From the NCBI RefSeq assembly GCF_018860825.1, contig NZ_JAHKPZ010000004.1, forward strand, positions 310,001-374,000: a stretch of DNA of 64,000 nt, read 5' to 3'. This document shows, piece after piece, positions 1 through 64,000 of the stretch; the stretch's first letter is position 1; each line of letters begins with the position of its first letter. The notes below the pieces were generated by a model. It made no database searches and had not been told where the DNA came from. It saw only the letters and a program-made list of their open reading frames with translations. The DNA is from Lacinutrix sp. C3R15 (GTDB lineage: Bacteria; Bacteroidota; Bacteroidia; Flavobacteriales; Flavobacteriaceae). A program made the position numbers and the translations under genes.

Positions 1-783
1 ATATCTGTAATACTTACTATGGTTGCGCTATCTGCAATTGTACTAGTTTCTTGTAAAGATAAAGCTAGTGATAAAAAAGAAACTGTTAAAGAGCAAAAAC
101 GCCACCAACATGGTCCAGATGGTGAACATCCAGAAGATGGAAAAGGACATCCACATGATGGAGATCATAAAGGGCCTCCTCCTGGAGGAGACAGAAAAGG
201 TCCACCTAGAGGAGGAAGTCCAGAGCAAACAAAAACTTTAGAAGAAATAGGGGGTTATAAAATTGGAGAAGTTGCTACCGATTTTAGTCTTAAAAATGTA
301 GATGGTTCTATGGTTTCTTTAGCAAGTATTGAAAATGCTAAAGGTTATATTGTAACGTTTACATGTAACGAATGTCCTTTTGCCAAATTATATGAAGACC
401 GTTTAATTGCATTGCATAATACCTATGCACCTCAAGGTTATTCTGTAATTGCAATTAACCCAAACAGTCCAGAAAATGAAAAAGAAGGCTATGCTGCAAT
501 GCAAGCAAGAGCAAAAGAAAAAGGATTTCCGTTTCCGTATCTTGTAGATGAAGGACAAAAAATATATCCACAATATGGAGCAGTTAGAACGCCTCACGTG
601 TTTTTATTAGACCAAGATCGTAAAGTACAATATATTGGAGCAATAGATGATAATTCTAAATCTCCTGAAGATGTAAAAGTGAAGTATGTAGAAGATGCAA
701 TTAAGGCTTTACAAGCAGGTAAAACGCCAAGTATTACTTTAACAAAAGCAATAGGATGTCCTGTAAAACCTAGTAGAGGTTAA
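1..783 (+). CDS. Thioredoxin-like (redoxin family) lipoprotein, 5'-partial
   Basis: The reading frame is open to the window edge. The residues before the first internal ATG at 19 are hydrophobic and continue a signal peptide that ends in a lipobox (VLVSC), so the true start lies upstream and the gene is cut by the window. After the lipobox comes a roughly 45-residue linker rich in His, Gly, Pro, Asp and Lys. A thioredoxin-fold redoxin domain follows, with a CxxC active site (TCNECPF) followed by a YEDR motif, a cis-Pro region (RTPHVF) and a late Cys (GCPVK). Thioredoxin-like proteins of this family sit in the periplasm on a lipid anchor and act as thiol oxidoreductases; the substrate is unknown. 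The His-rich linker may bind metal. A strong hairpin terminator follows the stop codon. Confidence 0.85.
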   Translation: MSVILTMVALSAIVLVSCKDKASDKKETVKEQKRHQHGPDGEHPEDGKGHPHDGDHKGPPPGGDRKGPPRGGSPEQTKTLEEIGGYKIGEVATDFSLKNVDGSMVSLASIENAKGYIVTFTCNECPFAKLYEDRLIALHNTYAPQGYSVIAINPNSPENEKEGYAAMQARAKEKGFPFPYLVDEGQKIYPQYGAVRTPHVFLLDQDRKVQYIGAIDDNSKSPEDVKVKYVEDAIKALQAGKTPSITLTKAIGCPVKPSRG

Positions 784-802
784 TTAAAATCTAAAATTCA
801 CA

Positions 803-838
803 AAAAAAAACACAAGCATTATGCTTGTGTTTTTTTTT
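803..838. terminator. Bidirectional intrinsic terminator
   Basis: A 9-bp stem (810-818 with 822-830, ACACAAGCA/TGCTTGTGT, loop TTA) is flanked by an A-run on the left and a T-run on the right. It lies between convergent genes and can terminate transcription from both strands. Confidence 0.9.
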
Positions 839-863
839 GTAACCAATTGTAAATACAAAGGTT

Positions 864-2924
864 TTACTCTCTAAAAATTGGCTTCTCAAACAACAACCAT
901 TTAAAACGAATACCTATCTCATTATAGGTGAATCCTGCTGCAGTTGCAGATGCAATATTACTTCGTGTAGCAAATATATTTGCCATACAACGAGTAGAAA
1001 ACTTATAACCTAATTTTCCTTGAAAGCGATAGGTACTTTGGCTGCTATCATTATCAATATATTGTAAACCAGTTGCAGCTGTTAGCTCATAAAACCATTC
1101 TTTAGGTTTTGCTGTGTTTTCGTCTTTAATAATATTAGCAAATACTTCAGCCGCATTAAATTTTTCTGGCGAAAAATAGATTGTTGGTACTTGGTTTTTA
1201 AAGGTTATGTATTGGTAGTTTATTCCTGCCTTTAAGGATGGTTTTGGTAAAATGTTATAATATAAAGAAGTAAATAATAAGTTTCTGGCATTATCATCAC
1301 TCTGGCTGGTATAAAAATACTGTGTAAACCAACCCAAGTTAAAATTTGTATTTAAACTGTAGTTTGCATAATAGTTGTTTTGTACAATTTCTCTGTCTAA
1401 TAATTCGGCATTAAAACTTTGTAATTCACGTTTATAACCAACGGTTAAATCTTGTAGTTTAAACGGTTTTATGTTTATAGAAATATCTGTTAAAAATTGG
1501 GTGTAGTCATTGGTAGTTGCTTTTGCCGAAGTTAAACCTGCTGTTCCTTTAAAAGTTGTGTTTGGGAATAATTGATAGGAAATACCTAAACTAAAGTCGT
1601 TTGAAGTTGCTTCGTTATTTGTTACAGGATTGTTTGTGCTTCTGTAATTATAACTTCCTAAGATTTTAAATTTTGTGGAAAAAGGAAATTCTAAAGTATT
1701 ATTAAATGCAAAAGCTTCGTTATCTCCATTATCAAAAGAGTAGGAAGCTTTTCCTTCATAAAAGGGAGTAAAGGTGGTGTTGAGGTTTTTTATAAAGTTT
1801 GTTGCATCTTTTTGGTTTTTGTAAAACTTCAAGGTGTTTTCTGCAGAAGTATATGCATCTTCATATTTTCCTAATGCTTTTAAAGCATTTGCATTTCCTA
1901 AGTTTCCATCAAAAGAAGTGCTGTCGTTAACCAAAATCTGGTCATAATCTTTTACACTTTTTTTAAAGTCACTTTTGTAAATGTTAAGTGTTGCACGTAA
2001 TGCTAAAACCCAATTTTCGTTGGGTTTGGTTGCTATTAAATTAGAAATAAGCGTTTCTGCAGATTTGTATTTTTTGTTCCAAATTAAGGCTTGAGCATAA
2101 CGTTCTGTGGTTTGTTGCGTAAGTGTTGCTGTTGTAGTTTTGTTTATACTCTCAAAAGCTTGTGTACTTAATTGTAAGGCATCTTTTTCCTTTCCGTTTA
2201 AATGGGAAACTAAAGCCAAACCATTTAATGCTGAGATTTTGTTTTCTGGGTTTTCTGCTAATAAATGATACGTGGCTTTGGCATCGTCTAATCGATTAGC
2301 AATAAGATAAAGGTTGGCTAAATTTAATAAAGTGTCTTTGTCGTTATTGAATAACTTTAGGTTTTCTTTTAGTAATAACTCGGCTTCATCGTATTTTTGC
2401 GATTGTTGTTTTTGGTATGCATACCCTAAATATATGTACTTTTTAGAGGTTAATGCATTTGGGTTTCCTGGTAATACTTCTAGTGCTTTATCTACATATG
2501 TTAGAGCTTTTTCATATTCTTTTAGGTTAGAAAGTGTATTGGCATAACTTAACAATGCAGGAAAGCTTTTTGGATCTTCTTCTATTAAACCTTTAAAATA
2601 GGTTTTGGCTTTGGTAAAATTACTATTCCATAATAACGATTCTCCATAATTAAGTTTTACCTCAAAATCTGTAGGATAATCGGCTAATAGATTTGTAAAA
2701 AGTGTGTTTGCTTCTTTTGGTTTTCCGTTTAACCCAATGGCACGACCATAACATAGTCTTGCTGTTTTATTATCAGGATATTCTTTTAATATATTTAAGA
2801 AAAATGTTTCCGCTTTAGCGTACTTACCCGTTTCTAAATAGGTAAAGCCTTGTTGCATGTCTTGCGCAAAGCTAAAAGATGCTGTTAATATTAAGGTAAG
2901 TAGGAATAAAAATTTAAGTTTCAT
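864..2924 (-). CDS. TPR-repeat protein with C-terminal outer-membrane barrel, putative polysaccharide exporter
   Basis: The 686-residue protein has a Sec signal peptide (cleavage after SFAQ). Residues about 25-390 are tandem tetratricopeptide-like helical repeats with Y/A/G-L spacing. Residues about 395-686 alternate polar and hydrophobic residues and are rich in Tyr, Phe, Asn and Thr, ending in ...FEKPIF, as expected for a beta-barrel. This two-part layout matches the periplasmic TPR plus outer-membrane porin of polysaccharide export proteins such as BcsC, PgaA and PelB. It is encoded next to a flippase, glycosyltransferases and a GH5-like hydrolase, so export of an exopolysaccharide is the best inference. 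The barrel prediction is by eye only. The gene is divergent from the STAS gene. Confidence 0.75.
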   Translation of the reverse strand: MKLKFLFLLTLILTASFSFAQDMQQGFTYLETGKYAKAETFFLNILKEYPDNKTARLCYGRAIGLNGKPKEANTLFTNLLADYPTDFEVKLNYGESLLWNSNFTKAKTYFKGLIEEDPKSFPALLSYANTLSNLKEYEKALTYVDKALEVLPGNPNALTSKKYIYLGYAYQKQQSQKYDEAELLLKENLKLFNNDKDTLLNLANLYLIANRLDDAKATYHLLAENPENKISALNGLALVSHLNGKEKDALQLSTQAFESINKTTTATLTQQTTERYAQALIWNKKYKSAETLISNLIATKPNENWVLALRATLNIYKSDFKKSVKDYDQILVNDSTSFDGNLGNANALKALGKYEDAYTSAENTLKFYKNQKDATNFIKNLNTTFTPFYEGKASYSFDNGDNEAFAFNNTLEFPFSTKFKILGSYNYRSTNNPVTNNEATSNDFSLGISYQLFPNTTFKGTAGLTSAKATTNDYTQFLTDISINIKPFKLQDLTVGYKRELQSFNAELLDREIVQNNYYANYSLNTNFNLGWFTQYFYTSQSDDNARNLLFTSLYYNILPKPSLKAGINYQYITFKNQVPTIYFSPEKFNAAEVFANIIKDENTAKPKEWFYELTAATGLQYIDNDSSQSTYRFQGKLGYKFSTRCMANIFATRSNIASATAAGFTYNEIGIRFKWLLFEKPIFRE

Positions 2925-2968
2925 GTTCTTGTTTTAAATCATTTGCAAGTTAGGCATTCCTTTGCATT

Positions 2969-3037
2969 CATTCATCTACAGCAATTGTCCAGTCGTCGAA
3001 ATTTAAAAGACTTTCAAGGGTTTTCAACGCATCTTTG
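2969..3037 (+). promoter_or_regulatory. Promoter A of the exopolysaccharide locus with paired activator-like sites
   Basis: CATTCATCTACAG at 2969-2981 is followed 21 bp later by CAGTCGTCGAAAT at 2990-3002. A -7-like element CATCTTTG (Bacteroidota consensus TAnnTTTG) lies at 3030-3037, 61 bp from the first site and 40 bp before the STAS start codon. No clear -33 TTTG is seen, which fits activator dependence. The 21-bp direct-repeat spacing is like that of LytTR-type regulators; this is an inference. Confidence 0.6.
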
Positions 3038-3076
3038 CATCAGCAATAAGACCTAAACAATATAAAAATAATAATT

Positions 3077-3355
3077 ATGGCACTTACAATTACACAAAAA
3101 GAGAATATAATAACATTAGAAGGCGCATTAAACGCAAGTACATTAAATAGTTTTAAAAATTACTTTAGTCTTGTTTTAAATACGAGTAAGAATTTTACTT
3201 TAAATATTGATAAGGTTACAGAAATTGATGTGTCTGGAATGCGTGTATTAAAAGAAATGTACAGAAATGCCATACATAACAACAATATATTTTTTGTAGT
3301 TGGTTATGGTTGTAAAGATATTTACGAAGATTTTAAGTGTCTAAACGTAGCCTAA
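3077..3355 (+). CDS. STAS-domain protein (anti-sigma factor antagonist-like)
   Basis: The 92-residue protein is a single STAS domain: an N-terminal beta strand pair, then the signature EIDVSGMRVL with Ser53 at the position phosphorylated in SpoIIAA-like proteins. It has no membrane segment or other domain. STAS proteins usually switch partners (anti-sigma kinases, phosphatases) or act as scaffolds. No RsbW-like kinase or PP2C phosphatase is encoded in the window, so its partner is not visible. It is first in a unit with the flippase gene (28-bp gap) and is under promoter A, which suggests a role in controlling polysaccharide synthesis or secretion. Confidence 0.85.
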   Translation: MALTITQKENIITLEGALNASTLNSFKNYFSLVLNTSKNFTLNIDKVTEIDVSGMRVLKEMYRNAIHNNNIFFVVGYGCKDIYEDFKCLNVA

Positions 3356-3383
3356 TTTTTACTAATATAAAACACAGAATAAG

Positions 3384-4628
3384 ATGCAAGCTTTATCTAT
3401 ATTAAAATCGAAAAAAATAACTCCAGAACAAATATTTATGTTAAGCGTATTAGCGGTAAATGGAGGAAACTACTTGTACAATCTTATTTTGGGTCGTGTA
3501 TTAGGTCCAGCACAATTTGCAGATGCAGCAGTGTTAATTACCTTTTTGTTAGTGCTATCTTTTGTAGCCATGACCTTTCAATTAGTAACCGCAAAATTTT
3601 CTGTGGTTTTTGAAAACGATACCTTTAAAAATTTCATCTCTAAAATTTATAAAAATGCAACGATTGTTGGCTTAGGATTAGGAGCATTAATAGTGGTTTT
3701 TGCAAACCAATTACAAAACCTTTTTAATACTTCAACTTCAAGTATGTTTACCATTTTTGGTATAGGAGTGCCTTTGTACTTTTTAATGAGTGTAAACCGA
3801 GGTGTGTTTCAAGGAAAAAAGGAATTCAATTACCTATCAATTACTTATCAAGCCGAAATGTTAAGCAGATTAGTTATAACATTAGCTTTAATCTTTTTAT
3901 TTAATATACAATCTTCTATTGTGATTGCTATAGGAATTTTAATTTCTTTCGGGTTTGGATTAATGCCATTTGAATTTAAAAATGTAAGCATTAAAAAGTC
4001 TATTGCTATGGAAGCAAGCCAATCTAAACAAGTAAGAAGCTTTTTTATAATTACAGCGTTTTATGAGTTTACACAAATTATAATTAACAATAGTGACATC
4101 TTATTAGTAAAACATTACTTTGATGCTTATGAAGCGGGATTATATGCTTCCTTAGCCTTAATAGGTCGTATTGTATACTTTGTAGCCTGGATGTTTGTTA
4201 TGTTGTTATTACCTACAGTAGTTCAGCTTAAAAAAGAAGGAAAAGAAACAGCGCCAATTTTATTTAAATATGTTGGTTACATTGCAGCAATAGCAACTGC
4301 TATCATTATAGGTTGTGCTTTGTTTCCAGAAACTGCAATTACCCTATTATTTGGAGATAGCTATTTAGCTATGGCTCCATTATTATGGAAGTATGCCTTA
4401 GCAACAGGTTTATTTGCCATATCTAACATCTTTGCATACTACTACCTATCGTTAGATCAATTTGTTCCTGTAGTAATTTCTGGAGTCTTCGGAATGCTTC
4501 AAATGGGATTAGTTATCTTTTTTCATCATAGTTTAGAGCAAGTCGTGCACATGCAAATTATAGCAATGGTTTTATTACTTGTTGTACAAATATTCTTCTT
4601 TGTTTTTAATACCAAACGTAAGAAATAA
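3384..4628 (+). CDS. Oligosaccharide flippase-like membrane protein (Wzx/PelG-like, MOP superfamily)
   Basis: The 414-residue polytopic protein has about 12 hydrophobic segments. The N-terminal region (GNYLYNLILGRVLGP) is typical of polysaccharide transporter (PST/Wzx) proteins, where the glycine-arginine-loop-GP pattern lies between the first helices. Such proteins move lipid-linked saccharides or polysaccharide across the inner membrane. The length is close to the usual 410-500 residues. The PST proteins of synthase-type systems such as PelG look similar. It follows the STAS gene in the same unit and is followed by a terminator-like hairpin and a tandem repeat array. The specific substrate cannot be read from the sequence. 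Confidence 0.8.
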   Translation: MQALSILKSKKITPEQIFMLSVLAVNGGNYLYNLILGRVLGPAQFADAAVLITFLLVLSFVAMTFQLVTAKFSVVFENDTFKNFISKIYKNATIVGLGLGALIVVFANQLQNLFNTSTSSMFTIFGIGVPLYFLMSVNRGVFQGKKEFNYLSITYQAEMLSRLVITLALIFLFNIQSSIVIAIGILISFGFGLMPFEFKNVSIKKSIAMEASQSKQVRSFFIITAFYEFTQIIINNSDILLVKHYFDAYEAGLYASLALIGRIVYFVAWMFVMLLLPTVVQLKKEGKETAPILFKYVGYIAAIATAIIIGCALFPETAITLLFGDSYLAMAPLLWKYALATGLFAISNIFAYYYLSLDQFVPVVISGVFGMLQMGLVIFFHHSLEQVVHMQIIAMVLLLVVQIFFFVFNTKRKK

Positions 4629-4669
4629 AAACACCTAAGATTTTATATTATTAGTCTATATAAATGAAG

Positions 4670-4698
4670 AAGCTGTGGTTTTTACTACAGCTTTTTCT
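4670..4698 (+). terminator. Intrinsic terminator after the flippase gene
   Basis: Stem 4670-4678 (AAGCTGTGG) pairs with 4685-4693 (CTACAGCTT, one G-T pair), with loop TTTTTA and a short T-run after it. It lies about 40 bp after the flippase stop codon. Confidence 0.7.
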
Positions 4699-4708
4699 GT
4701 TTATAGTA

Positions 4709-5400
4709 TTCAGCGCTACCATGTCATTCAGAGCGCAGCGAAGAATCTAATTAATAAATGATAATATAAAAAAAGAGATTCTTCAGTCGTACCTCCTTCT
4801 GAATGACAGCGTGGTTTTTAGTTGTATTTAGTTGTGCTTTGCGAGTTGCTACGTTATTCAGAGTTACCATGTCATTCAGAGCACAGCGAAGAATCTAATT
4901 AATAAATGAAAATATTAAAAAAGGAGATTCTTCAGTCGTACCGCCTTCTGAATGACAGCGTGGTTTTTAGTTGTATTTAGTTGTGCTTTTCGAGTTGCTA
5001 TGACATTCAGCGCTACCATGTCATTCAGAGCGCAGCGAAGAATCTAATTAATAAATGATAATATAAAAAAGGAGATTCTTCAGTCGTACCTCCTTCTGAA
5101 TGACAGCGTGGTTTTTAGTTGTATTTAGTTGTGCTTTGCGAGTTGCTACGTTATTCAGAGTTACCATGTCATTCAGAGCACAGCGAAGAATCTAATTAAT
5201 AAATGATAATATAAAAAAGGAGATTCTTCAGTCGTTCCTCCTTCTGAATGACAGCGTGGTTTTTAGTTGTATTTAGTTGTGCTTTTCGAGTTGCTATGTC
5301 ATTCAGAGTTACCATGTCATTCAGAGCGCAGCGAAGAATCTAATTGTTAAAATTTACTATAAAAAAGAGATTCTTCAGTCGTGCTTTCTTAGGAATGAAA
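4709..5400. repeat. Tandem array of 148-149 bp palindromic repeat units
   Basis: GTCATTCAGA begins at 4723, 4871, 5020, 5168 and 5316 (spacing 148, 149, 148, 148). In each of the first four units it pairs with TCTGAATGAC about 75 bp downstream (4798, 4947, 5095, 5243). An inner pair GAAGAATCT/AGATTCTTC is nested inside, so every unit can form a long hairpin. The fifth unit is degenerate in its right arm. Units 1 and 3 share variants (GCGCTACCATG, GCGCAGCG), as do units 2 and 4 (GAGTTACCATG, GCACAGCG), so the array looks like a duplicated two-unit block. The outer core resembles dispersed palindromic repeats common in Flavobacteriia. This fills the only stretch of more than 300 bases without a gene (4629-5537); I see no coding sequence in it. 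Confidence 0.93.
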
Positions 5401-5431
5401 TAATATAAAAGGTAAAACGACACCTTCTTAC

Positions 5432-5500
5432 CATTCGTCTACAGTAATATGTAATCTGTCTAAAGTTGTATGATTTAGTTAGTTATAAAACGCAAATTTG
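5432..5500 (+). promoter_or_regulatory. Promoter B of the exopolysaccharide locus with paired activator-like sites
   Basis: CATTCGTCTACAG at 5432-5444 is followed 21 bp later by AATCTGTCTAAAG at 5453-5465. The -7-like element CAAATTTG lies at 5493-5500, exactly 61 bp from the first site. The GT4 start codon is 38 bp further on. The layout matches promoters A and C. Confidence 0.6.
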
Positions 5501-5537
5501 TAGTGTAATTAAGAAACAATATTAAAAATATACAACA

Positions 5538-6758
5538 ATGAAACTAGCAATTGTAACAGCATATCCACCAAGTAAAGTAACATTAAATGAGTACGCTTAT
5601 CATTTAGTAAAGCACTTTAGACAAAAAGAAAATGTTACTGAAATTGTTTTATTAACAGATAAAACCGAAGGAGCAAAAGACATTGCTTTTACAGAAGATG
5701 GTTGCAAGGTTACCGTAAAAGAATGTTGGGAATTTAATAGCTACACAAACATTATAAACGTTACTAAAGCCATTAATAATATACAACCAGATGCAGTTTT
5801 ATTTAACTTGCAATTTATGAAGTTTGGAGACAAAAAAGTTGCAGCAGCCTTAGGTTTAATGTTACCATTAGTTTGCAAGTTGAAAAATATTCCAAACATT
5901 GTATTATTACATAATATTTTAGAAGAAGTAGATTTAGGATCTGCAGGATTTACAAGTAATAAAATCATGCAAAAATTATATGGTTTTATTGGTACAAGCT
6001 TAACTAAGTTAATTTTACAAGCCGATACTGTTGCTGTAACCATGCAAAAATATGTTGACATTTTAGAGAAAAAATATAATGCTAAAAATGTTACTTTAAT
6101 ACCTCACGGAACTTTCGAAATTTCTCAAGAAAAACCAGAATACAGTTTACCTCAAGGACCTTTACAAGTAATGACTTTTGGTAAATTTGGTACCTACAAA
6201 AAAGTAGAAGGTATGATTGAAGCTGTTGAGAAAGTAAGAGCGTCTACAGGATTAGATCTTGAAGTTGTAATTGCAGGAACAGACAACCCAAATGTGCCAG
6301 GTTACTTGGCAAAAGTGCAAGAAGATTATAAGCATGTGCCACAAGTACGTTTTACAGGTTATGTAGAAGAACATGAAGTACCAACCTTATTTAAAGAAAG
6401 TGCAGTAGTTGTATTTCCATATACAGCAACAACAGGAAGTTCAGGAGTTTTACACCAAGCAGGAAGTTATGGTAAAGCAGTAGTGATGCCAGATTTAGGA
6501 GATCTTGCTTTATTAGTAAAAGACGAAGGATATAAAGGAGAATTTTTTGAACCAACATCTGTTGCTAGTTTAGCAATCGCAATGGAAGCAATTGTAACCA
6601 ACGAAGCACACAGAATAGCTTTAGGAAAAGCAAATTACCAAGCGGCAACAGCATACCCAATGGAAAAAATTGCAGATATGTACTTATCTAATTTTGATAG
6701 AATTATAAATAAAAAAATACCTCAAAGTAAAAATGCATTAAAACCTACAAATGCATAG
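5538..6758 (+). CDS. Glycosyltransferase family 4-like protein
   Basis: The 406-residue protein has the GT-B two-domain layout. The N-terminal acceptor domain (1-195) starts with an opening strand and PPSKVTLNEYAYHLV. The C-terminal nucleotide-sugar domain (205-375) contains IPHGT, FGKFGTYKKVEG, FTGYV and SSGVLHQAGSYGKAVV. In the last motif the canonical E-x7-E pair is altered (H-Q where most GT4 enzymes have L-E), as in some GT4 subfamilies. No signal peptide or membrane segment is seen, so it should act in the cytoplasm. It is a single-gene unit under promoter B, with a strong palindromic terminator after it. It probably elongates the exopolysaccharide of this locus or transfers a sugar to its precursor. 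The donor sugar cannot be deduced. Confidence 0.85.
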   Translation: MKLAIVTAYPPSKVTLNEYAYHLVKHFRQKENVTEIVLLTDKTEGAKDIAFTEDGCKVTVKECWEFNSYTNIINVTKAINNIQPDAVLFNLQFMKFGDKKVAAALGLMLPLVCKLKNIPNIVLLHNILEEVDLGSAGFTSNKIMQKLYGFIGTSLTKLILQADTVAVTMQKYVDILEKKYNAKNVTLIPHGTFEISQEKPEYSLPQGPLQVMTFGKFGTYKKVEGMIEAVEKVRASTGLDLEVVIAGTDNPNVPGYLAKVQEDYKHVPQVRFTGYVEEHEVPTLFKESAVVVFPYTATTGSSGVLHQAGSYGKAVVMPDLGDLALLVKDEGYKGEFFEPTSVASLAIAMEAIVTNEAHRIALGKANYQAATAYPMEKIADMYLSNFDRIINKKIPQSKNALKPTNA

Positions 6759-6793
6759 AATGAAACGATAGCTATTTTGAAAAAAGAAAAACA

Positions 6794-6836
6794 GAAGAAT
6801 CTTTTAAATTAAGTCGGTTAATTTAAAAGATTCTTC
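6794..6836. terminator. Perfect 19-bp palindrome, bidirectional terminator
   Basis: Arms 6794-6812 and 6818-6836 are exact inverted complements around loop GTCGG. It lies between the convergent GT4 and GH5-like genes. The outer part GAAGAATCT/AGATTCTTC is the same core as in the tandem repeat units, so this may be a solitary member of that repeat family acting as a terminator. Confidence 0.75.
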
Positions 6837-6860
6837 GCTTTGTTCTTAATGGCATAATTG

Positions 6861-8375
6861 TTAGTTACTAATATATTTAAACGAAGCTTTTTTTGTTCCG
6901 TTTTTGTCAATAAACCCAAAATGTTTTTGGGTGTTTCTACGCCAAGGCCTACTACCTACAACGGCTTTTGGTACATCAACAAAATCATATAAAGTCCAAG
7001 ACATAAATTGCAATTTATTAGCAGCAATTATTTCTTGGATTTTTTTGTGGTAATTAGCCTGGTCTTCTTCAGATGAACCAAACGGTTTCCAGAACCCACC
7101 ATAAGAAGATATTCCAAATTCCTGAAGCACTAAAGGTTTGTCGGGTATTTGGGTTTTCATGGTTTTTATAGCAGCATCTAAATGTTCTAAGGCCTCATAA
7201 TAATGAAACGATACCATATCTACTTTATCTTTTAAAATTGCTGCACTTTGGGTGTTAGACCAACCAATAGTGACAGGGTGTACAGTATCTACAGATTTTA
7301 CTAAATCAATCATATTGTCTAACCAAGCAATTACATTTTCTTTTCCTCTAGAATCAAAATCAAGGTTTGGTTCGTTTTTAATATCCCAAGCAATAATAGC
7401 GTTATGGTCTTTAAAAGTAGATACTATGGTTTCTGCGTGACGTTGGTTTAAGGTCCAATTCATCACCGAATAATCGCCATAAAAATCAAATAACGTTAAA
7501 ACCACTTTTAGGTTTTGTTCTTCCGCAGCATCTAAAGTTTGTTTTAGTTTGTCTAGCTTTTTAGGGTTTACAGCTGCTTTGCCAAAGTCATCATATTGCA
7601 CAAAAATTCTTACCGAATTTAACCCAGCATCTTTAATAATTTTAAAGTCGTTAGCAATAATGTCTTTCGCAAAAGCGTCTCCAAACATATTCCATGGTGT
7701 AGCTTTCGGATAATAATTTATCCCTTTAATAATTAAACTATCGGTTTCTATTTTTGTTGTTTTTGGTTTAAAAGGCTTACTACTTTCTTTTACCAAATGT
7801 CTTATGCGCCAAAAACCATCTTCTAACAAAAACACCATTTTGTAGGTAGATGTTTCTGTAGTTTCTAATACTAGTTTTTCTGCTTTAAAAATACGCTTAT
7901 ACTCTACAACATCTTTATCTGTAACAACAGCAAGTTGTCCATCTTCACTAAAAAACTCTAAAGTAGGGTTGTGGTTTAGTGTTGTAGCTTCAATGGTTGT
8001 GTTTTCGGCTTTATTTAATGCAATAAAAGCATATAAATTTTCTCTGGCACTATCTGTGTAATAATCTTTTATACCAGCAGTTTTGTTTGTTTTGTAAGCC
8101 ACTTGTTTTACATACCAAGCATCTAAATAATCATTCTGTAAGGCATTAAGGTTTTCGTTATCCATTGGCCTACCTTCATTGTTTAAAGGTTCCCAGATTA
8201 ATTTTGGAGCATATTGTTCTATTTTTTGTATTTCTGTATGTAGCATGGTACTTCTATCTGCTCCAGTATTTAGGTAGCTAAAAAGCGCGCTAATACCAGA
8301 AATAATCAAGGCTACAATCATAATATATGAGCTTATTAAAATGGTACGTAGTATTTTTTTATTAAGACCTACCAT
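6861..8375 (-). CDS. Membrane-anchored glycoside hydrolase, GH5-like (cellulase superfamily)
   Basis: The 504-residue protein has an N-terminal membrane anchor (residues about 10-33) and an NTF2/SnoaL-like region (about 75-205). A TIM-barrel follows with the GH5/GH-A signatures AWDIKNEPN (acid/base Glu in NEP) and LVLQEFGIS (nucleophile Glu). Both catalytic Glu residues are present, so activity is expected on beta-linked glycans in the periplasm or at the membrane surface. Hydrolases inside exopolysaccharide loci often trim or release the polymer (compare BcsZ and PelA), and the context supports that role. The start overlaps the end of the upstream gene by 7 bp, so it is the last gene of a three-gene operon. 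Confidence 0.85.
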   Translation of the reverse strand: MVGLNKKILRTILISSYIMIVALIISGISALFSYLNTGADRSTMLHTEIQKIEQYAPKLIWEPLNNEGRPMDNENLNALQNDYLDAWYVKQVAYKTNKTAGIKDYYTDSARENLYAFIALNKAENTTIEATTLNHNPTLEFFSEDGQLAVVTDKDVVEYKRIFKAEKLVLETTETSTYKMVFLLEDGFWRIRHLVKESSKPFKPKTTKIETDSLIIKGINYYPKATPWNMFGDAFAKDIIANDFKIIKDAGLNSVRIFVQYDDFGKAAVNPKKLDKLKQTLDAAEEQNLKVVLTLFDFYGDYSVMNWTLNQRHAETIVSTFKDHNAIIAWDIKNEPNLDFDSRGKENVIAWLDNMIDLVKSVDTVHPVTIGWSNTQSAAILKDKVDMVSFHYYEALEHLDAAIKTMKTQIPDKPLVLQEFGISSYGGFWKPFGSSEEDQANYHKKIQEIIAANKLQFMSWTLYDFVDVPKAVVGSRPWRRNTQKHFGFIDKNGTKKASFKYISN

Positions 8376-9586
8376 AGTTTTTTGTTATTAAATGTTTTGG
8401 CTATTCCAGCAGTTTCTACACGGAAATTATAATTTCCGTTTTGGTACACTGCAGGCTTTAAATTGAAGGTAACATAGCCATTAAAAGATGTTTTTGTAAT
8501 GGTATCTACAAGCGTGTTATTTTTGTAAATTAATAGTTTTACCTGCAAACCATCGGGAATCATTTGCTTCATAAAACTTTGCAAAGGGCCAACTAAAATT
8601 TTACGATTTTTGTTGGTAAAGGCAATATCAAAATCATCAATAACACTTTGGTAATTTAGTGTAATAGTATCGCTTTCTGCCATACCATCTATATAAGCTT
8701 TTATGTTCCAGGTATCTTTAAAATCGGGATGAATCATTTTAGAAGTTGCTATTCCTTTGATAGTAGTTCCTGTCGTTTTTAAAATATTTCCGTTTTCAGT
8801 GGTTATAAAAAAAGTAACAAATGTACCATCGCTAACCACGTTATCTTGCTTGTCTTTAATTACAGAAGTTGCAAAAGTTGTAACCTGATTTCCGTCGGCG
8901 TAATTATGTGGTCGCTTTGCTGAAATTTTAAAATCTGTAGGAATTGCAGCCCATACCTGAATAGTGAATTCTTTTGAATTGACTCCTAAACTTTCCGATG
9001 AAACTAACATTCGTCCACTTTTTCTTTTGGAATATATATTTTTATAAGCTATTAAATTTTTGGTAAAAATGGCTTCTTTTTCTTCGGAAGCTAAAAACTG
9101 AAACTTTGCATTTACCTTGGTGTTTGTTGGTACAGGGTTGTCTAGAGAATCGGTAGGAATAACAACCAACATGGTGTAATCTGTTTCTCCAGCTTCAATA
9201 CTTGGCGGACCAATATAGGTTTCTATGGTGGCTACTTCTGCTTTTGGATTAAGGTTAAATTGCCCTGAAACAGATTCTTTTTCTTGTAATAATTTCCAAA
9301 GAACAACTCCAGTTTTTTTAGTGATGTTTTCTGGTATTTTATATTGAATTACATTGTTTTTTAATAATGCTTCAACCAAAGTTGAACCATAACTATTCGA
9401 GCAATAGAGTAGTGGTTTTTCGCCTTCGGAAGCCGTAAATTCTAAAACAACAGCATTTCCAACTTCATAATCTGTTTGTGTAGTTAATAAGATGCTAGGA
9501 GGCCTTGTTTCGTTTTGTTGCGCAACAGCAAAAGAGGATAATAAAATTAAACCTAAAAGAAATATGAATGTGCGTATACCTTGCAT
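8369..9586 (-). CDS. Secreted beta-sandwich (Ig-like) protein of unknown function
   Basis: The 405-residue protein has a Sec signal peptide (cleavage after AVAQ). The mature part is beta-rich, and the region around residues 215-320 (with DGNQVTTFATSVIKDKQDN and GTFVTFFITTENG) resembles invasin/Big-type Ig-like domains. No catalytic motif is seen. The start codon shares one base with the stop of the upstream giant membrane protein (TAATG) and its end overlaps the GH5-like gene, so the three proteins are translationally linked. It may be a periplasmic scaffold that presents the polymer to the hydrolase or exporter; that role is inferred from context only. Confidence 0.7.
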   Translation of the reverse strand: MQGIRTFIFLLGLILLSSFAVAQQNETRPPSILLTTQTDYEVGNAVVLEFTASEGEKPLLYCSNSYGSTLVEALLKNNVIQYKIPENITKKTGVVLWKLLQEKESVSGQFNLNPKAEVATIETYIGPPSIEAGETDYTMLVVIPTDSLDNPVPTNTKVNAKFQFLASEEKEAIFTKNLIAYKNIYSKRKSGRMLVSSESLGVNSKEFTIQVWAAIPTDFKISAKRPHNYADGNQVTTFATSVIKDKQDNVVSDGTFVTFFITTENGNILKTTGTTIKGIATSKMIHPDFKDTWNIKAYIDGMAESDTITLNYQSVIDDFDIAFTNKNRKILVGPLQSFMKQMIPDGLQVKLLIYKNNTLVDTITKTSFNGYVTFNLKPAVYQNGNYNFRVETAGIAKTFNNKKLW

Positions 9587-12500
9587 TAATTTGGACTTCC
9601 TATATATGTGTTAATTTCTATTTTAATATAACTAAAATCGGGATGATCTATTTTTTGTAATTGCGCATCGCTATGGTTTTCTATTCTGTTTGGCACTATT
9701 TTTCCAGCAATAGCATCGTTTGGTAAGCCATTTACAAAAATGTTATCCATATTGGTGTTAATGATTTTTACTTGTCCATTTTTTAATATTCTATATTCAA
9801 AATCTTGTTTGCGTTGTTGTCGCACGCCTTCTTTTACAAATAAATGATCTACCCAAACCATGTTTTTATTAGTATCGTAATAGGTAATTAATAGTTGAGG
9901 TATGGTAATTTCCTGGATCCCACTATTAAATAAGTTTCCGTTTATCGTTTCTTCTTTAATATCAATAGCGCTTAATACTACATTTTTGTATAAATCTGAC
10001 CCTGAAACATTTCCTGCTACTTGCAAGTTGAATTTGGTAGGTTGCTCTTCAAAGGCAACAGGAGTAAATTCATCTGGATTAAACGTATCTGGAATAGAAT
10101 CTTGGGTTCTAGACCAAGCAATGCCTTCAAAATTAATACGGAAACTAGTGGACTCTTTAGGCATTAATTTATGCTTTACATGATATTTAGCATTGTAAGT
10201 AGCGAGTTCTTTATTGTCATCGTTGTATAAGGTTCCTTTTAAAATAACATCTGCAGGTACATTATCTATATTTTGTACTTCACCAATTATGGCATAACTA
10301 CCATCATATTGCACCAATTTAGCCGAAATAACTTCTAAGACAGGTTGTTTTAAAATGTCTTCATGATGGGTTTGTTCTGTTGTAATGCGTCGTCTACCTT
10401 GATTAAAGTATTTTGTTGCATTGTTAGCGTATAGTTGGTCTGGTGGTAAATCGTTATTTAAATCATCTGGTTGTAAATACCATTTTCCTTTTCTTTTGGA
10501 TAAGGATTTATAATCTATTTTTTCAATTTTCTCTAAAGGTGTAATCCATTGTGTTGTCACCTTTGCAGAGACTGTACTATCGTTATGTGTTGTAATTTCT
10601 GTTGCAATAGCATCCATTTTGGCATAGCTGCTTAGTAAACCATCGGTTACAGAAATTTCTAACATGTATTGTGCAATAGGTAGCTGGTTTTCGGGGTCGA
10701 TTAAGCTATGTGCTTTTTCAAATTCTTTAAAATCTAAAGCGTCATAATAAGCAATAATGGCGTTTTCAGGGCTGCGTTGCGAATCGTTTTTTAGGTAAAA
10801 TAAATAAATACCATAACACACAACTATAGCTAAAAATAGAGACCAGATATGTGTAATGCGCAGTACGTTTCTGTTAAATTTATGATACTTAGTTGGAAAC
10901 TTTAAAAAATCAGGTGTAGATTTTATACGTGTTTTTAACATGTTTACCCAAAGCATTTGTATGTTTAAAATAAATGCGATTAACACGGTTAAAAAAGGCA
11001 TAATTCCCCAATGTATTTTTAGCCATTTAGCAACATCTTCTTTTGGTAAAATAGAAGATACAGGAGGAATGTTTAAACGTTCCCAAACCATAATACCGTT
11101 TTCTAATTGACGTAAGCGTTGCCATCCACAAAAGTAGAGGATAGGATCGTAAAACTTATCGTTAGAAAATATATATTTTAGATTGTATTTTTCTGGTGTG
11201 GTTAAAAATTGCTGTAAAGATCCTATACCAGCAACTCCTTTAAACTTAGAGTTTTCTAAACGCTCAATAGGTCGAGTGGTTAACTCTGGTAGTCTTCTTG
11301 CAGAGTGGTAGTTACCATCTACTGTCATGGCGTTGGTTTGTGCACTTAACCAAGCCATTTGGTCTCCAAAACCTAAGGTTAAAAAGCGCCATTTATCATG
11401 ATCATCTTGATTTAAGAAATTCACAATAGGTAACATTTTTATTTTCTGTGGTTGCGAGGGTCTAAAGTAGTTAAGACTCATGGTAAAAACTACCATAAAT
11501 ACCATTAGTCCTGCTAATATGCCACCAATAATTCTGTGATAAACAGCGCCAAATTTAGATTGAATGCGCGCTTTTAAATCGCCTTCTGTAAAACGATAGG
11601 CAAACTCGCCCATTAGTGGTATAGATAAGATGGAAGCCCAAAGGGTAAATCTATCTAAGGTTAAAATATTAAATGCAGTTTCGCCTAACATTTTTAAAGG
11701 TATTGGCGTGGTTCCTCCTGTTCCTAAAATGGTACAAATGGTTACAGATAAACCAAAAAACAAATACCTTTTGCTGTAATACCTGTAAAATATATAAGGT
11801 AATAGTACTAATAAAATTCCCCATGGAATTAAAAAGAAAACTAAACCAGAGGAGGTGATTTCTAGAAAGTTATCACGTGAGCCATGTGGAATAGGAACCT
11901 GTGTAATTGGGTTAGCTTTTGAGTTTAACCAATACGGAAAAATACAACCTACAATGAGGACTAAGGATAACATTCCAAAGCTTAAAATACGCTTAAAAAG
12001 TTTGAAAAAAGTATTCAAAAATATTTTGAAAGTTACTTCTTTCATCGTGTTTACTTGCTCTCGAGAAACATCCATAATGACCATTCCTATTAAAGGAAAA
12101 ATAAAAAATACCATTCCAAAAATGGGTGTCACATGATGAGAAGTAACAGTAACAGCTATTAAAGATAGCGATGTGGCTAAGTACCATTTTTTACCTGTTT
12201 TTAGCCACAGGTAAATCTCTGGTAAGGCATGCATTAATACCGAAACACCAACAATACTTGGTAATTGTCCAAAAATATGAAGTGTTTCTATAAACGAAGA
12301 AGAAAACACCGCTAGTACACAAGCATAACCGGCTACAGTTTTGTTACCTGTTATTAATAAAGAAAAACGATAGGCTCCTGTAACAAATAAAACTATAGCA
12401 ATTAAAGCAACGCTAAACATGCCAAACTTTAAACCGCCAATCATAGAGAGTAGCGCTATAGATTGATGCACTAAAGGAGGATAACTTTGAACCGTAAAAC

Positions 12501-12675
12501 CAGTATACCACTCATAGTTCCATGGTTCAAACCAACTATTAGCATAATGATCTGCAAAAAACAGATGTATTAAGGCATCATAAGTAGTTTCTAAAGTAAA
12601 AAATATAGAACTACCATGAAAAGCCAATCCTAAAAGAATGGCAGTGATTAAGTATTTATTTGAGGTTTCCTTCAT
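9586..12675 (-). CDS. Giant multispanning membrane protein, PTPS-related/GT-C-like, with C-terminal FxLyd-like domain
   Basis: The 1029-residue protein has about 12-13 transmembrane segments in residues 1-560. Its first outer loop (TYDALIHLFFADHY, then a W/Y-rich stretch) resembles the membrane domain called 6-pyruvoyl-tetrahydropterin synthase-related, a GT-C-like membrane fold. A further transmembrane segment near 605-625 is followed by an NTF2-like region (about 640-740) and a beta-sandwich typical of FxLyd domains (IGEVQNIDNVPADV). A role as the membrane glycosyltransferase or synthase component of the polysaccharide system is a fair inference. It is the first gene of the minus-strand operon with the beta-sandwich protein and the GH5-like hydrolase, and is divergent from the response-regulator/GT gene. 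Confidence 0.75.
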   Translation of the reverse strand: MKETSNKYLITAILLGLAFHGSSIFFTLETTYDALIHLFFADHYANSWFEPWNYEWYTGFTVQSYPPLVHQSIALLSMIGGLKFGMFSVALIAIVLFVTGAYRFSLLITGNKTVAGYACVLAVFSSSFIETLHIFGQLPSIVGVSVLMHALPEIYLWLKTGKKWYLATSLSLIAVTVTSHHVTPIFGMVFFIFPLIGMVIMDVSREQVNTMKEVTFKIFLNTFFKLFKRILSFGMLSLVLIVGCIFPYWLNSKANPITQVPIPHGSRDNFLEITSSGLVFFLIPWGILLVLLPYIFYRYYSKRYLFFGLSVTICTILGTGGTTPIPLKMLGETAFNILTLDRFTLWASILSIPLMGEFAYRFTEGDLKARIQSKFGAVYHRIIGGILAGLMVFMVVFTMSLNYFRPSQPQKIKMLPIVNFLNQDDHDKWRFLTLGFGDQMAWLSAQTNAMTVDGNYHSARRLPELTTRPIERLENSKFKGVAGIGSLQQFLTTPEKYNLKYIFSNDKFYDPILYFCGWQRLRQLENGIMVWERLNIPPVSSILPKEDVAKWLKIHWGIMPFLTVLIAFILNIQMLWVNMLKTRIKSTPDFLKFPTKYHKFNRNVLRITHIWSLFLAIVVCYGIYLFYLKNDSQRSPENAIIAYYDALDFKEFEKAHSLIDPENQLPIAQYMLEISVTDGLLSSYAKMDAIATEITTHNDSTVSAKVTTQWITPLEKIEKIDYKSLSKRKGKWYLQPDDLNNDLPPDQLYANNATKYFNQGRRRITTEQTHHEDILKQPVLEVISAKLVQYDGSYAIIGEVQNIDNVPADVILKGTLYNDDNKELATYNAKYHVKHKLMPKESTSFRINFEGIAWSRTQDSIPDTFNPDEFTPVAFEEQPTKFNLQVAGNVSGSDLYKNVVLSAIDIKEETINGNLFNSGIQEITIPQLLITYYDTNKNMVWVDHLFVKEGVRQQRKQDFEYRILKNGQVKIINTNMDNIFVNGLPNDAIAGKIVPNRIENHSDAQLQKIDHPDFSYIKIEINTYIGSPN

Positions 12676-12735
12676 TTAAAGCCTAAGCTACAATAATATG
12701 GTAAAGATAAATAAATATAATAGTGCTTCCATTTT

Positions 12736-12825
12736 TAATTATCTATAGCAATCTACCATTCGTCGACACTTAGCTATAGGTTAAACTAAATAACAAATTT
12801 AGGGTTGTCTTCTCTTGTACATTTG
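12736..12825 (+). promoter_or_regulatory. Promoter C of the exopolysaccharide locus
   Basis: CATTCGTCGACAC at 12757-12769 lies exactly 61 bp upstream of a perfect TAnnTTTG element (TACATTTG, 12818-12825). Weaker copies lie 21 bp upstream (TAATTATCTATAG, 12736) and about 22 bp downstream (12779). The start codon of the receiver-GT2 gene is 31 bp after the -7 element. The site may also act on the divergent operon starting at 12675. Confidence 0.65.
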
Positions 12826-12855
12826 TACCATCAACAACACATAAATACACTTATT

Positions 12856-14040
12856 ATGAAAGTTTTAGCAATAGATGATCAACAATTAGTATTACTGCCT
12901 TTACAAAAAAGATTAGCCGAATTAGGTTATGAAGTGCAAATAGAAACAGATGCAGCTAAAGGATTAGAATTATATGACTCTTTTAGTCCAGATTTAGTAA
13001 TAGTAGATATTAATATGCCAGGAGTTTCTGGATTAGAAGTTGTAAAATATATAAGACTTACTAAAAATTCTCAAACACCAATCATGGTTTTATCTGGAGA
13101 TACTAAAGACGAAACAATTACTGAAGGTTTTGAATTAGGTATTAACGATTACATGAAAAAGCCATTAAGCTTAAATGAAATTAGTGCACGTGTAAAACGA
13201 TTAATTGGTGCTCCAGTAATGCAACACAAAGTCGCTAAAAGTAATGTAATGATACAAGAGCGTTGTGTTGGTGTTGTTATCCCTTGTTATAATGAAGAAG
13301 AACGTTTATTAAGTGAAGAGTTTATTTCTTATATCGATAAAAATTCTGGTTACCATTTATGTTTTGTAAATGATGGGAGTAAAGATAAAACCTTACACGT
13401 TTTAAAAGAACTACAAAAGGGAAGAGAAGACTTTATAACTGTTTATGACTGTGAAAAAAACGGAGGAAAAGCAGAAGCTGTACGTTTAGGAATGTTACAC
13501 ATGGCTAAAAAAGAAGATTTAGATTATATAGGTTTTCTTGATGCAGATTTATCTACAGACTTAGCAGATTTTGACGATTTAGTAAAAACTATTGAAACTT
13601 CAGAATTTAAAATTGTTAGTGGTTCAAGAATCTCAAGAATGGGAGCAAATATTACTAAAGAATCTGCAAGAAAAATAATTAGTTTAACTATCAATTTTAT
13701 AATTAGAAAGATTTTAAAAATGGATTTTAAAGACACGCAATGTGGTGCTAAAATCTTTCATAAAGATGTAATTGACATTGCATTTGGTAAAAAATTTGTA
13801 ACCCAATGGATTTTTGATGTAGAGATCTTTAAAAGAATGCGTATTCATTTTGGATTAAATGAAGCAAAAGCAATGCTTTGTGAGCAACCATTAAAAAGAT
13901 GGGTCCATGCAGATGGTTCTAAACTATCTATGAAAGATTCTGTAAAAATTGTAGGACAATTAGCGCAGATTGCTTGGGTGTATAGAGCTAAAAAGCAAAT
14001 AGTAAAACCTGTAGCTACAACAACGTTACATACTGTTTAA
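12856..14040 (+). CDS. Response regulator receiver domain fused to GT2 glycosyltransferase
   Basis: I chose the ATG at 12856 (394 residues) over one at 12805 because the receiver domain begins there (MKVLAIDDQQ) and the earlier ATG lies before the promoter -7 element at 12818. Residues 1-118 form a complete receiver: acidic pair D7-D8, phosphoacceptor D51 (VDINMPG), S80 and K102 (KKP). After a short linker, residues about 136-370 form a GT2 domain of the DPM1/ALG5 type with VIPCYNEEE, VNDGSKD, the metal-binding D229-A-D231 and an RW motif near the C-terminus. No transmembrane segment is present. Receiver domains normally control DNA-binding or cyclic-nucleotide output; direct coupling to a sugar transferase is rare. 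It suggests phosphorylation-controlled polymer synthesis. No histidine kinase is encoded nearby. Confidence 0.92.
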   Translation: MKVLAIDDQQLVLLPLQKRLAELGYEVQIETDAAKGLELYDSFSPDLVIVDINMPGVSGLEVVKYIRLTKNSQTPIMVLSGDTKDETITEGFELGINDYMKKPLSLNEISARVKRLIGAPVMQHKVAKSNVMIQERCVGVVIPCYNEEERLLSEEFISYIDKNSGYHLCFVNDGSKDKTLHVLKELQKGREDFITVYDCEKNGGKAEAVRLGMLHMAKKEDLDYIGFLDADLSTDLADFDDLVKTIETSEFKIVSGSRISRMGANITKESARKIISLTINFIIRKILKMDFKDTQCGAKIFHKDVIDIAFGKKFVTQWIFDVEIFKRMRIHFGLNEAKAMLCEQPLKRWVHADGSKLSMKDSVKIVGQLAQIAWVYRAKKQIVKPVATTTLHTV

Positions 14041-14068
14041 TTAACTAAAAATTAGAACTACCAAATTT

Positions 14069-14554
14069 ATGAAATTAGGTATTATTATCATCTTCCATAA
14101 TAACGAAAAAGAAATAGATACTTCTTTTTTTATAGATCAAATCAAGCAAACTGCAAATCTAGAATTATGCTTAGTAAATAACGATAGTAAAGATGATACG
14201 TATCAATTATTAAAAACAGTAAAAGCGTCTTGTAGTAATGTGTCTGTAGTTAATGTTAGAAAATTTACATCAGATAATGCAGCAGTAAAAGCAGGAGCCA
14301 GATATATGTATAATGCATTTAATCTAAAACATTTAGGGTATGTATCCATAAATATGTTAAACATAAAGCACCATGGTTTAAATGGTTTGCTACAAGTAAT
14401 ATCTAAAAACCAAGAGCTCATTTTAAACTATAATTATTACGCTTTAAAAAAGAAGCAAACTTTAAAACAGCGTTTATTTTCTGTAACAGATTATTTAAAG
14501 CAATTAAAAGTTAATAATCATTTTATTAATCTTCAATACCAAACAAACCTATAA
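14069..14554 (+). CDS. Short GT2-like protein lacking the DxD motif, probable pseudo-enzyme
   Basis: The 161-residue protein resembles the first part of the GT2 domain just upstream: IIIFHNNEKE matches the VIPCYNEEE region and LCLVNNDSKDDTYQLLK matches LCFVNDGSKDKTLHVLK. At the position of the metal-binding DAD, it has NML within YVSINMLNI. It ends soon after the GT-A nucleotide-binding half. It is therefore probably not catalytic. Its intact frame and place between the receiver-GT2 gene (28-bp gap) and manA (11-bp gap) argue that it is a maintained regulatory or structural subunit and not debris, but a decaying paralog is possible. Confidence 0.75.
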   Translation: MKLGIIIIFHNNEKEIDTSFFIDQIKQTANLELCLVNNDSKDDTYQLLKTVKASCSNVSVVNVRKFTSDNAAVKAGARYMYNAFNLKHLGYVSINMLNIKHHGLNGLLQVISKNQELILNYNYYALKKKQTLKQRLFSVTDYLKQLKVNNHFINLQYQTNL

Positions 14555-14565
14555 AAACAACAATT

Positions 14566-15567
14566 ATGAAAGTATATCCAATAAAATTCAATCCAATATT
14601 AAAAGAAAAAATCTGGGGAGGAAACAAACTAGGAAACCTTTTAGGAAAAGATACAAACAAAGATAATGTAGGTGAAAGTTGGGAGATTTCTGATGTAAAC
14701 GGAAACATTTCAGAAGTAGGTAATGGTGTTTATAAAGGAGAAAATTTAAAAACGTTAATTGAAAATCATGAAGCAGCGCTTTTAGGAACAGAGAACTTTG
14801 CAAATTTTGGCTATAATTTTCCGTTATTAATTAAATTTTTAGATGCAAAAACAGATTTGTCTGTACAGGTGCATCCAGATAATACCATGGCAAAAAAGCA
14901 CCATAATAGTTTTGGTAAAACAGAAATGTGGTATATTATGGATAGCGATGAAAAAGCAGATATTGTTTTAGGCTTAAAGGATAAAACTACAAATCCAGAG
15001 GTTTTAAACCATATAAATGCAAATAATGTAGATGCTGTTTTTAATAGAGAGCAAGTAAAAAAAGGAGATAGTTTTTTTATTCCTGCAGGAAAAATTCATG
15101 CTATTGGTGCAGGTGTATTAGCTGCAGAAATACAACAAACAAGCGATATTACTTATCGTGTTTACGATTGGGATAGAACGGATGATTCTGGACAAAAAAG
15201 AGAATTACACACCCAATTAGCAGAACAAGCAACCAAACAGTTTGACTCAAACGGAAAAGCAGCATATAATTTACAACCAAATGCAAGTGCTAGTTTAGTA
15301 AGTTGTGAATATTTTACAACCAACATTTTAGATGTAACCAATCACCAACTAAAGGATTACAGTAGCTTAGATTCTTTTGTCATTTTTATGTGTGTAGAAG
15401 GTGAAGCAACTATAGCTGCTGGTTTACATACCGAAACCATAAAAATGGGTGAAACTATTTTAATTCCTGCCAATACAAAAGAGGTTGCATTTAGCGCTAC
15501 TAATGCAAAATTATTAGAGGTTTATGTAGATAAAGGATTGGTGCAAAACATGCAACAAGCGTCTTAA
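14566..15567 (+). CDS. manA: Mannose-6-phosphate isomerase (type I, class I-like)
   Basis: The 333-residue protein has the family features: the N-terminal KFNPILKEKIWGG, the zinc-binding QVHPD with downstream Glu (KTEMWYI), the C-terminal metal His in IPAGKIHAIG, and the Arg in DITYRVYDWDR. The enzyme interconverts fructose-6-phosphate and mannose-6-phosphate, the entry to GDP-mannose. Short manA proteins of about 320 residues are usual in Bacteroidota. As the third gene of the promoter C unit, it probably supplies mannose-type precursors for the polysaccharide made by this locus. Its stop is only 7 bp from the end of the convergent ligase gene, with no terminator visible. Confidence 0.93.
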   Translation: MKVYPIKFNPILKEKIWGGNKLGNLLGKDTNKDNVGESWEISDVNGNISEVGNGVYKGENLKTLIENHEAALLGTENFANFGYNFPLLIKFLDAKTDLSVQVHPDNTMAKKHHNSFGKTEMWYIMDSDEKADIVLGLKDKTTNPEVLNHINANNVDAVFNREQVKKGDSFFIPAGKIHAIGAGVLAAEIQQTSDITYRVYDWDRTDDSGQKRELHTQLAEQATKQFDSNGKAAYNLQPNASASLVSCEYFTTNILDVTNHQLKDYSSLDSFVIFMCVEGEATIAAGLHTETIKMGETILIPANTKEVAFSATNAKLLEVYVDKGLVQNMQQAS

Positions 15568-15574
15568 TATAATA

Positions 15575-16861
15575 TCATCGCTTATCAATCACCAAAATAG
15601 GCTTTCTACTCATTGCAGGAAATTGTAGTTTTAATATTTCCTTTTTATCATGAAAGGCAATTTTTGGCGCAACACGAAGTTTGGCTCTAAAGTGATCTTT
15701 AATACTTTGTAATAATTTTTCGGAAGGATTTGTTGCTGCAATTTTTATTAAAATTTCGTCGGTACCAATATCATTATGAGAAATCTCGATAATATAACTT
15801 TCTACTGCATTAAAATCGTTTAAAATATTATCCATTGCTGGCGGATACAAAGTGGTTCCTTTATATTTTATCATTTGTTTTTTTCTACCAACAACAGGTC
15901 CTAAACGCATGGTGTTTCTGCCACAAGCACAAGCTTCTTCATTAGCTTTTACCATGTCTCCGGTTTTAAAACGAAGTAGTGGCATACCTTCAATTCCTAA
16001 AGTAGTAATGGTTAATTCGCCAACTTCACCAGCAGCAACTACTTTATCTTTATCGTCTAAAATTTCAACAATAATAAGTTCGGGATGATGGTGTCCTCCT
16101 TGTTGGTGCTCACATTCGGTAAAAGCAGTATTCATTTCGGTAGAAGCATAGGTAGAATACAATTCAATATTCCACTTTGCTGTTATTTTTTGCGATAAGG
16201 TATTTAAACTAAAATCCTGATCGCGTAAGGGCTCGCCAATACAGATTGCTCCTTTAACTCCAGACGCATTGACATCAATACCTTGTTGTTCTGCATATTC
16301 TATAAGTTTTAATAAAAATGAAGGAACTGCAATAAGGTAGGTTGGTTTAAATTTTAAAATAGAATCCCATTGTAATTCTGGTATTCCAGCACCAACTCTA
16401 ATAATTCCTGCACCAAGTTTACGTACACCAAGAAAGTAAGCAATTCCTGCCATAAAACGTCTATCAATAGTAGTCATAAGCTGCACAATATCATCTTGGC
16501 CAACTCCAGCACACGCAAAAGAAATGGCTTCGTTATAGGCTAAACGCTCTAAGTCATTATCTGTTAAAGCAAAGGTTACAGGATCTCCTAGAGTACCAGA
16601 AGTAGTTACGTAATCTATAATTTTACTTTTTGGTACACACAAAAAATCATCATTATTTTGTTGTAATTGGTCTTTGGTTGTAACTGGTATTTTAGATAAA
16701 TCTTCAATAGATTTAATACTATCAATAGCAATGTTGTTTTTGGCAAAAATGCGTTTGTAATATGTAGAATTTTTATTTAAATACGCTAGTAATTCAGCTA
16801 ACTTTTCTTCTTGAAAAGCTTTTATTTCTTGCGTTGATGCTTGTTCTATTTTAGGAATCAT
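15575..16861 (-). CDS. Phenylacetate-CoA ligase family adenylate-forming enzyme
   Basis: The 428-residue protein has the phenylacetate-CoA ligase layout: TTSGTLGDPV (ATP-binding P-loop), the aromatic-acid binding core, YSTYASTEMN (A5-like motif), RFKTGDM (A7/A8) and a C-terminal subdomain with KLRVAP. It carries a Cys/His pair-rich insert (CEHQQGGHHH, ACACGR) like the structural zinc site in this family. Homologs in flexirubin clusters are thought to activate the aryl starter acid or a fatty acid. The likely substrate here is p-coumarate or a related cinnamate made by the tyrosine ammonia-lyase. The start overlaps the end of the C45 gene by 4 bp. It is the last gene of the pigment operon. Confidence 0.85.
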   Translation of the reverse strand: MIPKIEQASTQEIKAFQEEKLAELLAYLNKNSTYYKRIFAKNNIAIDSIKSIEDLSKIPVTTKDQLQQNNDDFLCVPKSKIIDYVTTSGTLGDPVTFALTDNDLERLAYNEAISFACAGVGQDDIVQLMTTIDRRFMAGIAYFLGVRKLGAGIIRVGAGIPELQWDSILKFKPTYLIAVPSFLLKLIEYAEQQGIDVNASGVKGAICIGEPLRDQDFSLNTLSQKITAKWNIELYSTYASTEMNTAFTECEHQQGGHHHPELIIVEILDDKDKVVAAGEVGELTITTLGIEGMPLLRFKTGDMVKANEEACACGRNTMRLGPVVGRKKQMIKYKGTTLYPPAMDNILNDFNAVESYIIEISHNDIGTDEILIKIAATNPSEKLLQSIKDHFRAKLRVAPKIAFHDKKEILKLQFPAMSRKPILVIDKR

Positions 16862-18537
16862 AAATCTAATTTCCTTTTAATTTTTTTAATATAGTTTTCT
16901 AATTCCTCTTGATCTGGAACTGTTGTAACCTCTTTGGTTTTTGCTGTTTCAAAAGCGCGTAAAGCTGCTGTATAAAAACCTTTATTGTAATAGTATTTTC
17001 CAACAAGATAGTATACTTCCCAGTAATTAGGATTTAATTGTATGGTTTCTTGAATTTTTTCTGAAGGAATATGTGCATCGTTACTAATAGCATGTTGTAA
17101 TGCTTTACTAGAAACACGATATGTTTCGTAATTTTTATAGGCTTGGGTAAACTGAAAAGGATCTGCTTCAATGGTTAATTCTGGTATAGAAAGCTGCAAA
17201 TGTGAAGCAGCAGTATCAGTAAAAACTTCATCTAAATCATAAGCTACAAATGCACCTAATTGATACGGATTAGAAGAAACCCAAACCTGGCGTTCTTCGG
17301 GTTTAAAAACAATACCATGATGTGCTAAAAGTTGGTTTAAGGCTTTTTCATTACCATAACCAATGGCTTTATTATGTAAGCCTTCTTTGTTTCTTAAAAT
17401 ATTTACAGCGTCTTGTGGGCTTAGTTTTTTGGTTTCAGACAAAAGCTCTTCCATGCGCTCATAACGATATGCAGAATGGCTTTCAGCTATTGCTTTTAAG
17501 TTGTTTTTGTCTTCCGCGTAAGCGTCACTTTGAAAATGATTAGTGCATATAAGTTGGTTGGTGTTTTCTACTTCATAAACACCAAAATTCTTAGGCGAAA
17601 CTTCAATGGTAACGGCTTTTTTATCTTTTGCACTACCTACAAAAATAGACTCCGAAACAAAAACTTCACGTTTTTTAGCAATGGCAATAGCTTCATCAAT
17701 AGTGCTAGCATGTTGTAAAATTTCACGATTTAGAATAGAAATGGGTGTTTTTGCAATCCAAGGTATTTTAGATTTTCCAGCATTTATGGTAACTGTAAGT
17801 CCGTGTTCATTCATACCTGAAACCACACCAATCATTCCGGGCCAGGTTACAGACATGAATTTATAACCTTGGGTAGGATTTACAAAAGCTACGATTTTAT
17901 TTTTGGCAAAATCATTACCAGCATAAAAGTCTAGATTTCTACCAATAAGTAATTGTCCATCTTCGGTTTTATTTCCCCAAGCAGCAAAAGAAGAACAGCC
18001 TACTAGCATTAAATCCTGCATGGCGTGACCAATATCATGCGCACCATGTAGGTACATAACTCTCAGGTATTCTTTTGCAATATGATTGTACGCATTAGAT
18101 GCGTATTTAGATAGTCCGTAAATTTCAGCTTTGTATGCTTCTGGAATGTGTAAATACATTTTACGATTATAAAAAGCTAAAATTTTACGGAGTAAGTATT
18201 GTTTAAATTTTGAAGGAACCAGCTCATCTACTTTGCTTAAAAATGCATGTTCTTGTTCTTTAAATAAATCTTGTGTTAGTAAGCCTGTATTTAATCCAAT
18301 TTGATAAGCATTTCCTGTTACAAAAAGCTCATAAGAACCGTATTTGTTTTTTGTAAAACTGTTGTTTCCAGAAGTAAAAGTAGAATCGTTAATTGTTATT
18401 TTTTTAGAAATACTAGCATCATAACCACTAACATCTGGTATGTCATGAATGGACTTTGATATACCACAAGAAGTTACTATTAGTAGTACACAAGAAAGTT
18501 TAAAATAAAAAAGTAGTGAAAAGGTTTTAAATTTCAT
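16858..18537 (-). CDS. C45-family autoproteolytic acyltransferase/hydrolase lipoprotein with TPR tail
   Basis: The 559-residue protein has a lipobox (VTSC, Cys24), so it is probably lipid anchored. Residues about 70-400 are an Ntn-hydrolase domain of the C45/acyl-CoA:6-APA acyltransferase type. The nucleophile is Cys181 in LVGCSSFAAWG, which would be exposed by self-cleavage, and it is followed by GRNLDFY and the WPGMIGVVSGMNEHGL segment. The last 80 or so residues look like TPR-type helices. Members of this family transfer or hydrolyse acyl groups on amides or esters. In flexirubin clusters such a gene is recurrent, and a role in esterifying the aryl polyene with the dialkylresorcinol outside the cytoplasm is plausible but inferred. 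Confidence 0.8.
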   Translation of the reverse strand: MKFKTFSLLFYFKLSCVLLIVTSCGISKSIHDIPDVSGYDASISKKITINDSTFTSGNNSFTKNKYGSYELFVTGNAYQIGLNTGLLTQDLFKEQEHAFLSKVDELVPSKFKQYLLRKILAFYNRKMYLHIPEAYKAEIYGLSKYASNAYNHIAKEYLRVMYLHGAHDIGHAMQDLMLVGCSSFAAWGNKTEDGQLLIGRNLDFYAGNDFAKNKIVAFVNPTQGYKFMSVTWPGMIGVVSGMNEHGLTVTINAGKSKIPWIAKTPISILNREILQHASTIDEAIAIAKKREVFVSESIFVGSAKDKKAVTIEVSPKNFGVYEVENTNQLICTNHFQSDAYAEDKNNLKAIAESHSAYRYERMEELLSETKKLSPQDAVNILRNKEGLHNKAIGYGNEKALNQLLAHHGIVFKPEERQVWVSSNPYQLGAFVAYDLDEVFTDTAASHLQLSIPELTIEADPFQFTQAYKNYETYRVSSKALQHAISNDAHIPSEKIQETIQLNPNYWEVYYLVGKYYYNKGFYTAALRAFETAKTKEVTTVPDQEELENYIKKIKRKLDL

Positions 18538-19413
18538 TTATTTTAAGTTTTCTAGTGTTTTATTTACTTTTTCTATGGCTTTATTGTTTTTGTAATCTAT
18601 CCATTTTTGTCCTTTCCATTTTCGCATTATGTTTTCAAAATGACGCATAAAAAACACATTGTATAACATGTTTAATGCTGTTTTTGGTTTTTTTGTAAAT
18701 GCTCTCAAAGACATAGAAAAACCAGCATCTAAATATTCTACAAAATGCCAATAACCACTTGGCATGTATAAGGCATCTCCATGTTTCATTTCTACTTGTA
18801 TGGCTTCTACGTGTTGTAAACCAGGATATTTATTAAAGTCTGGATTTGCCATATCAATTTCTTCTAGATTATGTACAGCGTAAGGTATTTTGTATAGAAA
18901 TTTAGTTTGTTCAGGCGAAAACAAAGTAACACGTTTGGTACCATGAAAATGAAAATGAACCAAGTCTGCCAAATCCATATCATAATGTGTTAATACTTGT
19001 GAACCTTTACTACCAAAAAATAAAACAGGTAAGCGTTGAAAAAATTTTAAACCCATATCTGGATATTTAAAATCTTTAGCTAGAACAGGCATTTTTTTCA
19101 TGACATCATAAAAGAAAATACGTAAATCTGTTGGTTTTGTTTTTAGTATTTCAATATAATCATAGAGCTTCATTTCTGTAGCTGGTTCTGCAGATTTTTG
19201 TTTGCCTTTGGTAGCTTCGTTATTATATAGAGGCACCACTTGATCTCCTGCAAGCGATTGTATATAATCTAGATTCCATGTATGGTAAGCGTTCCAGTCC
19301 TGAGTAAGATTTTCTATAAGTACAGGACGTTGTGGTTTGTAATAATTTTTTACAAAATTAGCTTTAGTAATGTTTTTTACACGATCAATAGGTTGTAGTT
19401 TAAATGGTGCCAT
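18538..19413 (-). CDS. Cupin-like (JmjC-type) oxygenase-fold protein
   Basis: The 291-residue protein is a cupin_8/JmjC-like domain. The N-terminal PQRPVLIENLTQDW is the typical entry, followed by an iron-binding HxD (THYDMD) and a distal His in MPSGYWHFVEY. The Fe(II)/2-oxoglutarate residues are therefore present and hydroxylation is possible. The family contains protein and small-molecule hydroxylases. Its stop is directly next to the C45 start (18537/18538) and it follows the FAD oxidoreductase by 10 bp, which places it in the pigment operon. Its substrate is unknown; a hydroxylation of the pigment or its head group is a guess. Confidence 0.8.
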   Translation of the reverse strand: MAPFKLQPIDRVKNITKANFVKNYYKPQRPVLIENLTQDWNAYHTWNLDYIQSLAGDQVVPLYNNEATKGKQKSAEPATEMKLYDYIEILKTKPTDLRIFFYDVMKKMPVLAKDFKYPDMGLKFFQRLPVLFFGSKGSQVLTHYDMDLADLVHFHFHGTKRVTLFSPEQTKFLYKIPYAVHNLEEIDMANPDFNKYPGLQHVEAIQVEMKHGDALYMPSGYWHFVEYLDAGFSMSLRAFTKKPKTALNMLYNVFFMRHFENIMRKWKGQKWIDYKNNKAIEKVNKTLENLK

Positions 19414-19423
19414 AGGTTTATTT

Positions 19424-20965
19424 TTACTGTACCTCGTGTTTGTTAGCGTTTAAAATCTTGTCTAGTAAATAGTCTTTATCCAGAATTTCTGAGCAAGTAA
19501 TAATAGCACTTATTGTTACTCCTAAAATACCATGCATATTAAGACTTTGACCTGTAAAAAACAGGTTTTTTATTTTTGTTTTAGGAGAAACATGCGAGTG
19601 TAAAGGTTTGTTTACATCTTTTGCATACGCATACATAGAACCACGATTACTACCAATATAATCTCTGTAAGATAATGGTGTTGAGGTATAATACGTTTCT
19701 ATACAGTCTCTAATGTTTGGGAATTTCTTTTCTATCTCATCAATGAGAGTTTCTGCTTTTTCTTTTTTAAATTGCTCATAGGTTTGCCCTCTTTCGTTTT
19801 TATGAGCAACGGTATTGTAGGTGTCTTCCCAAGGTTTTACTTCGTCATAATTCATATAGGTCATTACGGCAATACTATCTCCAAACTCGTTAGCATTTTT
19901 CTTAATTCCCATAGACATCATATAGCCTTCTGGCCAACTTTCTTGCGTGTAATTATGTGAGTCCCAAACCTTACTAGCGTCTTTAAAATGGTAAAAGTTT
20001 TTGTTTTGGTATTTAAAAGAATTTGGTTTTAAAACAATGTACAAGGAGAAAGCAGCAATGGTGCTTTCAATTTTTTCAATTCTGTTGGTGTATGATTTTC
20101 TAAACTTGTCTTCGCCTACCATTTTTATAGTAAGCTTCGGCTCTATATTAGAAATAAATAAATCGCCTTTAATTTCTACACCTTTGGTTGTGGTAACCGA
20201 AGTGACTTTACCATCTTTAGAAACAAATTTATTTACTTCGTGGTGTTTATACATTTCACCACCTTCTTCTTTTAAACGTTTTAAAAGCACTTTAGTAATC
20301 TGGCTTCCTCCATTAACACAGCGATAGGAACTTTCTATATAAGAGTTGGTAGATAAGGCATGAACGTAAAAAGGGGTTTTGTTTTGGTTACCAGCATATA
20401 AATAATTGGAACCAGCAAACACCGCTTGAAGCTTTTTGTTTTTTGTAAAGGAATTGATATACTCTTTTGCTGGTAGTTGAAAAATTTCAGCATCATCATA
20501 ATATGGTTTTCCTTTTTCTAGGGAGTATAACGGAAATTTTTTGCAAGTAGCTTTCATCTTCTCACAATACAATCTAATTCCTTCTTCTTCCTCAGGAAAA
20601 TCTACTAAAAGGTTTTTTATAAAATTATCATAACCTTGGGCGTGTTTATATTCTTTTGGGTCATCATCAAAAGAGATGATATCAAAACCATCTTCATCCA
20701 TTTTATGAAGCTGTATACCATCTAAAATACCAATATATTTAAAGTATTGGTGTAGGTTTTGCCCTTTACTTAAACCGCCAATGTAATGTACGCCTGTATC
20801 AAATATGGTTTTGTTACGTACAAAGGTTTGCAGGTTTCCGCCATATTGGTTGTTTTTTTCTAATACACAAACACTCTTTCCTTCTTTAGCAAGAATGATT
20901 GCAGAAACCAAGCCAGCAAGACCACTTCCTACAATTACAACATCATAATGTTCTTTGTACTTCAA
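19424..20965 (-). CDS. Phytoene desaturase-like FAD-dependent oxidoreductase
   Basis: The 513-residue protein begins with a dinucleotide-binding fold (VIVGSGLAGLVSA, then VLEKNNQYGGNLQTF) typical of the CrtI/retinol saturase group of flavoenzymes. It has the C-terminal FAD contact region (FFTGQSLNMHGILGVTISA). Enzymes of this group desaturate, isomerise or saturate polyenes. In this cluster the likely substrate is the aryl polyene chain or its acyl precursor, but the reaction cannot be read from sequence. It starts 4 bp after the end of the MMPL fusion gene, in the same operon. Confidence 0.85.
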   Translation of the reverse strand: MKYKEHYDVVIVGSGLAGLVSAIILAKEGKSVCVLEKNNQYGGNLQTFVRNKTIFDTGVHYIGGLSKGQNLHQYFKYIGILDGIQLHKMDEDGFDIISFDDDPKEYKHAQGYDNFIKNLLVDFPEEEEGIRLYCEKMKATCKKFPLYSLEKGKPYYDDAEIFQLPAKEYINSFTKNKKLQAVFAGSNYLYAGNQNKTPFYVHALSTNSYIESSYRCVNGGSQITKVLLKRLKEEGGEMYKHHEVNKFVSKDGKVTSVTTTKGVEIKGDLFISNIEPKLTIKMVGEDKFRKSYTNRIEKIESTIAAFSLYIVLKPNSFKYQNKNFYHFKDASKVWDSHNYTQESWPEGYMMSMGIKKNANEFGDSIAVMTYMNYDEVKPWEDTYNTVAHKNERGQTYEQFKKEKAETLIDEIEKKFPNIRDCIETYYTSTPLSYRDYIGSNRGSMYAYAKDVNKPLHSHVSPKTKIKNLFFTGQSLNMHGILGVTISAIITCSEILDKDYLLDKILNANKHEVQ

Positions 20966-20969
20966 TATT

Positions 20970-23900
20970 TTATTTTTTTAAGATAATAAGTGTTTTGTTT
21001 TCTATTGCTACTTTAAAACCTATAGATTTTAAAATATCTGTATATAAATTTCGGGAATCTTTTAATAATATAAAAAGATTTGCAGTGTTTGCTATGTTTT
21101 TTATTTGCTTTTCTGATAAATTTTCTAAACTAATAATGGCAACATTGGCTTTGTTTTCTAGTGTTTTGTCCACAGTATTAGATACAAATATTTTATAATG
21201 TGTATTTACAATGTAGCTGTTTGTAACAATAATGCTTTCTTCTTTATCTGCAATATACGTGTATAATTTTCGGTCAGGTCTATCTAAAGCCAATAAAAAA
21301 TCAAGTTGTCCAGAATCTTTAGAAAGGTGAACAATACTAGCTTTTTCGTCAACAAAATCTAAAATTGTTTTATAGGTTTTGGCGTTGGTTTTTACATCTG
21401 CTTTTACTTTTTTGTAAAGCGCATCTCCTTTATATCTATAGTCTTCAAGTACCATTCTATGAAAGTAGGTTTCGTCTTCTATTTCATCGCGAAGCTTATT
21501 AAATTCGTTTTTAAAATGTGTACTAATTGCTTTAGTTCTTTCTCTAGAGTTAGTACCAAAATTGGTATTTTTGGTTGTAATTCTGTCTAAAACTTTTAGG
21601 GTAATGCTTCCGTTTTTTATAATAAAACTTCCTTTAGGTAACACTTCAGAATTACCATGAATAAGCACAGGAATAATATCTAAGTTAAACTGTTCTGCTA
21701 AGTAAAAAGCACCTTTATGAAAGCGTTTTATTTTGTTGGTGTTAGAACGCGTTCCTTCAGGAAAAGCCATTAAAGAATAACCTTGGTCTACTTTGGTTTG
21801 TAAATGTGACAACCCGTTATCTATACCATTTGAAACAGGATAAAAGCCTGCAAGTTTTACTGCTTTACCAAAAACAGGGGAGTTGTATACCCAATCATTC
21901 ACTAAGAAAATAATTTTTGGGTGTAACATACCAATGGCCAAAATGTCTAGAAAAGAAGTGTGATTAGATATGATTACCGCTTGTTTTTTAAAGTCTTCTT
22001 GGCTAGCGTTTATAATGCTTTTTTTAACAAACGGATTGGTGTATAAAACCGATTTCATAAAAGTAGATAGTACTTTGTGAAAGCGTGACATCTTTAATTT
22101 TTTAGAAATAGGAATAATGGGAATTAAAACCACACTAATTAAAGATAATAAAAATCCGCCAAGACCATAATAACCAAAAGATAGTACCGAATGTAAAAAC
22201 AAACGCAAGCTTATTGGTCTTTTGGTTTTGCTCCCTATAAATAACCTAAAAAGTAAAGGCTGTATGCTAAATGAAATAAATAAAGCAGATAATATACCAA
22301 TGATAGATACCAAGGAAATAGAATGCAATGCAGGGTGTTTAGCAAAAATTAAAACACCAACTCCTAGAATGGTGGTAATTACCGAAAGTATAATAGAAGT
22401 TTTATGTGTTGGTAAGGCTTCTTCTCCTGTTTTATATTCATGCAATAAACCGTTGGTAATAAAAATGCAATAGTCTATACCTAAACCAAAAATAAAGGTT
22501 GAAATAATGATATTAAATATGTTAAACTCGATACTAAAAAGTCCCATAGTACCAATAGTAAGCAACCACGTAAGCGCAATTGGTATTGCAGTAACTAAGG
22601 TTAAAGAAGTACTTTTGTAAAACAAGAATAATAGTAGTAAAACCACAATAGAAGAATATAAAACCAAGCGATTAAAATCGTTTTTCAGGTTTCCTAAAAA
22701 GGTTTCGTTCATGTGTTTTCTATCTACAACAACCGTTTTTTCCTGGTTTTTAAAGGTATCTATTAAATTTTGTGTGTTTTCTTCTTGTACTTTAACTAAG
22801 GTAGTTACTGTAGAAAAACGGTCTTTAGTAGTAATATAATCGTCTGATGAAATGGTTTTTAACGCTTTAAAATCTGCAACCGTTAAAGGGTTAAAATTTG
22901 TTTTTAAAAGTGCGTAAAAGTTTTTAAAAGTAGAAGGTTTAAAACCTAAAGTGTTTCCGCTTTCTATTAAATTTTGAGTAGTGTTTTGTATGTTTTCAGG
23001 AGACCAAAAAAGTTTCCAGTTATTAATTTTTTGAAGTTGCATTTCTTCAGATTGAATTAAAGAACCAATAGAACTAAATTGAATAATTTTGTCGTCTTTC
23101 TGAAGTTTTTTCAGCATTGGGTAAATAGCATCGTTTGCCTGTAAGGCTTCATTTTCTGTGTTTCCGTAGGTTGCTAAATACACAGATTTTGAAGATATAT
23201 TGGTAAGAGCATCTAGTCTTTGTTGTGCATCTACTAAGGCTTTAGGCTCAAAATTTAGTTTGGCTAAATCGTTATTAAAAGTGACTTTGTTATAGGTAAA
23301 AGCACTAATGCTTAATAAAATAACTAAAACAATTAAACTCCATTTGTTTTTATGTAAAGGATAGGCTGCAACACGATCTATGATGTTTTTTTTGGTAGCA
23401 TTTTCTACTTTTGTATTATACACTTGCGGTATAAAAAGTAGCGCAAAAACCGAAGCGCCTAAAACGCTAATAGCAGCAAAAATACCTAAATCTTGTAATG
23501 CCTGCGACTCTATAAAAAGCAAACATAAAAAGGCTAGAGCAGTAGTTAAACTACTCATTAATATAGGTTTTGTAATTTCTGTGTATAATTGTTTTATGTT
23601 GTTGTTACTACGTATATGTGTTAATATATGCAGGGCATAATCTAGCGTTACGCCTAAAAGTACAGAACCAATACCTAAAGAAATTGCAGATATTTTGCCA
23701 CGAATAAGGTATAGTAAACTTACAGCCAAAAGCGCTCCTAAAACCGTAGGAGTAAATAGTATAATAGGAACACTAAGTTTTTTATAAAACAAAATTAGAA
23801 TTAACAATAAAACCGTTACAGCTATGCCAACAGTAAGCTGGATGTCTCTTTTTATTTGTTTAGCATTTGCTACAGCAATAAGTGCGCCTCCAAAATAATC

Positions 23901-24647
23901 TGCTACTACTTTACCATTAAATGTTGCGTTAAGCTTTGCTTGTAATGCGTATAAGTTGTCTGCAAAGCTTGCGTTTTCTGCTGTTTCACTAGAGGCAAAA
24001 GTTGGTGTTATAAAAAGCAGTACATTGTTTTTGTCTTTACTAACTATAAATCCGTTGTGCAAGGTAAAGTCATCACCAAAACTTAGTTCCTGCAGTTTTT
24101 TTAAGGCAATAAAAGACAAGCCTAAAGGGTCTTTTAAAATGGTTTCTTTAGCAATAAAACCAGAAGGAGAAATTAAGGTTTTATAATTGGCTTTTGTTTG
24201 GTTTTCAATACTGTCTTTGTGCAGTTTTTGCTGAATGGTTTTGTAGTCGTTTTGGTCTAAAAATAAAGGTAAGTTGTTGTAAACAAAGTTTAAGGTGTTC
24301 ATGACGTCTTCATCTGCAACTTGCCCTTGAATATCTTTAATAAATGCTTTTGAAGAAGAAGAAATACTATCTATAAATTGCGTAGCATACTGCGTTAAAT
24401 CCTCAATGTTTCCGTTTTCTTTACGTTGAATGTTTACAATAATTTTATCGGCAAAATTAACTTGTTTAAGTACTTTTTGTGCTTCGGAAGATTTTTCGCT
24501 TTGCGGAATTAGCTTTGTAATATCTTCTTCAAATTCTACATTAGACGCCAGAAAAAATAACCCAATAATACCTGCAAACAAAATACCTATGCTCCATAAT
24601 TTTTGAGCAGCAATACGCAGGTATATGTTATAAAATAGCTTATCCAT
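20970..24647 (-). CDS. Trifunctional MMPL transporter / lysophospholipid acyltransferase / SAM-methyltransferase-like fusion
   Basis: The 1225-residue protein starts with an RND/MMPL exporter of about 800 residues: a first membrane helix, a large periplasmic loop, a multi-helix block, a second loop and a second block. A PlsC-type acyltransferase domain follows, with HX4D (H896-D901 in NHTSFLD) and FPEGTRS. The last 200 residues resemble a class I SAM methyltransferase fold, but I see no convincing GxGxG motif, so it may be degenerate. The same three-part architecture is recognised in flexirubin clusters of Bacteroidota. The protein probably exports and anchors the pigment or its lipid precursor. 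It overlaps the upstream GT2 gene by 8 bp. Confidence 0.88.
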   Translation of the reverse strand: MDKLFYNIYLRIAAQKLWSIGILFAGIIGLFFLASNVEFEEDITKLIPQSEKSSEAQKVLKQVNFADKIIVNIQRKENGNIEDLTQYATQFIDSISSSSKAFIKDIQGQVADEDVMNTLNFVYNNLPLFLDQNDYKTIQQKLHKDSIENQTKANYKTLISPSGFIAKETILKDPLGLSFIALKKLQELSFGDDFTLHNGFIVSKDKNNVLLFITPTFASSETAENASFADNLYALQAKLNATFNGKVVADYFGGALIAVANAKQIKRDIQLTVGIAVTVLLLILILFYKKLSVPIILFTPTVLGALLAVSLLYLIRGKISAISLGIGSVLLGVTLDYALHILTHIRSNNNIKQLYTEITKPILMSSLTTALAFLCLLFIESQALQDLGIFAAISVLGASVFALLFIPQVYNTKVENATKKNIIDRVAAYPLHKNKWSLIVLVILLSISAFTYNKVTFNNDLAKLNFEPKALVDAQQRLDALTNISSKSVYLATYGNTENEALQANDAIYPMLKKLQKDDKIIQFSSIGSLIQSEEMQLQKINNWKLFWSPENIQNTTQNLIESGNTLGFKPSTFKNFYALLKTNFNPLTVADFKALKTISSDDYITTKDRFSTVTTLVKVQEENTQNLIDTFKNQEKTVVVDRKHMNETFLGNLKNDFNRLVLYSSIVVLLLLFLFYKSTSLTLVTAIPIALTWLLTIGTMGLFSIEFNIFNIIISTFIFGLGIDYCIFITNGLLHEYKTGEEALPTHKTSIILSVITTILGVGVLIFAKHPALHSISLVSIIGILSALFISFSIQPLLFRLFIGSKTKRPISLRLFLHSVLSFGYYGLGGFLLSLISVVLIPIIPISKKLKMSRFHKVLSTFMKSVLYTNPFVKKSIINASQEDFKKQAVIISNHTSFLDILAIGMLHPKIIFLVNDWVYNSPVFGKAVKLAGFYPVSNGIDNGLSHLQTKVDQGYSLMAFPEGTRSNTNKIKRFHKGAFYLAEQFNLDIIPVLIHGNSEVLPKGSFIIKNGSITLKVLDRITTKNTNFGTNSRERTKAISTHFKNEFNKLRDEIEDETYFHRMVLEDYRYKGDALYKKVKADVKTNAKTYKTILDFVDEKASIVHLSKDSGQLDFLLALDRPDRKLYTYIADKEESIIVTNSYIVNTHYKIFVSNTVDKTLENKANVAIISLENLSEKQIKNIANTANLFILLKDSRNLYTDILKSIGFKVAIENKTLIILKK

Positions 24648-25836
24648 TTTGTAGCGTTATGTTTTTTTTAGTGAAAACACTAAATATTATAAAACTAGCT
24701 ATGCCTAGAATAGCTGCAGCAATTGTAGCAAGTGTAAAACTACCAATTACGTATGTTTTTAAGTGATCTGTAATTTCAAAACCATTTTTAAACATTTCTA
24801 AAGTATAGTTATAATCTACGCCTAAAATAGTTTGCCCAATTAGCGAGCTTGCATACAAAATAAAAGGAATAAAAGGCGGTAAGCTTACGTTTGAAAAACC
24901 AAAAGCAATAGCCTTATTTAAGTTAAATAGTATGGCTAGTGAAATTACAATTAGTGTATGAAATCCCCATAGTGGAGATAAGCCAATAAATACGCCAAGT
25001 GCAACAGATAATGCTTTTTTAGTTGGTGCGTCTTGATGGCCTAAAAAATCTTCTATAAAGAATCGTTTAATTCCTTTTTTTTTTAATTTTCTAAATAAAT
25101 CTCGAGGTTTAATGTAGAAGATTAATATTAAAACCAAGCAGGTATTTAAAATACTAATTCTAGTAAAGTCTTTAAATGGCCTAAAGTGTGAAACACGTTC
25201 GGTTTCATCATACAATACTTGAATAGGTACATTTTTTACTGCTACATCATTCCAGGCAGCTTTAACGATTACTTCAATTTCAAATTCAAATTTCTTGGTG
25301 TAAAACTTTAATTTATTTAAAGCTTGTAAAGGGTATAAGCGAAAACCAGATTGCGTGTCTGTAAGTTTAATTCCTGTTTCAAACCAAAACCAAAAGTTAG
25401 AAAACTTATTTCCAAAACTACTTTTTCCAGGAACTCCTTCTTGTTCCATATTTCGTGCTCCAATAAGTAAGAGTTTTTTGTTTTTAGATTGCTCTAAAGC
25501 TTCTACAAATACAGAAATGTCTTCCGGAAAATGTTGTCCGTCAGAATCAATAGTTATGGCATATGCATAGTTTAAAGCACTTGCTTTTTTAAAACCTTGA
25601 CGTAAAGCATTTCCTTTACCTTGGTTTTTAGAAACTAAAATATGTTCTACCTCTGTGTAGTTTTTTAAAATTTTAGAAGTACTATCTGTAGAGCCATCAT
25701 TAATAATAATGATGTTTTTAGTGTACTGTAACACACCATCGATCACACGTTTTAAAGTACGCTCGTTGTTGTATGTTGGAATTAACACACAGATTTTCAG
25801 ACTGTTTATTTTATTAACTAATAGCTCGTTAGTCAC
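24640..25836 (-). CDS. GT2 glycosyltransferase with C-terminal DUF2062 membrane domain
   Basis: The 398-residue protein has a GT2 domain (residues about 14-240) with VLIPTYNNERT, INDGSTDST and the metal-binding D97-S-D99 (TIDSDGQHFPED), as in dolichol-phosphate mannosyltransferase-like enzymes. The C-terminal part (about 265-390) is a DUF2062 domain (SVALGVFIGLSPLWGFHT) with several membrane segments. GT2-DUF2062 fusions are recurrent in flexirubin and aryl-polyene clusters. A glycosylated intermediate or carrier lipid is possible, but the acceptor is unknown. The start codon follows the 165-residue protein gene by about 20 bp. Confidence 0.87.
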   Translation of the reverse strand: MTNELLVNKINSLKICVLIPTYNNERTLKRVIDGVLQYTKNIIIINDGSTDSTSKILKNYTEVEHILVSKNQGKGNALRQGFKKASALNYAYAITIDSDGQHFPEDISVFVEALEQSKNKKLLLIGARNMEQEGVPGKSSFGNKFSNFWFWFETGIKLTDTQSGFRLYPLQALNKLKFYTKKFEFEIEVIVKAAWNDVAVKNVPIQVLYDETERVSHFRPFKDFTRISILNTCLVLILIFYIKPRDLFRKLKKKGIKRFFIEDFLGHQDAPTKKALSVALGVFIGLSPLWGFHTLIVISLAILFNLNKAIAFGFSNVSLPPFIPFILYASSLIGQTILGVDYNYTLEMFKNGFEITDHLKTYVIGSFTLATIAAAILGIASFIIFSVFTKKNITLQNG

Positions 25837-25855
25837 TTAATAAAGTGTTTACTTT

Positions 25856-26353
25856 TTATGAGTCTAAAATTAAGGTTTTTTCTTCATCTGTAAAGGCTTT
25901 AGACTGTAAAATATAGTCTTTGATGTGTTTTTTTAAACGTGAAGAGCTAATGTTTTTATATTGTTTTAAGATAAATAGTTTGTCTTCTTCTATGTTGCCT
26001 TTGTATTTTAAAATTTTTGGTGTGTTTTCTTGAATGCCTAAACGTATAAAACGAACTTCTATATTATTAGGTGCTTTTGTAATAGCGTATTCTACTAAAG
26101 TTACACCTTGTATAAATCCTTCTTTTTTTTCTTTTAGGGTTATTGCTTGTTTAGCAAGTAATGCTATTGCAGCTCCTTTGTAAGCTACCAATTCTACTTT
26201 GCTGTTTTTGGTAACTTTTTCTAAAGAATTGTAAAAGGCTTCGGTTTTTGTTTTGTCTTGTGCAGCAGCTTTATAAGCATTTCTTATAGTATTTAAATCT
26301 AAAGATTGAAAAGTTAATACAAAGCCAGCAATAAGAACAAGTAAAGATTTCAT
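25856..26353 (-). CDS. Secreted protein of unknown function in the pigment operon
   Basis: I do not recognise this 165-residue protein. It has an N-terminal hydrophobic signal (residues 2-16) and a mature part predicted to be helical with TPR-like spacing (AYKGAAIALLAKQAITLKEK, then AITKAPNNIEVRFIRLG). This suggests a short helical-repeat periplasmic protein. It sits 7 bp after the hotdog gene and before the GT2 gene on the same strand, so it belongs to the pigment operon. Confidence 0.65.
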   Translation of the reverse strand: MKSLLVLIAGFVLTFQSLDLNTIRNAYKAAAQDKTKTEAFYNSLEKVTKNSKVELVAYKGAAIALLAKQAITLKEKKEGFIQGVTLVEYAITKAPNNIEVRFIRLGIQENTPKILKYKGNIEEDKLFILKQYKNISSSRLKKHIKDYILQSKAFTDEEKTLILDS

Positions 26354-26360
26354 TGGTAAT

Positions 26361-26726
26361 TTATTTTTCTATAAAATTACTAGTCAATTTTAGTGCCACA
26401 GTTTCATTAAACGAGGTGCTATTTTTTACTTTATATCCATTTTCGGTTTCACTAATATCAAGAGTTAGCACTAAATCTGGTGTTTTTTCAGGATTGATAA
26501 TAGCCATGAATTTAATGTTGCTGGAAGATTGCATCATTAATTTTTTACCAACAACACCTTCTGTTAACTCTTTAATAATTTGCATCATGCAAACTCCTGG
26601 AGTTACAGGATTATTTGGAAAATGTCCTTTAAAGATATCGTGATCTTTATTAATTGTAATGTTAGCTGTTGTTACATTCTCGGCTGTAGCTATATTATTT
26701 ACCTTGTAAAAGTCTTTTAATTGCAT
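26361..26726 (-). CDS. 3-hydroxyacyl-ACP dehydratase-like hotdog protein
   Basis: The 121-residue single hotdog domain contains the FabZ signature HDIFKGHFPNNPVTPGVCMMQ, where the His of GHFP is the catalytic His in FabZ. The helix after it has KEL where FabZ carries the second catalytic residue, so activity is likely but not certain. It would dehydrate 3-hydroxyacyl-ACP intermediates during polyene formation. It lies 3 bp after an outer-membrane protein gene and is the third hotdog dehydratase of the cluster. Confidence 0.82.
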   Translation of the reverse strand: MQLKDFYKVNNIATAENVTTANITINKDHDIFKGHFPNNPVTPGVCMMQIIKELTEGVVGKKLMMQSSSNIKFMAIINPEKTPDLVLTLDISETENGYKVKNSTSFNETVALKLTSNFIEK

Positions 26727-26729
26727 TGT

Positions 26730-27329
26730 TTAATCTTTAATTTTGAATTTGTAAGATACACCTAATTGAAATACGATGTTGTACATATCGGTATCGTTGT
26801 TATTAAATAGTTGAATATCTGTATCTAAAAGGCCATGTTTAAATCTTGTTTCAATAATTAGATTGTTGTTAAAAGCATATCCAAAACCAGCTCCTAAAGC
26901 AATATCTATATCTGTAACTCCGTTTTTTTTGTCGTCTCCAAAAGTAGATCCATCTACATCTAGTTCTATACTAGGATATACTAAGAAATGAAATCCAGAA
27001 TTTTTTAAATAAAATTTATTTACAGCCGAAATAGTAAAGTAATCTACTTGTAAACCATTTGTGTTTTTTGCAGTAGATGTGCCACCTTGGCTAGAATATC
27101 CAATTTCTAATTGCAATCTATATAAATGAGAAGTTTTAAAATTAAGAAAAACTCCAAAATAACCACCAATTCTATAATCTAAATCACTGTATGAAAGATT
27201 TGAAGCATTTGCTCCTGTTCTAAAACCTAAAAATACAGGTAATTTTTCGTTTTCTAAATCTTTAGTTTCTTGAGAAAAAGCAATATTAAAGACGAAAAAT
27301 AAAATAAATAAAAAACAGTAGTTTTTCAT
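26730..27329 (-). CDS. Outer-membrane beta-barrel protein (PorT-like), paralog 1
   Basis: The 199-residue protein has a signal peptide (cleavage after IAFSQ). The mature chain alternates hydrophobic and polar residues and ends in an aromatic-rich strand (IVFQLGVSYKFKI), as expected for an 8-stranded barrel of the outer membrane beta-barrel family. It is similar in size and pattern (GFRTGANASNLS, LQLEIGYSSQGGTS) to the gene just upstream, so the two are probably tandem duplicates. A role in anchoring or moving the pigment in the outer membrane is inferred. Confidence 0.78.
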   Translation of the reverse strand: MKNYCFLFILFFVFNIAFSQETKDLENEKLPVFLGFRTGANASNLSYSDLDYRIGGYFGVFLNFKTSHLYRLQLEIGYSSQGGTSTAKNTNGLQVDYFTISAVNKFYLKNSGFHFLVYPSIELDVDGSTFGDDKKNGVTDIDIALGAGFGYAFNNNLIIETRFKHGLLDTDIQLFNNNDTDMYNIVFQLGVSYKFKIKD

Positions 27330-27332
27330 GAA

Positions 27333-27923
27333 TTATCTACTAAAATCGAATTTGTATATAGCAGCAATTTGTATTACAGTATTAGAAATACCAGATTGTG
27401 TAGCATAAGAGTTGCCATATTGATTGTATCTAGGGAAATTGTCTCCTAAGCCAACAATTCCTTTTTTAAATCTAGCTTCTACTCCCAATCCAAAAGGAAA
27501 GTCGTAACCAAAACCACCAGCAAAACTAATATCAGATTCTAGATTTACTCCAGCTCCTGTAGCGTTACTGTATGTCTCTACATTTCCTCCTAACTCAATA
27601 TCGAAACCAGGCGAAACAAGTGCGTAAACTGGAAAATTGTCTTTTAAAAAGTAAAATTTACTTGTTACTCTAATAGAAAGGTAATCTAGTTCAACATTTT
27701 CTGTTCCTTGTTGGTTATAAATTATTTCTGGTTGCAAAGCATATAGTTCTCCTAGTTTTAATTCGCCAAAAATACCAGCAGAAATTCCTATTCTTCCATT
27801 TTCATCTGTGTTTGAAATAGAGGCAATGTTTAATCCAGCTCTCACACCTGGTTTAAAAGTTACTTGCGAAAAAACTGTTGTACTTGTAACTAGTAATGCT
27901 AGAGCTAAAATAATTTTATTCAT
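27333..27923 (-). CDS. Outer-membrane beta-barrel protein (PorT-like), paralog 2
   Basis: The 196-residue protein has a signal peptide (cleavage after TVFSQ). A beta-barrel follows with the motif GVRAGLNIASIS, EIIYNQQGTENV and the terminal strand IQIAAIYKFDFSR. It resembles its downstream neighbour in length and in the order of motifs, consistent with tandem duplication. It lies 4 bp after the lipoprotein gene and 3 bp before the second barrel, inside the pigment operon. Confidence 0.78.
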   Translation of the reverse strand: MNKIILALALLVTSTTVFSQVTFKPGVRAGLNIASISNTDENGRIGISAGIFGELKLGELYALQPEIIYNQQGTENVELDYLSIRVTSKFYFLKDNFPVYALVSPGFDIELGGNVETYSNATGAGVNLESDISFAGGFGYDFPFGLGVEARFKKGIVGLGDNFPRYNQYGNSYATQSGISNTVIQIAAIYKFDFSR

Positions 27924-27927
27924 TCGG

Positions 27928-28530
27928 TTAATTTATTGATTTTAATTTGATTTTTAATTTAATATTAGTGTGTGTAATCTCTATTTCTTGTGCAATAGTA
28001 TCATTTATTTTGGTAAATAGAAACCGGACCTTTTCTTTTTTATAATTTGCTCTAATAACTTTGCTTAATTCTGGTGTTTCAAAATAGTAATAGGTTTTGT
28101 TATCCAGAGTTGTTTTTTTTATGGTTGTAGTATTTAAAGAATAGGTTTCTTCTGTTTTTAAATTTTCTGATATCAAGACTTTAAAATCTTTCTTTAAAAT
28201 ATTAATGAGTATTTTTTTATCTAGATCATCAAGAATATAATTAACCTTAAAAAGGTCTTTGTTAAATGAAAAATCAAAGAGTTTGTTTCCCATTTCTGTG
28301 GTAAACACAATTCTGTGTTGGTGTTTGTCTGTTTTTTTTACAATAAAAATGCCGCCAAATGTATTGTCATACACTTCTATATTTGCCTTGTAAATATAGT
28401 CTTGTTTAGGGTTAGCAAAATAAGGATTGTTAATATTTCCAGTTATTGCAGCAGGATTGAAGTTGTTTTTTTTAGAAAAAGATGCACAGCCAAAACAAAA
28501 AAAGCATACACTAATGAGTAAATATCGCAT
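27928..28530 (-). CDS. Lipoprotein of unknown function in the flexirubin cluster
   Basis: The 200-residue protein has a lipobox (CFGCAS) after a hydrophobic signal. The mature chain is rich in beta strands, with many Lys, Asn, Thr and Tyr residues, and has no recognised motif. It overlaps the LolA-like gene by 20 bp and is followed by barrel genes, so it is probably part of the envelope section of the pigment system. The strand pattern would fit a LolB-like fold, which would pair with the LolA-like neighbour; this is speculative. Confidence 0.7.
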   Translation of the reverse strand: MRYLLISVCFFCFGCASFSKKNNFNPAAITGNINNPYFANPKQDYIYKANIEVYDNTFGGIFIVKKTDKHQHRIVFTTEMGNKLFDFSFNKDLFKVNYILDDLDKKILINILKKDFKVLISENLKTEETYSLNTTTIKKTTLDNKTYYYFETPELSKVIRANYKKEKVRFLFTKINDTIAQEIEITHTNIKLKIKLKSIN

Positions 28531-29128
28531 TATCTAATGTTGTGTTTAGCTTTTTATTGGTGAATATAATTTTGGTGTAATCTTGTGAAGGCTCTATCAT
28601 TTTAATTTCTATTACATCTCCTTTTTCATTAAATGTAATATGAAAGGTTTGAATGTATTTAGAGAATTTTTCGTTTTTAGGACTAAAATAAACCAAGCTA
28701 TTGTTGTCTTTTTTAAAATACTCAATTGCAAACTCTGTAGTATCAAACATATCTCCCTTAACACTGCTAATAATAAGTTTGTTCAATTTTTTAAACATTT
28801 TATTACTGCCAATATCTACGTTACTTTTGTTTCCTTCATCATTAATAAAAAGGGTTTCGTCTTTAAACAAAATAGAATATTTAAAAGGCGCTATATATTC
28901 CCATTTTACAATGTCTGGACTTTTAAATGCTAATTTTCCTGAGGTTTTAATGTCATTATCTAAAAAATCTAAATGCTTGTATTGTACAAAATCACTAGAA
29001 ATAGTTTGCGTGGTGTTTGCCAATGCTTTTACTTTAGTTTTTAAAGCAGTTGCCTCTGTGTTGTTCATTTTAGTTTGTGCTTGTGTAGCAAAAACAATAA
29101 AAAATAATATATATACTAGCCTATGCAT
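28511..29128 (-). CDS. LolA-like outer-membrane lipoprotein carrier
   Basis: The 205-residue protein has a signal peptide (cleavage after ATQAQ). A LolA-type half-barrel follows: ISSDFVQYKHLDFLDNDIKTSGKL, FKSPDIVKWEYIAPFKYSI (the W/Y-rich binding face) and later strands. LolA-family proteins carry hydrophobic ligands across the periplasm. Cluster-specific LolA paralogs occur in aryl polyene and flexirubin loci, where they are thought to carry the polyene lipid. It overlaps both neighbours by 8 to 20 bp. Confidence 0.83.
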   Translation of the reverse strand: MHRLVYILFFIVFATQAQTKMNNTEATALKTKVKALANTTQTISSDFVQYKHLDFLDNDIKTSGKLAFKSPDIVKWEYIAPFKYSILFKDETLFINDEGNKSNVDIGSNKMFKKLNKLIISSVKGDMFDTTEFAIEYFKKDNNSLVYFSPKNEKFSKYIQTFHITFNEKGDVIEIKMIEPSQDYTKIIFTNKKLNTTLDNAIFTH

Positions 29129-29897
29129 ATGCTTTAATATTAAATAAAGAATCTATGGTTACAGATTCTAATTTTTGTTGTTGTAAAAATAACAATAACT
29201 GTTCCAAAACAGCAATAGATTTGTCGCTTGTATCGTGTAATAGAATAACATCTCCTTTTTTAAGGTTTTGTGTTGCTCTTTTTAAAATGGTTTTTTCATT
29301 TAAATCGGTAGTGTCAAGTGAACGCTTACTCCAACCAATAGCTTGTAATTTTAGGGTTTTTATTGCGCGTTTTATTCTTGGGTTTGTAACACCAAATGCA
29401 GGTCTGTACAGTTGTACATTTACACCAATTTGTTGTTTAATAATATTGTTGGTGTGTTGTAATTCTTCTATTATTTTTTCAGTTGAAAAAAAGCCAAAAT
29501 TATTACTGTGTGAATAGGTGTGATTGCCAATAGTATGCCCTTGTGCTACAATACTTTTAAAAAGATCAGGATACATTTCTATATGTTTACCAATACAGAA
29601 AAAAGTAGCTTTTGCATTATAACTTTTAAGAAGGGATAATACTTTTGGTGTAAATTCAGGATTAGGACCATCATCAAAAGTAATGGCTATTTGGTTTTTT
29701 GTGGTTTTGTGGTTAGCGTTTAGCGCCTTTAAATGATAGTTCCAGCCAATAAAAGAAGACCCAGCAATAGTAATTAGTAACCAGGCAAATAAAAATAAAA
29801 TAATAAACCAAACCGAAAAACTAAATAAGCCGTAAGTAACAAGCAACCCAATAAAAATAAAGGTTGAAATTATATTTACCGTTTTAAAATTTAGCAT
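29121..29897 (-). CDS. Polysaccharide deacetylase-family (CE4/NodB) membrane-anchored protein
   Basis: The 258-residue protein has two N-terminal membrane segments (about 8-50). A NodB domain follows with TFDDGPNP (D75-D76), the metal-binding HxxxH (H126-H130 in GNHTYSH), RPAFGV and the C-terminal LLHD. The metal and catalytic residues of CE4 deacetylases are present. In flexirubin clusters this family recurs, although a sugar substrate is not obvious; it may hydrolyse another amide or ester. The start overlaps the KS-like gene end by 7 bp. Confidence 0.85.
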   Translation of the reverse strand: MLNFKTVNIISTFIFIGLLVTYGLFSFSVWFIILFLFAWLLITIAGSSFIGWNYHLKALNANHKTTKNQIAITFDDGPNPEFTPKVLSLLKSYNAKATFFCIGKHIEMYPDLFKSIVAQGHTIGNHTYSHSNNFGFFSTEKIIEELQHTNNIIKQQIGVNVQLYRPAFGVTNPRIKRAIKTLKLQAIGWSKRSLDTTDLNEKTILKRATQNLKKGDVILLHDTSDKSIAVLEQLLLFLQQQKLESVTIDSLFNIKAYA

Positions 29898-30952
29898 TGT
29901 TTAAGTAAAGTGAAACTATGGTTTTCTCCACGATACTGGTTGTATAACAAGATGGTTTTTATAGAAGTTGTTGTTTTGTTGTTGCCTTTTACAACCTCAG
30001 GAATGGTTTGTGTTTTTAAAATCTTTGAAGCTAACCAAAATCCAAAAGAGGAGGCTGTGTTAAACTCGCCACTTACATGTTTGTAATAGGCTATTTGTGT
30101 GTCTTGAAAGCCTTTAGAGAGCGTATGGTAAAAGGTGTCAAAATCTACATCACCATTATTACCAAGTACTAAAAGGTCAACGTCATTAGTACTAAGGTTA
30201 TTTTCTTTTAAAAAGTGAACAGCTTCTTGTAAAACGTCTTTTTCTGGTAGAGAATTGTATGTTTTTAAAGCAACAACTTCTGCGTAAGAAGTGTTTTTCT
30301 TTTCATTAGATAGCACAAAAAAATTAGCACCTTCACCAAATACAGCACCTTTTGTATTAGCCTGTAAAACCTGCGTAACTTTTACAGGTTCTGTTTTAAT
30401 ATGATTTATAATTTTATGTATTGCTGTAGTATGGTCTCCTAACTCATCTACACCACCAATAAGTATGTTTTTTTCTTCATTTAATGCTAATTGTAATTTG
30501 GCATCTAACAAAGCAGATTCAAAAGAATTACTAGCATGTACATAAGTAAAATTATAGCCTTTACATTGTAATTCTAAAGCAATTTGACCACCAACTGTAT
30601 TGTGTGTAGATTGAATAAAAGAAGTAGGAGTAAGGTACTGCTCATCATTATCTATAATAGCACTAACAAATTTTTCTGAATCGCGTACGCAACCCATTCC
30701 TGTTCCTGTAATAATAGCATCTATAGTCTCTAAGCCAGCTTCTTTTATAGCCATTTTTGAAGCAACAACACCCATTTTTATACCTTTAGCCATACGTCTT
30801 GCAGCAGCTGGAGGAATATAATCTTTGTAATTAGGATTAATAACGTTTATAACATTGGCTTCAAAATCTTCAATTTCCTTTAAAAAGGAAGTATTGTCAA
30901 ATGTTTTTTGAGCAGAAATAGAAGCGATACTGTTTATATATACTTTTTTCAT
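29891..30952 (-). CDS. Ketosynthase-like protein lacking the active-site Cys (chain-length-factor-like)
   Basis: The 353-residue protein follows the FabF fold from MKKVYINSIASISA, but the nucleophile region reads VHASNSFESAL, with Ser141 at the Cys position. The two His motifs are also altered (LGNNGD for the NAHGT region, KHVSGEF for the TGH region). It is therefore unlikely to condense. It resembles chain-length-factor subunits that pair with an active ketosynthase. The partner is probably the KS encoded immediately upstream (2-bp gap). A role in setting polyene length is inferred from the pairing. Confidence 0.82.
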   Translation of the reverse strand: MKKVYINSIASISAQKTFDNTSFLKEIEDFEANVINVINPNYKDYIPPAAARRMAKGIKMGVVASKMAIKEAGLETIDAIITGTGMGCVRDSEKFVSAIIDNDEQYLTPTSFIQSTHNTVGGQIALELQCKGYNFTYVHASNSFESALLDAKLQLALNEEKNILIGGVDELGDHTTAIHKIINHIKTEPVKVTQVLQANTKGAVFGEGANFFVLSNEKKNTSYAEVVALKTYNSLPEKDVLQEAVHFLKENNLSTNDVDLLVLGNNGDVDFDTFYHTLSKGFQDTQIAYYKHVSGEFNTASSFGFWLASKILKTQTIPEVVKGNNKTTTSIKTILLYNQYRGENHSFTLLKQC

Positions 30953-30954
30953 GG

Positions 30955-32157
30955 TTATTGCTCTTTTGAAAATATTACAGTGGAGCAGTTTCCTCCAAAA
31001 CCAAAGGAATTAGACATAATGTTTTGTAGTGGTTTTTCTTTGAGTTGTAATTGCGGAGTAATGCTAAATTCCTTCATCTGAGTTTTAAAATTCAGATTAG
31101 GATAAATCACATTATTTTGCAAAGCTAAAACCGAATATACTGCTTCAATAGCACCAGCAGCAGCAAGAGTGTGTCCTGTGTATGCTTTGGTAGAGCTAAA
31201 ATCTGGAACGGTTTCACCAAATATTCTTATAATGGCTCTTCCTTCTGATAAATCATTATTTCCCGTTGCAGTTCCGTGTGCATTTATATAATCTATAGCT
31301 TCTGGTTTATAGGCAGCAACGTTTAATGCTTTTTGCATGGCAAGTGTTGCTCCATCGCCATTTTCTGAAGATGCTGTTTGGTGGTAAGCGTCATTAGCAT
31401 TACCATAACCTTTTACATAAGCAAGTACTTTTTTATTTTCAGCTTGTACAACTTTGTCTGATTCTAAAACTAAATAAGCAGCAGCTTCACCAAGGTTTAA
31501 GCCTTTTCGGTTTTCATCAAAAGGTGTGTTATAGGTGTCTGATAAAATCATCAAGGTTTTAAAGCCATTGATGGTGAATTTAGATAAGCAATCTGCACCA
31601 CCAACAACAACACGATCTAATTGTCCCGATTTTATTAATCGTGCACCAAGCATAATTGCGTTAGCTGCAGACGAACAAGCAGTACTAATTGTAGTAACTA
31701 AAGATTTTTCTATTCCTAATTGTTCTGCAATTTTTTGAGTTGCATCACCAGCATGATGTCCTTCAATATATTTTTGTACTGAGGGGTTTTCTAAATAGTC
31801 ATAGTAATAACGCTCTGTCATGTCCATACCACCAACACTAGTTGCTGAGATTAACCCTGTTTTGTATGCGTTAATATCTGTAATTCCTGATGTGTTCATT
31901 GCTTCTTTAGCAGCAATAGCACCAAGTAGAGCGGTTCTGGAGTAATTGTTATCAGATGCTAAGCCTAGTTGTTGCTCTAGGTGCTCATTAGTAAAATCAA
32001 TCTCACCAACCATAATGTCATTTACATGATTGGTTTTTATTTTAGAAACGCGTGAGATTCCTTTTTTACCTTGTATAAGCGACTGGTAGTTTTCTGCAAC
32101 ATTGTTTCCAATGGCAGATATAATACCCATTCCTGTTATAGCAACTCCTTTACTCAT
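30955..32157 (-). CDS. Beta-ketoacyl-ACP synthase (FabF/KAS II-like)
   Basis: I chose the ATG at 32157 (400 residues) because the family begins with VAITGMGIISAIG. An upstream ATG at 32214 would add 19 residues unlike any homolog. The nucleophile is Cys161 (ISTACSSAAN) and both catalytic His motifs are present (NAHGTATG, TGHTLAAAG), so it is an active decarboxylating ketosynthase. It likely elongates the polyene acyl chain on the ACP encoded just upstream and pairs with the Cys-less KS-like protein downstream. The gap to the ACP gene is longer than usual here (136 bp) and contains a hairpin. Confidence 0.88.
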   Translation of the reverse strand: MSKGVAITGMGIISAIGNNVAENYQSLIQGKKGISRVSKIKTNHVNDIMVGEIDFTNEHLEQQLGLASDNNYSRTALLGAIAAKEAMNTSGITDINAYKTGLISATSVGGMDMTERYYYDYLENPSVQKYIEGHHAGDATQKIAEQLGIEKSLVTTISTACSSAANAIMLGARLIKSGQLDRVVVGGADCLSKFTINGFKTLMILSDTYNTPFDENRKGLNLGEAAAYLVLESDKVVQAENKKVLAYVKGYGNANDAYHQTASSENGDGATLAMQKALNVAAYKPEAIDYINAHGTATGNNDLSEGRAIIRIFGETVPDFSSTKAYTGHTLAAAGAIEAVYSVLALQNNVIYPNLNFKTQMKEFSITPQLQLKEKPLQNIMSNSFGFGGNCSTVIFSKEQ

Positions 32158-32270
32158 AGTAACTTTCTGCAAAGGCAGAAATTTTTTTAATAGTTTTACT
32201 TTTTGGTCACACATACAAGAATACTATTTAATACAATACTCTTGTTGTAATGACGCGCTTTAAGTTAGAG

Positions 32271-32290
32271 ATTCCTGTAAAGACAGGAAT
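32271..32290 (-). promoter_or_regulatory. Intercistronic hairpin between ACP and KS genes
   Basis: ATTCCTGT (32271-32278) pairs perfectly with ACAGGAAT (32283-32290) around a 4-base loop. On the transcribed strand it begins 4 nt after the ACP stop codon. No T-run follows, so it is unlikely to be a full terminator. It could stabilise the ACP end of the mRNA or reduce read-through. Confidence 0.55.
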
Positions 32291-32293
32291 GTG

Positions 32294-32551
32294 TTATTTA
32301 GATCTGTGTTCTGTAATGTATGCAGCCATAGTATTAATAGACTCAAAAATAGAACGTCCTTCTTTTGGGTCTGTTAATTTAATACCATAACTTTTATCTA
32401 ACATTACAATTAATTCTAAAGCATCAATAGAGTCTAAACCTAAACCATCACCAAAAAGCATATCATCATTAGCGATGTCTTCTGTGGTCATGTCTTCTAA
32501 ATTTAATTGCTCAATTATATTTTCTTTTAATTCTTGTTTTAATGCGTCCAT
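32294..32551 (-). CDS. Acyl carrier protein 1
   Basis: The 85-residue acidic protein has the phosphopantetheine site GLDSIDALEL (Ser41), helix 2 following it, and a C-terminal helix. It carries acyl intermediates. It lies between the half-ketosynthase gene (1-bp gap) and the KS gene, so it is probably the carrier for chain elongation. The motif DSIDALE differs from that of the second ACP in the cluster (DSLDFVD), which suggests two separate acyl streams. Confidence 0.88.
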   Translation of the reverse strand: MDALKQELKENIIEQLNLEDMTTEDIANDDMLFGDGLGLDSIDALELIVMLDKSYGIKLTDPKEGRSIFESINTMAAYITEHRSK

Positions 32552-32552
32552 A

Positions 32553-33173
32553 CTATGTGTTATATAATTTTATTATGTCTTGTTTGTTATGTTTGGTTGT
32601 GCCTTTTGTAGACACTAAATATAAAAATGCTTGGTAATTATTTTCGTCATCAAATTCTACCCAGCCGCAAAGTACTTGATTAGCTTTGTTGCTTGATAAT
32701 AAACTATTTGTATATGTTAACAAATGCGTTGCGTTAAACGAGTCAAAGATAAAAAAACTATTTTCAGAATACAGTTTATATTTTATACTTATCTCACCAA
32801 TACAAATATTTGGTAATGTGTATACAAAAACGGCAGGACTAGGAAAATAACTTTCTTTATTTTGAATGGATTCTTGGTGTTTTCGGTCTGTATCTAAACT
32901 AGAGGATTTGTTAGAGAATACAATAGCTATATTGTTTTCTTTTTCTTTAGAAAGGTTTTCGTTTTTTAATAAAATATCTGCAGCCAAAAAAGCAAGTTTA
33001 CTTAAATTATCCATTTTAAAAAACTTAGGATATTTACTGTTTTGTTGCTTATAAGCTGCTTTTATAAATTGGCTAAACGAATTTTCTTCATCTTTATATA
33101 CCACAGAGCCGTTTAAAGATACTTGATTGTTCTTTATACTGCAAAAAGATTTTATGTGGTAATTTGTATTCAT
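32553..33173 (-). CDS. Degenerate beta-ketoacyl synthase-like protein (N-terminal half only)
   Basis: The 206-residue protein matches the middle of the ketosynthase N-terminal fold: NIAIVFSNKSSSLDTD resembles the strand before the dimer interface, and FPSPAVFVYTLPNICIGEISIKYKLYSE resembles the SP-F-TLPN-I-GEI pattern. The nucleophile position reads IFDSFNATH, without Cys. There is no C-terminal thiolase half. It is probably a non-catalytic KS partner or scaffold. Proteins of about 200 residues of this kind recur in flexirubin clusters. It is directly upstream of the ACP gene and downstream of the methyltransferase gene, with 1-3 bp gaps. Confidence 0.75.
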   Translation of the reverse strand: MNTNYHIKSFCSIKNNQVSLNGSVVYKDEENSFSQFIKAAYKQQNSKYPKFFKMDNLSKLAFLAADILLKNENLSKEKENNIAIVFSNKSSSLDTDRKHQESIQNKESYFPSPAVFVYTLPNICIGEISIKYKLYSENSFFIFDSFNATHLLTYTNSLLSSNKANQVLCGWVEFDDENNYQAFLYLVSTKGTTKHNKQDIIKLYNT

Positions 33174-33176
33174 GTA

Positions 33177-34238
33177 TTATGCTTTGCTAAAAGTAAACAT
33201 TGTATGGTATTCGCCAATTTCTACATCTTCATTAAGTTGTAATCCAGCCTCTTTTGCAATGTCTTTAAATTCTGTTGCTTTATACATTTTAGAGTTTCCG
33301 TTAGCAATAACAGTAAAGTATAACGATGTGGCTTCTAAAATAAATTTCGCGTTATCAAATTTTTGTCTGTCTGTAAAGGTTTCTATGATGATGAGTTCTG
33401 AGTTTTCATTCATAGAATTTACACAGGTTTTAAGCACTTTTAAAATTTCTTCTTTAGAGAAACAATCTAAAAATTGACTCATCCAAATGGTTTCTGCATC
33501 ACTTGGTATTGTTGGGTTGTCTGAAAGCCAATCAACTTCATGACCTTTTACTCTATCTTGAAAACCTGCTTTAGCAACATTAGCTTTTGCTTTGTTTAAT
33601 TGCCCAGGAAGATCAATCATGGTAATACTAACCTCGTTATTATAAGCACAACATTTTACGGTAAATTTTCCTGTGTTTGCACCAATATCGAATATTTTTT
33701 TTCGATCTTTTTTAAATAAAATTTCTAATGCTTCAGCAAAAATGTCATCTGAATAATGATGATCAAATTCAAACCAAGATTGTTGTTGTAAAGGGGTAAG
33801 TTGTGATAAACCTTCATAAACCGTATTCCAGTTTCCTAATTCTTTTAAACCTTTTGGTTCTCCTGTTTTTATAGCTTCATCTAAATGATATAAGCCTTTA
33901 TAGCATACTTCATTTGTAAAGTTAATATTTACGTTAACTGTTTCATTATAGGCTAAAAAGTACCCAATGGTTGTTAGTTCATAATGTGCTGTTTCGTTTT
34001 TAGAAACTATATCAGAACTTTCTGCTATTTCTAATAATACACCAATTCCATATTCGCTAAGTTTTAACGCTTCTGCAATACCTTGAACAGTGATTCCTCC
34101 TTTTTTTCTTTTTTCAAAAATCAGATCGAAAACACCAAGTTTTCTTAAAGATACTGTTGCTTGAAAAACAAAAGGAGCAAAGGCGATTTTTTGTGCTTCC
34201 TGAATTGCGTCTATAGCTTTTATAGATGAATTTGACAT
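33177..34238 (-). CDS. SAM-dependent methyltransferase (O- or C-)
   Basis: I chose the ATG at 34238 (353 residues), 5 bp after the upstream stop; an upstream ATG at 34286 would overlap it. The N-terminal part (about 1-135) is a helical dimerization domain of the O-methyltransferase type. The C-terminal Rossmann domain has KIFDIGANTGKFTVK (motif I) and EVDWLSDNPTIP. Flexirubins carry a methyl on the aromatic ring, so a C-methyltransferase role on the head group is possible as well as O-methylation. It lies between two ketosynthase genes in the pigment operon. Confidence 0.8.
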   Translation of the reverse strand: MSNSSIKAIDAIQEAQKIAFAPFVFQATVSLRKLGVFDLIFEKRKKGGITVQGIAEALKLSEYGIGVLLEIAESSDIVSKNETAHYELTTIGYFLAYNETVNVNINFTNEVCYKGLYHLDEAIKTGEPKGLKELGNWNTVYEGLSQLTPLQQQSWFEFDHHYSDDIFAEALEILFKKDRKKIFDIGANTGKFTVKCCAYNNEVSITMIDLPGQLNKAKANVAKAGFQDRVKGHEVDWLSDNPTIPSDAETIWMSQFLDCFSKEEILKVLKTCVNSMNENSELIIIETFTDRQKFDNAKFILEATSLYFTVIANGNSKMYKATEFKDIAKEAGLQLNEDVEIGEYHTMFTFSKA

Positions 34239-34242
34239 ATTT

Positions 34243-35388
34243 TTAATTAGTTTTTTGAAATAAGATTGCTGTATTACAGCCTCCAAATCCCGATGCTGTT
34301 TTTAAAAATCTAGTTATATTTTTTTCTGTTGTTTTGGTAATTATATTTAATGGTTTTGTAACTCCTAAAGTTTCAAAACCTAGTGATTTGTATAAGGTGT
34401 TATTTTTTAATGCATGCATACCAACAATGGTTTCTACTAAGCCAGAAGCACCTAAACTATGACCAAAATATCCTTTTAAACTATTTAATGGCACGTTACT
34501 TAATTGCATTCTGTTAAAAGCAATGGCTTCCATTTCATCATTATACATGGTTGCTGTACCATGTGCAGAAATAAAATCTACATCTTCTGCTGTAATATTA
34601 GCTTGTTTAAACGCAGATTGCATACTTCTGTATAAACCTTCTCCTGTTCTTGATGGACCAGAAATATGGTTGGCATCATTACAAGAGCCTTCGCCTAAAA
34701 CAGTAACGGCTTCTTTAGCTAAATCTGTGCTGTTATTTGTAACTAAAACACTAGCAGCAACTTCTCCTATATTTATTCCTGTTCTATCTGCATCATAAGG
34801 TTTACAAGGTGCACTGCTTAAAGCCTGAAAAGAATTAAATCCAGATAAAATAAACTCTGTAATTACATCTCCACTAGTTATAAACACATGGTCGTAAACA
34901 TCTTGTTGTATGTATCTTTTTGCTATAGCAACTGCTAAAATTCCAGAAACACAAGCGTTAGAAACTACAATAGCTTTGTTTTTAAAACCAAAGAAATTTT
35001 TAACTTGATTACCAAGTTCACTTAAATAGGCTCTGTCTTTTGAAAAAGGATTGTTAGTATCTAATGCATCTACGTTACCTTTGGTAGTTGAGAGGATTAA
35101 ACCTACACGATCATTTAATTTAATGTTAGATGCATCAATAACCTTACTTAAAGAAGTAATCATCATTTGCTCTAAACGTGTATATTCTGCTTTAGGATGT
35201 AATTTATTAAAGTTTTCTTGTAATATTTCTGTATTAATTAATGAAGTATAAAAAGGTTCTGGTAATATTGATTTGTTGTCTATGCGCTGTAAACCAGAAG
35301 TTTCTTTGCTAATCTTTGAAACAACAGCATCGCTAGAAAAACCTAATGAAGAAATAATATTGTTATGTGAAACGTAAACTTTACTCAT
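34243..35388 (-). CDS. Beta-ketoacyl-ACP synthase (FabB/FabF-like), second
   Basis: The 381-residue protein has the nucleophile Cys146 (VVSNACVSGIL) and the catalytic His motifs SAHGTATMYND and GYFGHSLGASG. The N-terminal stretch MSKVYVSHNNIISSLG is a compact version of the usual KS start. It is thus probably active, though shorter than FabF (about 410 residues). It may handle the starter or a different chain than the KS at 30955. It overlaps the thioesterase gene end by 8 bp. Confidence 0.86.
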   Translation of the reverse strand: MSKVYVSHNNIISSLGFSSDAVVSKISKETSGLQRIDNKSILPEPFYTSLINTEILQENFNKLHPKAEYTRLEQMMITSLSKVIDASNIKLNDRVGLILSTTKGNVDALDTNNPFSKDRAYLSELGNQVKNFFGFKNKAIVVSNACVSGILAVAIAKRYIQQDVYDHVFITSGDVITEFILSGFNSFQALSSAPCKPYDADRTGINIGEVAASVLVTNNSTDLAKEAVTVLGEGSCNDANHISGPSRTGEGLYRSMQSAFKQANITAEDVDFISAHGTATMYNDEMEAIAFNRMQLSNVPLNSLKGYFGHSLGASGLVETIVGMHALKNNTLYKSLGFETLGVTKPLNIITKTTEKNITRFLKTASGFGGCNTAILFQKTN

Positions 35389-35821
35389 TGATTAAGCCTA
35401 CATTTTTTTTCCATTCCATAAAGAAATCTGGAATAGTTAATGATAAATCTCCTTCACCAATTTTATCTACAAATACCTGAACGGTTGTTCCTGTGCATAC
35501 TAACTGATTGTTTTGGTTGTAAATTTCATAACGAAACATCATTTTAGCTGCAGGACTGTCTACATAAATGGTTTTAATAGTAGCAATGTCTCCATAACGT
35601 AAAGGGAGTTTATGGTCTGTACTAGATTTTACAATTGGTGTTGCAAAACCATGTTCTTTTTGGTCTAGGTATGAAATACCATGTTTTCTGCCAAAAGATT
35701 CACGACCATCTTCAAAATATTGAATATAATTTCCATGCCAAACAATACCAAGCGGATCTGTTTCTACAAAGCGCACACGCACTTGGCTAGTATGTTCTAC
35801 GAGTTTTGTTTTAGACTGCAT
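35381..35821 (-). CDS. 4-hydroxybenzoyl-CoA thioesterase-family hotdog thioesterase
   Basis: The 146-residue hotdog protein has the signature RFVETDPLGIVWHGNYIQYFED (catalytic Asp22 and His29 from this start). It likely releases acyl or aryl groups from ACP or CoA in the pathway. The start at 35821 (MQSKTK) overlaps the upstream permease stop by 11 bp; ATGs at 35833 and 35848 are also possible. Translational coupling with the permease gene is likely. Similar thioesterases recur in aryl polyene clusters. Confidence 0.83.
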   Translation of the reverse strand: MQSKTKLVEHTSQVRVRFVETDPLGIVWHGNYIQYFEDGRESFGRKHGISYLDQKEHGFATPIVKSSTDHKLPLRYGDIATIKTIYVDSPAAKMMFRYEIYNQNNQLVCTGTTVQVFVDKIGEGDLSLTIPDFFMEWKKNVGLINE

Positions 35822-37076
35822 TTTTCTTTTCATTATAAACAATAGCAATTAATGTGGTCACTATAAAAAATAAAAATAGTAAACCAATTTCAGGTAAAAT
35901 TTTTAAAAGGCCTGAGTTTCGTAAAAATACATCGTAAAATGCATTTAAACCCCAATTCATTGGAGAAATATTAGATAAAGTTTGCATAAACTTAGGCATA
36001 ATAAAAACAGGAACCCAAACACCTCCAAGTGCAGCTAAAATAACAACAAAGGTAGCACCAAAGGGAGCAGATTGTTCTTGTGTTTTTGCAATGGTACCAA
36101 GTAATAACCCTAAACCAATTGCTGCCAATCCAGAAAATAAAGCAACTATAAAAAGAAGTGGTAATCGTCCAGAAACATCTAGAGTAGGTAGACCCATTGC
36201 AGGAAAAAGATATACGCCAATTGCTAGCATTAATATAAATTGAATAATGCAAACACAAAGATATACTAGTGTTTTTCCTCCTAAAACGGTAGCGTAAGAA
36301 ACAGGGTTGGTGCGTAAACGCACAAAAGTACCTTGGCTTTTTTCTTTAACGATATTAATAGATAAAGGCACTATGATAAAGAAAATAGCAAATAAAGTCC
36401 ACGCAGGAACATTATGTTGTACAGAGTTTGGTAAAACTTCTTCGTTGTTTTTTATAGGAAGAATTTCTTTGAAAGTGATAAAATTTTCGGTTTCAAAAAT
36501 AGTTTCTGTAGGATCATCTGTTATTTGTTCTTGAAACGCTTTATAGATAGATTGTGTTTCAATTTTTGAAATCATTTTATCTATTCCGTTTTTAACCGAA
36601 GACTTAAAAGTTAGCTGTGTTGCTGGATCAAAATAGAGTTTTACTTCTTTTTTAGCAATAGGAATTGTTTCTGTTTCACTTTCTTCACCTAAACCAAATT
36701 TAGAAATAATACCTTCTACATTTTGGTTTACTTTTTTCTCTAAATCGGAAGAAAGGTGTTCTGGAATTATAATAGCAAGTTGGTTTTTGCCTGAAAAAAC
36801 TAAGTCTTTAGCTTCAGACTCTGTTTTTTTTACAATTACTTCAAACGTATTTGAGTTTGCTAATCCATCTTGTATGGTTTGTGCAACAGTACCTTTGTCG
36901 TTATCTACTATTAAAACAGGTATTTTAGTATCGCTAATGGTTTTAAACGTACTATCTTGAATAATAGTTATGGTAATAATTAGTACCAATGGCATAATAA
37001 ATAATACCACGAGACCTCCAAAATCTTTAATTAGAAGCAAATACTCTTTATATGCTGAAGCCCAAAGTTTACGCAT
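35811..37076 (-). CDS. ABC-2 type transporter permease
   Basis: The 421-residue protein has an N-terminal membrane segment (about 20-40), a large extracytoplasmic domain (about 45-225) and a C-terminal block of five to six membrane helices. The segments FFIIVPLSINIVKEKSQGTF and LRTNPVSYATVLGGK are typical of ABC-2/YhgE-like permeases. It is encoded just after its ATPase with an 8-bp overlap, and the two should form an exporter, likely for the pigment or a lipid intermediate. The permease is about the usual length. Confidence 0.88.
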   Translation of the reverse strand: MRKLWASAYKEYLLLIKDFGGLVVLFIMPLVLIITITIIQDSTFKTISDTKIPVLIVDNDKGTVAQTIQDGLANSNTFEVIVKKTESEAKDLVFSGKNQLAIIIPEHLSSDLEKKVNQNVEGIISKFGLGEESETETIPIAKKEVKLYFDPATQLTFKSSVKNGIDKMISKIETQSIYKAFQEQITDDPTETIFETENFITFKEILPIKNNEEVLPNSVQHNVPAWTLFAIFFIIVPLSINIVKEKSQGTFVRLRTNPVSYATVLGGKTLVYLCVCIIQFILMLAIGVYLFPAMGLPTLDVSGRLPLLFIVALFSGLAAIGLGLLLGTIAKTQEQSAPFGATFVVILAALGGVWVPVFIMPKFMQTLSNISPMNWGLNAFYDVFLRNSGLLKILPEIGLLFLFFIVTTLIAIVYNEKKNAV

Positions 37077-37812
37077 GATCTCTTAAAGCTTTTCCTGTTA
37101 AACTAATAAACACATCTTCTAGATTATGTGCTCCTTCTTGCATGTTAATTAAATCTGCTGGTTTTCCTTTGGTTATTAGTTTACCATGATCTATAATGGC
37201 AACTTTGGTACAAAAAGCTTCTGCTTCATTTAAGTGATGTGAAGTATAAATAATAGTAGTTCCTTTTTTATTTAAATCTTGAAGAAACTCTATAATGACA
37301 TTTTTAGATTGTACATCTACACCCACAGTTGGCTCATCTAAAAACAATACTTTTGGCTCGTGTAAAATACTAGCAATAAGGTTTATTCGGCGTTTCATAC
37401 CACCAGAAAAAGTTTCAATTTTTTTATTGGTAAATTGCGATAACCCTAATATTTGTAAATACTCGTTAATTTTATTTTTTAATTTTTTACCATGTAAGCC
37501 ATACATGCTTCCAAAGTATTTTAAATTTTCAAAGGCAGTAAGCGTAGGATATAGCGCATACTCTTGTGGTACAATACCAATAAGTTGTTTTAGTTGGTTT
37601 TTATTGGCTTGATAAGTTAAACCGTTAATAGTAAAAGAACCAGATGTGGGTTTTATAAGGGAACAAAGTATAGAAATTAATGTGGTTTTTCCTGCTCCAT
37701 TAGGACCAAGAAGTCCGAAAATTTCTTTTTCTTCAATGAACAAATTAAAGTCCACTACCGAAAAATTTTCGGCAGTTTTATATTTTTTAGAAATCTGTTC
37801 AATTTTAATCAT
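37069..37812 (-). CDS. ABC transporter ATP-binding protein
   Basis: The 247-residue protein has Walker A (GPNGAGKTT), the Q-loop (IVPQEYALYPTLTAFEN), signature (FSGGMKRR) and Walker B (VLFLDEPTVG), followed by the H-loop (TSHHLNEAE). It is the ATPase of an ABC-2 type exporter with the downstream permease. It lies 1 bp before the BtrH-like gene end on the same strand, within the pigment operon. Confidence 0.92.
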   Translation of the reverse strand: MIKIEQISKKYKTAENFSVVDFNLFIEEKEIFGLLGPNGAGKTTLISILCSLIKPTSGSFTINGLTYQANKNQLKQLIGIVPQEYALYPTLTAFENLKYFGSMYGLHGKKLKNKINEYLQILGLSQFTNKKIETFSGGMKRRINLIASILHEPKVLFLDEPTVGVDVQSKNVIIEFLQDLNKKGTTIIYTSHHLNEAEAFCTKVAIIDHGKLITKGKPADLINMQEGAHNLEDVFISLTGKALRDHA

Positions 37813-37813
37813 A

Positions 37814-38815
37814 TTAAATAGCTTTTTTTAAAGCTTTAAAAAATACTTCTTCTTTATCTGCAAGAGCCTCTAATTGTGATGCTACTTCATTATATCCATC
37901 TGCTTTTGCTCCTCTGTTTTTATAAATACGTGAAGCGTCTACAGCAAAATCACGCCATAAATCACCAATTAGTGTCATTTCTTTAGAGAGATCGGCAAGT
38001 TTAGGGTTGTTTAAAATTTTGCTAGACTCTTGTAAGAAAGCAGCAAAAATATAACGAAAACCACCACCACCAGTTCCTATTTCTTCTTGCATTCGTACTA
38101 TTTGCCCTAAAAAATGGTTTGCTTTTTTGGTTCCTAATTTTTTAGGCCATTTTCTAATTTGTTTTGCTGTAAAACGAATTCCTTTTACACCAAGAACAGG
38201 CATTGGTGCTAGCATATCTCTGCAGGTATGTTTAATTCCTTTTAATATTGCCTTTTCTAAATTAAGTTCTTTAGGAAAATTTGTTGGGTAATAAATATGC
38301 CCTTTTGGAGGTAAAGCACCTTTAGCAAATCTTACTTTTTCAAGCTCTTTGTCTGTTAAGGTTGTTACAGTTTCCATAACCGGGTCACTAATTAAATAGG
38401 TGTTGTCTTCTTTACCATAAACCACTAAGTTATGCGCATTAAAGTGAAAGCGATACTCATCAGGAAAATAGGTTAAATTATAAACACCAACTTGTAAGCC
38501 AACAGGATTATTGTTGTTTAAATTGTTATCTAAAACAGCTTTTGCTTTTTTAGGGTCTTTAAATTTTTCGCGTTCTATTTTTATACCTACGCGTTTAGCA
38601 AAACGTTTAAAAATAAAACCAGGCATTGCTCTGTAAGTAATAGCAGGAGCATGATTAACCTTTAAAAAAGGAATATAACAAAACAGCAAGCCTGAGCCAA
38701 TACCAAATACCATAGGTTCACTAACGTTAAAGCCATGATGTTTCATTAAGTTAGAAACCACACCATTTTCGCAATGCGCAGATTGATGGTGTGTAAAGTT
38801 AATTTGCATGTTCAA
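37814..38815 (-). CDS. BtrH N-terminal domain protein (C39-like peptidase fold)
   Basis: The 333-residue protein begins with FTHHQSAHCENGVVSNLM, the BtrH_N signature, in which a Cys/His pair (His-Cys near residues 14-15) and a later His-Asp (HFNAHNLVVYG, ISDP) are arranged as in the papain-like acyltransferase BtrH. BtrH moves an acyl group from an ACP to an aminoglycoside. A similar acyl transfer of the polyene chain to another molecule is therefore possible. Homologs recur in flexirubin clusters. The C-terminal part (about 195-333) is helical. It overlaps the upstream 135-residue gene by 17 bp. Confidence 0.8.
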   Translation of the reverse strand: MNMQINFTHHQSAHCENGVVSNLMKHHGFNVSEPMVFGIGSGLLFCYIPFLKVNHAPAITYRAMPGFIFKRFAKRVGIKIEREKFKDPKKAKAVLDNNLNNNNPVGLQVGVYNLTYFPDEYRFHFNAHNLVVYGKEDNTYLISDPVMETVTTLTDKELEKVRFAKGALPPKGHIYYPTNFPKELNLEKAILKGIKHTCRDMLAPMPVLGVKGIRFTAKQIRKWPKKLGTKKANHFLGQIVRMQEEIGTGGGGFRYIFAAFLQESSKILNNPKLADLSKEMTLIGDLWRDFAVDASRIYKNRGAKADGYNEVASQLEALADKEEVFFKALKKAI

Positions 38816-39206
38816 TATTTTTAAGTTGCTCTATGGTAATGTCAAAAATATCTGCATATTTTTGAAGGGTTTTGTGTGATAATTTTTGGAATACTTTAGG
38901 TTTAAAATGACGTTTTACGCGCCATTGCCATAGGCCTACATAACTAGCTAAAATTTGAAGATCCATTTTATGGAGTTCCATATAATATTCTATTGGGCTG
39001 GTTTGGTTGCTGAGTACTCTGTTTTTTGCTTCTTCCACACGTTGGTTTATTTCGTCAATTGCATTGTCTAAAGCAATAGTTTTTGGGTCCCAACCTGTGG
39101 TATGTGCTGTTGTATATTCTCCATTTTCGTCTACAGCATAACACAACTCTCTAAAGTTTGCTGATTCTAAATTACTTTTATCTTGAGGTACTTCGCTTTT
39201 TTTCAT
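38799..39206 (-). CDS. Small conserved flexirubin-cluster protein of unknown function
   Basis: I do not recognise a characterised domain in this 135-residue protein. It has no signal peptide. It is rich in charged and aromatic residues (ELCYAVDENGEYTTAHTTGW, VGLWQWRVKRHFKP). A C-terminal helical segment (LSHKTLQKYADIFDITIEQLKN) resembles the helix-turn-helix shape of many small DNA-binding proteins but is not conclusive. It overlaps the BtrH-like gene by 17 bp and follows a dehydratase gene by 5 bp. Confidence 0.6.
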   Translation of the reverse strand: MKKSEVPQDKSNLESANFRELCYAVDENGEYTTAHTTGWDPKTIALDNAIDEINQRVEEAKNRVLSNQTSPIEYYMELHKMDLQILASYVGLWQWRVKRHFKPKVFQKLSHKTLQKYADIFDITIEQLKNIEHAN

Positions 39207-39211
39207 AACCT

Positions 39212-39676
39212 TTAATCTTTAGGTATTTCTTGAATAAACAAATTCATTTCACAAGATAATAATTCTTTGTTTGAAGTTGAAATGGTACAGATTAAAGTAC
39301 AAATGCTATAATTATCTGCATCAAATCTAGATTTTAAATTTGCTTCAGATATTATGGTTTCTCCAATTTTAGGAGAGGCATGAATTGTTACTTTTTTAAT
39401 TGCAGAAATAAAACCAATTAATTTTGTGCCTTCCCCTTCAAGATCATCTTCTTCAAAGTAACTTTTACCAACAATAGACGAACAGGTTTGTGCTGCATTT
39501 TCAATTAAACCTACTTCATTAAACTGCTTGTTTTCATCTATAAAAATACAATCTTCTTTTATTTTAAAGGAAGTTTTTACATGTTCATCATCAATAGATA
39601 GTACCTGGTCTACCATTAAAAATGGCGCACGATGTGGTAAAAATTTGGTGATATCTAGTGATGTAAATTTATTCAT
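39212..39676 (-). CDS. Hotdog-fold 3-hydroxyacyl-ACP dehydratase, tandem paralog 1
   Basis: The 154-residue protein opens with DITKFLPHRAPFLMVDQVLS, the dehydratase signature in which PHRAPF carries the catalytic His region of FabA/FabZ-like enzymes. EVGLIENAAQTCSSIVG is the central helix. It looks like the ApeI/ApeP dehydratases of aryl polyene clusters. The gene shares one base with the next gene, and the two are probably tandem duplicates; a heterodimer is possible. Confidence 0.82.
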   Translation of the reverse strand: MNKFTSLDITKFLPHRAPFLMVDQVLSIDDEHVKTSFKIKEDCIFIDENKQFNEVGLIENAAQTCSSIVGKSYFEEDDLEGEGTKLIGFISAIKKVTIHASPKIGETIISEANLKSRFDADNYSICTLICTISTSNKELLSCEMNLFIQEIPKD

Positions 39677-40098
39677 TACGTAGCAATAACGGTTTTCATT
39701 TCTGCAGAGGCTATTTCTTCATTGTTTTGGTTAAAGGCTTTAACTGCTACCATGGTTATTCCCATAAATTCATGAAGTATAGTTGCTTGGGTGGTAATGG
39801 TTTCGTTTTGCTTAGGTAATTGGTGTACTTCTACTTTTTTAATAGAACCAATATAACCTGTTGGTGCTTTTTCTCCTTTTAAAAAGAAATCATAACCTGT
39901 ATGTAAAGCAACGGTTTGCGCTAGGTTTTCAATAATACCAGATTCTAAAAAATAATTGTCTTGCACAAAAATATTGGTGTCTAAAATTGTAAAACTAGAT
40001 ACAATTTTATCTGCAGAAAAATCTAGCAAGGTATCAACCATTACAAATGGTTTTTTTTGCGGAATTAAATGGGTTATATCTGTTATTGGTAAACTCAT
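39676..40098 (-). CDS. Hotdog-fold 3-hydroxyacyl-ACP dehydratase, tandem paralog 2
   Basis: The 140-residue protein shares its order of motifs with the neighbour: DITHLIPQKKPFVMVDTLLD, ESGIIENLAQTVALHTGY and GSIKKVEVHQLPKQNETITT. In the first motif Gln-Lys replaces the His-Arg of the paralog (IPQKKPF versus LPHRAPF), so its catalytic His may be absent. This would make it a candidate non-catalytic partner in a heterodimer. It is directly downstream of darB. Confidence 0.8.
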   Translation of the reverse strand: MSLPITDITHLIPQKKPFVMVDTLLDFSADKIVSSFTILDTNIFVQDNYFLESGIIENLAQTVALHTGYDFFLKGEKAPTGYIGSIKKVEVHQLPKQNETITTQATILHEFMGITMVAVKAFNQNNEEIASAEMKTVIAT

Positions 40099-41232
40099 TT
40101 AGCAAACAGTTAATAGTGCGTAAGCGTAGGCAAAACGAGCGCTTTCTGGTACAGATAAAAGTATTTTATCTCCTTTTTTTAGTTTTCCAGAATGTACTAA
40201 TTCTTCTAACATAATGTAGATAGAACCAGCACCAACATTACCAACTTTACTTAGGTTCATAAACCAGTTTTCCCAAGGTATTTTTACACCTTGTGCTTCC
40301 ATTTCTTTGTATAAAGTATCTTTAAAATAATACGAAGAAACGTGAGGTAAATAATAATCTATATCTTCTGGTTTAATGTTGTGTTTTTCAATAGCTTTTT
40401 TTAAGCTATCTACTCCTTTTACCAATATGTTTTCACTAAGAAGTTTTACGTCTTGCTTCATAGCAAACAAGGATTTTTTACTCCATTGGTCTGAAGGGTA
40501 TTCACTCCAAGGTTTTAAAAATCCGTCTTCTAATTTATCTCCTCCAGCATACATACAAGCTTCTACTTCATGTGCGTAAGAGTAGCCTTCCATCCATTCC
40601 ATTTTTAATGGTTGTTCTCCTTTTGGCTCGCTTTCTAGTAAAACAGCTCCTGCACCATCAGAGAGCATCCAACGTAAAAAGTCTTTATTAAAGGCTAATA
40701 TTGGGTTGTCTTCTAGGGTTTGTAAATGTTTTACTTCTTCTTCAAACGTATCAGACATCATCCAGGAAGAAGTGCGTTCAGATCCTGTGCATACTGCATT
40801 TGTAGTTTCGCCAGATTTTACAGACATGTAGCCGTATTTAAGAGCATTCATACCAGAAACACAAGCGCCAGAAGGCGAGTTAATTTCTAGGTTTCCGTTT
40901 TTTAAAAACCCATGAACCATAGCTGCGTGTGATGGTAAAATTTGATCAGGACTAGAAGTACCACAAGATAGTAGTTCTATGTCTTCTGCCTTAAACTCTT
41001 TGTCACATAAAGCTAATACTGCTTCTTTTGTTAGTTGTGCGTTGTTGTGTGTAATATTACCATTATCATCAATAGCATAATATCTGGTTTTTATTTGGTT
41101 GTTTCTTAAAACAATACGCCTTCCTTTAGAAGTTTTACCGTTAATAGTACCTAATTTATTTTCCATTTCATCATTAGAAACAGGTCGATTTGGTAGAAAT
41201 TTTGAAACTTTATTTATGTAAACGTCTTTCAT
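40099..41232 (-). CDS. darB: DarB, KAS III-like dialkylresorcinol-forming ketosynthase
   Basis: The 377-residue thiolase-fold protein is a FabH-like (KAS III) enzyme: the nucleophile is Cys124 (SPSGACVSGMN), with the catalytic His in YYLPHVSSYY and Asn region SKVGNVGAGS. It lies directly next to the darA gene. In Bacteroidota, DarB condenses a beta-ketoacyl thioester with a second acyl-ACP to give a cyclohexanedione. DarA then aromatises this to a 2,5-dialkylresorcinol, the alcohol part of flexirubin. The call rests on the DarA neighbourhood and on the long N-terminal region typical of DarB. Confidence 0.88.
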   Translation of the reverse strand: MKDVYINKVSKFLPNRPVSNDEMENKLGTINGKTSKGRRIVLRNNQIKTRYYAIDDNGNITHNNAQLTKEAVLALCDKEFKAEDIELLSCGTSSPDQILPSHAAMVHGFLKNGNLEINSPSGACVSGMNALKYGYMSVKSGETTNAVCTGSERTSSWMMSDTFEEEVKHLQTLEDNPILAFNKDFLRWMLSDGAGAVLLESEPKGEQPLKMEWMEGYSYAHEVEACMYAGGDKLEDGFLKPWSEYPSDQWSKKSLFAMKQDVKLLSENILVKGVDSLKKAIEKHNIKPEDIDYYLPHVSSYYFKDTLYKEMEAQGVKIPWENWFMNLSKVGNVGAGSIYIMLEELVHSGKLKKGDKILLSVPESARFAYAYALLTVC

Positions 41233-41241
41233 GTTTATGAC

Positions 41242-42216
41242 TTACTCTATATATTTTACAGAAGAATAGTATAATCTGTCTTTCTTTATTTTATGTATTG
41301 AAAACACATAAGTCAACAAAAATAAGATAAAAACAATTGGTGCAAGAATCCAAATAGCAAATAATAAGTAATAACTAAACAATTTAACCCAAAAAGTGCT
41401 GTTTTTACTGTTTTTACTGTTTTTAGATTGAATTAAGTTAGCCCATTTAGAAAATAGGACATTTGCTCTTTTGTCTGTTTTTACTAAAAAAGGTTTAATT
41501 TTTATAGCTCCCTTTTGTAATAGTGTATCTTGTAATTTGTTGAAATTATTTTCTTTTAAATATTTTGCTATAACGAAACCAAATTTATCGGCTTCATCAA
41601 TATCTTTTTGTGAAACTCCTGGTTTTGGAAAAACGCCAAGGTAGCTTTCCTTTTTTCCAGACATCATCCATTTTTCAATAGTAATTACGCTTATATGGTT
41701 GATATGTCTATCTACTAAAGCAATATTACCAACTAAATTGGCTTGTAATTCTATTAGTTTTTTCTTCATTTTTTCTTGTGCCATAATCCACATGTTTCTG
41801 CAACCAATAACCGTAACTACAGGTGTGTTTTTTAGTAGTTTTTTGGCGTCTGCAGTGTTTAAAAAAGAGGTGGTTGGTAATGAAGGTGTTAAAAACCAAA
41901 TTTGATACCCTAAAATAATAAGGTCGTATTTTTTATTAAGAATTTCTTGCGCAACAGGTTTTACTTTTTTTGGTATTTGCTGAAATGTATCAGGAAAAAC
42001 ACCATAAAAGGCTTTTTCATTCCAAGGAAAAGGAAAAGGGGTTTCCATTTTAATCTCATGATAATCAATTTGTGTACTATCATTAGCTAAAGGAGAAACA
42101 ATATTGTTTACAATTTCTGTTAGTTGTCCAGATTGAGAATAGTGTATGACTAAAACGTTTTTCAAAAGATTTTTTTTTGTAATTTCGGAATAAAAGTCTA
42201 CATATTGAAGAATCAC
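41242..42216 (-). CDS. darA: DarA, dialkylresorcinol condensing/aromatising flavoprotein
   Basis: The 324-residue protein starts its fold with a flavodoxin-like strand and FMN phosphate loop (VLVIHYSQSGQLTEIV), followed by LIILGYQIWFLTPSLP. The C-terminal end has two membrane helices separated from the fold by a Lys-Asn-Ser repeat. It matches the dialkylresorcinol condensing enzyme family, which aromatises the DarB product. The ATG at 42216 gives an N-terminal extension of about 17 residues unlike usual homologs, which begin near KNVLVI. A TTG at 42165 (frame LKNVLVI) would give the usual length, so the start is uncertain. Confidence 0.88.
   Translation of the reverse strand: MILQYVDFYSEITKKNLLKNVLVIHYSQSGQLTEIVNNIVSPLANDSTQIDYHEIKMETPFPFPWNEKAFYGVFPDTFQQIPKKVKPVAQEILNKKYDLIILGYQIWFLTPSLPTTSFLNTADAKKLLKNTPVVTVIGCRNMWIMAQEKMKKKLIELQANLVGNIALVDRHINHISVITIEKWMMSGKKESYLGVFPKPGVSQKDIDEADKFGFVIAKYLKENNFNKLQDTLLQKGAIKIKPFLVKTDKRANVLFSKWANLIQSKNSKNSKNSTFWVKLFSYYLLFAIWILAPIVFILFLLTYVFSIHKIKKDRLYYSSVKYIE
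41399..41425 (-). repeat. Three perfect 9-bp tandem repeats in the darA linker
   Basis: The unit CTGTTTTTA is repeated three times without change at 41399-41425 (plus-strand reading). It encodes a Lys-Asn-Ser repeat just before the C-terminal membrane helices of DarA. Copy changes would keep the frame, so this is a length-variable linker and not an on/off switch. Confidence 0.85.
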
Positions 42217-42276
42217 TCTTGGTAAATAATAGAATTTATTAACTTTTACGAAAAGTATAAAAAAATATGAGTAATC

Positions 42277-43167
42277 TTATTTTTTTTTGTCTAAAGTTTC
42301 CCAAAAATCAAAATAGTTAAACCATTGTAGTGGGTATTTGTTTAACATCCAAGAAACACTTTCTGTATATTCTTTTAAAAGTGCTTGGGCATCTCTGTGT
42401 TTTGCTTCTGCTTTTCTGGTAAAAAGATGATAGTGTTTGTTGGTTTCTTTCATAACATACACAAAAAGTACAGGAACTTTTAAACGTGATGCTAACAGGA
42501 ATGGTCCTGCAGGAAATTTTGCTATTTGGTCTAGTAGGTCTTGTGTTAAGTATTTAGAGCCTTGTATGTATCTATCTCCTGTAATTACCACCAGTTCATT
42601 TCTAGCAAGCGCTGCATTAATTTCAAAAATATGACCTAAATCTTCTTGAATTAAAATAAGTTTTACTTTAGGTTTTTCTGTTACGCTTTCCAGGTATGCT
42701 TTGATATTAGAATGCTCTGCATCTGTAGTTAGAATACTAATAGAGGCGTTTTCTTGTAACTCTCCAAAAAAGTGTTCTGCAATTTCAAAATTACCAACGT
42801 GTGCACTTATTAAAATTCCTCCTTTTTTTTCTTTTAAAGCTTGGTTGATAAGTTCAACACCATCAAAATGATAGGTAAATTTATCTCTTAATCCTGAAGA
42901 AATAGCTACTTTGTCAATAATGGTTTGGCCAAAGACATAATAGCTTTTGTATACATTTAAGAAGCTTTTTAGTTTGGAGTTTTTACGTCTTTTATGAAAA
43001 TAATAATAACTAGCCTTTGTGCTATCTGAAGCAAAAAAGCAAAAGTAAAAAGCTACAAAATACAGGATAAAGTATGCAGAGCTTATTCCGAAATTTTTCA
43101 TACAAAACACAAAAATTTTGTAACCAAAAACGGTTCCTCTGGACTTTCCTTGCCATTCAGCAGTCAT
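42277..43167 (-). CDS. LpxL/HtrB-like lysophospholipid acyltransferase
   Basis: The 296-residue protein has an N-terminal membrane helix (about 33-52) and the HX4E-type motif of the LpxL family: ISAHVGNFEIAEHFFGE. Further motifs include TGDRYIQGSKY and FPAGPFLLASRLKVPVLFVY. These acyltransferases transfer acyl chains from ACP to a glycolipid or aryl alcohol. Homologs are standard members of aryl polyene (ApeJ-like) and flexirubin clusters, where they may join the polyene acid to the alcohol or lipid. The gap to darA is 60-111 bp depending on the darA start. Confidence 0.86.
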   Translation of the reverse strand: MTAEWQGKSRGTVFGYKIFVFCMKNFGISSAYFILYFVAFYFCFFASDSTKASYYYFHKRRKNSKLKSFLNVYKSYYVFGQTIIDKVAISSGLRDKFTYHFDGVELINQALKEKKGGILISAHVGNFEIAEHFFGELQENASISILTTDAEHSNIKAYLESVTEKPKVKLILIQEDLGHIFEINAALARNELVVITGDRYIQGSKYLTQDLLDQIAKFPAGPFLLASRLKVPVLFVYVMKETNKHYHLFTRKAEAKHRDAQALLKEYTESVSWMLNKYPLQWFNYFDFWETLDKKK

Positions 43168-43188
43168 AAGTAATTAAAGTAAAGTTGT

Positions 43189-43431
43189 TTATCCTAATTT
43201 GTTTTCAATTAGGTTATAGAAATCTTGAAGAGATTCTACATTTACAAAATCTTCTCCCACTAATTTTACGCTAAAGTTAGACTCTACCGCAACTACAAGG
43301 TCAACAAAGTCTAAACTATCTAATTCTAGAGTGTCTTTTAAATTGGCTTCAGGAGCTATGTCATCTGCTTCAACTTCAAACTCATCTATTAGAAAGTCGT
43401 TTATCTTTTCAATAATAACCTCTTTAGTCAT
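43189..43431 (-). CDS. Acyl carrier protein 2
   Basis: The 80-residue acidic protein carries the site ELDSLDFVDLVVAVE (Ser39), more like housekeeping-type ACPs and ApeE/F-like carriers. It lies 6 bp after the KS gene at 43438 and before the acyltransferase gene. Together with FabG upstream it could form the starter or polyene elongation module, while ACP 1 serves the second chain. Which chain uses which ACP cannot be decided from sequence. Confidence 0.9.
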   Translation of the reverse strand: MTKEVIIEKINDFLIDEFEVEADDIAPEANLKDTLELDSLDFVDLVVAVESNFSVKLVGEDFVNVESLQDFYNLIENKLG

Positions 43432-43437
43432 TTTGTA

Positions 43438-44655
43438 TTATAATTTTTTTATTATTAATGCTGAATTTGTTCCACCAAACCCAAATGAATTCGACAAAAA
43501 TACATCAAATTTTTTATCTAGCGTTTTACTTACTAGATTTAATTTTTTAGCATCTTCATCTGGTTCTTCTAAATTAATGTTTGGTGCAATAAAATTGTTT
43601 TGCATCATGAGCATAGAGTATATAACCTCACTTGCTCCAGCCATCCAGCATTCATGTCCTGTCATAGATTTTGTAGAGCTTACATAAGGGCCATTTTCGC
43701 CAAAAACTTGTGCAATTGCTTTTGCTTCATTGGCATCACCAACAGGAGTAGAAGTTGCATGTGCATTAACATATTCTATATCTTGAGGTTTTAAATCTGC
43801 TTGAACTATTGCTTTAGCCATTGCTCTTGAAGGACCATCTACGTTTGGTGTAGAAATATGTTCGCCATTAGAAGAAAAGCCATAGCCAATAATTTCTGCT
43901 AAAATTGGTGCGCCGCGTTTTATAGCAGATTCGTAACTTTCAACCACTAAGGTTGCTGCGCCACCGCTAGGTACCAGTCCGTCTCTGTTTTTGTCAAAAG
44001 GTCTAGATGCTTTTTCTGGGTGTTCTAGGTTCATGGCAAAAACACCAAGCCCATCAAAACTTCCCATGGCATATTTGTTTATTTCTTGCGCACCACCACA
44101 TATAATACAGTCTTGTAGACCACTTTTTATAAGTTGGTATGCCATACCAATGGCGTGAGAACCACTTGCGCATGCTGCGCTTATAGTAAAGTTTACACCT
44201 GTAAGTTTAAAAAGTGTAGAAAGATTCATGGTTACTGTAGAGTTCATGGCTTGAAAAATAGCGCCAGAACCAACTAGTGTTGTGTCTTTTTTGTCTCTAA
44301 TTTTGTCTACAGAATCTACAATAGCTTTTGCAGTACTGTCATTACCATAAAGAATTCCTACTTCGTTATTTTCTAAAAAATCCCGATCTATTTTTGCGTT
44401 TTCTAAAGCTTCAATAGTTGCTACATATGCATAAGCACCTTCGTCTCCTAAGCTAATACGTTCTCTTCTTGAAAGCTGTTTTTTAAGATTTGGTTTTTCT
44501 ACCATTCCTGTTAAAGGAGACCGATAACCAAAGTCTTTTCTGTCTTGGTCATAAACAATACCAGATTTACCATTGTATAATGAATCTTTTACTTCTTCCA
44601 GATTTTTTCCGATACAAGAATAAATTCCCATTCCTGTTATAACTACTCGCTTCAT
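43438..44655 (-). CDS. Beta-ketoacyl-ACP synthase (FabF/FabB-like), third
   Basis: The 405-residue protein has the nucleophile Cys162 (ISAACASGSHAIG) and the two His motifs NAHATSTPVGD and TGHECWMAG. The first has Ala-Thr in place of Gly-Thr, a variant also seen in FabB. It is the first KS of the operon and follows fabG by 17 bp, so it probably extends the aryl polyene chain. It resembles the ApeO/ApeR-type synthases of aryl polyene clusters. Confidence 0.88.
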   Translation of the reverse strand: MKRVVITGMGIYSCIGKNLEEVKDSLYNGKSGIVYDQDRKDFGYRSPLTGMVEKPNLKKQLSRRERISLGDEGAYAYVATIEALENAKIDRDFLENNEVGILYGNDSTAKAIVDSVDKIRDKKDTTLVGSGAIFQAMNSTVTMNLSTLFKLTGVNFTISAACASGSHAIGMAYQLIKSGLQDCIICGGAQEINKYAMGSFDGLGVFAMNLEHPEKASRPFDKNRDGLVPSGGAATLVVESYESAIKRGAPILAEIIGYGFSSNGEHISTPNVDGPSRAMAKAIVQADLKPQDIEYVNAHATSTPVGDANEAKAIAQVFGENGPYVSSTKSMTGHECWMAGASEVIYSMLMMQNNFIAPNINLEEPDEDAKKLNLVSKTLDKKFDVFLSNSFGFGGTNSALIIKKL

Positions 44656-44672
44656 AGGGATTACAATGTTTA

Positions 44673-45404
44673 TTAAGAGTAAATACCTCCATTAATATTT
44701 ACTACTTCACCAGTAATATAAGAAGACTTTTTTGAAACTAAAAAAGAAACTAAATCTGCAACCTCTTGTGCTTCGCCAAAACGATTTGCTGGTATTAATT
44801 TTTTTAATTCTTTTTCGTTTAAATCTGCAGTCATGTCTGATTTAATAAAACCAGGAGCTACAGCGTTTACAGTAATGTTTCGTTTAGCAACTTCTTGTGA
44901 TAAGGCTTTAGTTGCTGCTATTATTGCACCTTTGGCTGCAGAATAATTGGTTTGTCCAGGAGTACCTTTTACACCAGAAACAGAAGCTATGTTTACAATA
45001 CGACCATAACGGTTGCGTAGCATTTTTTGAATACCATAATTGGTAACATTAAAGAAACCGTTTAACGAGGTGTTAATTACGTTTTGCCAATCTTCTTGTG
45101 GCATCCACATGAATAATCCGTCTTTAGTAATACCAGCATTATTAACTATTACTTCTATTAAAGCATCTGGATTTGCTTCTTGCCAGGCATCTAGTTTTGT
45201 TTTTACTTGTTCTGCATCTGTTACATTGAAGCCTAATATTTCTCCAGTGTTACCAGCGGCTTCTACTGCTTTTAAAGTTTCTTTTGCTGCAGCTTCATTA
45301 CTGTTGTAATTAATTAATATGTGATAGTCTGTATCTTTTGCTAGTTGAGAGCAAATGGCTTTACCAATTCCTCTAGAACCACCAGTTATTAAGGCACATT
45401 TCAT
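44673..45404 (-). CDS. fabG: 3-oxoacyl-ACP reductase (FabG-type SDR)
   Basis: The 243-residue classical SDR has the cofactor motif TGGSRGIG, the NNAG motif (VNNAGITKDG) and the catalytic Ser-Tyr-Lys (NIASVSG, YSAAKGA), and it ends in VNINGGIYS. It reduces the 3-oxoacyl-ACP made by the ketosynthases. As part of the pigment operon it is presumably a dedicated copy, similar to ApeQ of aryl polyene clusters, not the housekeeping fabG. The symbol reflects the family and not proof of an essential role. Confidence 0.88.
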   Translation of the reverse strand: MKCALITGGSRGIGKAICSQLAKDTDYHILINYNSNEAAAKETLKAVEAAGNTGEILGFNVTDAEQVKTKLDAWQEANPDALIEVIVNNAGITKDGLFMWMPQEDWQNVINTSLNGFFNVTNYGIQKMLRNRYGRIVNIASVSGVKGTPGQTNYSAAKGAIIAATKALSQEVAKRNITVNAVAPGFIKSDMTADLNEKELKKLIPANRFGEAQEVADLVSFLVSKKSSYITGEVVNINGGIYS

Positions 45405-45472
45405 GTGTTGTTTTTATTAGATGTTAAGTCTACTCTGATTGGGAAACGTAGTAGTTTTAATTTTTTTGTCTG

Positions 45473-46600
45473 TTAGTTAAAAAGTTCTAATTGTTTATAC
45501 CAAGTGTTTTTTAAAGCTTCTCCTTTAGTATTTATATAGCCCCAAACTTTTTCTTTTTTTACTCTGGCAAGTCCGTCAATAAAACCTTTTTGATTGTTTT
45601 TTGTAAAAATGGAAAAACCACCAGCAGTAATATTGTATTTGTCTTCTATTACTTGCTCGCCGGAGGTATTAATGAAGCCCCAAAGTTTATCTATTTTAAT
45701 AGGAGCTAAACCATCTTCACTAAATATTTCTGCATCTCTATATTGAAAATCTATAACCATTTTTCCTGTGGTATCTACATATCCCCATTGTTTATCAATA
45801 GCAACTGGAGCAAGGCCATTTACAAAAGCTCTAACTTTGTCAAATTTTGGTTCTATAATCCATTCGCCATTTTTATTGATAAAGCCAATTTTGTCGTTTT
45901 TCTTAGCGTAGGTAATATCTTCATTAACAGAGAAATCCCAAATTTTTTGAGTGCCATCTACTTTTTTAAATTCCCCATTTATAATAAGTCCGTGACTTTC
46001 CCCAAGAGTTGCAACAACGTTACCATTGTAAGCGTTGCTAATACCATCATATTTTGTTTCTACAAAATAATTTCCTGTTTTGTCTATTAAACCCCATTTT
46101 TCACCTTCTCTTACCTTTGAGTATCCATTAACAAAATCAAAAGCTTTATTGAATTTTGGTTCAATAACAACGGATCCTGAAGTATTAATAAAACCTATGT
46201 TATCTCCATGTCTTATTTGTGCAAGGCCTTCTTCAAAATCATAAATTTTATCTGTAGTAACATCTGTTAATACTTTTTCTCCTTTGGTATTTATGTAAAA
46301 CCATTCTTTTTTACTTAAAACAATAGCGATACCTGAGTTAAAGGCTTTGGTTTTGTCAAAACTAGGAGGAATAACCCATTCTCCTTGTCGGTTAATAAAG
46401 CCCCATTTTTTTTTGTCGTTCATAGCTTCTGCCAGATCTTCAGAAAAGTTTTTAGCGACTTTAAATTTTGGTTGAATTTGCCACTCTCCAGTTTTGGTGA
46501 TATAGCCAAATTTACCGTCTTGATTTGCAAGAGCTAATTCTTGTGCATAGGTTAATGCAGTTAAAAATAATAATACGATTAATAGCGATTTTGTTTTCAT
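45473..46600 (-). CDS. WG-repeat protein, secreted
   Basis: The 375-residue protein has a signal peptide (cleavage after LTYAQ) and about nine imperfect WG repeats of 40-45 residues. These have the pattern [F/I/K]-G-[Y/F]-I-[N/D]-x-x-G-x-W/V followed by I-x-P-K-F/Y-D, as in KWGFINRQGEW and GWGLIDKTGNY-like segments. WG repeats probably form an extended beta-structure. The protein lies between the ammonia-lyase and fabG. A possible -7 element on the minus strand (TATATTTC, 46669-46662) may give it its own promoter. Its role is unknown; placement inside a pigment operon is unusual. Confidence 0.83.
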   Translation of the reverse strand: MKTKSLLIVLLFLTALTYAQELALANQDGKFGYITKTGEWQIQPKFKVAKNFSEDLAEAMNDKKKWGFINRQGEWVIPPSFDKTKAFNSGIAIVLSKKEWFYINTKGEKVLTDVTTDKIYDFEEGLAQIRHGDNIGFINTSGSVVIEPKFNKAFDFVNGYSKVREGEKWGLIDKTGNYFVETKYDGISNAYNGNVVATLGESHGLIINGEFKKVDGTQKIWDFSVNEDITYAKKNDKIGFINKNGEWIIEPKFDKVRAFVNGLAPVAIDKQWGYVDTTGKMVIDFQYRDAEIFSEDGLAPIKIDKLWGFINTSGEQVIEDKYNITAGGFSIFTKNNQKGFIDGLARVKKEKVWGYINTKGEALKNTWYKQLELFN

Positions 46601-46702
46601 GTGATTTAATTTTTTTGTTAAAAGCTACTTATATATATTATGTGTACATTTCTTGGTTAAGGAAATATATGCTTAAAATACTATTGTAATTAGAAATTAA
46701 TT

Positions 46703-48232
46703 TTATGCTTTATTGTTAATGATATAGTCTTTAACAAGGTTAACATAAGGATACATAGTAACGTCTTCTGTAAAGATAGGAACTATTTTTCTTATCTCAT
46801 CATACAATTTTTTAGTTTTTGAAGAGACTTTGTCTTGTACTTTTAAGCATTCAATAGCTTGTACTACAGTAATAAGTTCTATAGCTAATACCTCAAATGC
46901 ATTTTCAATTACTTTTTTAGTAATTAAAGCAGCGTTGGTACCCATGCTTACAATATCTTGGTTGTCATTATTGTTAGGTATAGAGTGCACATACATTGGG
47001 TTAGATAAGGTTTGGTTTTCTGCAGTTGTTGATGTTGCAGTAAATTGTACACCTTGCATACCAAAGTTTAAGCCTAATTGGCCAAGGTTTACAAATGCTG
47101 GAAGTATATTATTTAAGCTTGGGTTTAGTAAATAGTTTAGTTGTCTTTCTGCAAGCATGCTCATTTTAGTAACTACTATTTTAAGCTTATCCATTTCTAG
47201 AGACACATAATCTCCATGAAAATTCCCTCCATGATACACGTGTTTCTTTTCTACATTTACAATAGGGTTGTCATTAGCAGAATTTACCTCGTCTATCAAT
47301 ATGTTTTCAATACTACTTAAGGTATCTAAAACAGGTCCTAATATTTGTGGTACACAACGTAAAGAATAGTATTCTTGAACTTTGTCTTGAAAAACGGAAA
47401 CATCATCATTGTTTGCTTCGTATAAATGGTGTTCTCTTTTTCTGGTAAGTTTACTATCTGTTAAATGCTCTCGCATACTTTTAGCAATATCTTGTTGTCC
47501 TTTGTGTTTTTTAGAGTTGTTTAATTCTTCAGATAAATGATCATCATATGCTTCTACAATTTCATTAATTGCCGCAGAGCAAGAGATCATCCAGTTTAAT
47601 AATCGTCTTGTGTACATGGTATTTACAATACCAATTCCTGTCATTACAGAAGTACCATTCATTAATGCTAAGCCTTCACGAAGTTCTACCGAAATAGGTT
47701 TAAGATTTTCTTTTTCAAAAACAGTTGCTGTAGCTACTCTTTTTCCTTTGTAAAACACTTCTCCTTCACCAATTAAAACCAATGCTAAATGGGCAAGTTG
47801 TACTAAATCTCCACTTGCACCAACACCACCATGTTCATATATTAATGGCGTTATATCTCTGTTTATAAGCTCAGACATTAACTCAATTACAGATTTATGT
47901 ACACCAGAGTTACCTAATGAAAGTGTGTTTAATCTAGCTACCATTGCAGCTTTTACGTATTTTGGAGCAATAGGGTTTCCTGTACCAGATGCGTGACTAC
48001 GAATTAAATTATATTGTAGCTGAATACGTTCAGAATCTTTAATTTTGTATTGTGCCATTGGTCCAAAACCAGTGTTTACACCATAAATTACTTTGTTTTC
48101 TGAAAATTCTTTTAAAAAGTTAAAACTTTTTTCTACGGTTTCAAAAACGGACTCATCTACTTTAATGTTACTGTTTTCTATAATAATTTTGTAAAAATCT
48201 TCTAATCCAAGTTTTCCGTTAAATGTTAGCAT
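46703..48232 (-). CDS. Tyrosine ammonia-lyase (HAL/PAL/TAL family)
   Basis: The 509-residue protein has the MIO triad Ala139-Ser140-Gly141 (GGVGASGDLVQL) and the catalytic Tyr50 (VIYGVNTGFGPMAQ). The selectivity pair is Ser-His (RSHASGTG, residues 78-85). From memory the sequence is very similar over its full length to the F. johnsoniae TAL that yields p-coumarate. The reaction deaminates tyrosine to p-coumarate, the aryl starter of flexirubin. It is the first gene of the minus-strand operon and is divergent from the halogenase-like gene, with an inverted repeat between the two. Confidence 0.9.
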   Translation of the reverse strand: MLTFNGKLGLEDFYKIIIENSNIKVDESVFETVEKSFNFLKEFSENKVIYGVNTGFGPMAQYKIKDSERIQLQYNLIRSHASGTGNPIAPKYVKAAMVARLNTLSLGNSGVHKSVIELMSELINRDITPLIYEHGGVGASGDLVQLAHLALVLIGEGEVFYKGKRVATATVFEKENLKPISVELREGLALMNGTSVMTGIGIVNTMYTRRLLNWMISCSAAINEIVEAYDDHLSEELNNSKKHKGQQDIAKSMREHLTDSKLTRKREHHLYEANNDDVSVFQDKVQEYYSLRCVPQILGPVLDTLSSIENILIDEVNSANDNPIVNVEKKHVYHGGNFHGDYVSLEMDKLKIVVTKMSMLAERQLNYLLNPSLNNILPAFVNLGQLGLNFGMQGVQFTATSTTAENQTLSNPMYVHSIPNNNDNQDIVSMGTNAALITKKVIENAFEVLAIELITVVQAIECLKVQDKVSSKTKKLYDEIRKIVPIFTEDVTMYPYVNLVKDYIINNKA

Positions 48233-48269
48233 CTATATATTTTATTCTATGTAATTTTATTAATAAATT

Positions 48270-48293
48270 TAACAACTAAAGATAGAGTTGTTA
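48270..48293. promoter_or_regulatory. Inverted repeat over the divergent pigment promoters
   Basis: TAACAACT (48270-48277) pairs exactly with AGTTGTTA (48286-48293) with an 8-bp spacer. Near-consensus -7 elements overlap it in both directions: TATCTTTA on the minus strand (48284-48277, for the ammonia-lyase) and TAGAGTTG on the plus strand (48283-48290, for the halogenase-like gene). It may be a repressor site for both genes. Confidence 0.45.
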
Positions 48294-48337
48294 TTTTGGT
48301 GAGCGCTAATTTAATATAATTAAGGTAAAATACTATA

Positions 48338-49600
48338 ATGATTATGAATGAAATACATGTTGATGTTTTAATTATAGGAGCAGGACCTTCGGGTTGTGTT
48401 GCTGCTTCTTACTTACATAACCAAGGAAAACAGATTAAAGTGGTTGAAAAAAGCATATTTCCTAGGTTTGTAATAGGAGAAAGTTTGCTGCCAAGATGTA
48501 TGGATCATTTTGAAGAAGTTGGTTTACTTGATGTATTAAATGACTTTGGATTTGAAAAAAAACATGGTGCTCGTTTTTTAAGAGGTGATGTTGTTTGTAA
48601 TTTTGATTTTAGCAAAAAACATACCGAAGGTTGGGACTGGACATGGCAAGTAACACGTGCAGATTTTGATACTATTCTAGCAAAAGAATTAATTAATAGA
48701 GGAGTAGATATCGCTTTTAATAATGAAGTGGTAGCTGTTGTTTTTGATGCTGATGGCGTTTCGCAAACAAGTATAAAAGATGAAAATGGTGAGGTGTATA
48801 CAGTGCACGCAAAACACATTATTGATTCTAGTGGTTATGGTCGCGTTTTACCAAGAATGCTTGGCTTAGATAAACCCTCTGCTATACCAGAACATTCTTC
48901 TATTTTTACACATGTAAAAGATTTAAAAAGACCAGAAGGCGAAGAAGGTACGCTTATTACTTTTGACGTTTTAGATAAAGATACTTGGTTTTGGGTAATT
49001 CCTTTTTCTAATGGTGATACTAGTATAGGTTTTGTGAGTAAAACCGAATATTTAGATTCTTTTAAAGGAGATACTACAGAAAAAATGCAACAGTTGCTTA
49101 AAACGTCTAGTTATTATCGTGATCGTTTTGAAGGTTTAGATTTTAAATTTGAACCTATTTGTATAAAGAATTACGCAAAATCGGTAACACAACTTTATGG
49201 AAAAGGTTATGCTTTAACAGGCAATAGTGCTGAGTTTTTAGATCCTGTGTTTTCTTCAGGAGTAACTTTTGCAACAGAATCTGCTTTAAAAGCAGCAAAA
49301 CTAATCGATAAAGAGTTAGATGGAGAATCTGTAGATTGGGAAACAGAGTATACAGGTTATATTATGAAAGGTGTAAATGTTTTTGCAACTTATGTGAAAG
49401 AATGGTATACAGGGAATTTACAAACGTTGTTTTTTCATAGGCCAGAAAATCCAGATATTAAAAAGCAAATTTGTGCCGTTTTAGCTGGTTATGTTTGGGA
49501 TGACACCAATCCTTTTGTTAAAAAACATGATAGGTTAGTAAAAAATCTAGCGTATTTAATAAATATGGAAGTACAAGAAAAAGAAAAAGCGAACTTATAA
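48338..49600 (+). CDS. Flavin-dependent halogenase-like / FAD monooxygenase
   Basis: The 420-residue protein has the FAD-binding GAGPSG and IGESLLPRCMD motifs. It also has two hallmarks of flavin halogenases: W217-x-W-x-I-P (WFWVIP) and a Lys near residue 75 in the FEKKHGARF segment, at the position of the conserved Lys of phenolic halogenases. This supports chlorination of a phenolic ring; chlorinated flexirubins are known. A ring hydroxylase cannot be excluded. It is the only plus-strand gene of the cluster and is divergent from the TAL gene. The start could be at the first ATG (48338) or at the third residue ATG (48344). Confidence 0.82.
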   Translation: MIMNEIHVDVLIIGAGPSGCVAASYLHNQGKQIKVVEKSIFPRFVIGESLLPRCMDHFEEVGLLDVLNDFGFEKKHGARFLRGDVVCNFDFSKKHTEGWDWTWQVTRADFDTILAKELINRGVDIAFNNEVVAVVFDADGVSQTSIKDENGEVYTVHAKHIIDSSGYGRVLPRMLGLDKPSAIPEHSSIFTHVKDLKRPEGEEGTLITFDVLDKDTWFWVIPFSNGDTSIGFVSKTEYLDSFKGDTTEKMQQLLKTSSYYRDRFEGLDFKFEPICIKNYAKSVTQLYGKGYALTGNSAEFLDPVFSSGVTFATESALKAAKLIDKELDGESVDWETEYTGYIMKGVNVFATYVKEWYTGNLQTLFFHRPENPDIKKQICAVLAGYVWDDTNPFVKKHDRLVKNLAYLINMEVQEKEKANL

Positions 49601-49620
49601 GGTTCGCTTTTTGCTTTTTT
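49584..49620 (+). terminator. Intrinsic terminator overlapping the halogenase-like gene end
   Basis: An 11-bp stem (49584-49594 with 49602-49612, AAAAAGCGAAC/GTTCGCTTTTT) has a 7-base loop that includes the stop codon, followed by a T-rich tail. It lies before the convergent gene at 49637. Confidence 0.85.
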
Positions 49621-49636
49621 GAGATAATAGGAGAGA

Positions 49637-51334
49637 TTATTTTATTTCTACTTTAATTAAAACGTCTTCTTTTTTCTTTTTGTAAAACTCAATTACAAAT
49701 TGGTTTTCTGCTGTTTTAACCACTCTATTGTTGCTAAATTGATAGACTTCTAATTTATCTGTTACATTTCTTGTGTCTAAAATATTATCTTTAGTAACAG
49801 TACCTGTAGCATCATTAATTTTGTAAGCGGTTAGGTAACCACCATGGCCATCACTATGTTTTGCAGGTACTTCATCTAATTTTAAATCTATGTTTTTTAC
49901 GTTGTCTAAATACACCATATAGTGGTTTCCGTTGGTGTAAAAATAAGAGTATGACATACCACCTTGATAGGTTTTACTAGTGTCATATACTTGCCCCATT
50001 TTTGGTGCTCCAGATTGTCTTTTTGGTAGTTTTTTCATCCAAGCTAAATTACCAGAAGCATCTACTTTAGTTAATAACATATCGTTGTTGTGAAACGTAT
50101 AATATACTTGGCCATTATTTCTATAATGTGCAACAACATAGGTTTGCTCACCAATTAAAATTAAACTACCATCAGTGTTTATTACTAAATCACGTAATCG
50201 TAAATTAGCAAATTCTGCTTTATCGTCTTTATCTTTTTTAGCATTCTTTTTTTGTGTTCTTTTACTAACATATTGATTTAAAACTTCTACAGGAATTTCG
50301 TGTGCTGTTTTTTCAACGAGTTTTCCTTCTTTAGTAATTTTAAAAGTAAAAATACCATCAGAGTTTCCTAAATTATTATTTAAACCATTGGTATAGAAAC
50401 CTGCACAAATCATATCTCCATCTGGAGATTCAAATAAAGAAATACCATTAATAAACTTGTCGTTTAAAACAATTTTGCTTTTTTCAATTCCTTCAGAACC
50501 ATCTAGTAGTCTAAATAGTTCCATGTGGTAGTTTGCATCTTTGTCTTTTCTTTTTTTCTTATCTTTATTACTGTCATCATGAAAAACTTTGGTTAAAATA
50601 TAACCATGACCATTAGCATCTACAGCAAAGTCAAGTAAATCCATCCTTCTTTCGGTATAAGGCATTTTATAGTCTTTAGACCAAAGTGCGTTTAAAGAGA
50701 CATCAAAAACATTTACACCAATAATATCGTAGCTTTTTGTATCTCTTTTTACTTCTGGTTTCTTTCTATATTGCACTAATAGTTTAGATTCATCTTTAGA
50801 GGTTAAAAAGTCAAACTTATCTACTACACCAAAGCCACCAAAACTCATTCCAAATCCACCAACAGTAAAACCTCCTCCAGAGGTGTAAGTTGCCATTGGC
50901 GATCCTGCTAGTTTACCAGAAACATTAATTAGTTTAATGCTTTCTCCAATAAATTCTCCGGTATTAAAATCTATTTCTCTGTAGTATAAACGTTCTTGTT
51001 TTGTTTTTTTACCAGACCAAGAAGAGTAAAAGAAATAGTATTTGTCTTGTAACTCTATCATACCTTCAACCACATAGTTGTCTGGTAAGTCTTCGTATTT
51101 TTTTTCAGAAAGAAGATCTAGACCATCTACTCCAAATTTTTGAATAACGAGGTATTTTTTCCAAGGCTTTACAGCTAGAATTTCACTGTTTTTACTAAAA
51201 TAATATTTTTTAGCCGCATCATAAACCTGATAAGGTTCACTTACATTAAAATTGTAGTCTGGAGATATTTCATTTTGAGCTTTAGTTGTATACGCAAAAA
51301 AGCAAATACATAATAGAAGGTAGATTTTTTTCAT
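49637..51334 (-). CDS. Secreted protein of unknown function, beta-propeller-like
   Basis: I do not recognise this 565-residue protein. It has a signal peptide (cleavage after YTTKAQ). The mature chain has repeated strand-turn units typical of beta-propellers (DFAVDANGHGYILTKV, GISLFESPDGDMICAGFY, DLVINTDGSLILIGEQT), plus a Lys/Asp-rich loop (about 265-280) and a Gly/Phe-rich stretch near residues 152-172. Similar large secreted proteins are common in Flavobacteriia. A perfect -7 element on the minus strand (TATGTTTG, 51366-51359) lies about 25 bp before the start codon, so it is transcribed on its own. Confidence 0.75.
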   Translation of the reverse strand: MKKIYLLLCICFFAYTTKAQNEISPDYNFNVSEPYQVYDAAKKYYFSKNSEILAVKPWKKYLVIQKFGVDGLDLLSEKKYEDLPDNYVVEGMIELQDKYYFFYSSWSGKKTKQERLYYREIDFNTGEFIGESIKLINVSGKLAGSPMATYTSGGGFTVGGFGMSFGGFGVVDKFDFLTSKDESKLLVQYRKKPEVKRDTKSYDIIGVNVFDVSLNALWSKDYKMPYTERRMDLLDFAVDANGHGYILTKVFHDDSNKDKKKRKDKDANYHMELFRLLDGSEGIEKSKIVLNDKFINGISLFESPDGDMICAGFYTNGLNNNLGNSDGIFTFKITKEGKLVEKTAHEIPVEVLNQYVSKRTQKKNAKKDKDDKAEFANLRLRDLVINTDGSLILIGEQTYVVAHYRNNGQVYYTFHNNDMLLTKVDASGNLAWMKKLPKRQSGAPKMGQVYDTSKTYQGGMSYSYFYTNGNHYMVYLDNVKNIDLKLDEVPAKHSDGHGGYLTAYKINDATGTVTKDNILDTRNVTDKLEVYQFSNNRVVKTAENQFVIEFYKKKKEDVLIKVEIK

Positions 51335-51358
51335 TTTATATTTATAGATTAATACCTA

Positions 51359-51366
51359 CAAACATA
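51359..51366 (-). promoter_or_regulatory. -7 promoter element for the propeller-like protein gene
   Basis: The minus strand reads TATGTTTG, a perfect match to TAnnTTTG, placing the transcript start about 18 bp before the start codon at 51334. No clear -33 TTTG was identified. Confidence 0.5.
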
Positions 51367-51454
51367 GCTAAATATAATACTACCTAAAAAGAATAGGTTA
51401 ATAATAAATGCTTTATCTTGGTATTAGCCTAGAAATTGTAAAATAAAAGGGGTG

Positions 51455-52399
51455 TTATTTTTTACCTAACTGCAAAAGCATTTCTTTAGTAATGTCTTGT
51501 AATGAAAAATTAGGTTTCCATTTCCAATCTTGTCTAGCACAAGAATCGTCAATACTTTTAGGCCAAGAGTCTGCAATGTCTTGTCTAAAATCTGGTTTAT
51601 AGGTGATTTTAAAATCCGGAATGTGTTTTTGTATAGACGCAGCAATTTCTTTTGGTGTAAAACTAATAGCCGCTAGATTGTATGCCGATCTAATTTTAAC
51701 AGATTCTGCATCTGCTTGCATAATGTCTACAGTTGCTTTTATAGCATCATCCATATACATCATTGGTAATTCTGTTTCTTCACTTAAAAAACATTCGTAT
51801 GCTTTGTTTTTAAGCGCTTCATGATAAATTTCAACAGCATAATCTGTGGTACCACCACCAGGCAAAGTTTTCCAGCTAATAATACCAGGATAACGTATAC
51901 TTCTTACATCTACACCATATTTTTTGTGGTAATATTCACACCAACGTTCTCCCACTTGTTTAGTTATTCCGTAAACGGTTGAAGGCTCCATGATAGTGTA
52001 TTGCTCTGTGTTTTCTTTTGGAGTTGTAGATCCAAAAACAGCAATACTTGAAGGCCAAAAAACGTGATCTATTTGTTTTGCTTTTGCTAAGTTTAATACA
52101 TGAAATAGTGAATTCATGTTTAAATCCCATGCTTCCATTGGGTATTTTTCACCTGTAGCACTAAGTAAAGCAGCCATGAGGTAAACCGTTTTTACATTAT
52201 GATTAATGCAACAATCTTTAATAGCATTAAAATTTTTAGCATCTAGAATTACAAAAGGTCCAGCGTTAACTAGTTCTAATTTCCTAGTGTTTATATCACT
52301 AGCAATAACATTTTCAACACCGTAAATATCTCTAAGTTTATAGGTGAGCTCAGAACCAATTTGTCCGCAAGCACCAATAATTAAAATTTTTGAAGTCAT
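51455..52399 (-). CDS. L-threonine 3-dehydrogenase, short-chain (NAD-epimerase-like) type
   Basis: The 314-residue protein has the NAD-binding GACGQIGSEL motif, the catalytic Ser (WPSSIAVFG) and the Tyr-x3-Lys (TVYGITKQVGE). It lacks metal-binding residues of zinc-type threonine dehydrogenases. The order of motifs matches the short-chain L-threonine 3-dehydrogenase known from Flavobacterium frigidimaris and other Bacteroidota, which oxidises threonine to 2-amino-3-oxobutyrate. The distinction from a sugar epimerase rests on remembered family similarity. A perfect -7 element (TACTTTTG, 52429-52422) lies upstream. Confidence 0.88.
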   Translation of the reverse strand: MTSKILIIGACGQIGSELTYKLRDIYGVENVIASDINTRKLELVNAGPFVILDAKNFNAIKDCCINHNVKTVYLMAALLSATGEKYPMEAWDLNMNSLFHVLNLAKAKQIDHVFWPSSIAVFGSTTPKENTEQYTIMEPSTVYGITKQVGERWCEYYHKKYGVDVRSIRYPGIISWKTLPGGGTTDYAVEIYHEALKNKAYECFLSEETELPMMYMDDAIKATVDIMQADAESVKIRSAYNLAAISFTPKEIAASIQKHIPDFKITYKPDFRQDIADSWPKSIDDSCARQDWKWKPNFSLQDITKEMLLQLGKK

Positions 52400-52421
52400 T
52401 AATCTATCTGTTAAGGATGTT

Positions 52422-52429
52422 CAAAAGTA
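52422..52429 (-). promoter_or_regulatory. -7 promoter element for threonine dehydrogenase
   Basis: The minus strand reads TACTTTTG, matching TAnnTTTG, 22 bp upstream of the start codon at 52399. Confidence 0.5.
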
Positions 52430-52512
52430 GCAAGTTTTTAAAGAAGATAATCTAAAATTTAGCTAAAAATATTTCAAACTAAAGTATTTAATAATAAAAG
52501 CTAAGAATACAA

Positions 52513-52520
52513 TATATTTG
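52513..52520 (+). promoter_or_regulatory. -7 promoter element for the two-lipoprotein operon
   Basis: TATATTTG at 52513-52520 is a perfect TAnnTTTG match, 22 bp before the start codon at 52543, which gives a short leader. Confidence 0.5.
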
Positions 52521-52542
52521 TAGCTATAATAGTTAATTATAA

Positions 52543-53052
52543 ATGAAAGCATTACTATACATTACTTTAATATTTTGTGTAATTTCTTGTAAAAAAGAAA
52601 CAACTACACAAGTGGTAGAAGCAGAAGCAACTACGTTGCAAATAACTAAAAAAGATGTGGCTAATCTTAAATACACACAATTTCTACTAGATCCTAGAAC
52701 AGTAAATTCTGAAGAGTTTTGGTTAAAATATGATGAATTAAGAGGTGTTGTGTTGAGTGTCAATCAAGCAGATTTTTCTTTTTTTAAAGATAATAGCGAA
52801 GTGTTAATTGCTTTTCTTAAAGATTTAAAAGAAAGCATGCCAGAAGAAATAAACACCCCTTTAATACGTGCTCGATTATTGGCATTAGAAACCAAGATGC
52901 TAAAACTTGAAGGAGTTATTAATTTAACAAATCCGGATAAAAAAGAAGTGCTTTTAGTATTAAAAGATTTTTTAGAAGCGTTTTCTAACCTTAATCTTCA
53001 AATAAATAAAAAGTTTGAAAAGGAATGGCAAAACATACAAAAACCATATTAG
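52543..53052 (+). CDS. Small lipoprotein of unknown function
   Basis: I do not recognise this 169-residue protein. It has a lipobox (FCVISCKK) and a mature helical chain with heptad-like Leu/Ile spacing in the last 100 residues (AFLKDLKESMPEE, LRALETKMLKLEG-like). The family resembles small helical periplasmic lipoproteins of Flavobacteriaceae. It ends 1 bp before the next lipoprotein gene, so the two form an operon. Confidence 0.65.
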   Translation: MKALLYITLIFCVISCKKETTTQVVEAEATTLQITKKDVANLKYTQFLLDPRTVNSEEFWLKYDELRGVVLSVNQADFSFFKDNSEVLIAFLKDLKESMPEEINTPLIRARLLALETKMLKLEGVINLTNPDKKEVLLVLKDFLEAFSNLNLQINKKFEKEWQNIQKPY

Positions 53053-53053
53053 T

Positions 53054-53584
53054 ATGAAATCTTTATACCTATTTGCATTATTACTATTAATTACATCTTG
53101 TAAAACAAAAGAAGTAGTACTACAAGTAGCATCTACATCAGCTATTAAAAAAGAAATCCATACGCATTTAGATGCTTGGCATCAAGCTGCTGCAGAAGCT
53201 AATTATGATGCTTATTTTAACCTAATGACAAAAGATGGCGTTTTTATTGGTACTGACGCAACCGAAAATTGGCAAAATGAAGCTTTTAAAACATTTTCTA
53301 AACCTTATTTTGAAAAAGGTAAGGCTTGGAGTTTTAGTGCAATAGAAAGAAATGTATATGTGTCTCAAGATAAAAAAATTGCCTGGTTTGATGAGTTGTT
53401 AGATACACAAATGAAAATTTGTAGAGGTTCTGGTGTTATGAAATTAGAAGATAATACCTGGAAAGTTGCCCATTATGTTTTATCTATTGCAATACCTAAT
53501 GAAAATGTAAAAGAGGTAGTTGCATTAAAAAACACTTCTGATAGCCTGTACATTAAATCCTTAAGGATTAAAAACACACAGTAG
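53054..53584 (+). CDS. NTF2-like (SnoaL/DUF4440-type) lipoprotein
   Basis: I chose the ATG at 53054 (176 residues), just after the upstream stop, because it begins a lipoprotein signal (LLLLITSCKT). The upstream in-frame ATG at 53015 overlaps the previous gene and would give a poor signal. The mature domain is NTF2-like: HLDAWHQAAAEANYDAYFNLMTKDGVFIGTDATENW and GVMKLEDNTWKVAHYVLS are the typical cone-fold segments. The function of these secreted NTF2-like proteins is usually unknown. It is the second gene of a two-gene operon. Confidence 0.8.
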   Translation: MKSLYLFALLLLITSCKTKEVVLQVASTSAIKKEIHTHLDAWHQAAAEANYDAYFNLMTKDGVFIGTDATENWQNEAFKTFSKPYFEKGKAWSFSAIERNVYVSQDKKIAWFDELLDTQMKICRGSGVMKLEDNTWKVAHYVLSIAIPNENVKEVVALKNTSDSLYIKSLRIKNTQ

Positions 53585-53610
53585 TTTTAGCTTTAATGCT
53601 TTTATTAATC

Positions 53611-53631
53611 TTTTGTTAAGATGTAACAAAA
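53611..53631. promoter_or_regulatory. Inverted repeat upstream of the M13 peptidase gene
   Basis: TTTTGTTA (53611-53618) pairs exactly with TAACAAAA (53624-53631) around a 5-bp spacer. There is no T-run, so it may be an operator or a weak terminator of the upstream lipoprotein operon. Confidence 0.4.
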
Positions 53632-53693
53632 TTAGTAGCTAACAGCCTATTAAATGGTAAATTGTAAACAAATTAAACTCAATTAAAATTAAT

Positions 53694-55784
53694 ATGAATA
53701 CCAACTTTAAAAAACTATCACTACTTAGTGCAGTTGCTTTAATAGGTTTAGTTTCTTGTAAAGAAGAAGCTAAAAAAGAAATTGCAGTGGTAGAATCTAC
53801 TCCAGGGATTAATCTAGATTATATAGATAATAGTGTTCCTGCAAGCGAAGATTTTTTCAAACATGTTAACGGAAAATGGCTTGAAAATAATGAAATACCA
53901 GACGACCAATCAACTTGGGGAAGTTTTCAAGAACTACGCAAAAACACAGATGCAGATGCTTTAGCTATATTAAAATCTGCAATGTCAGATAATAAAGACC
54001 TTGATAATATTCAAGTACTTCCAGGGTCAGACCAGGAAAAAGCAGTTTTTTACTACCAAACTATAATGGATACTGTTAGTAGAAATAAAGCAGGAATTGC
54101 TCCTGTGCAACCCATTTTAGAAAAAATTGAAGCGATTAAAAATATAGAAGACTTACAGGCTTTTATGATAGAAATGGAACCTCAAGGAGGAGGTGGTTTA
54201 TATGGTTTTGGTGTTGGTAGTGACCCTAAAGATAGTAATAGAAATGTTGCTTATTTAGGAGGAGGTAGCACAGGATTACCAGATAGAGATTATTATATAA
54301 AAGACGATGCAGATTCTAAAGAAAAGAGACAAAAATATGTAGCACATATTACAAGAATGTTTCAGTTTTTAGGTGACACCGAAGCAGAAGCAAAAGCACA
54401 AGCAGAGCAAATTTTAGCCTTTGAAACTAAATTAGAAGAAGCTAAAATGGATAAAGTAGATCGTCGTGATGCACGTAAGCGTTACAACCCTCGTTCTATT
54501 GCAGATGTACAAAAAATGGTTCCTGCAGTAAACTGGAAAAACTTTTTATCTGGAATTGGTGTAAAAGAATTAGATACTGTAATTATTGGTGACTTAGGTT
54601 ACTTTAACAGATTACAAGAAGTATTGGAAGAAGATAATGTTAGCGATTGGAAATCTTATTTAAAATGGGATGCTTTTAATGGTGCAGCAGGATTTTTATC
54701 TACAGATATAGAAACTGCTAATTGGGAGTTTTACGGAAAAGAACTTAACGGTTCTAAAGCACAAAGAGCTAGAGGCGAAAGAGCTTTAGGTTCTTTAAAC
54801 AGAACTATTGGTGAAGCTTTAGGAAAACTTTATGTAGACAAAAAATTTCCGCCAGAAGCCAAAGTAAAAGCAGAAAAAATGATTAAAAATGTCATTTTAG
54901 CTTTTGAAAACAGAATCAATAAGCTGGAATGGATGAGCCCTGAAACAAAACAAAAAGCAATTGAAAAACTAAAAGCTACTAAAGTAAAAATTGCATATCC
55001 AGATAAGTGGAAAGACTATTCTGCACTAGAAATTAATAGTGTTGAAAATGGAGGTACCTATCTACAAAATGCGTTAAATGCTCGTGCTTGGAATTTTAAT
55101 AAGGATTTAGATAAATTAGGAAAACCTGTAGATAAGAGTGAGTGGTATATGGCACCACAAGTAGTAAATGCATATTTTAATCCTGCATATAACGAAATTG
55201 TTTTTCCAGCAGCTATTTTACAACCACCTTTTTACAATTTTACAGCAGATGATGCTGTAAATTATGGAGGTATTGGTGCTGTAATAGGTCATGAAATTTC
55301 ACATAGTTTTGATGATTCTGGTTCTAGATATGATAAAGATGGAAACCTAAATAACTGGTGGACAGATGAAGATTTAGAGCAGTTTGAAGGTTTAGGAAAA
55401 GCATTAGCAGACCAATATAGTGCTATTGAAGTGTTGCCAGAAACCAATATTAATGGTGCTTTTACCTTAGGAGAAAACATTGGAGATTTAGGAGGTGTAC
55501 TTGCAGCTTATGATGCTTTACAAATGAGTTTTGAAGGCAACAAGCCAGCTCCTATTGATGGCTACACAGCAGAACAACGTTTCTTTATGTCTTGGGCAAC
55601 AGTTTGGAGAACTAAAATGCGTGATGATGCATTACGTACTAAAATTAAAACAGATCCGCATTCTCCAGGAATGAATAGAGCAGTACAACCCTTATTAAAT
55701 GTAGATGCTTTTTATGAGGCATTTGATATTAAAGAAGGAGATAAAATGTACATAGCTCCAGAAGAAAGAGTAAGAATCTGGTAA
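53694..55784 (+). CDS. pepO: M13-family metallopeptidase (neprilysin/PepO-like) lipoprotein
   Basis: The 696-residue protein has a lipobox (GLVSCKEE). The M13 N-terminal domain starts at VNGKWLENNEIPDDQSTWG. The catalytic zinc motif is HEISH (H533-E534, H537) and the third ligand is Glu594 in GENIGDLGG. The C-terminal end (APEERVRIW) is the conserved M13 end. It is a full-length peptidase of the periplasmic lipoprotein type that degrades peptides. An inverted repeat (53611-53631) lies upstream. Confidence 0.93.
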   Translation: MNTNFKKLSLLSAVALIGLVSCKEEAKKEIAVVESTPGINLDYIDNSVPASEDFFKHVNGKWLENNEIPDDQSTWGSFQELRKNTDADALAILKSAMSDNKDLDNIQVLPGSDQEKAVFYYQTIMDTVSRNKAGIAPVQPILEKIEAIKNIEDLQAFMIEMEPQGGGGLYGFGVGSDPKDSNRNVAYLGGGSTGLPDRDYYIKDDADSKEKRQKYVAHITRMFQFLGDTEAEAKAQAEQILAFETKLEEAKMDKVDRRDARKRYNPRSIADVQKMVPAVNWKNFLSGIGVKELDTVIIGDLGYFNRLQEVLEEDNVSDWKSYLKWDAFNGAAGFLSTDIETANWEFYGKELNGSKAQRARGERALGSLNRTIGEALGKLYVDKKFPPEAKVKAEKMIKNVILAFENRINKLEWMSPETKQKAIEKLKATKVKIAYPDKWKDYSALEINSVENGGTYLQNALNARAWNFNKDLDKLGKPVDKSEWYMAPQVVNAYFNPAYNEIVFPAAILQPPFYNFTADDAVNYGGIGAVIGHEISHSFDDSGSRYDKDGNLNNWWTDEDLEQFEGLGKALADQYSAIEVLPETNINGAFTLGENIGDLGGVLAAYDALQMSFEGNKPAPIDGYTAEQRFFMSWATVWRTKMRDDALRTKIKTDPHSPGMNRAVQPLLNVDAFYEAFDIKEGDKMYIAPEERVRIW

Positions 55785-55860
55785 GATTTAATTTTATAAA
55801 ATCTATGTAAAAAATCTTAGTATCTATTATAACTAGATTTTTTACACTAGTTAAAATAAA

Positions 55861-55890
55861 AAAAGGCAACGTCAAGCGTTGCCTTTTTTT
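55861..55890. terminator. Bidirectional intrinsic terminator
   Basis: An 11-bp stem (55861-55871 with 55877-55887, AAAAGGCAACG/CGTTGCCTTTT) with loop TCAAG is flanked by A- and T-runs. It lies between the convergent M13 and M28 peptidase genes. Confidence 0.92.
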
Positions 55891-58189
55891 ATTCTATAAT
55901 AATGGTGTTTTTGGTAACAATAGCATCATTTAACACAAAGGGTTTAGGCATCATGCTTGCTTCGCGTTGTGGTATGTTTAAGGCTTTGTTGTTTAACAAA
56001 TCATAAGTGGCTTCATAGATTTGTAGTTGGGTTTTTTGTTTTGCTGGAATGGTAAAAATCATATCTAAAGGCTCTTTGTCTGAAACGTAATAACTAAACA
56101 ATCTGTTATTAAGTCTTTCCTTAAAAACAGTTTCTGAAGCTTCTTCAGGTATAGCAGATATACCATTTATTACAAAAGAATTAAAAACAGTTGTACTATC
56201 TGAAAACACTTCATAACGTACAGCATTACGTAAAGAAGTCACACAAATTGCAAGCTGTCTTTGGTTTCCAATTATGGTATCGTGTGTAATTTCTATTTTA
56301 GGTTTAGCTATATCTTTTACTGCTGCTTTTTTGGTAAAAGTAAAACTCGATTTATACTTACTAGCAATGGTGTTTTTAGAAAGTTCTGTTGCTTGGTCTG
56401 GATTATCTGTTAAAAAACTTTCTGTCCAAGCATCTAATACATCATCATAAGTTGCCCAAACAGCTGTGTTTTCATTAGCATCTAGAACATATAAAAGACT
56501 GTTTGGTTTTGGTGTTTCTGCAGTAAATTTAGAATTAAAATGTGCTTTTATAAGAAATATAGTTCCAAGAAACACAAAGCAATAAGCCCATCGTTTTTTG
56601 TGTTTTAAAAAACCAAAAACACTAATTAACAAACCAAAAATTAAAACTACAAAGATTGCAGAAACAAATACAATTTTTAAGCCTAGACCAACAGGAAACA
56701 TTTTAACCAAAGGTGCTAAAATAAATACCAACGGAATACCTAAAAGCGCTAAAAGAATTACACTAGGTTTTTGTTGTCTAATCATTAAAAATAAACTGAT
56801 TAAACCAAAGTAAACAGGAATAATAAAAAAGCTAGCTCCTTGTAGTTCTAAGGCTACTAAAACACAAATAAGCAACCAGAAAAACAAAGGAGCAATTAAT
56901 AAATTTACTGGTTTTTCGTCATTATTAAATATATGGTAACTATAAAAACAAATGGCTAATGCCAAACAGGTAAAAGCAGCTATATATGCATGACCATTAT
57001 AAGTAAAACCATGAAGCATTTCTTGGTACTGCGGATACAGAAGTTTTATGCCTTGCCAAGCAAAATAGGTAAACAATGCGCTAACAACAAGACTTGTAAA
57101 AAACGGAATAAAGCCTTTTAGGGTTGCAGTTGCGTTTAAAGATTTCTTTTTAAAACCATATATAAGTAAGCCTATAAAACTAAGTATAGCCAAGATAAGC
57201 ATTGGCCAAATCCAGGTAAAAGGATAAATAATGGTTTTAAATGCAGGAACAGTAAAGTAAATATAATCTTCGGTACTTTTAATATTGTTAAGGTTTGCAT
57301 TACTAAAATGATGTAGTAATGGCATGATGTAAGAACCTTGATGCTCTAGAGTGTTTCTATCTAAACGAGCATAGGTGTCTAAAGCAGTATGGTAATCAAA
57401 ATGATCATCTATAAAAGCAAAATTAAATCCATCAATATCTTTATCTGTTCTAAAACGTGTTAAATCGGTATCATTTGGTAGCATTTTGTAAATACTGTAT
57501 GCTAAAGAATTTGCTACAGGAAACTCCGGGTTTGCTTTTACAAACTCTTTCATTAGGTTAGCATTACCTTGATTGGTTTCAATTAACATATAGCTAGGTC
57601 CACCAGAGCCACGAGCTTCAAAATTTAAAACCAGACCAACTTCTTTTGCCCAAGGATGCTTATTTACAAAAATATCTGCACCATTTAATCCTAATTCTTC
57701 ACCATCAGAAATTAAGATAATTATATCGTTTTTTGGTGTTTTATTTTCTGCTAAAAAAGCACGAATACCTTCTAAAATAGTAACTACACCAGAACCAGCA
57801 TCACTAGCACCAAACGAAGAATGCGGATTGCTATCATAATGTGAAAGCAGGAGTAAAGCTTTACTGGTATCATTTCCTTTTATTCTTGCTATTATATTTT
57901 TAGGTTTTGATAAGTTTCCCCATTTACTTAAAGAATAATCTACTTGTATTTGGGTTTCTAGCCCTAGTTTTTCTAATTCTTGAACAATATATTCTCTAAC
58001 CTGTTGGTGTGCTTGATTACCAAGAAAATGTGGTTTTTCAGCTATTTCTTTTAACTGAATTAATGCTCTTTGCGAAGAAAAAGATGTTTCAGGTGCATCT
58101 ATAGTTGAAATTTTACTTGGTAGTAATGCATCAAAACTCCAATACACAGCAAAACATATAATAAGGATGGCAATACTTCTTTTAAACAT
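55889..58189 (-). CDS. M28-family membrane metallopeptidase
   Basis: The 766-residue protein begins with a membrane anchor. The M28 catalytic domain (about 45-310) has LLLSHYDSNPHSSFGASDAGSG (first zinc ligands, His and Asp), the catalytic Glu pair in LISDGEELGLNGA, and later His in DHFDYHTALDT. Residues about 330-565 contain about eight to nine membrane segments and are followed by a beta-rich tail. This is an aminopeptidase-type domain joined to a membrane module, as in large M28 proteins of Bacteroidota. It probably acts on periplasmic peptides. It is monocistronic and its stop faces the M13 gene terminator. Confidence 0.92.
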   Translation of the reverse strand: MFKRSIAILIICFAVYWSFDALLPSKISTIDAPETSFSSQRALIQLKEIAEKPHFLGNQAHQQVREYIVQELEKLGLETQIQVDYSLSKWGNLSKPKNIIARIKGNDTSKALLLLSHYDSNPHSSFGASDAGSGVVTILEGIRAFLAENKTPKNDIIILISDGEELGLNGADIFVNKHPWAKEVGLVLNFEARGSGGPSYMLIETNQGNANLMKEFVKANPEFPVANSLAYSIYKMLPNDTDLTRFRTDKDIDGFNFAFIDDHFDYHTALDTYARLDRNTLEHQGSYIMPLLHHFSNANLNNIKSTEDYIYFTVPAFKTIIYPFTWIWPMLILAILSFIGLLIYGFKKKSLNATATLKGFIPFFTSLVVSALFTYFAWQGIKLLYPQYQEMLHGFTYNGHAYIAAFTCLALAICFYSYHIFNNDEKPVNLLIAPLFFWLLICVLVALELQGASFFIIPVYFGLISLFLMIRQQKPSVILLALLGIPLVFILAPLVKMFPVGLGLKIVFVSAIFVVLIFGLLISVFGFLKHKKRWAYCFVFLGTIFLIKAHFNSKFTAETPKPNSLLYVLDANENTAVWATYDDVLDAWTESFLTDNPDQATELSKNTIASKYKSSFTFTKKAAVKDIAKPKIEITHDTIIGNQRQLAICVTSLRNAVRYEVFSDSTTVFNSFVINGISAIPEEASETVFKERLNNRLFSYYVSDKEPLDMIFTIPAKQKTQLQIYEATYDLLNNKALNIPQREASMMPKPFVLNDAIVTKNTIIIE

Positions 58190-58272
58190 ATTTATAAGGT
58201 AGCTAATTAAGCTATAAAAATAAGGAATAATAACTTGTATTTTTCTTTTTAGGATAAATCGTTTATAATCAG

Positions 58273-58280
58273 TATATTTA
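58273..58280 (+). promoter_or_regulatory. -7 promoter element for the CBS-domain gene
   Basis: TATATTTA at 58273-58280 matches TAnnTTTG except the last base, 22 bp before the start codon at 58303. The match is moderate. Confidence 0.4.
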
Positions 58281-58302
58281 AGTTAATCAAAACACTAATA
58301 TC

Positions 58303-58767
58303 ATGGGAATAAAAAGTTTTCAAGGAGCTAGGAAACAGCAGAATGTTGTAGACCAAAAGCCATTAAAAGTAAGTGATTATATGTCTAGAAGCTTAATAAC
58401 CTTTAGGCCTGATCAATCTGTAGAAGAAGTAATAGAAACACTAATTACAAATAAAATTTCTGGAGGTCCAGTTGTAAATGAAAATAACGAGTTAGTAGGA
58501 ATAATAAGTGAAGGAGATTGTTTAAAGCAAATTAGCGAAAGTAGATATTATAATATGCCAATGGCAAAAGATAATGTTGAAAAACGCATGATTAAAGATG
58601 TTGAAACTATTGACGGAAACATGGATTTATTTGATGCAGCCAATAAGTTTTTAGATTCAAAAAGAAGACGTTTTCCAATATTAGAAAACGGTAAATTGGT
58701 TGGACAAATTAGCCAGAAAGATATTTTAAAAGCGGCATTGCAATTAAAAGGGCATAACTGGAAGTAG
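58303..58767 (+). CDS. Tandem CBS-domain protein
   Basis: The 154-residue protein has two CBS domains: residues about 24-80 (VSDYMSRSLITFRPDQSVEEVI, NELVGIISEGDCLKQI) and about 90-147 (VEKRMIKDVETIDGNMDLFDAANKF, KLVGQISQKDILKA). CBS pairs bind adenine nucleotides and act as energy sensors or regulators of a partner. No partner is fused or encoded in the same unit. It is a single gene with a possible -7 element at 58273. Confidence 0.92.
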   Translation: MGIKSFQGARKQQNVVDQKPLKVSDYMSRSLITFRPDQSVEEVIETLITNKISGGPVVNENNELVGIISEGDCLKQISESRYYNMPMAKDNVEKRMIKDVETIDGNMDLFDAANKFLDSKRRRFPILENGKLVGQISQKDILKAALQLKGHNWK

Positions 58768-58771
58768 CAAA

Positions 58772-59122
58772 TTAACTTTCCCGTTTCACCAAGGCATAAT
58801 AATCTCCTTCAAGAGGTAAATAGCCTTGATCATACACAAAATAATAAACCGTTCCTGCTTTTGTGGTATATATGCTTGTAAAGTAATTAAAATCAAAACC
58901 TTTTTCAATAAGTTTAGCTCTTGACGTTTTTGTTTTTTTATCTGGATTAAGGGCTTCTAAAATTCTATAATTTTTACGTAACCTATTATTGGTATTGCGT
59001 ATTAAATTTTTACTGTCTTTATTTACGTGATTATTGTAGGCATTTCTGCAAGCATCACTACAGAATTTTTTATCTATTCTTCCAACAATTTTAGCACCAC
59101 ATTCAGGACATTTTTTTTGCAT
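58772..59122 (-). CDS. Small zinc-ribbon protein (DUF2116-like)
   Basis: The 116-residue protein starts with a zinc-binding motif (CPECG at 4-8, then FCSDACR), giving a C-x2-C and C-x3-C pair. It is followed by a basic helical segment (KNLIRNTNNRLRKNYRILEAL) and a beta-rich tail. DNA or RNA binding is plausible. It overlaps the end of the GNAT gene by 20 bp, so translation is likely coupled. Confidence 0.78.
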   Translation of the reverse strand: MQKKCPECGAKIVGRIDKKFCSDACRNAYNNHVNKDSKNLIRNTNNRLRKNYRILEALNPDKKTKTSRAKLIEKGFDFNYFTSIYTTKAGTVYYFVYDQGYLPLEGDYYALVKRES

Positions 59123-59654
59123 AATCTTCTTTTTTTAGTGTATACCAACGTAAGTTCATTTGTTCTTGTTCAAAATAGAAATCTTCTACATAATGTAATC
59201 CTAGTTTTAGTAGAGCGTTGTGAGAAGCTTCATTTTCAATTTCTGTGGTAGCATAAATTTCAGGAAGTTTTAAAACATTAAAAGCATAATCTACCGATGC
59301 TTTTCCAGATTCTGTTGCATAGCCTTTTCCCCAAAAACTTTTTATTAATCGGTAGCCAACATCATAATATTTGGTATAACCATTCATATTGTATTCTGTG
59401 TTTAAACGTAAACCAGACCAGCCAACAAAATCTCCTGTGCTTTTTTCTATTACAGCAAATCTACCAATGCCTCTTTCTTTGTATTGCGTTAATACACTTT
59501 CAAGTATTTTTCTAGATTCATCTATTGTTTTTACGGGTTTATTACCTAAATATTTATGTACTTCTGGATCCGAATCTAAAGCAAACATTCCTTCAAGGTC
59601 TGTTAATCTAAGTTCTCTTAAAAGTAGTCTTTCTGTTTCTATATGAAATTTCAT
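59103..59654 (-). CDS. GNAT-family N-acetyltransferase (RimJ/RimL-like)
   Basis: The 183-residue protein has the GNAT fold: TERLLLRELRLTDLEGMFAL at the start, YDVGYRLIKSFWGKGYATESGKA (the acetyl-CoA binding region) and the final strand. It is of the RimJ/RimL acetyltransferase_3 type, which acetylates protein N-termini or antibiotics. The substrate is unknown. The gene abuts the secreted DUF6265-like gene (1-bp gap). Confidence 0.9.
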   Translation of the reverse strand: MKFHIETERLLLRELRLTDLEGMFALDSDPEVHKYLGNKPVKTIDESRKILESVLTQYKERGIGRFAVIEKSTGDFVGWSGLRLNTEYNMNGYTKYYDVGYRLIKSFWGKGYATESGKASVDYAFNVLKLPEIYATTEIENEASHNALLKLGLHYVEDFYFEQEQMNLRWYTLKKEDYAKKMS

Positions 59655-60155
59655 TTATTCTCTTTTATAATTGAATTTTATTTCTTCAGATTTACCATTA
59701 TCTTCAACAATAACATATATGTTAATTTCATTTTCGTTTATTTTTTCAAAAGTAAACTGATCAAAATAGACACGATTTTTTTCTATTTTAACTAGTTTAG
59801 CGTCTATGGTTTCGTCTTTTTCTTCCCAACCTTTAAAATCGTTTCCAAAATGTTTTAGTTGAAATATTAAGGTGTCGTCTATTTGTCTAATACCACCAAG
59901 TTCATAAAAAACCACTTTATTATCTGCAACAAGTTTATAAGCAAACATCATAGAGTCTCCAAGAGGTGGACTCCAAATTTCTTCAGTAATACCTCCAAAA
60001 GCTTCCCCTTTCCAGGAACCAGAAATCCAAGAAACATCTTGTAAAGTAGCGCTAGGAGATTTTGTTCCTTCCGTAAATTTTAAAGTATTTTCTTGTGCTA
60101 AAGAATGTATTGCAATAGAAAATAGAATTACAAAAAGAGTAGTTGTGTGTTTCAT
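59655..60155 (-). CDS. Secreted DUF6265-like lipocalin-fold protein
   Basis: I chose the ATG at 60155 (166 residues), which begins a signal peptide (cleavage after HSLAQ). The longer frame from 60215 has a hydrophilic N-terminus before the signal. The mature domain starts LQDVSWISGSWKGEAFGGITEEIWSPP, the signature of DUF6265/lipocalin-type proteins, followed by strands including VFYELGGIRQIDDTLIFQLKHF. The function of this family is unknown. The gene precedes the GNAT and zinc-ribbon genes. Confidence 0.8.
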   Translation of the reverse strand: MKHTTTLFVILFSIAIHSLAQENTLKFTEGTKSPSATLQDVSWISGSWKGEAFGGITEEIWSPPLGDSMMFAYKLVADNKVVFYELGGIRQIDDTLIFQLKHFGNDFKGWEEKDETIDAKLVKIEKNRVYFDQFTFEKINENEINIYVIVEDNGKSEEIKFNYKRE

Positions 60156-60194
60156 AGGTGTTGATTTACAGGGTAATATAGTGAATTTTTTCCG

Positions 60195-60274
60195 TTTACA
60201 AACGACTACAAACATTTACAAACGATTTTAAATGTGTAACAACCGAATATTATTTGTGTGTTGTTACATCTTTG
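60195..60274 (+). promoter_or_regulatory. Phased repeats and inverted repeat upstream of the ssb gene
   Basis: Three 10-bp tandem units of the form NNTACAAACN lie at 60195-60224. TGTAACAAC (60235-60243) pairs exactly with GTTGTTACA (60260-60268). The right arm overlaps a -7-like element (CATCTTTG, 60267-60274) before the ssb gene, so the repeat could be an operator. Confidence 0.45.
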
Positions 60275-60323
60275 CAGTGTTGAATGGAACGAATGAAATT
60301 CAATATAATAAAAACCTTATCTT

Positions 60324-60656
60324 ATGAATACGTTAAGAAACAAAGTACAGTTAATTGGAAACTTAGGAAACGATCCGGAAATCATTAATTTAGAGTCTGG
60401 TAAAATGCTTGCCAAATTTTCTATAGCAACAAATGAAAGTTATAAAAATACGAAAGGCGAAAAAATTACAGATACCCAATGGCACAATATTGTTGCTTGG
60501 GGAAAAACAGCTGAAATTGTAGAAAAGTATGTTACCAAAGGAAAAGAAATTGCAATAGAGGGGAAGCTTACCACCAGAAGTTGGGAAGATAAAGAAGGCA
60601 TGAAACGTTATACTACAGAAGTAGTTTGTAATGAATTATTAATGCTAGGAAAATAG
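60324..60656 (+). CDS. ssb: Single-stranded DNA-binding protein, short accessory type
   Basis: The 110-residue OB-fold protein has the SSB motifs NKVQLIGNLGNDPEI, KFSIATNESYKN and WHNIVAWGKTAEIVEKYVTKG. It lacks the C-terminal acidic tail (DDDIPF) that recruits partner proteins in housekeeping SSB. The length and missing tail match the second, accessory SSB found in many Bacteroidota. It binds single-stranded DNA in repair or recombination. A hairpin terminator follows. Confidence 0.9.
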   Translation: MNTLRNKVQLIGNLGNDPEIINLESGKMLAKFSIATNESYKNTKGEKITDTQWHNIVAWGKTAEIVEKYVTKGKEIAIEGKLTTRSWEDKEGMKRYTTEVVCNELLMLGK

Positions 60657-60685
60657 TTTTTACTATAGGTATTACTAGCAGATTA

Positions 60686-60721
60686 AAAGAAAGGACTTAC
60701 CAGGTGAGTTCTTTCTTTTTT
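60686..60721 (+). terminator. Intrinsic terminator after ssb
   Basis: A roughly 14-bp stem with two G-T pairs (60686-60699 with 60705-60718) has loop CCAGG and is followed by T residues. It also faces the end of the convergent permease gene. Confidence 0.85.
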
Positions 60722-61569
60722 TATTTGCCTAATTTTCTAGATTGCTTTATTATAACATTTAAAATCAAGCCTGAAACAATTAAAAGTATAGCAAATAAAC
60801 TAAGTAGGTTATAGGTTTCTTGAAACCAAATAGCACCAATTATAATGGTAAAAATTACTTCTATATATTTTAAAGGAGCAACTTGATTAATTTCTGTAGT
60901 CTGTAATGCCTTGGTCATGTATAGTTGGCCAAAGTAACCATAAACACCCAAACTTAATAGTAGTAACCATTCTATTCCTTTTGGTGTAGTCCAGTTAGAA
61001 ATACAAAGAACACCACCAATAATTGCCGAAATAAACATGAAATAATTAACAATAACAATTGGGTGGTCACTAGAGCCAATTTTTCTAATTATTATAGGTA
61101 CTAAACCTGTAAATATCGCCGAAACAACTGCAAATAGTAACCCTATGTTATTAATATTATTATCAAATCCTTTTAAAAGCACCACACCTAAAAAAGCTAT
61201 AGCAAAACATAACCATTGTAAAGGTTTTATTTTTTCTTTTAGTAAAAGCAGTGCAAAAACAGCAGCAAAAATAGGCGAGATATATCTAATAGAAACAGCC
61301 GAACCCATAGAAAGGTGTTTTATGGCCATAAAAAATAATGTCATACCTGTAAAACCAACCAAGCCTCGAGCAATAAGTAAAAACCTTTTGTTTCCTAAAA
61401 AGGAGATTTTATTTTTTATTAATAAAGGAATGGTAAAAAATAAAGTACCAATAGATCTAAAAAAAACGATTTGATATACGTTAAAGTCGCCCAATTTTTT
61501 TACAAATACATTTAAAAGTGCAAAGGCTAAAGCACTAAGTGACATATAAACTACGGCTTTTTTATGCAT
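60721..61569 (-). CDS. EamA/DMT-family transporter
   Basis: The 282-residue protein has ten hydrophobic helices in two halves, each an EamA domain (RSIGTLFFTIPLLI, YISPIFAAVFALLLLKEKI, and the second half IRKIG...QVAPLKYIEVIFTIIIGAIWF). The DMT superfamily contains exporters of metabolites. It follows the shortened regulator by 18 bp on the same strand and may be co-transcribed with the uronate genes. The substrate is unknown. Confidence 0.9.
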   Translation of the reverse strand: MHKKAVVYMSLSALAFALLNVFVKKLGDFNVYQIVFFRSIGTLFFTIPLLIKNKISFLGNKRFLLIARGLVGFTGMTLFFMAIKHLSMGSAVSIRYISPIFAAVFALLLLKEKIKPLQWLCFAIAFLGVVLLKGFDNNINNIGLLFAVVSAIFTGLVPIIIRKIGSSDHPIVIVNYFMFISAIIGGVLCISNWTTPKGIEWLLLLSLGVYGYFGQLYMTKALQTTEINQVAPLKYIEVIFTIIIGAIWFQETYNLLSLFAILLIVSGLILNVIIKQSRKLGK

Positions 61570-61587
61570 CTAGTATATTTATTTATG

Positions 61588-62115
61588 CTAACTAATTAAG
61601 CGATGTAAAGATTTTTTAAAGCTCAAAATTACTTCTTCTTTAAGTTCTTTTCTAGTTTTTAGATTACAAATTTCAATATAATCTATAGGTAATTGATTAT
61701 TAAAGTAAGTAGAGGAGTTGTCTTTTTTGTTAGTAGAAATGATGATAGCAGCATCTACACTACCATCATTAATATTTTTCAAGCAAAGTTCTTCTTCTAA
61801 TTTTGAAGAAAAGCTTTGAAATACAAGAAGTCTATAACCGTTTTTGAAAGAAAATTTTTGAATTTCTGAAACGATACACCCATAATAAGCATCTGCTATT
61901 TCTGGTACAATTATAGCTAGTGTTTTTGTTCTTTGTTTTCTTAAAGATAAAGCGGTATAATTAGGAACATAGTTGTGTTTTTGAGCAATAGTTTTAATTA
62001 TTTCTCTTGTTTTAGAACTAATGTCACTTTTATTATTTAATGCTTTTGAAACTGTAGAAACAGAAAAACCAGAAATATCAGAGATACATTTAAGTGTTAT
62101 CGTAGGTTGAAACAT
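61588..62115 (-). CDS. Shortened LacI-family transcriptional regulator
   Basis: The 175-residue protein has the N-terminal LacI helix-turn-helix (ITLKCISDISGFSVSTVSKALN) and hinge (YVPNYTALSLRKQRT), and the start of the periplasmic-binding-like effector domain (LAIIVPEIADAYYGCIVSEIQ). It stops after about 150 residues of a usual 330-345. The effector-binding C-terminal half is missing, so it cannot bind sugar in the usual way. It is either a stable shortened regulator or a pseudogene remnant. It shares its first base with the aldolase stop region (62115). It is probably the local regulator of the kdgK operon. Confidence 0.75.
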   Translation of the reverse strand: MFQPTITLKCISDISGFSVSTVSKALNNKSDISSKTREIIKTIAQKHNYVPNYTALSLRKQRTKTLAIIVPEIADAYYGCIVSEIQKFSFKNGYRLLVFQSFSSKLEEELCLKNINDGSVDAAIIISTNKKDNSSTYFNNQLPIDYIEICNLKTRKELKEEVILSFKKSLHRLIS

Positions 62116-62789
62116 TAGCTGTTATTTTTTAGCTTTTGTATAATTTCAATAGATGTTTTTGTAAGTGTTTTTATTTTATCAAGGTCATAATTACCAGCAG
62201 CGTCTTTAGCAATAAGTTTAGAACCTATACCAACACAAGTAACGCCAGCGTTAAACCAAGAAGCTAAGCTTTCTTGTGTAGGAGCTACACCACCAGTTGG
62301 CATAATGCTTGTCCATTGACAAGGACCCTTAATAGCTTTAACATAGCTTGGGTTGTAAGCGTTACCAGGAAATAATTTTACTATTTCACAGCCTAATTCT
62401 TCTGCTTTTGCTATTTCTGTAAGTGTTGCACAACCAGGAGACCATAAAACTTTTCTTCTGTTGCAAACTATTGCAATATCTTCTCTTAAAACAGGAGTTA
62501 CAATAAAGTTTGCACCTAATTGCATATACAATGAAGCAGCAGCTGCATCTGTAATAGAGCCAACTCCCATTATCATTCCAGGTAATTCTGCTAACACATA
62601 TTTATTTAATGCTGCAAATACTTCAAATGCAAAATCGCCTCTACTGGTAAACTCTAATAGTCTTGCACCACCATCATAACAAGCTTTAATTACTTTTTTA
62701 CTTACTTCTATATCATCGTTGTAAAACAAAGGCACTAAGCCTGTTTCTTTCATTACTGTTGCAACTTCTATTCTTGAATATTTAGCCAT
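62115..62789 (-). CDS. eda: 2-dehydro-3-deoxy-phosphogluconate (KDPG) / 4-hydroxy-2-oxoglutarate aldolase
   Basis: I chose the ATG at 62789 (224 residues), 10 bp after the kdgK stop; one at 62828 would overlap it. The TIM-barrel has the family features: the lysine of EIVKLFPGNAY (Schiff base Lys), GVGSITDAAAASLYMQLGANFIVTP and MPTGGVAPTQESL. It cleaves KDPG to pyruvate and glyceraldehyde-3-phosphate, the last step of the uronate pathway. It is the middle gene between kdgK and the LacI-like gene. Confidence 0.9.
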   Translation of the reverse strand: MAKYSRIEVATVMKETGLVPLFYNDDIEVSKKVIKACYDGGARLLEFTSRGDFAFEVFAALNKYVLAELPGMIMGVGSITDAAAASLYMQLGANFIVTPVLREDIAIVCNRRKVLWSPGCATLTEIAKAEELGCEIVKLFPGNAYNPSYVKAIKGPCQWTSIMPTGGVAPTQESLASWFNAGVTCVGIGSKLIAKDAAGNYDLDKIKTLTKTSIEIIQKLKNNS

Positions 62790-62799
62790 TTTATTTTTT

Positions 62800-63822
62800 T
62801 TATCTTGAAACTTTTCCTGAATTATCACCGCTTAATAATTTTTCAATTTCAGCAAGCGAAATTAAATTATAATCACCAGAAATGGTGTGTTTTAAGCAGC
62901 AAGCAGCCACTGCAATATTTAAAGCTCTTTGTTTGTTGTTAGCATCATTTACTAAACCGTAAATTAAACCACCCATAAAAGCATCACCACTACCAACTCT
63001 ATCAACAACAGGAGTTACTTCTTTAACATCTGCGTTGTAAATGGTTTTACCATCATATAAAATACCACCAATACGTTGGTGCGATGCACTAACCGAATAC
63101 CTAAGTGTAGTAGCAGCAGTTTGTAAATTAGGACAAGATTTAAAAATCTGGTCGTATAATACAGGTAATGTTGTTTCGTTTTGATAATTAGGATTTACTT
63201 TATCTTTACCTAACATAAATAAAGCGGTATCGATATCTCCTAAAATAATATTACTATATTTTAAAAGTTCTGGCATAATTTCTTGTGGTTCTTTACCATA
63301 TTGCCATAGTTTAGATCTGTAATTTAAATCTGAAGAAATAGTAACACCTAATTTATGTGCTACTTTTATTGCTTCTAAGCATTCATCTGCAGCAGATTGC
63401 GAAATTGCAGGAGTAATACCACTCCAATGAAACCAAGTGGCATCTTTTAATATTGTTTCCCAGTCAATACTTCCCTTAGTAATAGTTGCCATAGAACTGT
63501 TGGCTCTATCATATACTACATTACTACCACGAGTACCTGCTCCAGTTTCTAAGTAATAAATACCAAGTCTATCACCTCCATAAATTATGTTTTTATTCTC
63601 TACGTTAAATTTGCGCATCTCTTTAAGTGCACAAGCACCTATTTCATTTTCTGGTAATCTGGTAATAAATTCTACAGGAAGACCATAATTTGCTAGGGAT
63701 ACTGCTACGTTAAATTCTCCACCACCATAAGAGGCAGCAAATTTTTTAGCTTGTGAAAACCTTAAATGACGCTCTGTAGAGAGTCTTAACATAATTTCAC
63801 CAAATGTGACAATTTTACTCAT
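62800..63822 (-). CDS. kdgK: 2-dehydro-3-deoxygluconokinase (PfkB family)
   Basis: The 340-residue protein is a ribokinase/PfkB-type kinase: MSKIVTFGEIMLRLS opens the fold, GGGEFNVAVSLANYG is the sugar-binding signature, and VDRVGSGDAFMGGLIYGL is the catalytic GAGD-type motif with the catalytic Asp. The genomic neighbourhood with KDPG aldolase supports KDG (or 2-keto-3-deoxygluconate) as substrate. The next upstream gene seems to be an SDR oxidoreductase, so the set would degrade unsaturated uronates such as alginate monomers. A perfect -7 element (TAAATTTG, 63964-63957) and an inverted repeat lie upstream. Confidence 0.9.
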   Translation of the reverse strand: MSKIVTFGEIMLRLSTERHLRFSQAKKFAASYGGGEFNVAVSLANYGLPVEFITRLPENEIGACALKEMRKFNVENKNIIYGGDRLGIYYLETGAGTRGSNVVYDRANSSMATITKGSIDWETILKDATWFHWSGITPAISQSAADECLEAIKVAHKLGVTISSDLNYRSKLWQYGKEPQEIMPELLKYSNIILGDIDTALFMLGKDKVNPNYQNETTLPVLYDQIFKSCPNLQTAATTLRYSVSASHQRIGGILYDGKTIYNADVKEVTPVVDRVGSGDAFMGGLIYGLVNDANNKQRALNIAVAACCLKHTISGDYNLISLAEIEKLLSGDNSGKVSR

Positions 63823-63858
63823 TTCTTGATTTTAATTACTATTGTTTGTTTTTATTAA

Positions 63859-63940
63859 AAGCCAAATAGTTTTATTTTTAAGGAACTCTTTTTTCTATAT
63901 AAATTATAGATAGTGTGTTTAAAATAAAACCACTTGGCTT
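63859..63940. promoter_or_regulatory. Long imperfect inverted repeat in the kdgK leader
   Basis: The 20-base arm at 63859-63878 (AAGCCAAATAGTTTTATTTT) pairs with the arm at 63921-63940 (18 of 20 positions) across a 42-base spacer. It lies between the putative -7 element (63964-63957, minus strand) and the start codon. It could be an operator or a structured leader. Confidence 0.5.
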
Positions 63941-63956
63941 ATTAAATTTAATAATG

Positions 63957-63964
63957 CAAATTTA
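63957..63964 (-). promoter_or_regulatory. -7 promoter element for kdgK
   Basis: The minus strand reads TAAATTTG, a perfect TAnnTTTG match that overlaps the stop codon of the upstream gene. The leader to the kdgK start codon would be about 130 nt. Confidence 0.45.
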
Positions 63965-64000
63965 GCTAAACGCTAAACCTCCATTAATATCATAGTTTAC
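63962..64000 (-). CDS. C-terminal end of a gene, probably SDR-family oxidoreductase
   Basis: The minus strand at the window edge encodes VNYDINGGLAFS followed by a stop codon at 63962. The NGG pattern just before a short hydrophobic end is the usual C-terminus of classical SDR enzymes (compare VNINGGIYS of the FabG in this window). With kdgK and KDPG aldolase it fits a DEH reductase or gluconate dehydrogenase, but only 12 residues are visible, so the call is weak. Confidence 0.45.
   Translation of the reverse strand, partial: VNYDINGGLAFS

Follow-up and report, generated by a model that had tools for sequence, protein, structure and literature searches.

The LytTR response regulator AlgR of Pseudomonas aeruginosa acts on exopolysaccharide (alginate) genes, as set out in the available part of PMC4064291. 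The locus considered here, in a window of 64,000 nucleotides from the marine flavobacterium Lacinutrix sp. C3R15, resembles that system in pairing a predicted LytTR response regulator with predicted surface-glycan genes, and the AlgR core CCGTTCGTC given there agrees at 8 of 9 bases with CCATTCGTC, a core present in four of the seven exact boxes of the island described below. The organization of the sites is quite different, however, as the algD sites in that account lie far apart (-470, -394, -45 in opposite orientation), whereas here three direct half-sites follow one another strictly every 21 bp, and their distance from the promoter is fixed.

Another type of LytTR control is represented by the “LRS” systems HdrRM and BrsRM, for which the accessible portion of PMC6193735 describes promoters immediately preceded by direct repeats, with 12 bp as the usual separation, together with positive feedback on the system's own operon; the repeats have a counterpart here, and the feedback a predicted one. 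The same portion predicts repeats before TATCTTTG in LRS-like operons of B. thetaiotaomicron and B. ovatus. The LRS described there combine a receiver-less LytTR protein with an inhibitory membrane protein, whereas the present operon encodes a receiver-LytTR protein, kinases, and Hpt-like and heme-sensor-like proteins, and the promoters here have three half-sites and mostly no -33 element. LRS membership was rejected, since a receiver domain is present here and the LRS regulators of that account are without one.

Likewise, sensor genes of the proteobacterial H-NOX and NosP systems, which control group behavior, sit beside a histidine kinase gene, as in the NosP-VpsS pair, followed by LuxU, of Vibrio cholerae (PMC6769237, in excerpt). 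The output reported in that excerpt is quorum sensing and the vps genes, whereas the operon here ends in a predicted LytTR transcription factor. Finally, flavobacterial sigma-A promoters carry TAnnTTTG at -12 to -5 according to the available text of PMC9723704; the -7 elements here come close to this sequence, but the -33 element is mostly missing and the first -7 base is often C. No description of this operon or of these boxes was recognized in the open-access literature as represented mostly by listings rather than full texts.

Phased half-sites in three promoters of the window

Each of three promoters in the window, all on the plus strand, has a middle half-site whose start (2969, 5432, 12757) lies 61 bp before that of a -7-like element (3030, 5493, 12818), exactly as the original prediction placed them. 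In the STAS-flippase promoter, the middle half-site CATTCATCTACAG (2969..2981) and the -7-like element CATCTTTG (3030..3037) are accompanied by a distal half-site 82 bp before the -7 element, AGTTAGGCATTCC (2948..2960, a poor match), and by a proximal one at 40 bp, CAGTCGTCGAAAT (2990..3002, a good match); the unit encodes a STAS-domain protein of 92 amino acids (3077..3355) and a polysaccharide flippase-like protein of 414 amino acids (3384..4628). The box at 2948..2960 also overlaps a possible promoter, at its possible -7 element, of the divergent TPR gene TPR686. The GT4 promoter has distal, middle, and proximal half-sites GGTAAAACGACAC (5411..5423), CATTCGTCTACAG (5432..5444), and AATCTGTCTAAAG (5453..5465, a fair match) at the same distances of 82, 61, and 40 bp, with CAAATTTG as the -7-like element (5493..5500), before a glycosyltransferase of Pfam group 1 (GT4-like, 406 amino acids, 5538..6758). 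The corresponding half-sites of the REC-GT2 promoter are TAATTATCTATAG (12736..12748), CATTCGTCGACAC (12757..12769), and AGGTTAAACTAAA (12778..12790, a poor match), with TACATTTG as the -7-like element (12818..12825), before genes for a GT2 glycosyltransferase with a fused receiver domain (394 amino acids, 12856..14040), a small GT2-like protein (161 amino acids, 14069..14554), and mannose-6-phosphate isomerase (manA, 14566..15567).

The -7 elements had been described as TAnnTTTG-like, and such an element is present in all three promoters, with C rather than T as its first base in two of them. The weaker copy of the box noted 21–22 bp downstream is likewise found in each, at 21 bp every time, and the further copy 21 bp upstream, poor before 2969, had been overlooked. 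The original reading, with two boxes of which the second is always downstream, gave way to one with three phases, since in this genome the better partner box lies on the upstream side in the promoters of REC, SEC868, and orf128. The absence of a good -33 element was borne out. Of 54 anchored island promoters, 45 have a -7-like element at 60–62 bp (30 of these from one genus), and just three of the 45, among them the GT4 promoter at 5432 itself, carry TTG 22–29 bp ahead of that element.

Near-restriction to one island and co-inheritance of the boxes

Motif abundance inside the window alone is only mildly raised and not striking, with 17 matches at up to two mismatches compared with 10.2 +/- 3.4 in shuffles, 4 of 100 of which reach 17. 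Genome-wide, there are eight exact matches (control, one), and seven of them lie on a single strand inside 23.9 kb. The P value for this clustering is about 4e-15, and it becomes 1e-8 when the three window sites that prompted the pattern are left out; both figures are a guide only, since the span is defined by the matches themselves. The resulting 24-kb island begins 11 kb left of the window and contains six promoters built in this way, plus a seventh that is weak. The single regulon originally proposed for three units gains support and widens to six or seven. Random spacing of the motif across the genome, named beforehand as counting decisively against the proposal, was not found on scanning, and the island promoters keep their spacing. 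Searching the genome with the composite CATTCRTC-N53/54-ANNTTT gives 11 matches (reversed control, seven), six of which are the six island promoters. The other five, like the eighth exact match (C35:100922), all sit inside open frames of coding size, on one strand or the other, and the two exact matches on contig C4 of G025 are in open frames as well; a regulon scattered over the genome was rejected on these grounds. A box search allowing one mismatch was uninformative (53 matches; control, 52).

When a three-box model is trained on 24 promoters that all come from outside the genus, the six island promoters take the first six places among 207,890 positions (104 kb), with scores from 22.7 to 41.7; the training set includes orthologues of four of these promoters but none of those of SEC868 and orf128. 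The promoter of a CAP-domain protein gene (box at C42:305820, -7 element at 61 bp) ranks tenth, scoring 11.3 compared with 10.3 for the nearest unrelated position. As this promoter is weak here, yet has a full box in three other genomes (G002, G003, and G004), the gene is listed only as a probable member of the regulon.

Across genera, the 21-bp phase recurs. Of 29 representative promoters, the 12 REC promoters were set aside because the pair had served as their anchor, and a leave-one-out offset test was run on the other 17, from six genera; next to 0, the offsets that scored best were -21 (z 3.9) and +21 (z 3.4). A -7 element of the form C/TAnnTTTG/A lies at 60/61 bp in 14 of these 17, and the three exceptions, the STAS-unit promoters of G014, G011, and G020, have GATATTTG at 61 bp instead. 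Of the three boxes, the middle one is the most regular. Usually one outer box is recognizable, and either side may provide the good one; several outer boxes are poor, and the -33 position, which adjoins the proximal half-site, is mostly empty. The comparison of promoters left out the REC promoters of G004 C118, G004 C192, G038, and G015 (no pair, or a match to another gene) and the REC-GT2 promoters of G015, G017, and G024; promoters whose middle box fell outside the relaxed pattern and the range of start-codon distances were not anchored. Among the best 80 of 369 related loci, which include contigs matching G002, G003, G004, G005, and G015 in name or length, two loci from one strain, and two loci without the receiver gene (L156 and L222), composite sites number 128 forward and 2 reverse, with 2 in the reversed-box control; of the 128, 103 lie 50–220 bp before a recognized island gene and 25 are unassigned.

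The boxes are co-inherited with one LytTR gene, whose orthologue occurs in 18 of 60 genomes (this one included). Box clusters, defined as two or more exact boxes on one contig inside 30 kb, are found in 11 of these 18 genomes compared with none of the 42 others (P 9e-8; the 11 were counted by eye and then tested). Counted by genus, which alone allows for descent, the figures are 6 of 13 and 0 of 37 (P 1e-4). The marker glycan gene o1029 follows the same division (16 of 18 and 0 of 42). The strict composite has 58 matches in the 60 genomes (control, nine), 45 of them in islands; of the remaining 13, five are in genomes with the LytTR gene and eight in the 42 without. In G008, where the glycan locus and the LytTR gene are on different contigs, phased boxes still precede three units. 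The correspondence is incomplete, as the strict box is not clustered in 7 of the 18 genomes, a convincing triple was not found in G015 nor a good one at the unlinked glycan locus of G017 (C18), and the boxes of G017 and G024 are altered.

A candidate regulator and its sensor operon

The regulator was correctly predicted to be absent from the window, and a fitting candidate is encoded 4.4 kb to the left of its start. This receiver-LytTR gene (G000:C42:304882-305595) is the last of an operon with the order REC, H-NOX, PAS kinase, FIST, kinase, Hpt-like, LytTR, and its product, at 66.9 bits to PF00072 (cut-off 30.2) and 74.4 bits to PF04397 (cut-off 22.6), is predicted to be a response regulator with a receiver and a C-terminal LytTR domain. 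The operon's own promoter has the best box pair found. A 21-bp pair with at most 4 mismatches in 24 precedes the operon in 68 of 78 related loci, and any other spacing from 14 to 30 bp does so in at most 2 of the 78. C/TAnnTTTG/A lies 81/82 bp from the first box in 26 of 72 pair-bearing REC promoters, with a clear one missing in most. The repeats, about 21 bp apart and direct, lie upstream of promoters in the manner of LytTR sites, and the original assignment to that type is strengthened by the likeness to the AlgR core, by the LytTR gene that ends a box-bearing operon, and by the co-inheritance.

All but one of the seven genes in the operon have matches to families of receiver, HNOB, kinase, FIST, or LytTR type. 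The HNOB domain of the H-NOX protein scores 136.8 bits against a curated cut-off of 25.5. Among 78 sequences, ENHIH and the Y and S of YKSSR are more than 97% conserved and the R more than 80%, positions that correspond to the heme-ligand His and the YxSxR motif of H-NOX proteins. The closest solved relative is 6bdd (E 3.6e-95), a record that names its molecule as an aldolase; the available part of PMC7356049 uses it as the H-NOX of Kordia algicida. The FIST protein scores above the FIST and FIST_C domain cut-offs; its identification as NosP was rejected at 60.2 bits to the NCBIfam NosP equivalog (cut-off 450). The seventh protein falls below the Pfam Hpt cut-off (19.7 bits, E 0.001; cut-off 24.6) and was not accepted as a family member, but Hpt-like is the best guess because VHKLKHKISILGL is more than 97% conserved in 81 sequences.

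Mode of control and its biological meaning

The architecture is very probably that of an activated regulon, in which the phosphorylated LytTR protein would bind half-sites two helix turns apart and activate promoters that mostly have no -33 element, those of a surface-glycan island and of its own sensor operon. Phosphate would pass from the kinases and Hpt-like protein to the LytTR receiver. The phosphorylated protein would then fill up to three direct half-sites, which start 82, 61, and 40 bp upstream of the -7 element and recur every 21 bp, on one face of the DNA next to the empty -33 position, and recruit sigma-A RNA polymerase. Predicted targets are the surface-glycan units STAS-flippase, GT4, and REC-GT2-manA, the T9SS-sorted protein SEC868, and probably the CAP-domain protein, and activation of the sensor operon itself would constitute positive feedback.

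Repression by the LytTR protein, or boxes that equally serve the divergent minus-strand genes (the TPR686 and o1029 units), is unlikely: divergent genes do flank two of the three window sites, and the possible TPR686 -7 element is overlapped by the 2948 box, but each of the seven island sites faces a plus-strand gene at the same fixed distance, the top minus-strand three-box score in the 104 kb is 6.5 compared with 22.7 to 41.7 for the six promoters, and a mostly empty -33 position is expected of activated promoters. It is quite unlikely that the boxes are real operators read by other LytTR paralogues, with the adjoining gene linked by history only. Known LytTR boxes look alike, as far as the available sources describe them, and of the five LytTR regulators in the genome at E <= 1e-30, the four not encoded by the island could read similar boxes. 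Boxes and glycan genes are nonetheless gained and lost along with this one orthologue, the strong pair stands at its own operon, and G006, of the same genus, without the orthologue, H-NOX, or o1029, has a LytTR paralogue yet no exact box. Recent duplication, with the common spacing owed to descent rather than function, would suit promoters that all lie inside one island, but is very improbable given that the sequence between boxes looks unrelated among units and genera, that boxes, 21-bp phase, and -7 distance are kept, and that in distant genomes the good outer box switches side in phase. Chance matching in A+T-rich intergenic DNA, compatible with the mild over-representation inside the window, is refuted by the genome-wide and comparative counts and has a practically negligible probability.

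A gas-to-glycan switch in Flavobacteriaceae may be tentatively proposed, at somewhat less than even confidence, in which heme sensors (H-NOX and, in many genomes, the FIST protein) act through kinases and the Hpt-like protein on a single LytTR activator, and this in turn fires a conserved surface-polysaccharide island and the sensor operon through promoters whose three half-sites are phased by two helix turns. Nitric oxide would then set the surface glycan directly by transcription, not through cyclic-di-GMP, which is a further output of the proteobacterial H-NOX and NosP systems, and phosphorylation of the receiver fused to a glycosyltransferase could be a second means of control, acting on the enzyme directly. 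Activators and promoters have been little mapped in this phylum, and sequence alone here yields a candidate regulator, its operator, a promoter geometry, and a bounded list of targets, along with a testable rule: the middle box lies 60–61 bp ahead of the -7 element, the boxes recur at 21-bp intervals, and the -33 element is mostly missing. Should the heme sensors feed the LytTR protein, nitric-oxide control of the marine flavobacterial surface would become directly testable.

Promoter anatomy and distribution of the motif

The original prediction of an activator-like site 61 bp before the -7 element of three plus-strand promoters, with a second copy downstream, is borne out at window positions 2969, 5432 and 12757. 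Within the window alone, the abundance of the motif is unimpressive. In a scan of the whole 3.61-Mb genome, CATTCRTCKACA has eight exact matches, as against one for a reversed control motif, and seven of the eight lie on one strand within a span of 23.9 kb (G000:C42:298863-322768, in coordinates of the organism's own contig), four of them to the left of the window start (310001). A stricter composite gives 58 matches in 60 genomes, this one included, compared with nine for a control pattern; 45 of the 58 fall inside islands, and those outside number five in regulator-bearing genomes and eight in the 42 regulator-less ones.

Alignment of 54 promoters from 17 genomes on the middle box, the candidate LytTR half-site 61 bp before the -7 element, reveals further half-sites on either side of it, each at a distance of 21 bp. 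In a leave-one-out procedure that used a single promoter per unit and genus (17 in all, from six genera, with the sensor-operon or REC promoter excluded), the best-scoring of 117 other offsets were -21 (z 3.9) and +21 (z 3.4), with offsets 20 and 22 at background level. In 14 of these promoters, the start of a C/TAnnTTTG/A element falls 60 or 61 bp past the middle box; the remaining three have GATATTTG at 61. The recurrence on both sides, together with this placement of the -7 element, yields a predicted common plan of three half-sites, which begin at -82, -61 and -40 relative to the -7 element, so that the pair at -61/-40 described originally is present but incomplete as a plan, a further half-site lying at -82. 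The good pair of the sensor-operon promoter is mostly that at -82/-61; one at -61/-40 occurs there in the compared genomes G007, G017, G024 and probably G032. A good -33 element is indeed mostly missing, TTG being absent at that position in 42 of 45 promoters. If the -7 box spans -12 to -5, as stated in PMC9723704, the proximal half-site would be centered near -46, adjoining the -33 position.

With 24 promoters, all from other genera, as its sole training data and the -7 distance left out, a three-box model was applied to both strands of 104 kb of the organism's own contig. The six island promoters come first, at ranks 1-6 with scores from 41.7 down to 22.7; ranks 7-11 are taken by the CAP site and by versions of the same sites shifted by one box, and the highest unrelated position reaches 10.3. 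The training set includes orthologous promoters for four of the six but for neither SEC868 (rank 2) nor orf128 (rank 6); all six carry a -7-like element, at a distance of 60 or 61, even though the model took no account of it. Among the best 80 of 369 loci around the LytTR/sensor operon in relatives (1.61 Mb; Lacinutrix, Olleya, Oceanihabitans, Winogradskyella, Algibacter, Psychroserpens, Tamlana and others), the receiver gene is present in 78, preceded in 68 of the 78 by a box pair at 21 bp with at most 4/24 mismatches, and every other spacing from 14 to 30 occurs in at most two. In the same best 80 of 369 loci, the box-to--7 composite is found 128 times forward (25 of these before no named gene), twice in reverse and twice with a reversed box, and a clear -7 element at 81/82 from the first box occurs in only 26 of the 72 REC promoters with a pair, each other offset accounting for three or fewer.

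Genes of the island

Each of the six strong sites stands just 5' of a plus-strand unit: orf128, the sensor operon, SEC868, STAS, GT4 and REC-GT2. The small unknown protein of the orf128 unit (G000:C42:298926-299312, plus strand) may truly start at a later Met, 298977, the likelier of the two starts because the -7 element of the promoter falls 3' of the first ATG and because four of six matches in relatives start at residue 14-17. The sensor operon (G000:C42:299450-305595, plus strand) encodes in order a lone receiver, H-NOX, a PAS histidine kinase, a FIST protein, a second histidine kinase, an Hpt-like protein and, last, the receiver-LytTR regulator. A seventh, degenerate site (G000:C42:305820, window -4180), with TAGTTTTG as the -7 element at 61, precedes the CAP protein (G000:C42 305911); a full box is present there in the relatives G002, G003 and G004. 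SEC868, a T9SS-sorted protein of 868 aa (G000:C42 306527, plus strand), is followed on its right by two thioredoxin-like proteins, the last island genes before the window.

Divergent from the 2969 promoter is a TPR protein (window 864-2924, minus strand), whose resemblance to polysaccharide export proteins is weak, the matches to the PgaA and BcsC models all falling below cut-off. The plus-strand STAS-flippase and GT4 genes follow in the window; between them (4708-5382) lie 4.6 tandem copies of a 148-bp unit with 93% matches, an array that stops 50 bp short of the 5432 site. Between GT4 and REC-GT2 are three minus-strand genes, for a glycosyl-hydrolase-like protein, o405 and o1029 (1029 aa, window 9586-12675), the last of these having no Pfam match at E 0.001. 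REC-GT2 (window 12856-14040, plus strand) joins a receiver domain and a GT2 glycosyltransferase in one protein, whose counterparts in G025, G011 and G016 align over the GT2 portion without the receiver part; a small GT2 and mannose-6-phosphate isomerase lie to its right. A minus-strand run farther on (window 15575-32214) encodes an AMP-binding enzyme, an MMPL protein with an acyltransferase domain, a GT2 and ketosynthases, which we take to be perhaps a cluster of flexirubin or aryl-polyene type; in the three-box scan it holds none of the six high-scoring sites.

The probable regulator across genomes

The regulator of the boxes is, with good probability, the receiver-LytTR protein of the island. 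Its orthologues (at least 60% identity, a separate group with the next best at 51%) occur in 18 of 60 genomes. Eleven of these 18, and none of the 42 others, have a cluster, defined as two or more exact boxes inside 30 kb; counted by genus, the figures are six of 13 with the orthologue and none of 37 without. The glycan-locus marker o1029 is present in 16 of the 18 and none of the 42, and H-NOX in 17 and three, respectively. H-NOX adjoins the LytTR gene on the same contig in 15 genomes; in G004 the assembly is fragmented and the two genes fall on different pieces, and in G017 they are on different contigs. The same-genus genome G006 has no LytTR orthologue, no H-NOX, no o1029 and no exact boxes. 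At the level of sequence comparison, the anatomy, conservation, near-restriction to the island and co-inheritance of the sites are established, and the proposal of a single LytTR-type activator regulon is supported and extended beyond three units to six strong sites and a seventh, degenerate one.

The glycan locus and the LytTR gene of G008 are on different contigs, C12 and C31, respectively. Phased triples precede three units on C12 (scores 23.1, 18.5 and 10.5), and in two of these cases a -7-like element lies 61 bp past a box; on the same list, the nearest position away from island genes has 14.6 and all others have about 9. Because these boxes stand at a glycan locus on a contig apart from the LytTR gene, they speak, not strongly, for control in trans. 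Evidence on the other side is that the three-box search gave no convincing triple at the separated glycan locus of G017 (C18) or in G015. In G017 (loci L233-L234 and L103), C18 carries the sensor operon without LytTR, together with glycan genes. The LytTR gene itself is on C20, along with a receiver gene and a second flippase that has good boxes. G030 has tandem LytTR genes (G030:C2:381139-382752; 71% and 47% identity to the island protein), with a further three-box site and its -7 element at 61 located 3' of them.

Known systems and a proposed circuit

The island boxes constitute a predicted LytTR operator set, as their core CCATTCGTC is one base different from the AlgR core CCGTTCGTC given in PMC4064291 and direct repeats are known from LytTR systems. 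Such repeats, according to PMC6193735, are mostly 12 bp apart and about 10 bp 5' of -35, with positive feedback, and Bacteroides examples are predicted before TATCTTTG. Few LytTR operators are described in this phylum. The island set is unlike known systems in its third half-site, its mostly absent -33 element, its strict island-wide phase and its sensor operon.

In 78 H-NOX sequences from the best 80 of 369 loci, ENHIH and the Y and S of YxSxR are conserved in more than 97%; these comprise the heme-ligand His and residues of the YxSxR motif of H-NOX. The island protein closely resembles the solved 6bdd (E 3.6e-95), used as the Kordia algicida H-NOX in PMC7356049, and the nearest analogue found for the sensor input is NosP with VpsS in Vibrio, as described in PMC6769237.

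In the proposed circuit, heme sensors would set kinase activity and the Hpt-like protein would pass phosphate to the LytTR receiver; the LytTR protein would then occupy half-sites on a single helix face and, once bound, retain RNA polymerase at the -33-less promoter. The sensor operon would thereby amplify itself, with a surface glycan and secreted proteins as the likely output, and the fusion of a receiver to a GT2 enzyme suggests a second, direct phospho-input. Both the promoter rule and the gas-sensing input are testable.
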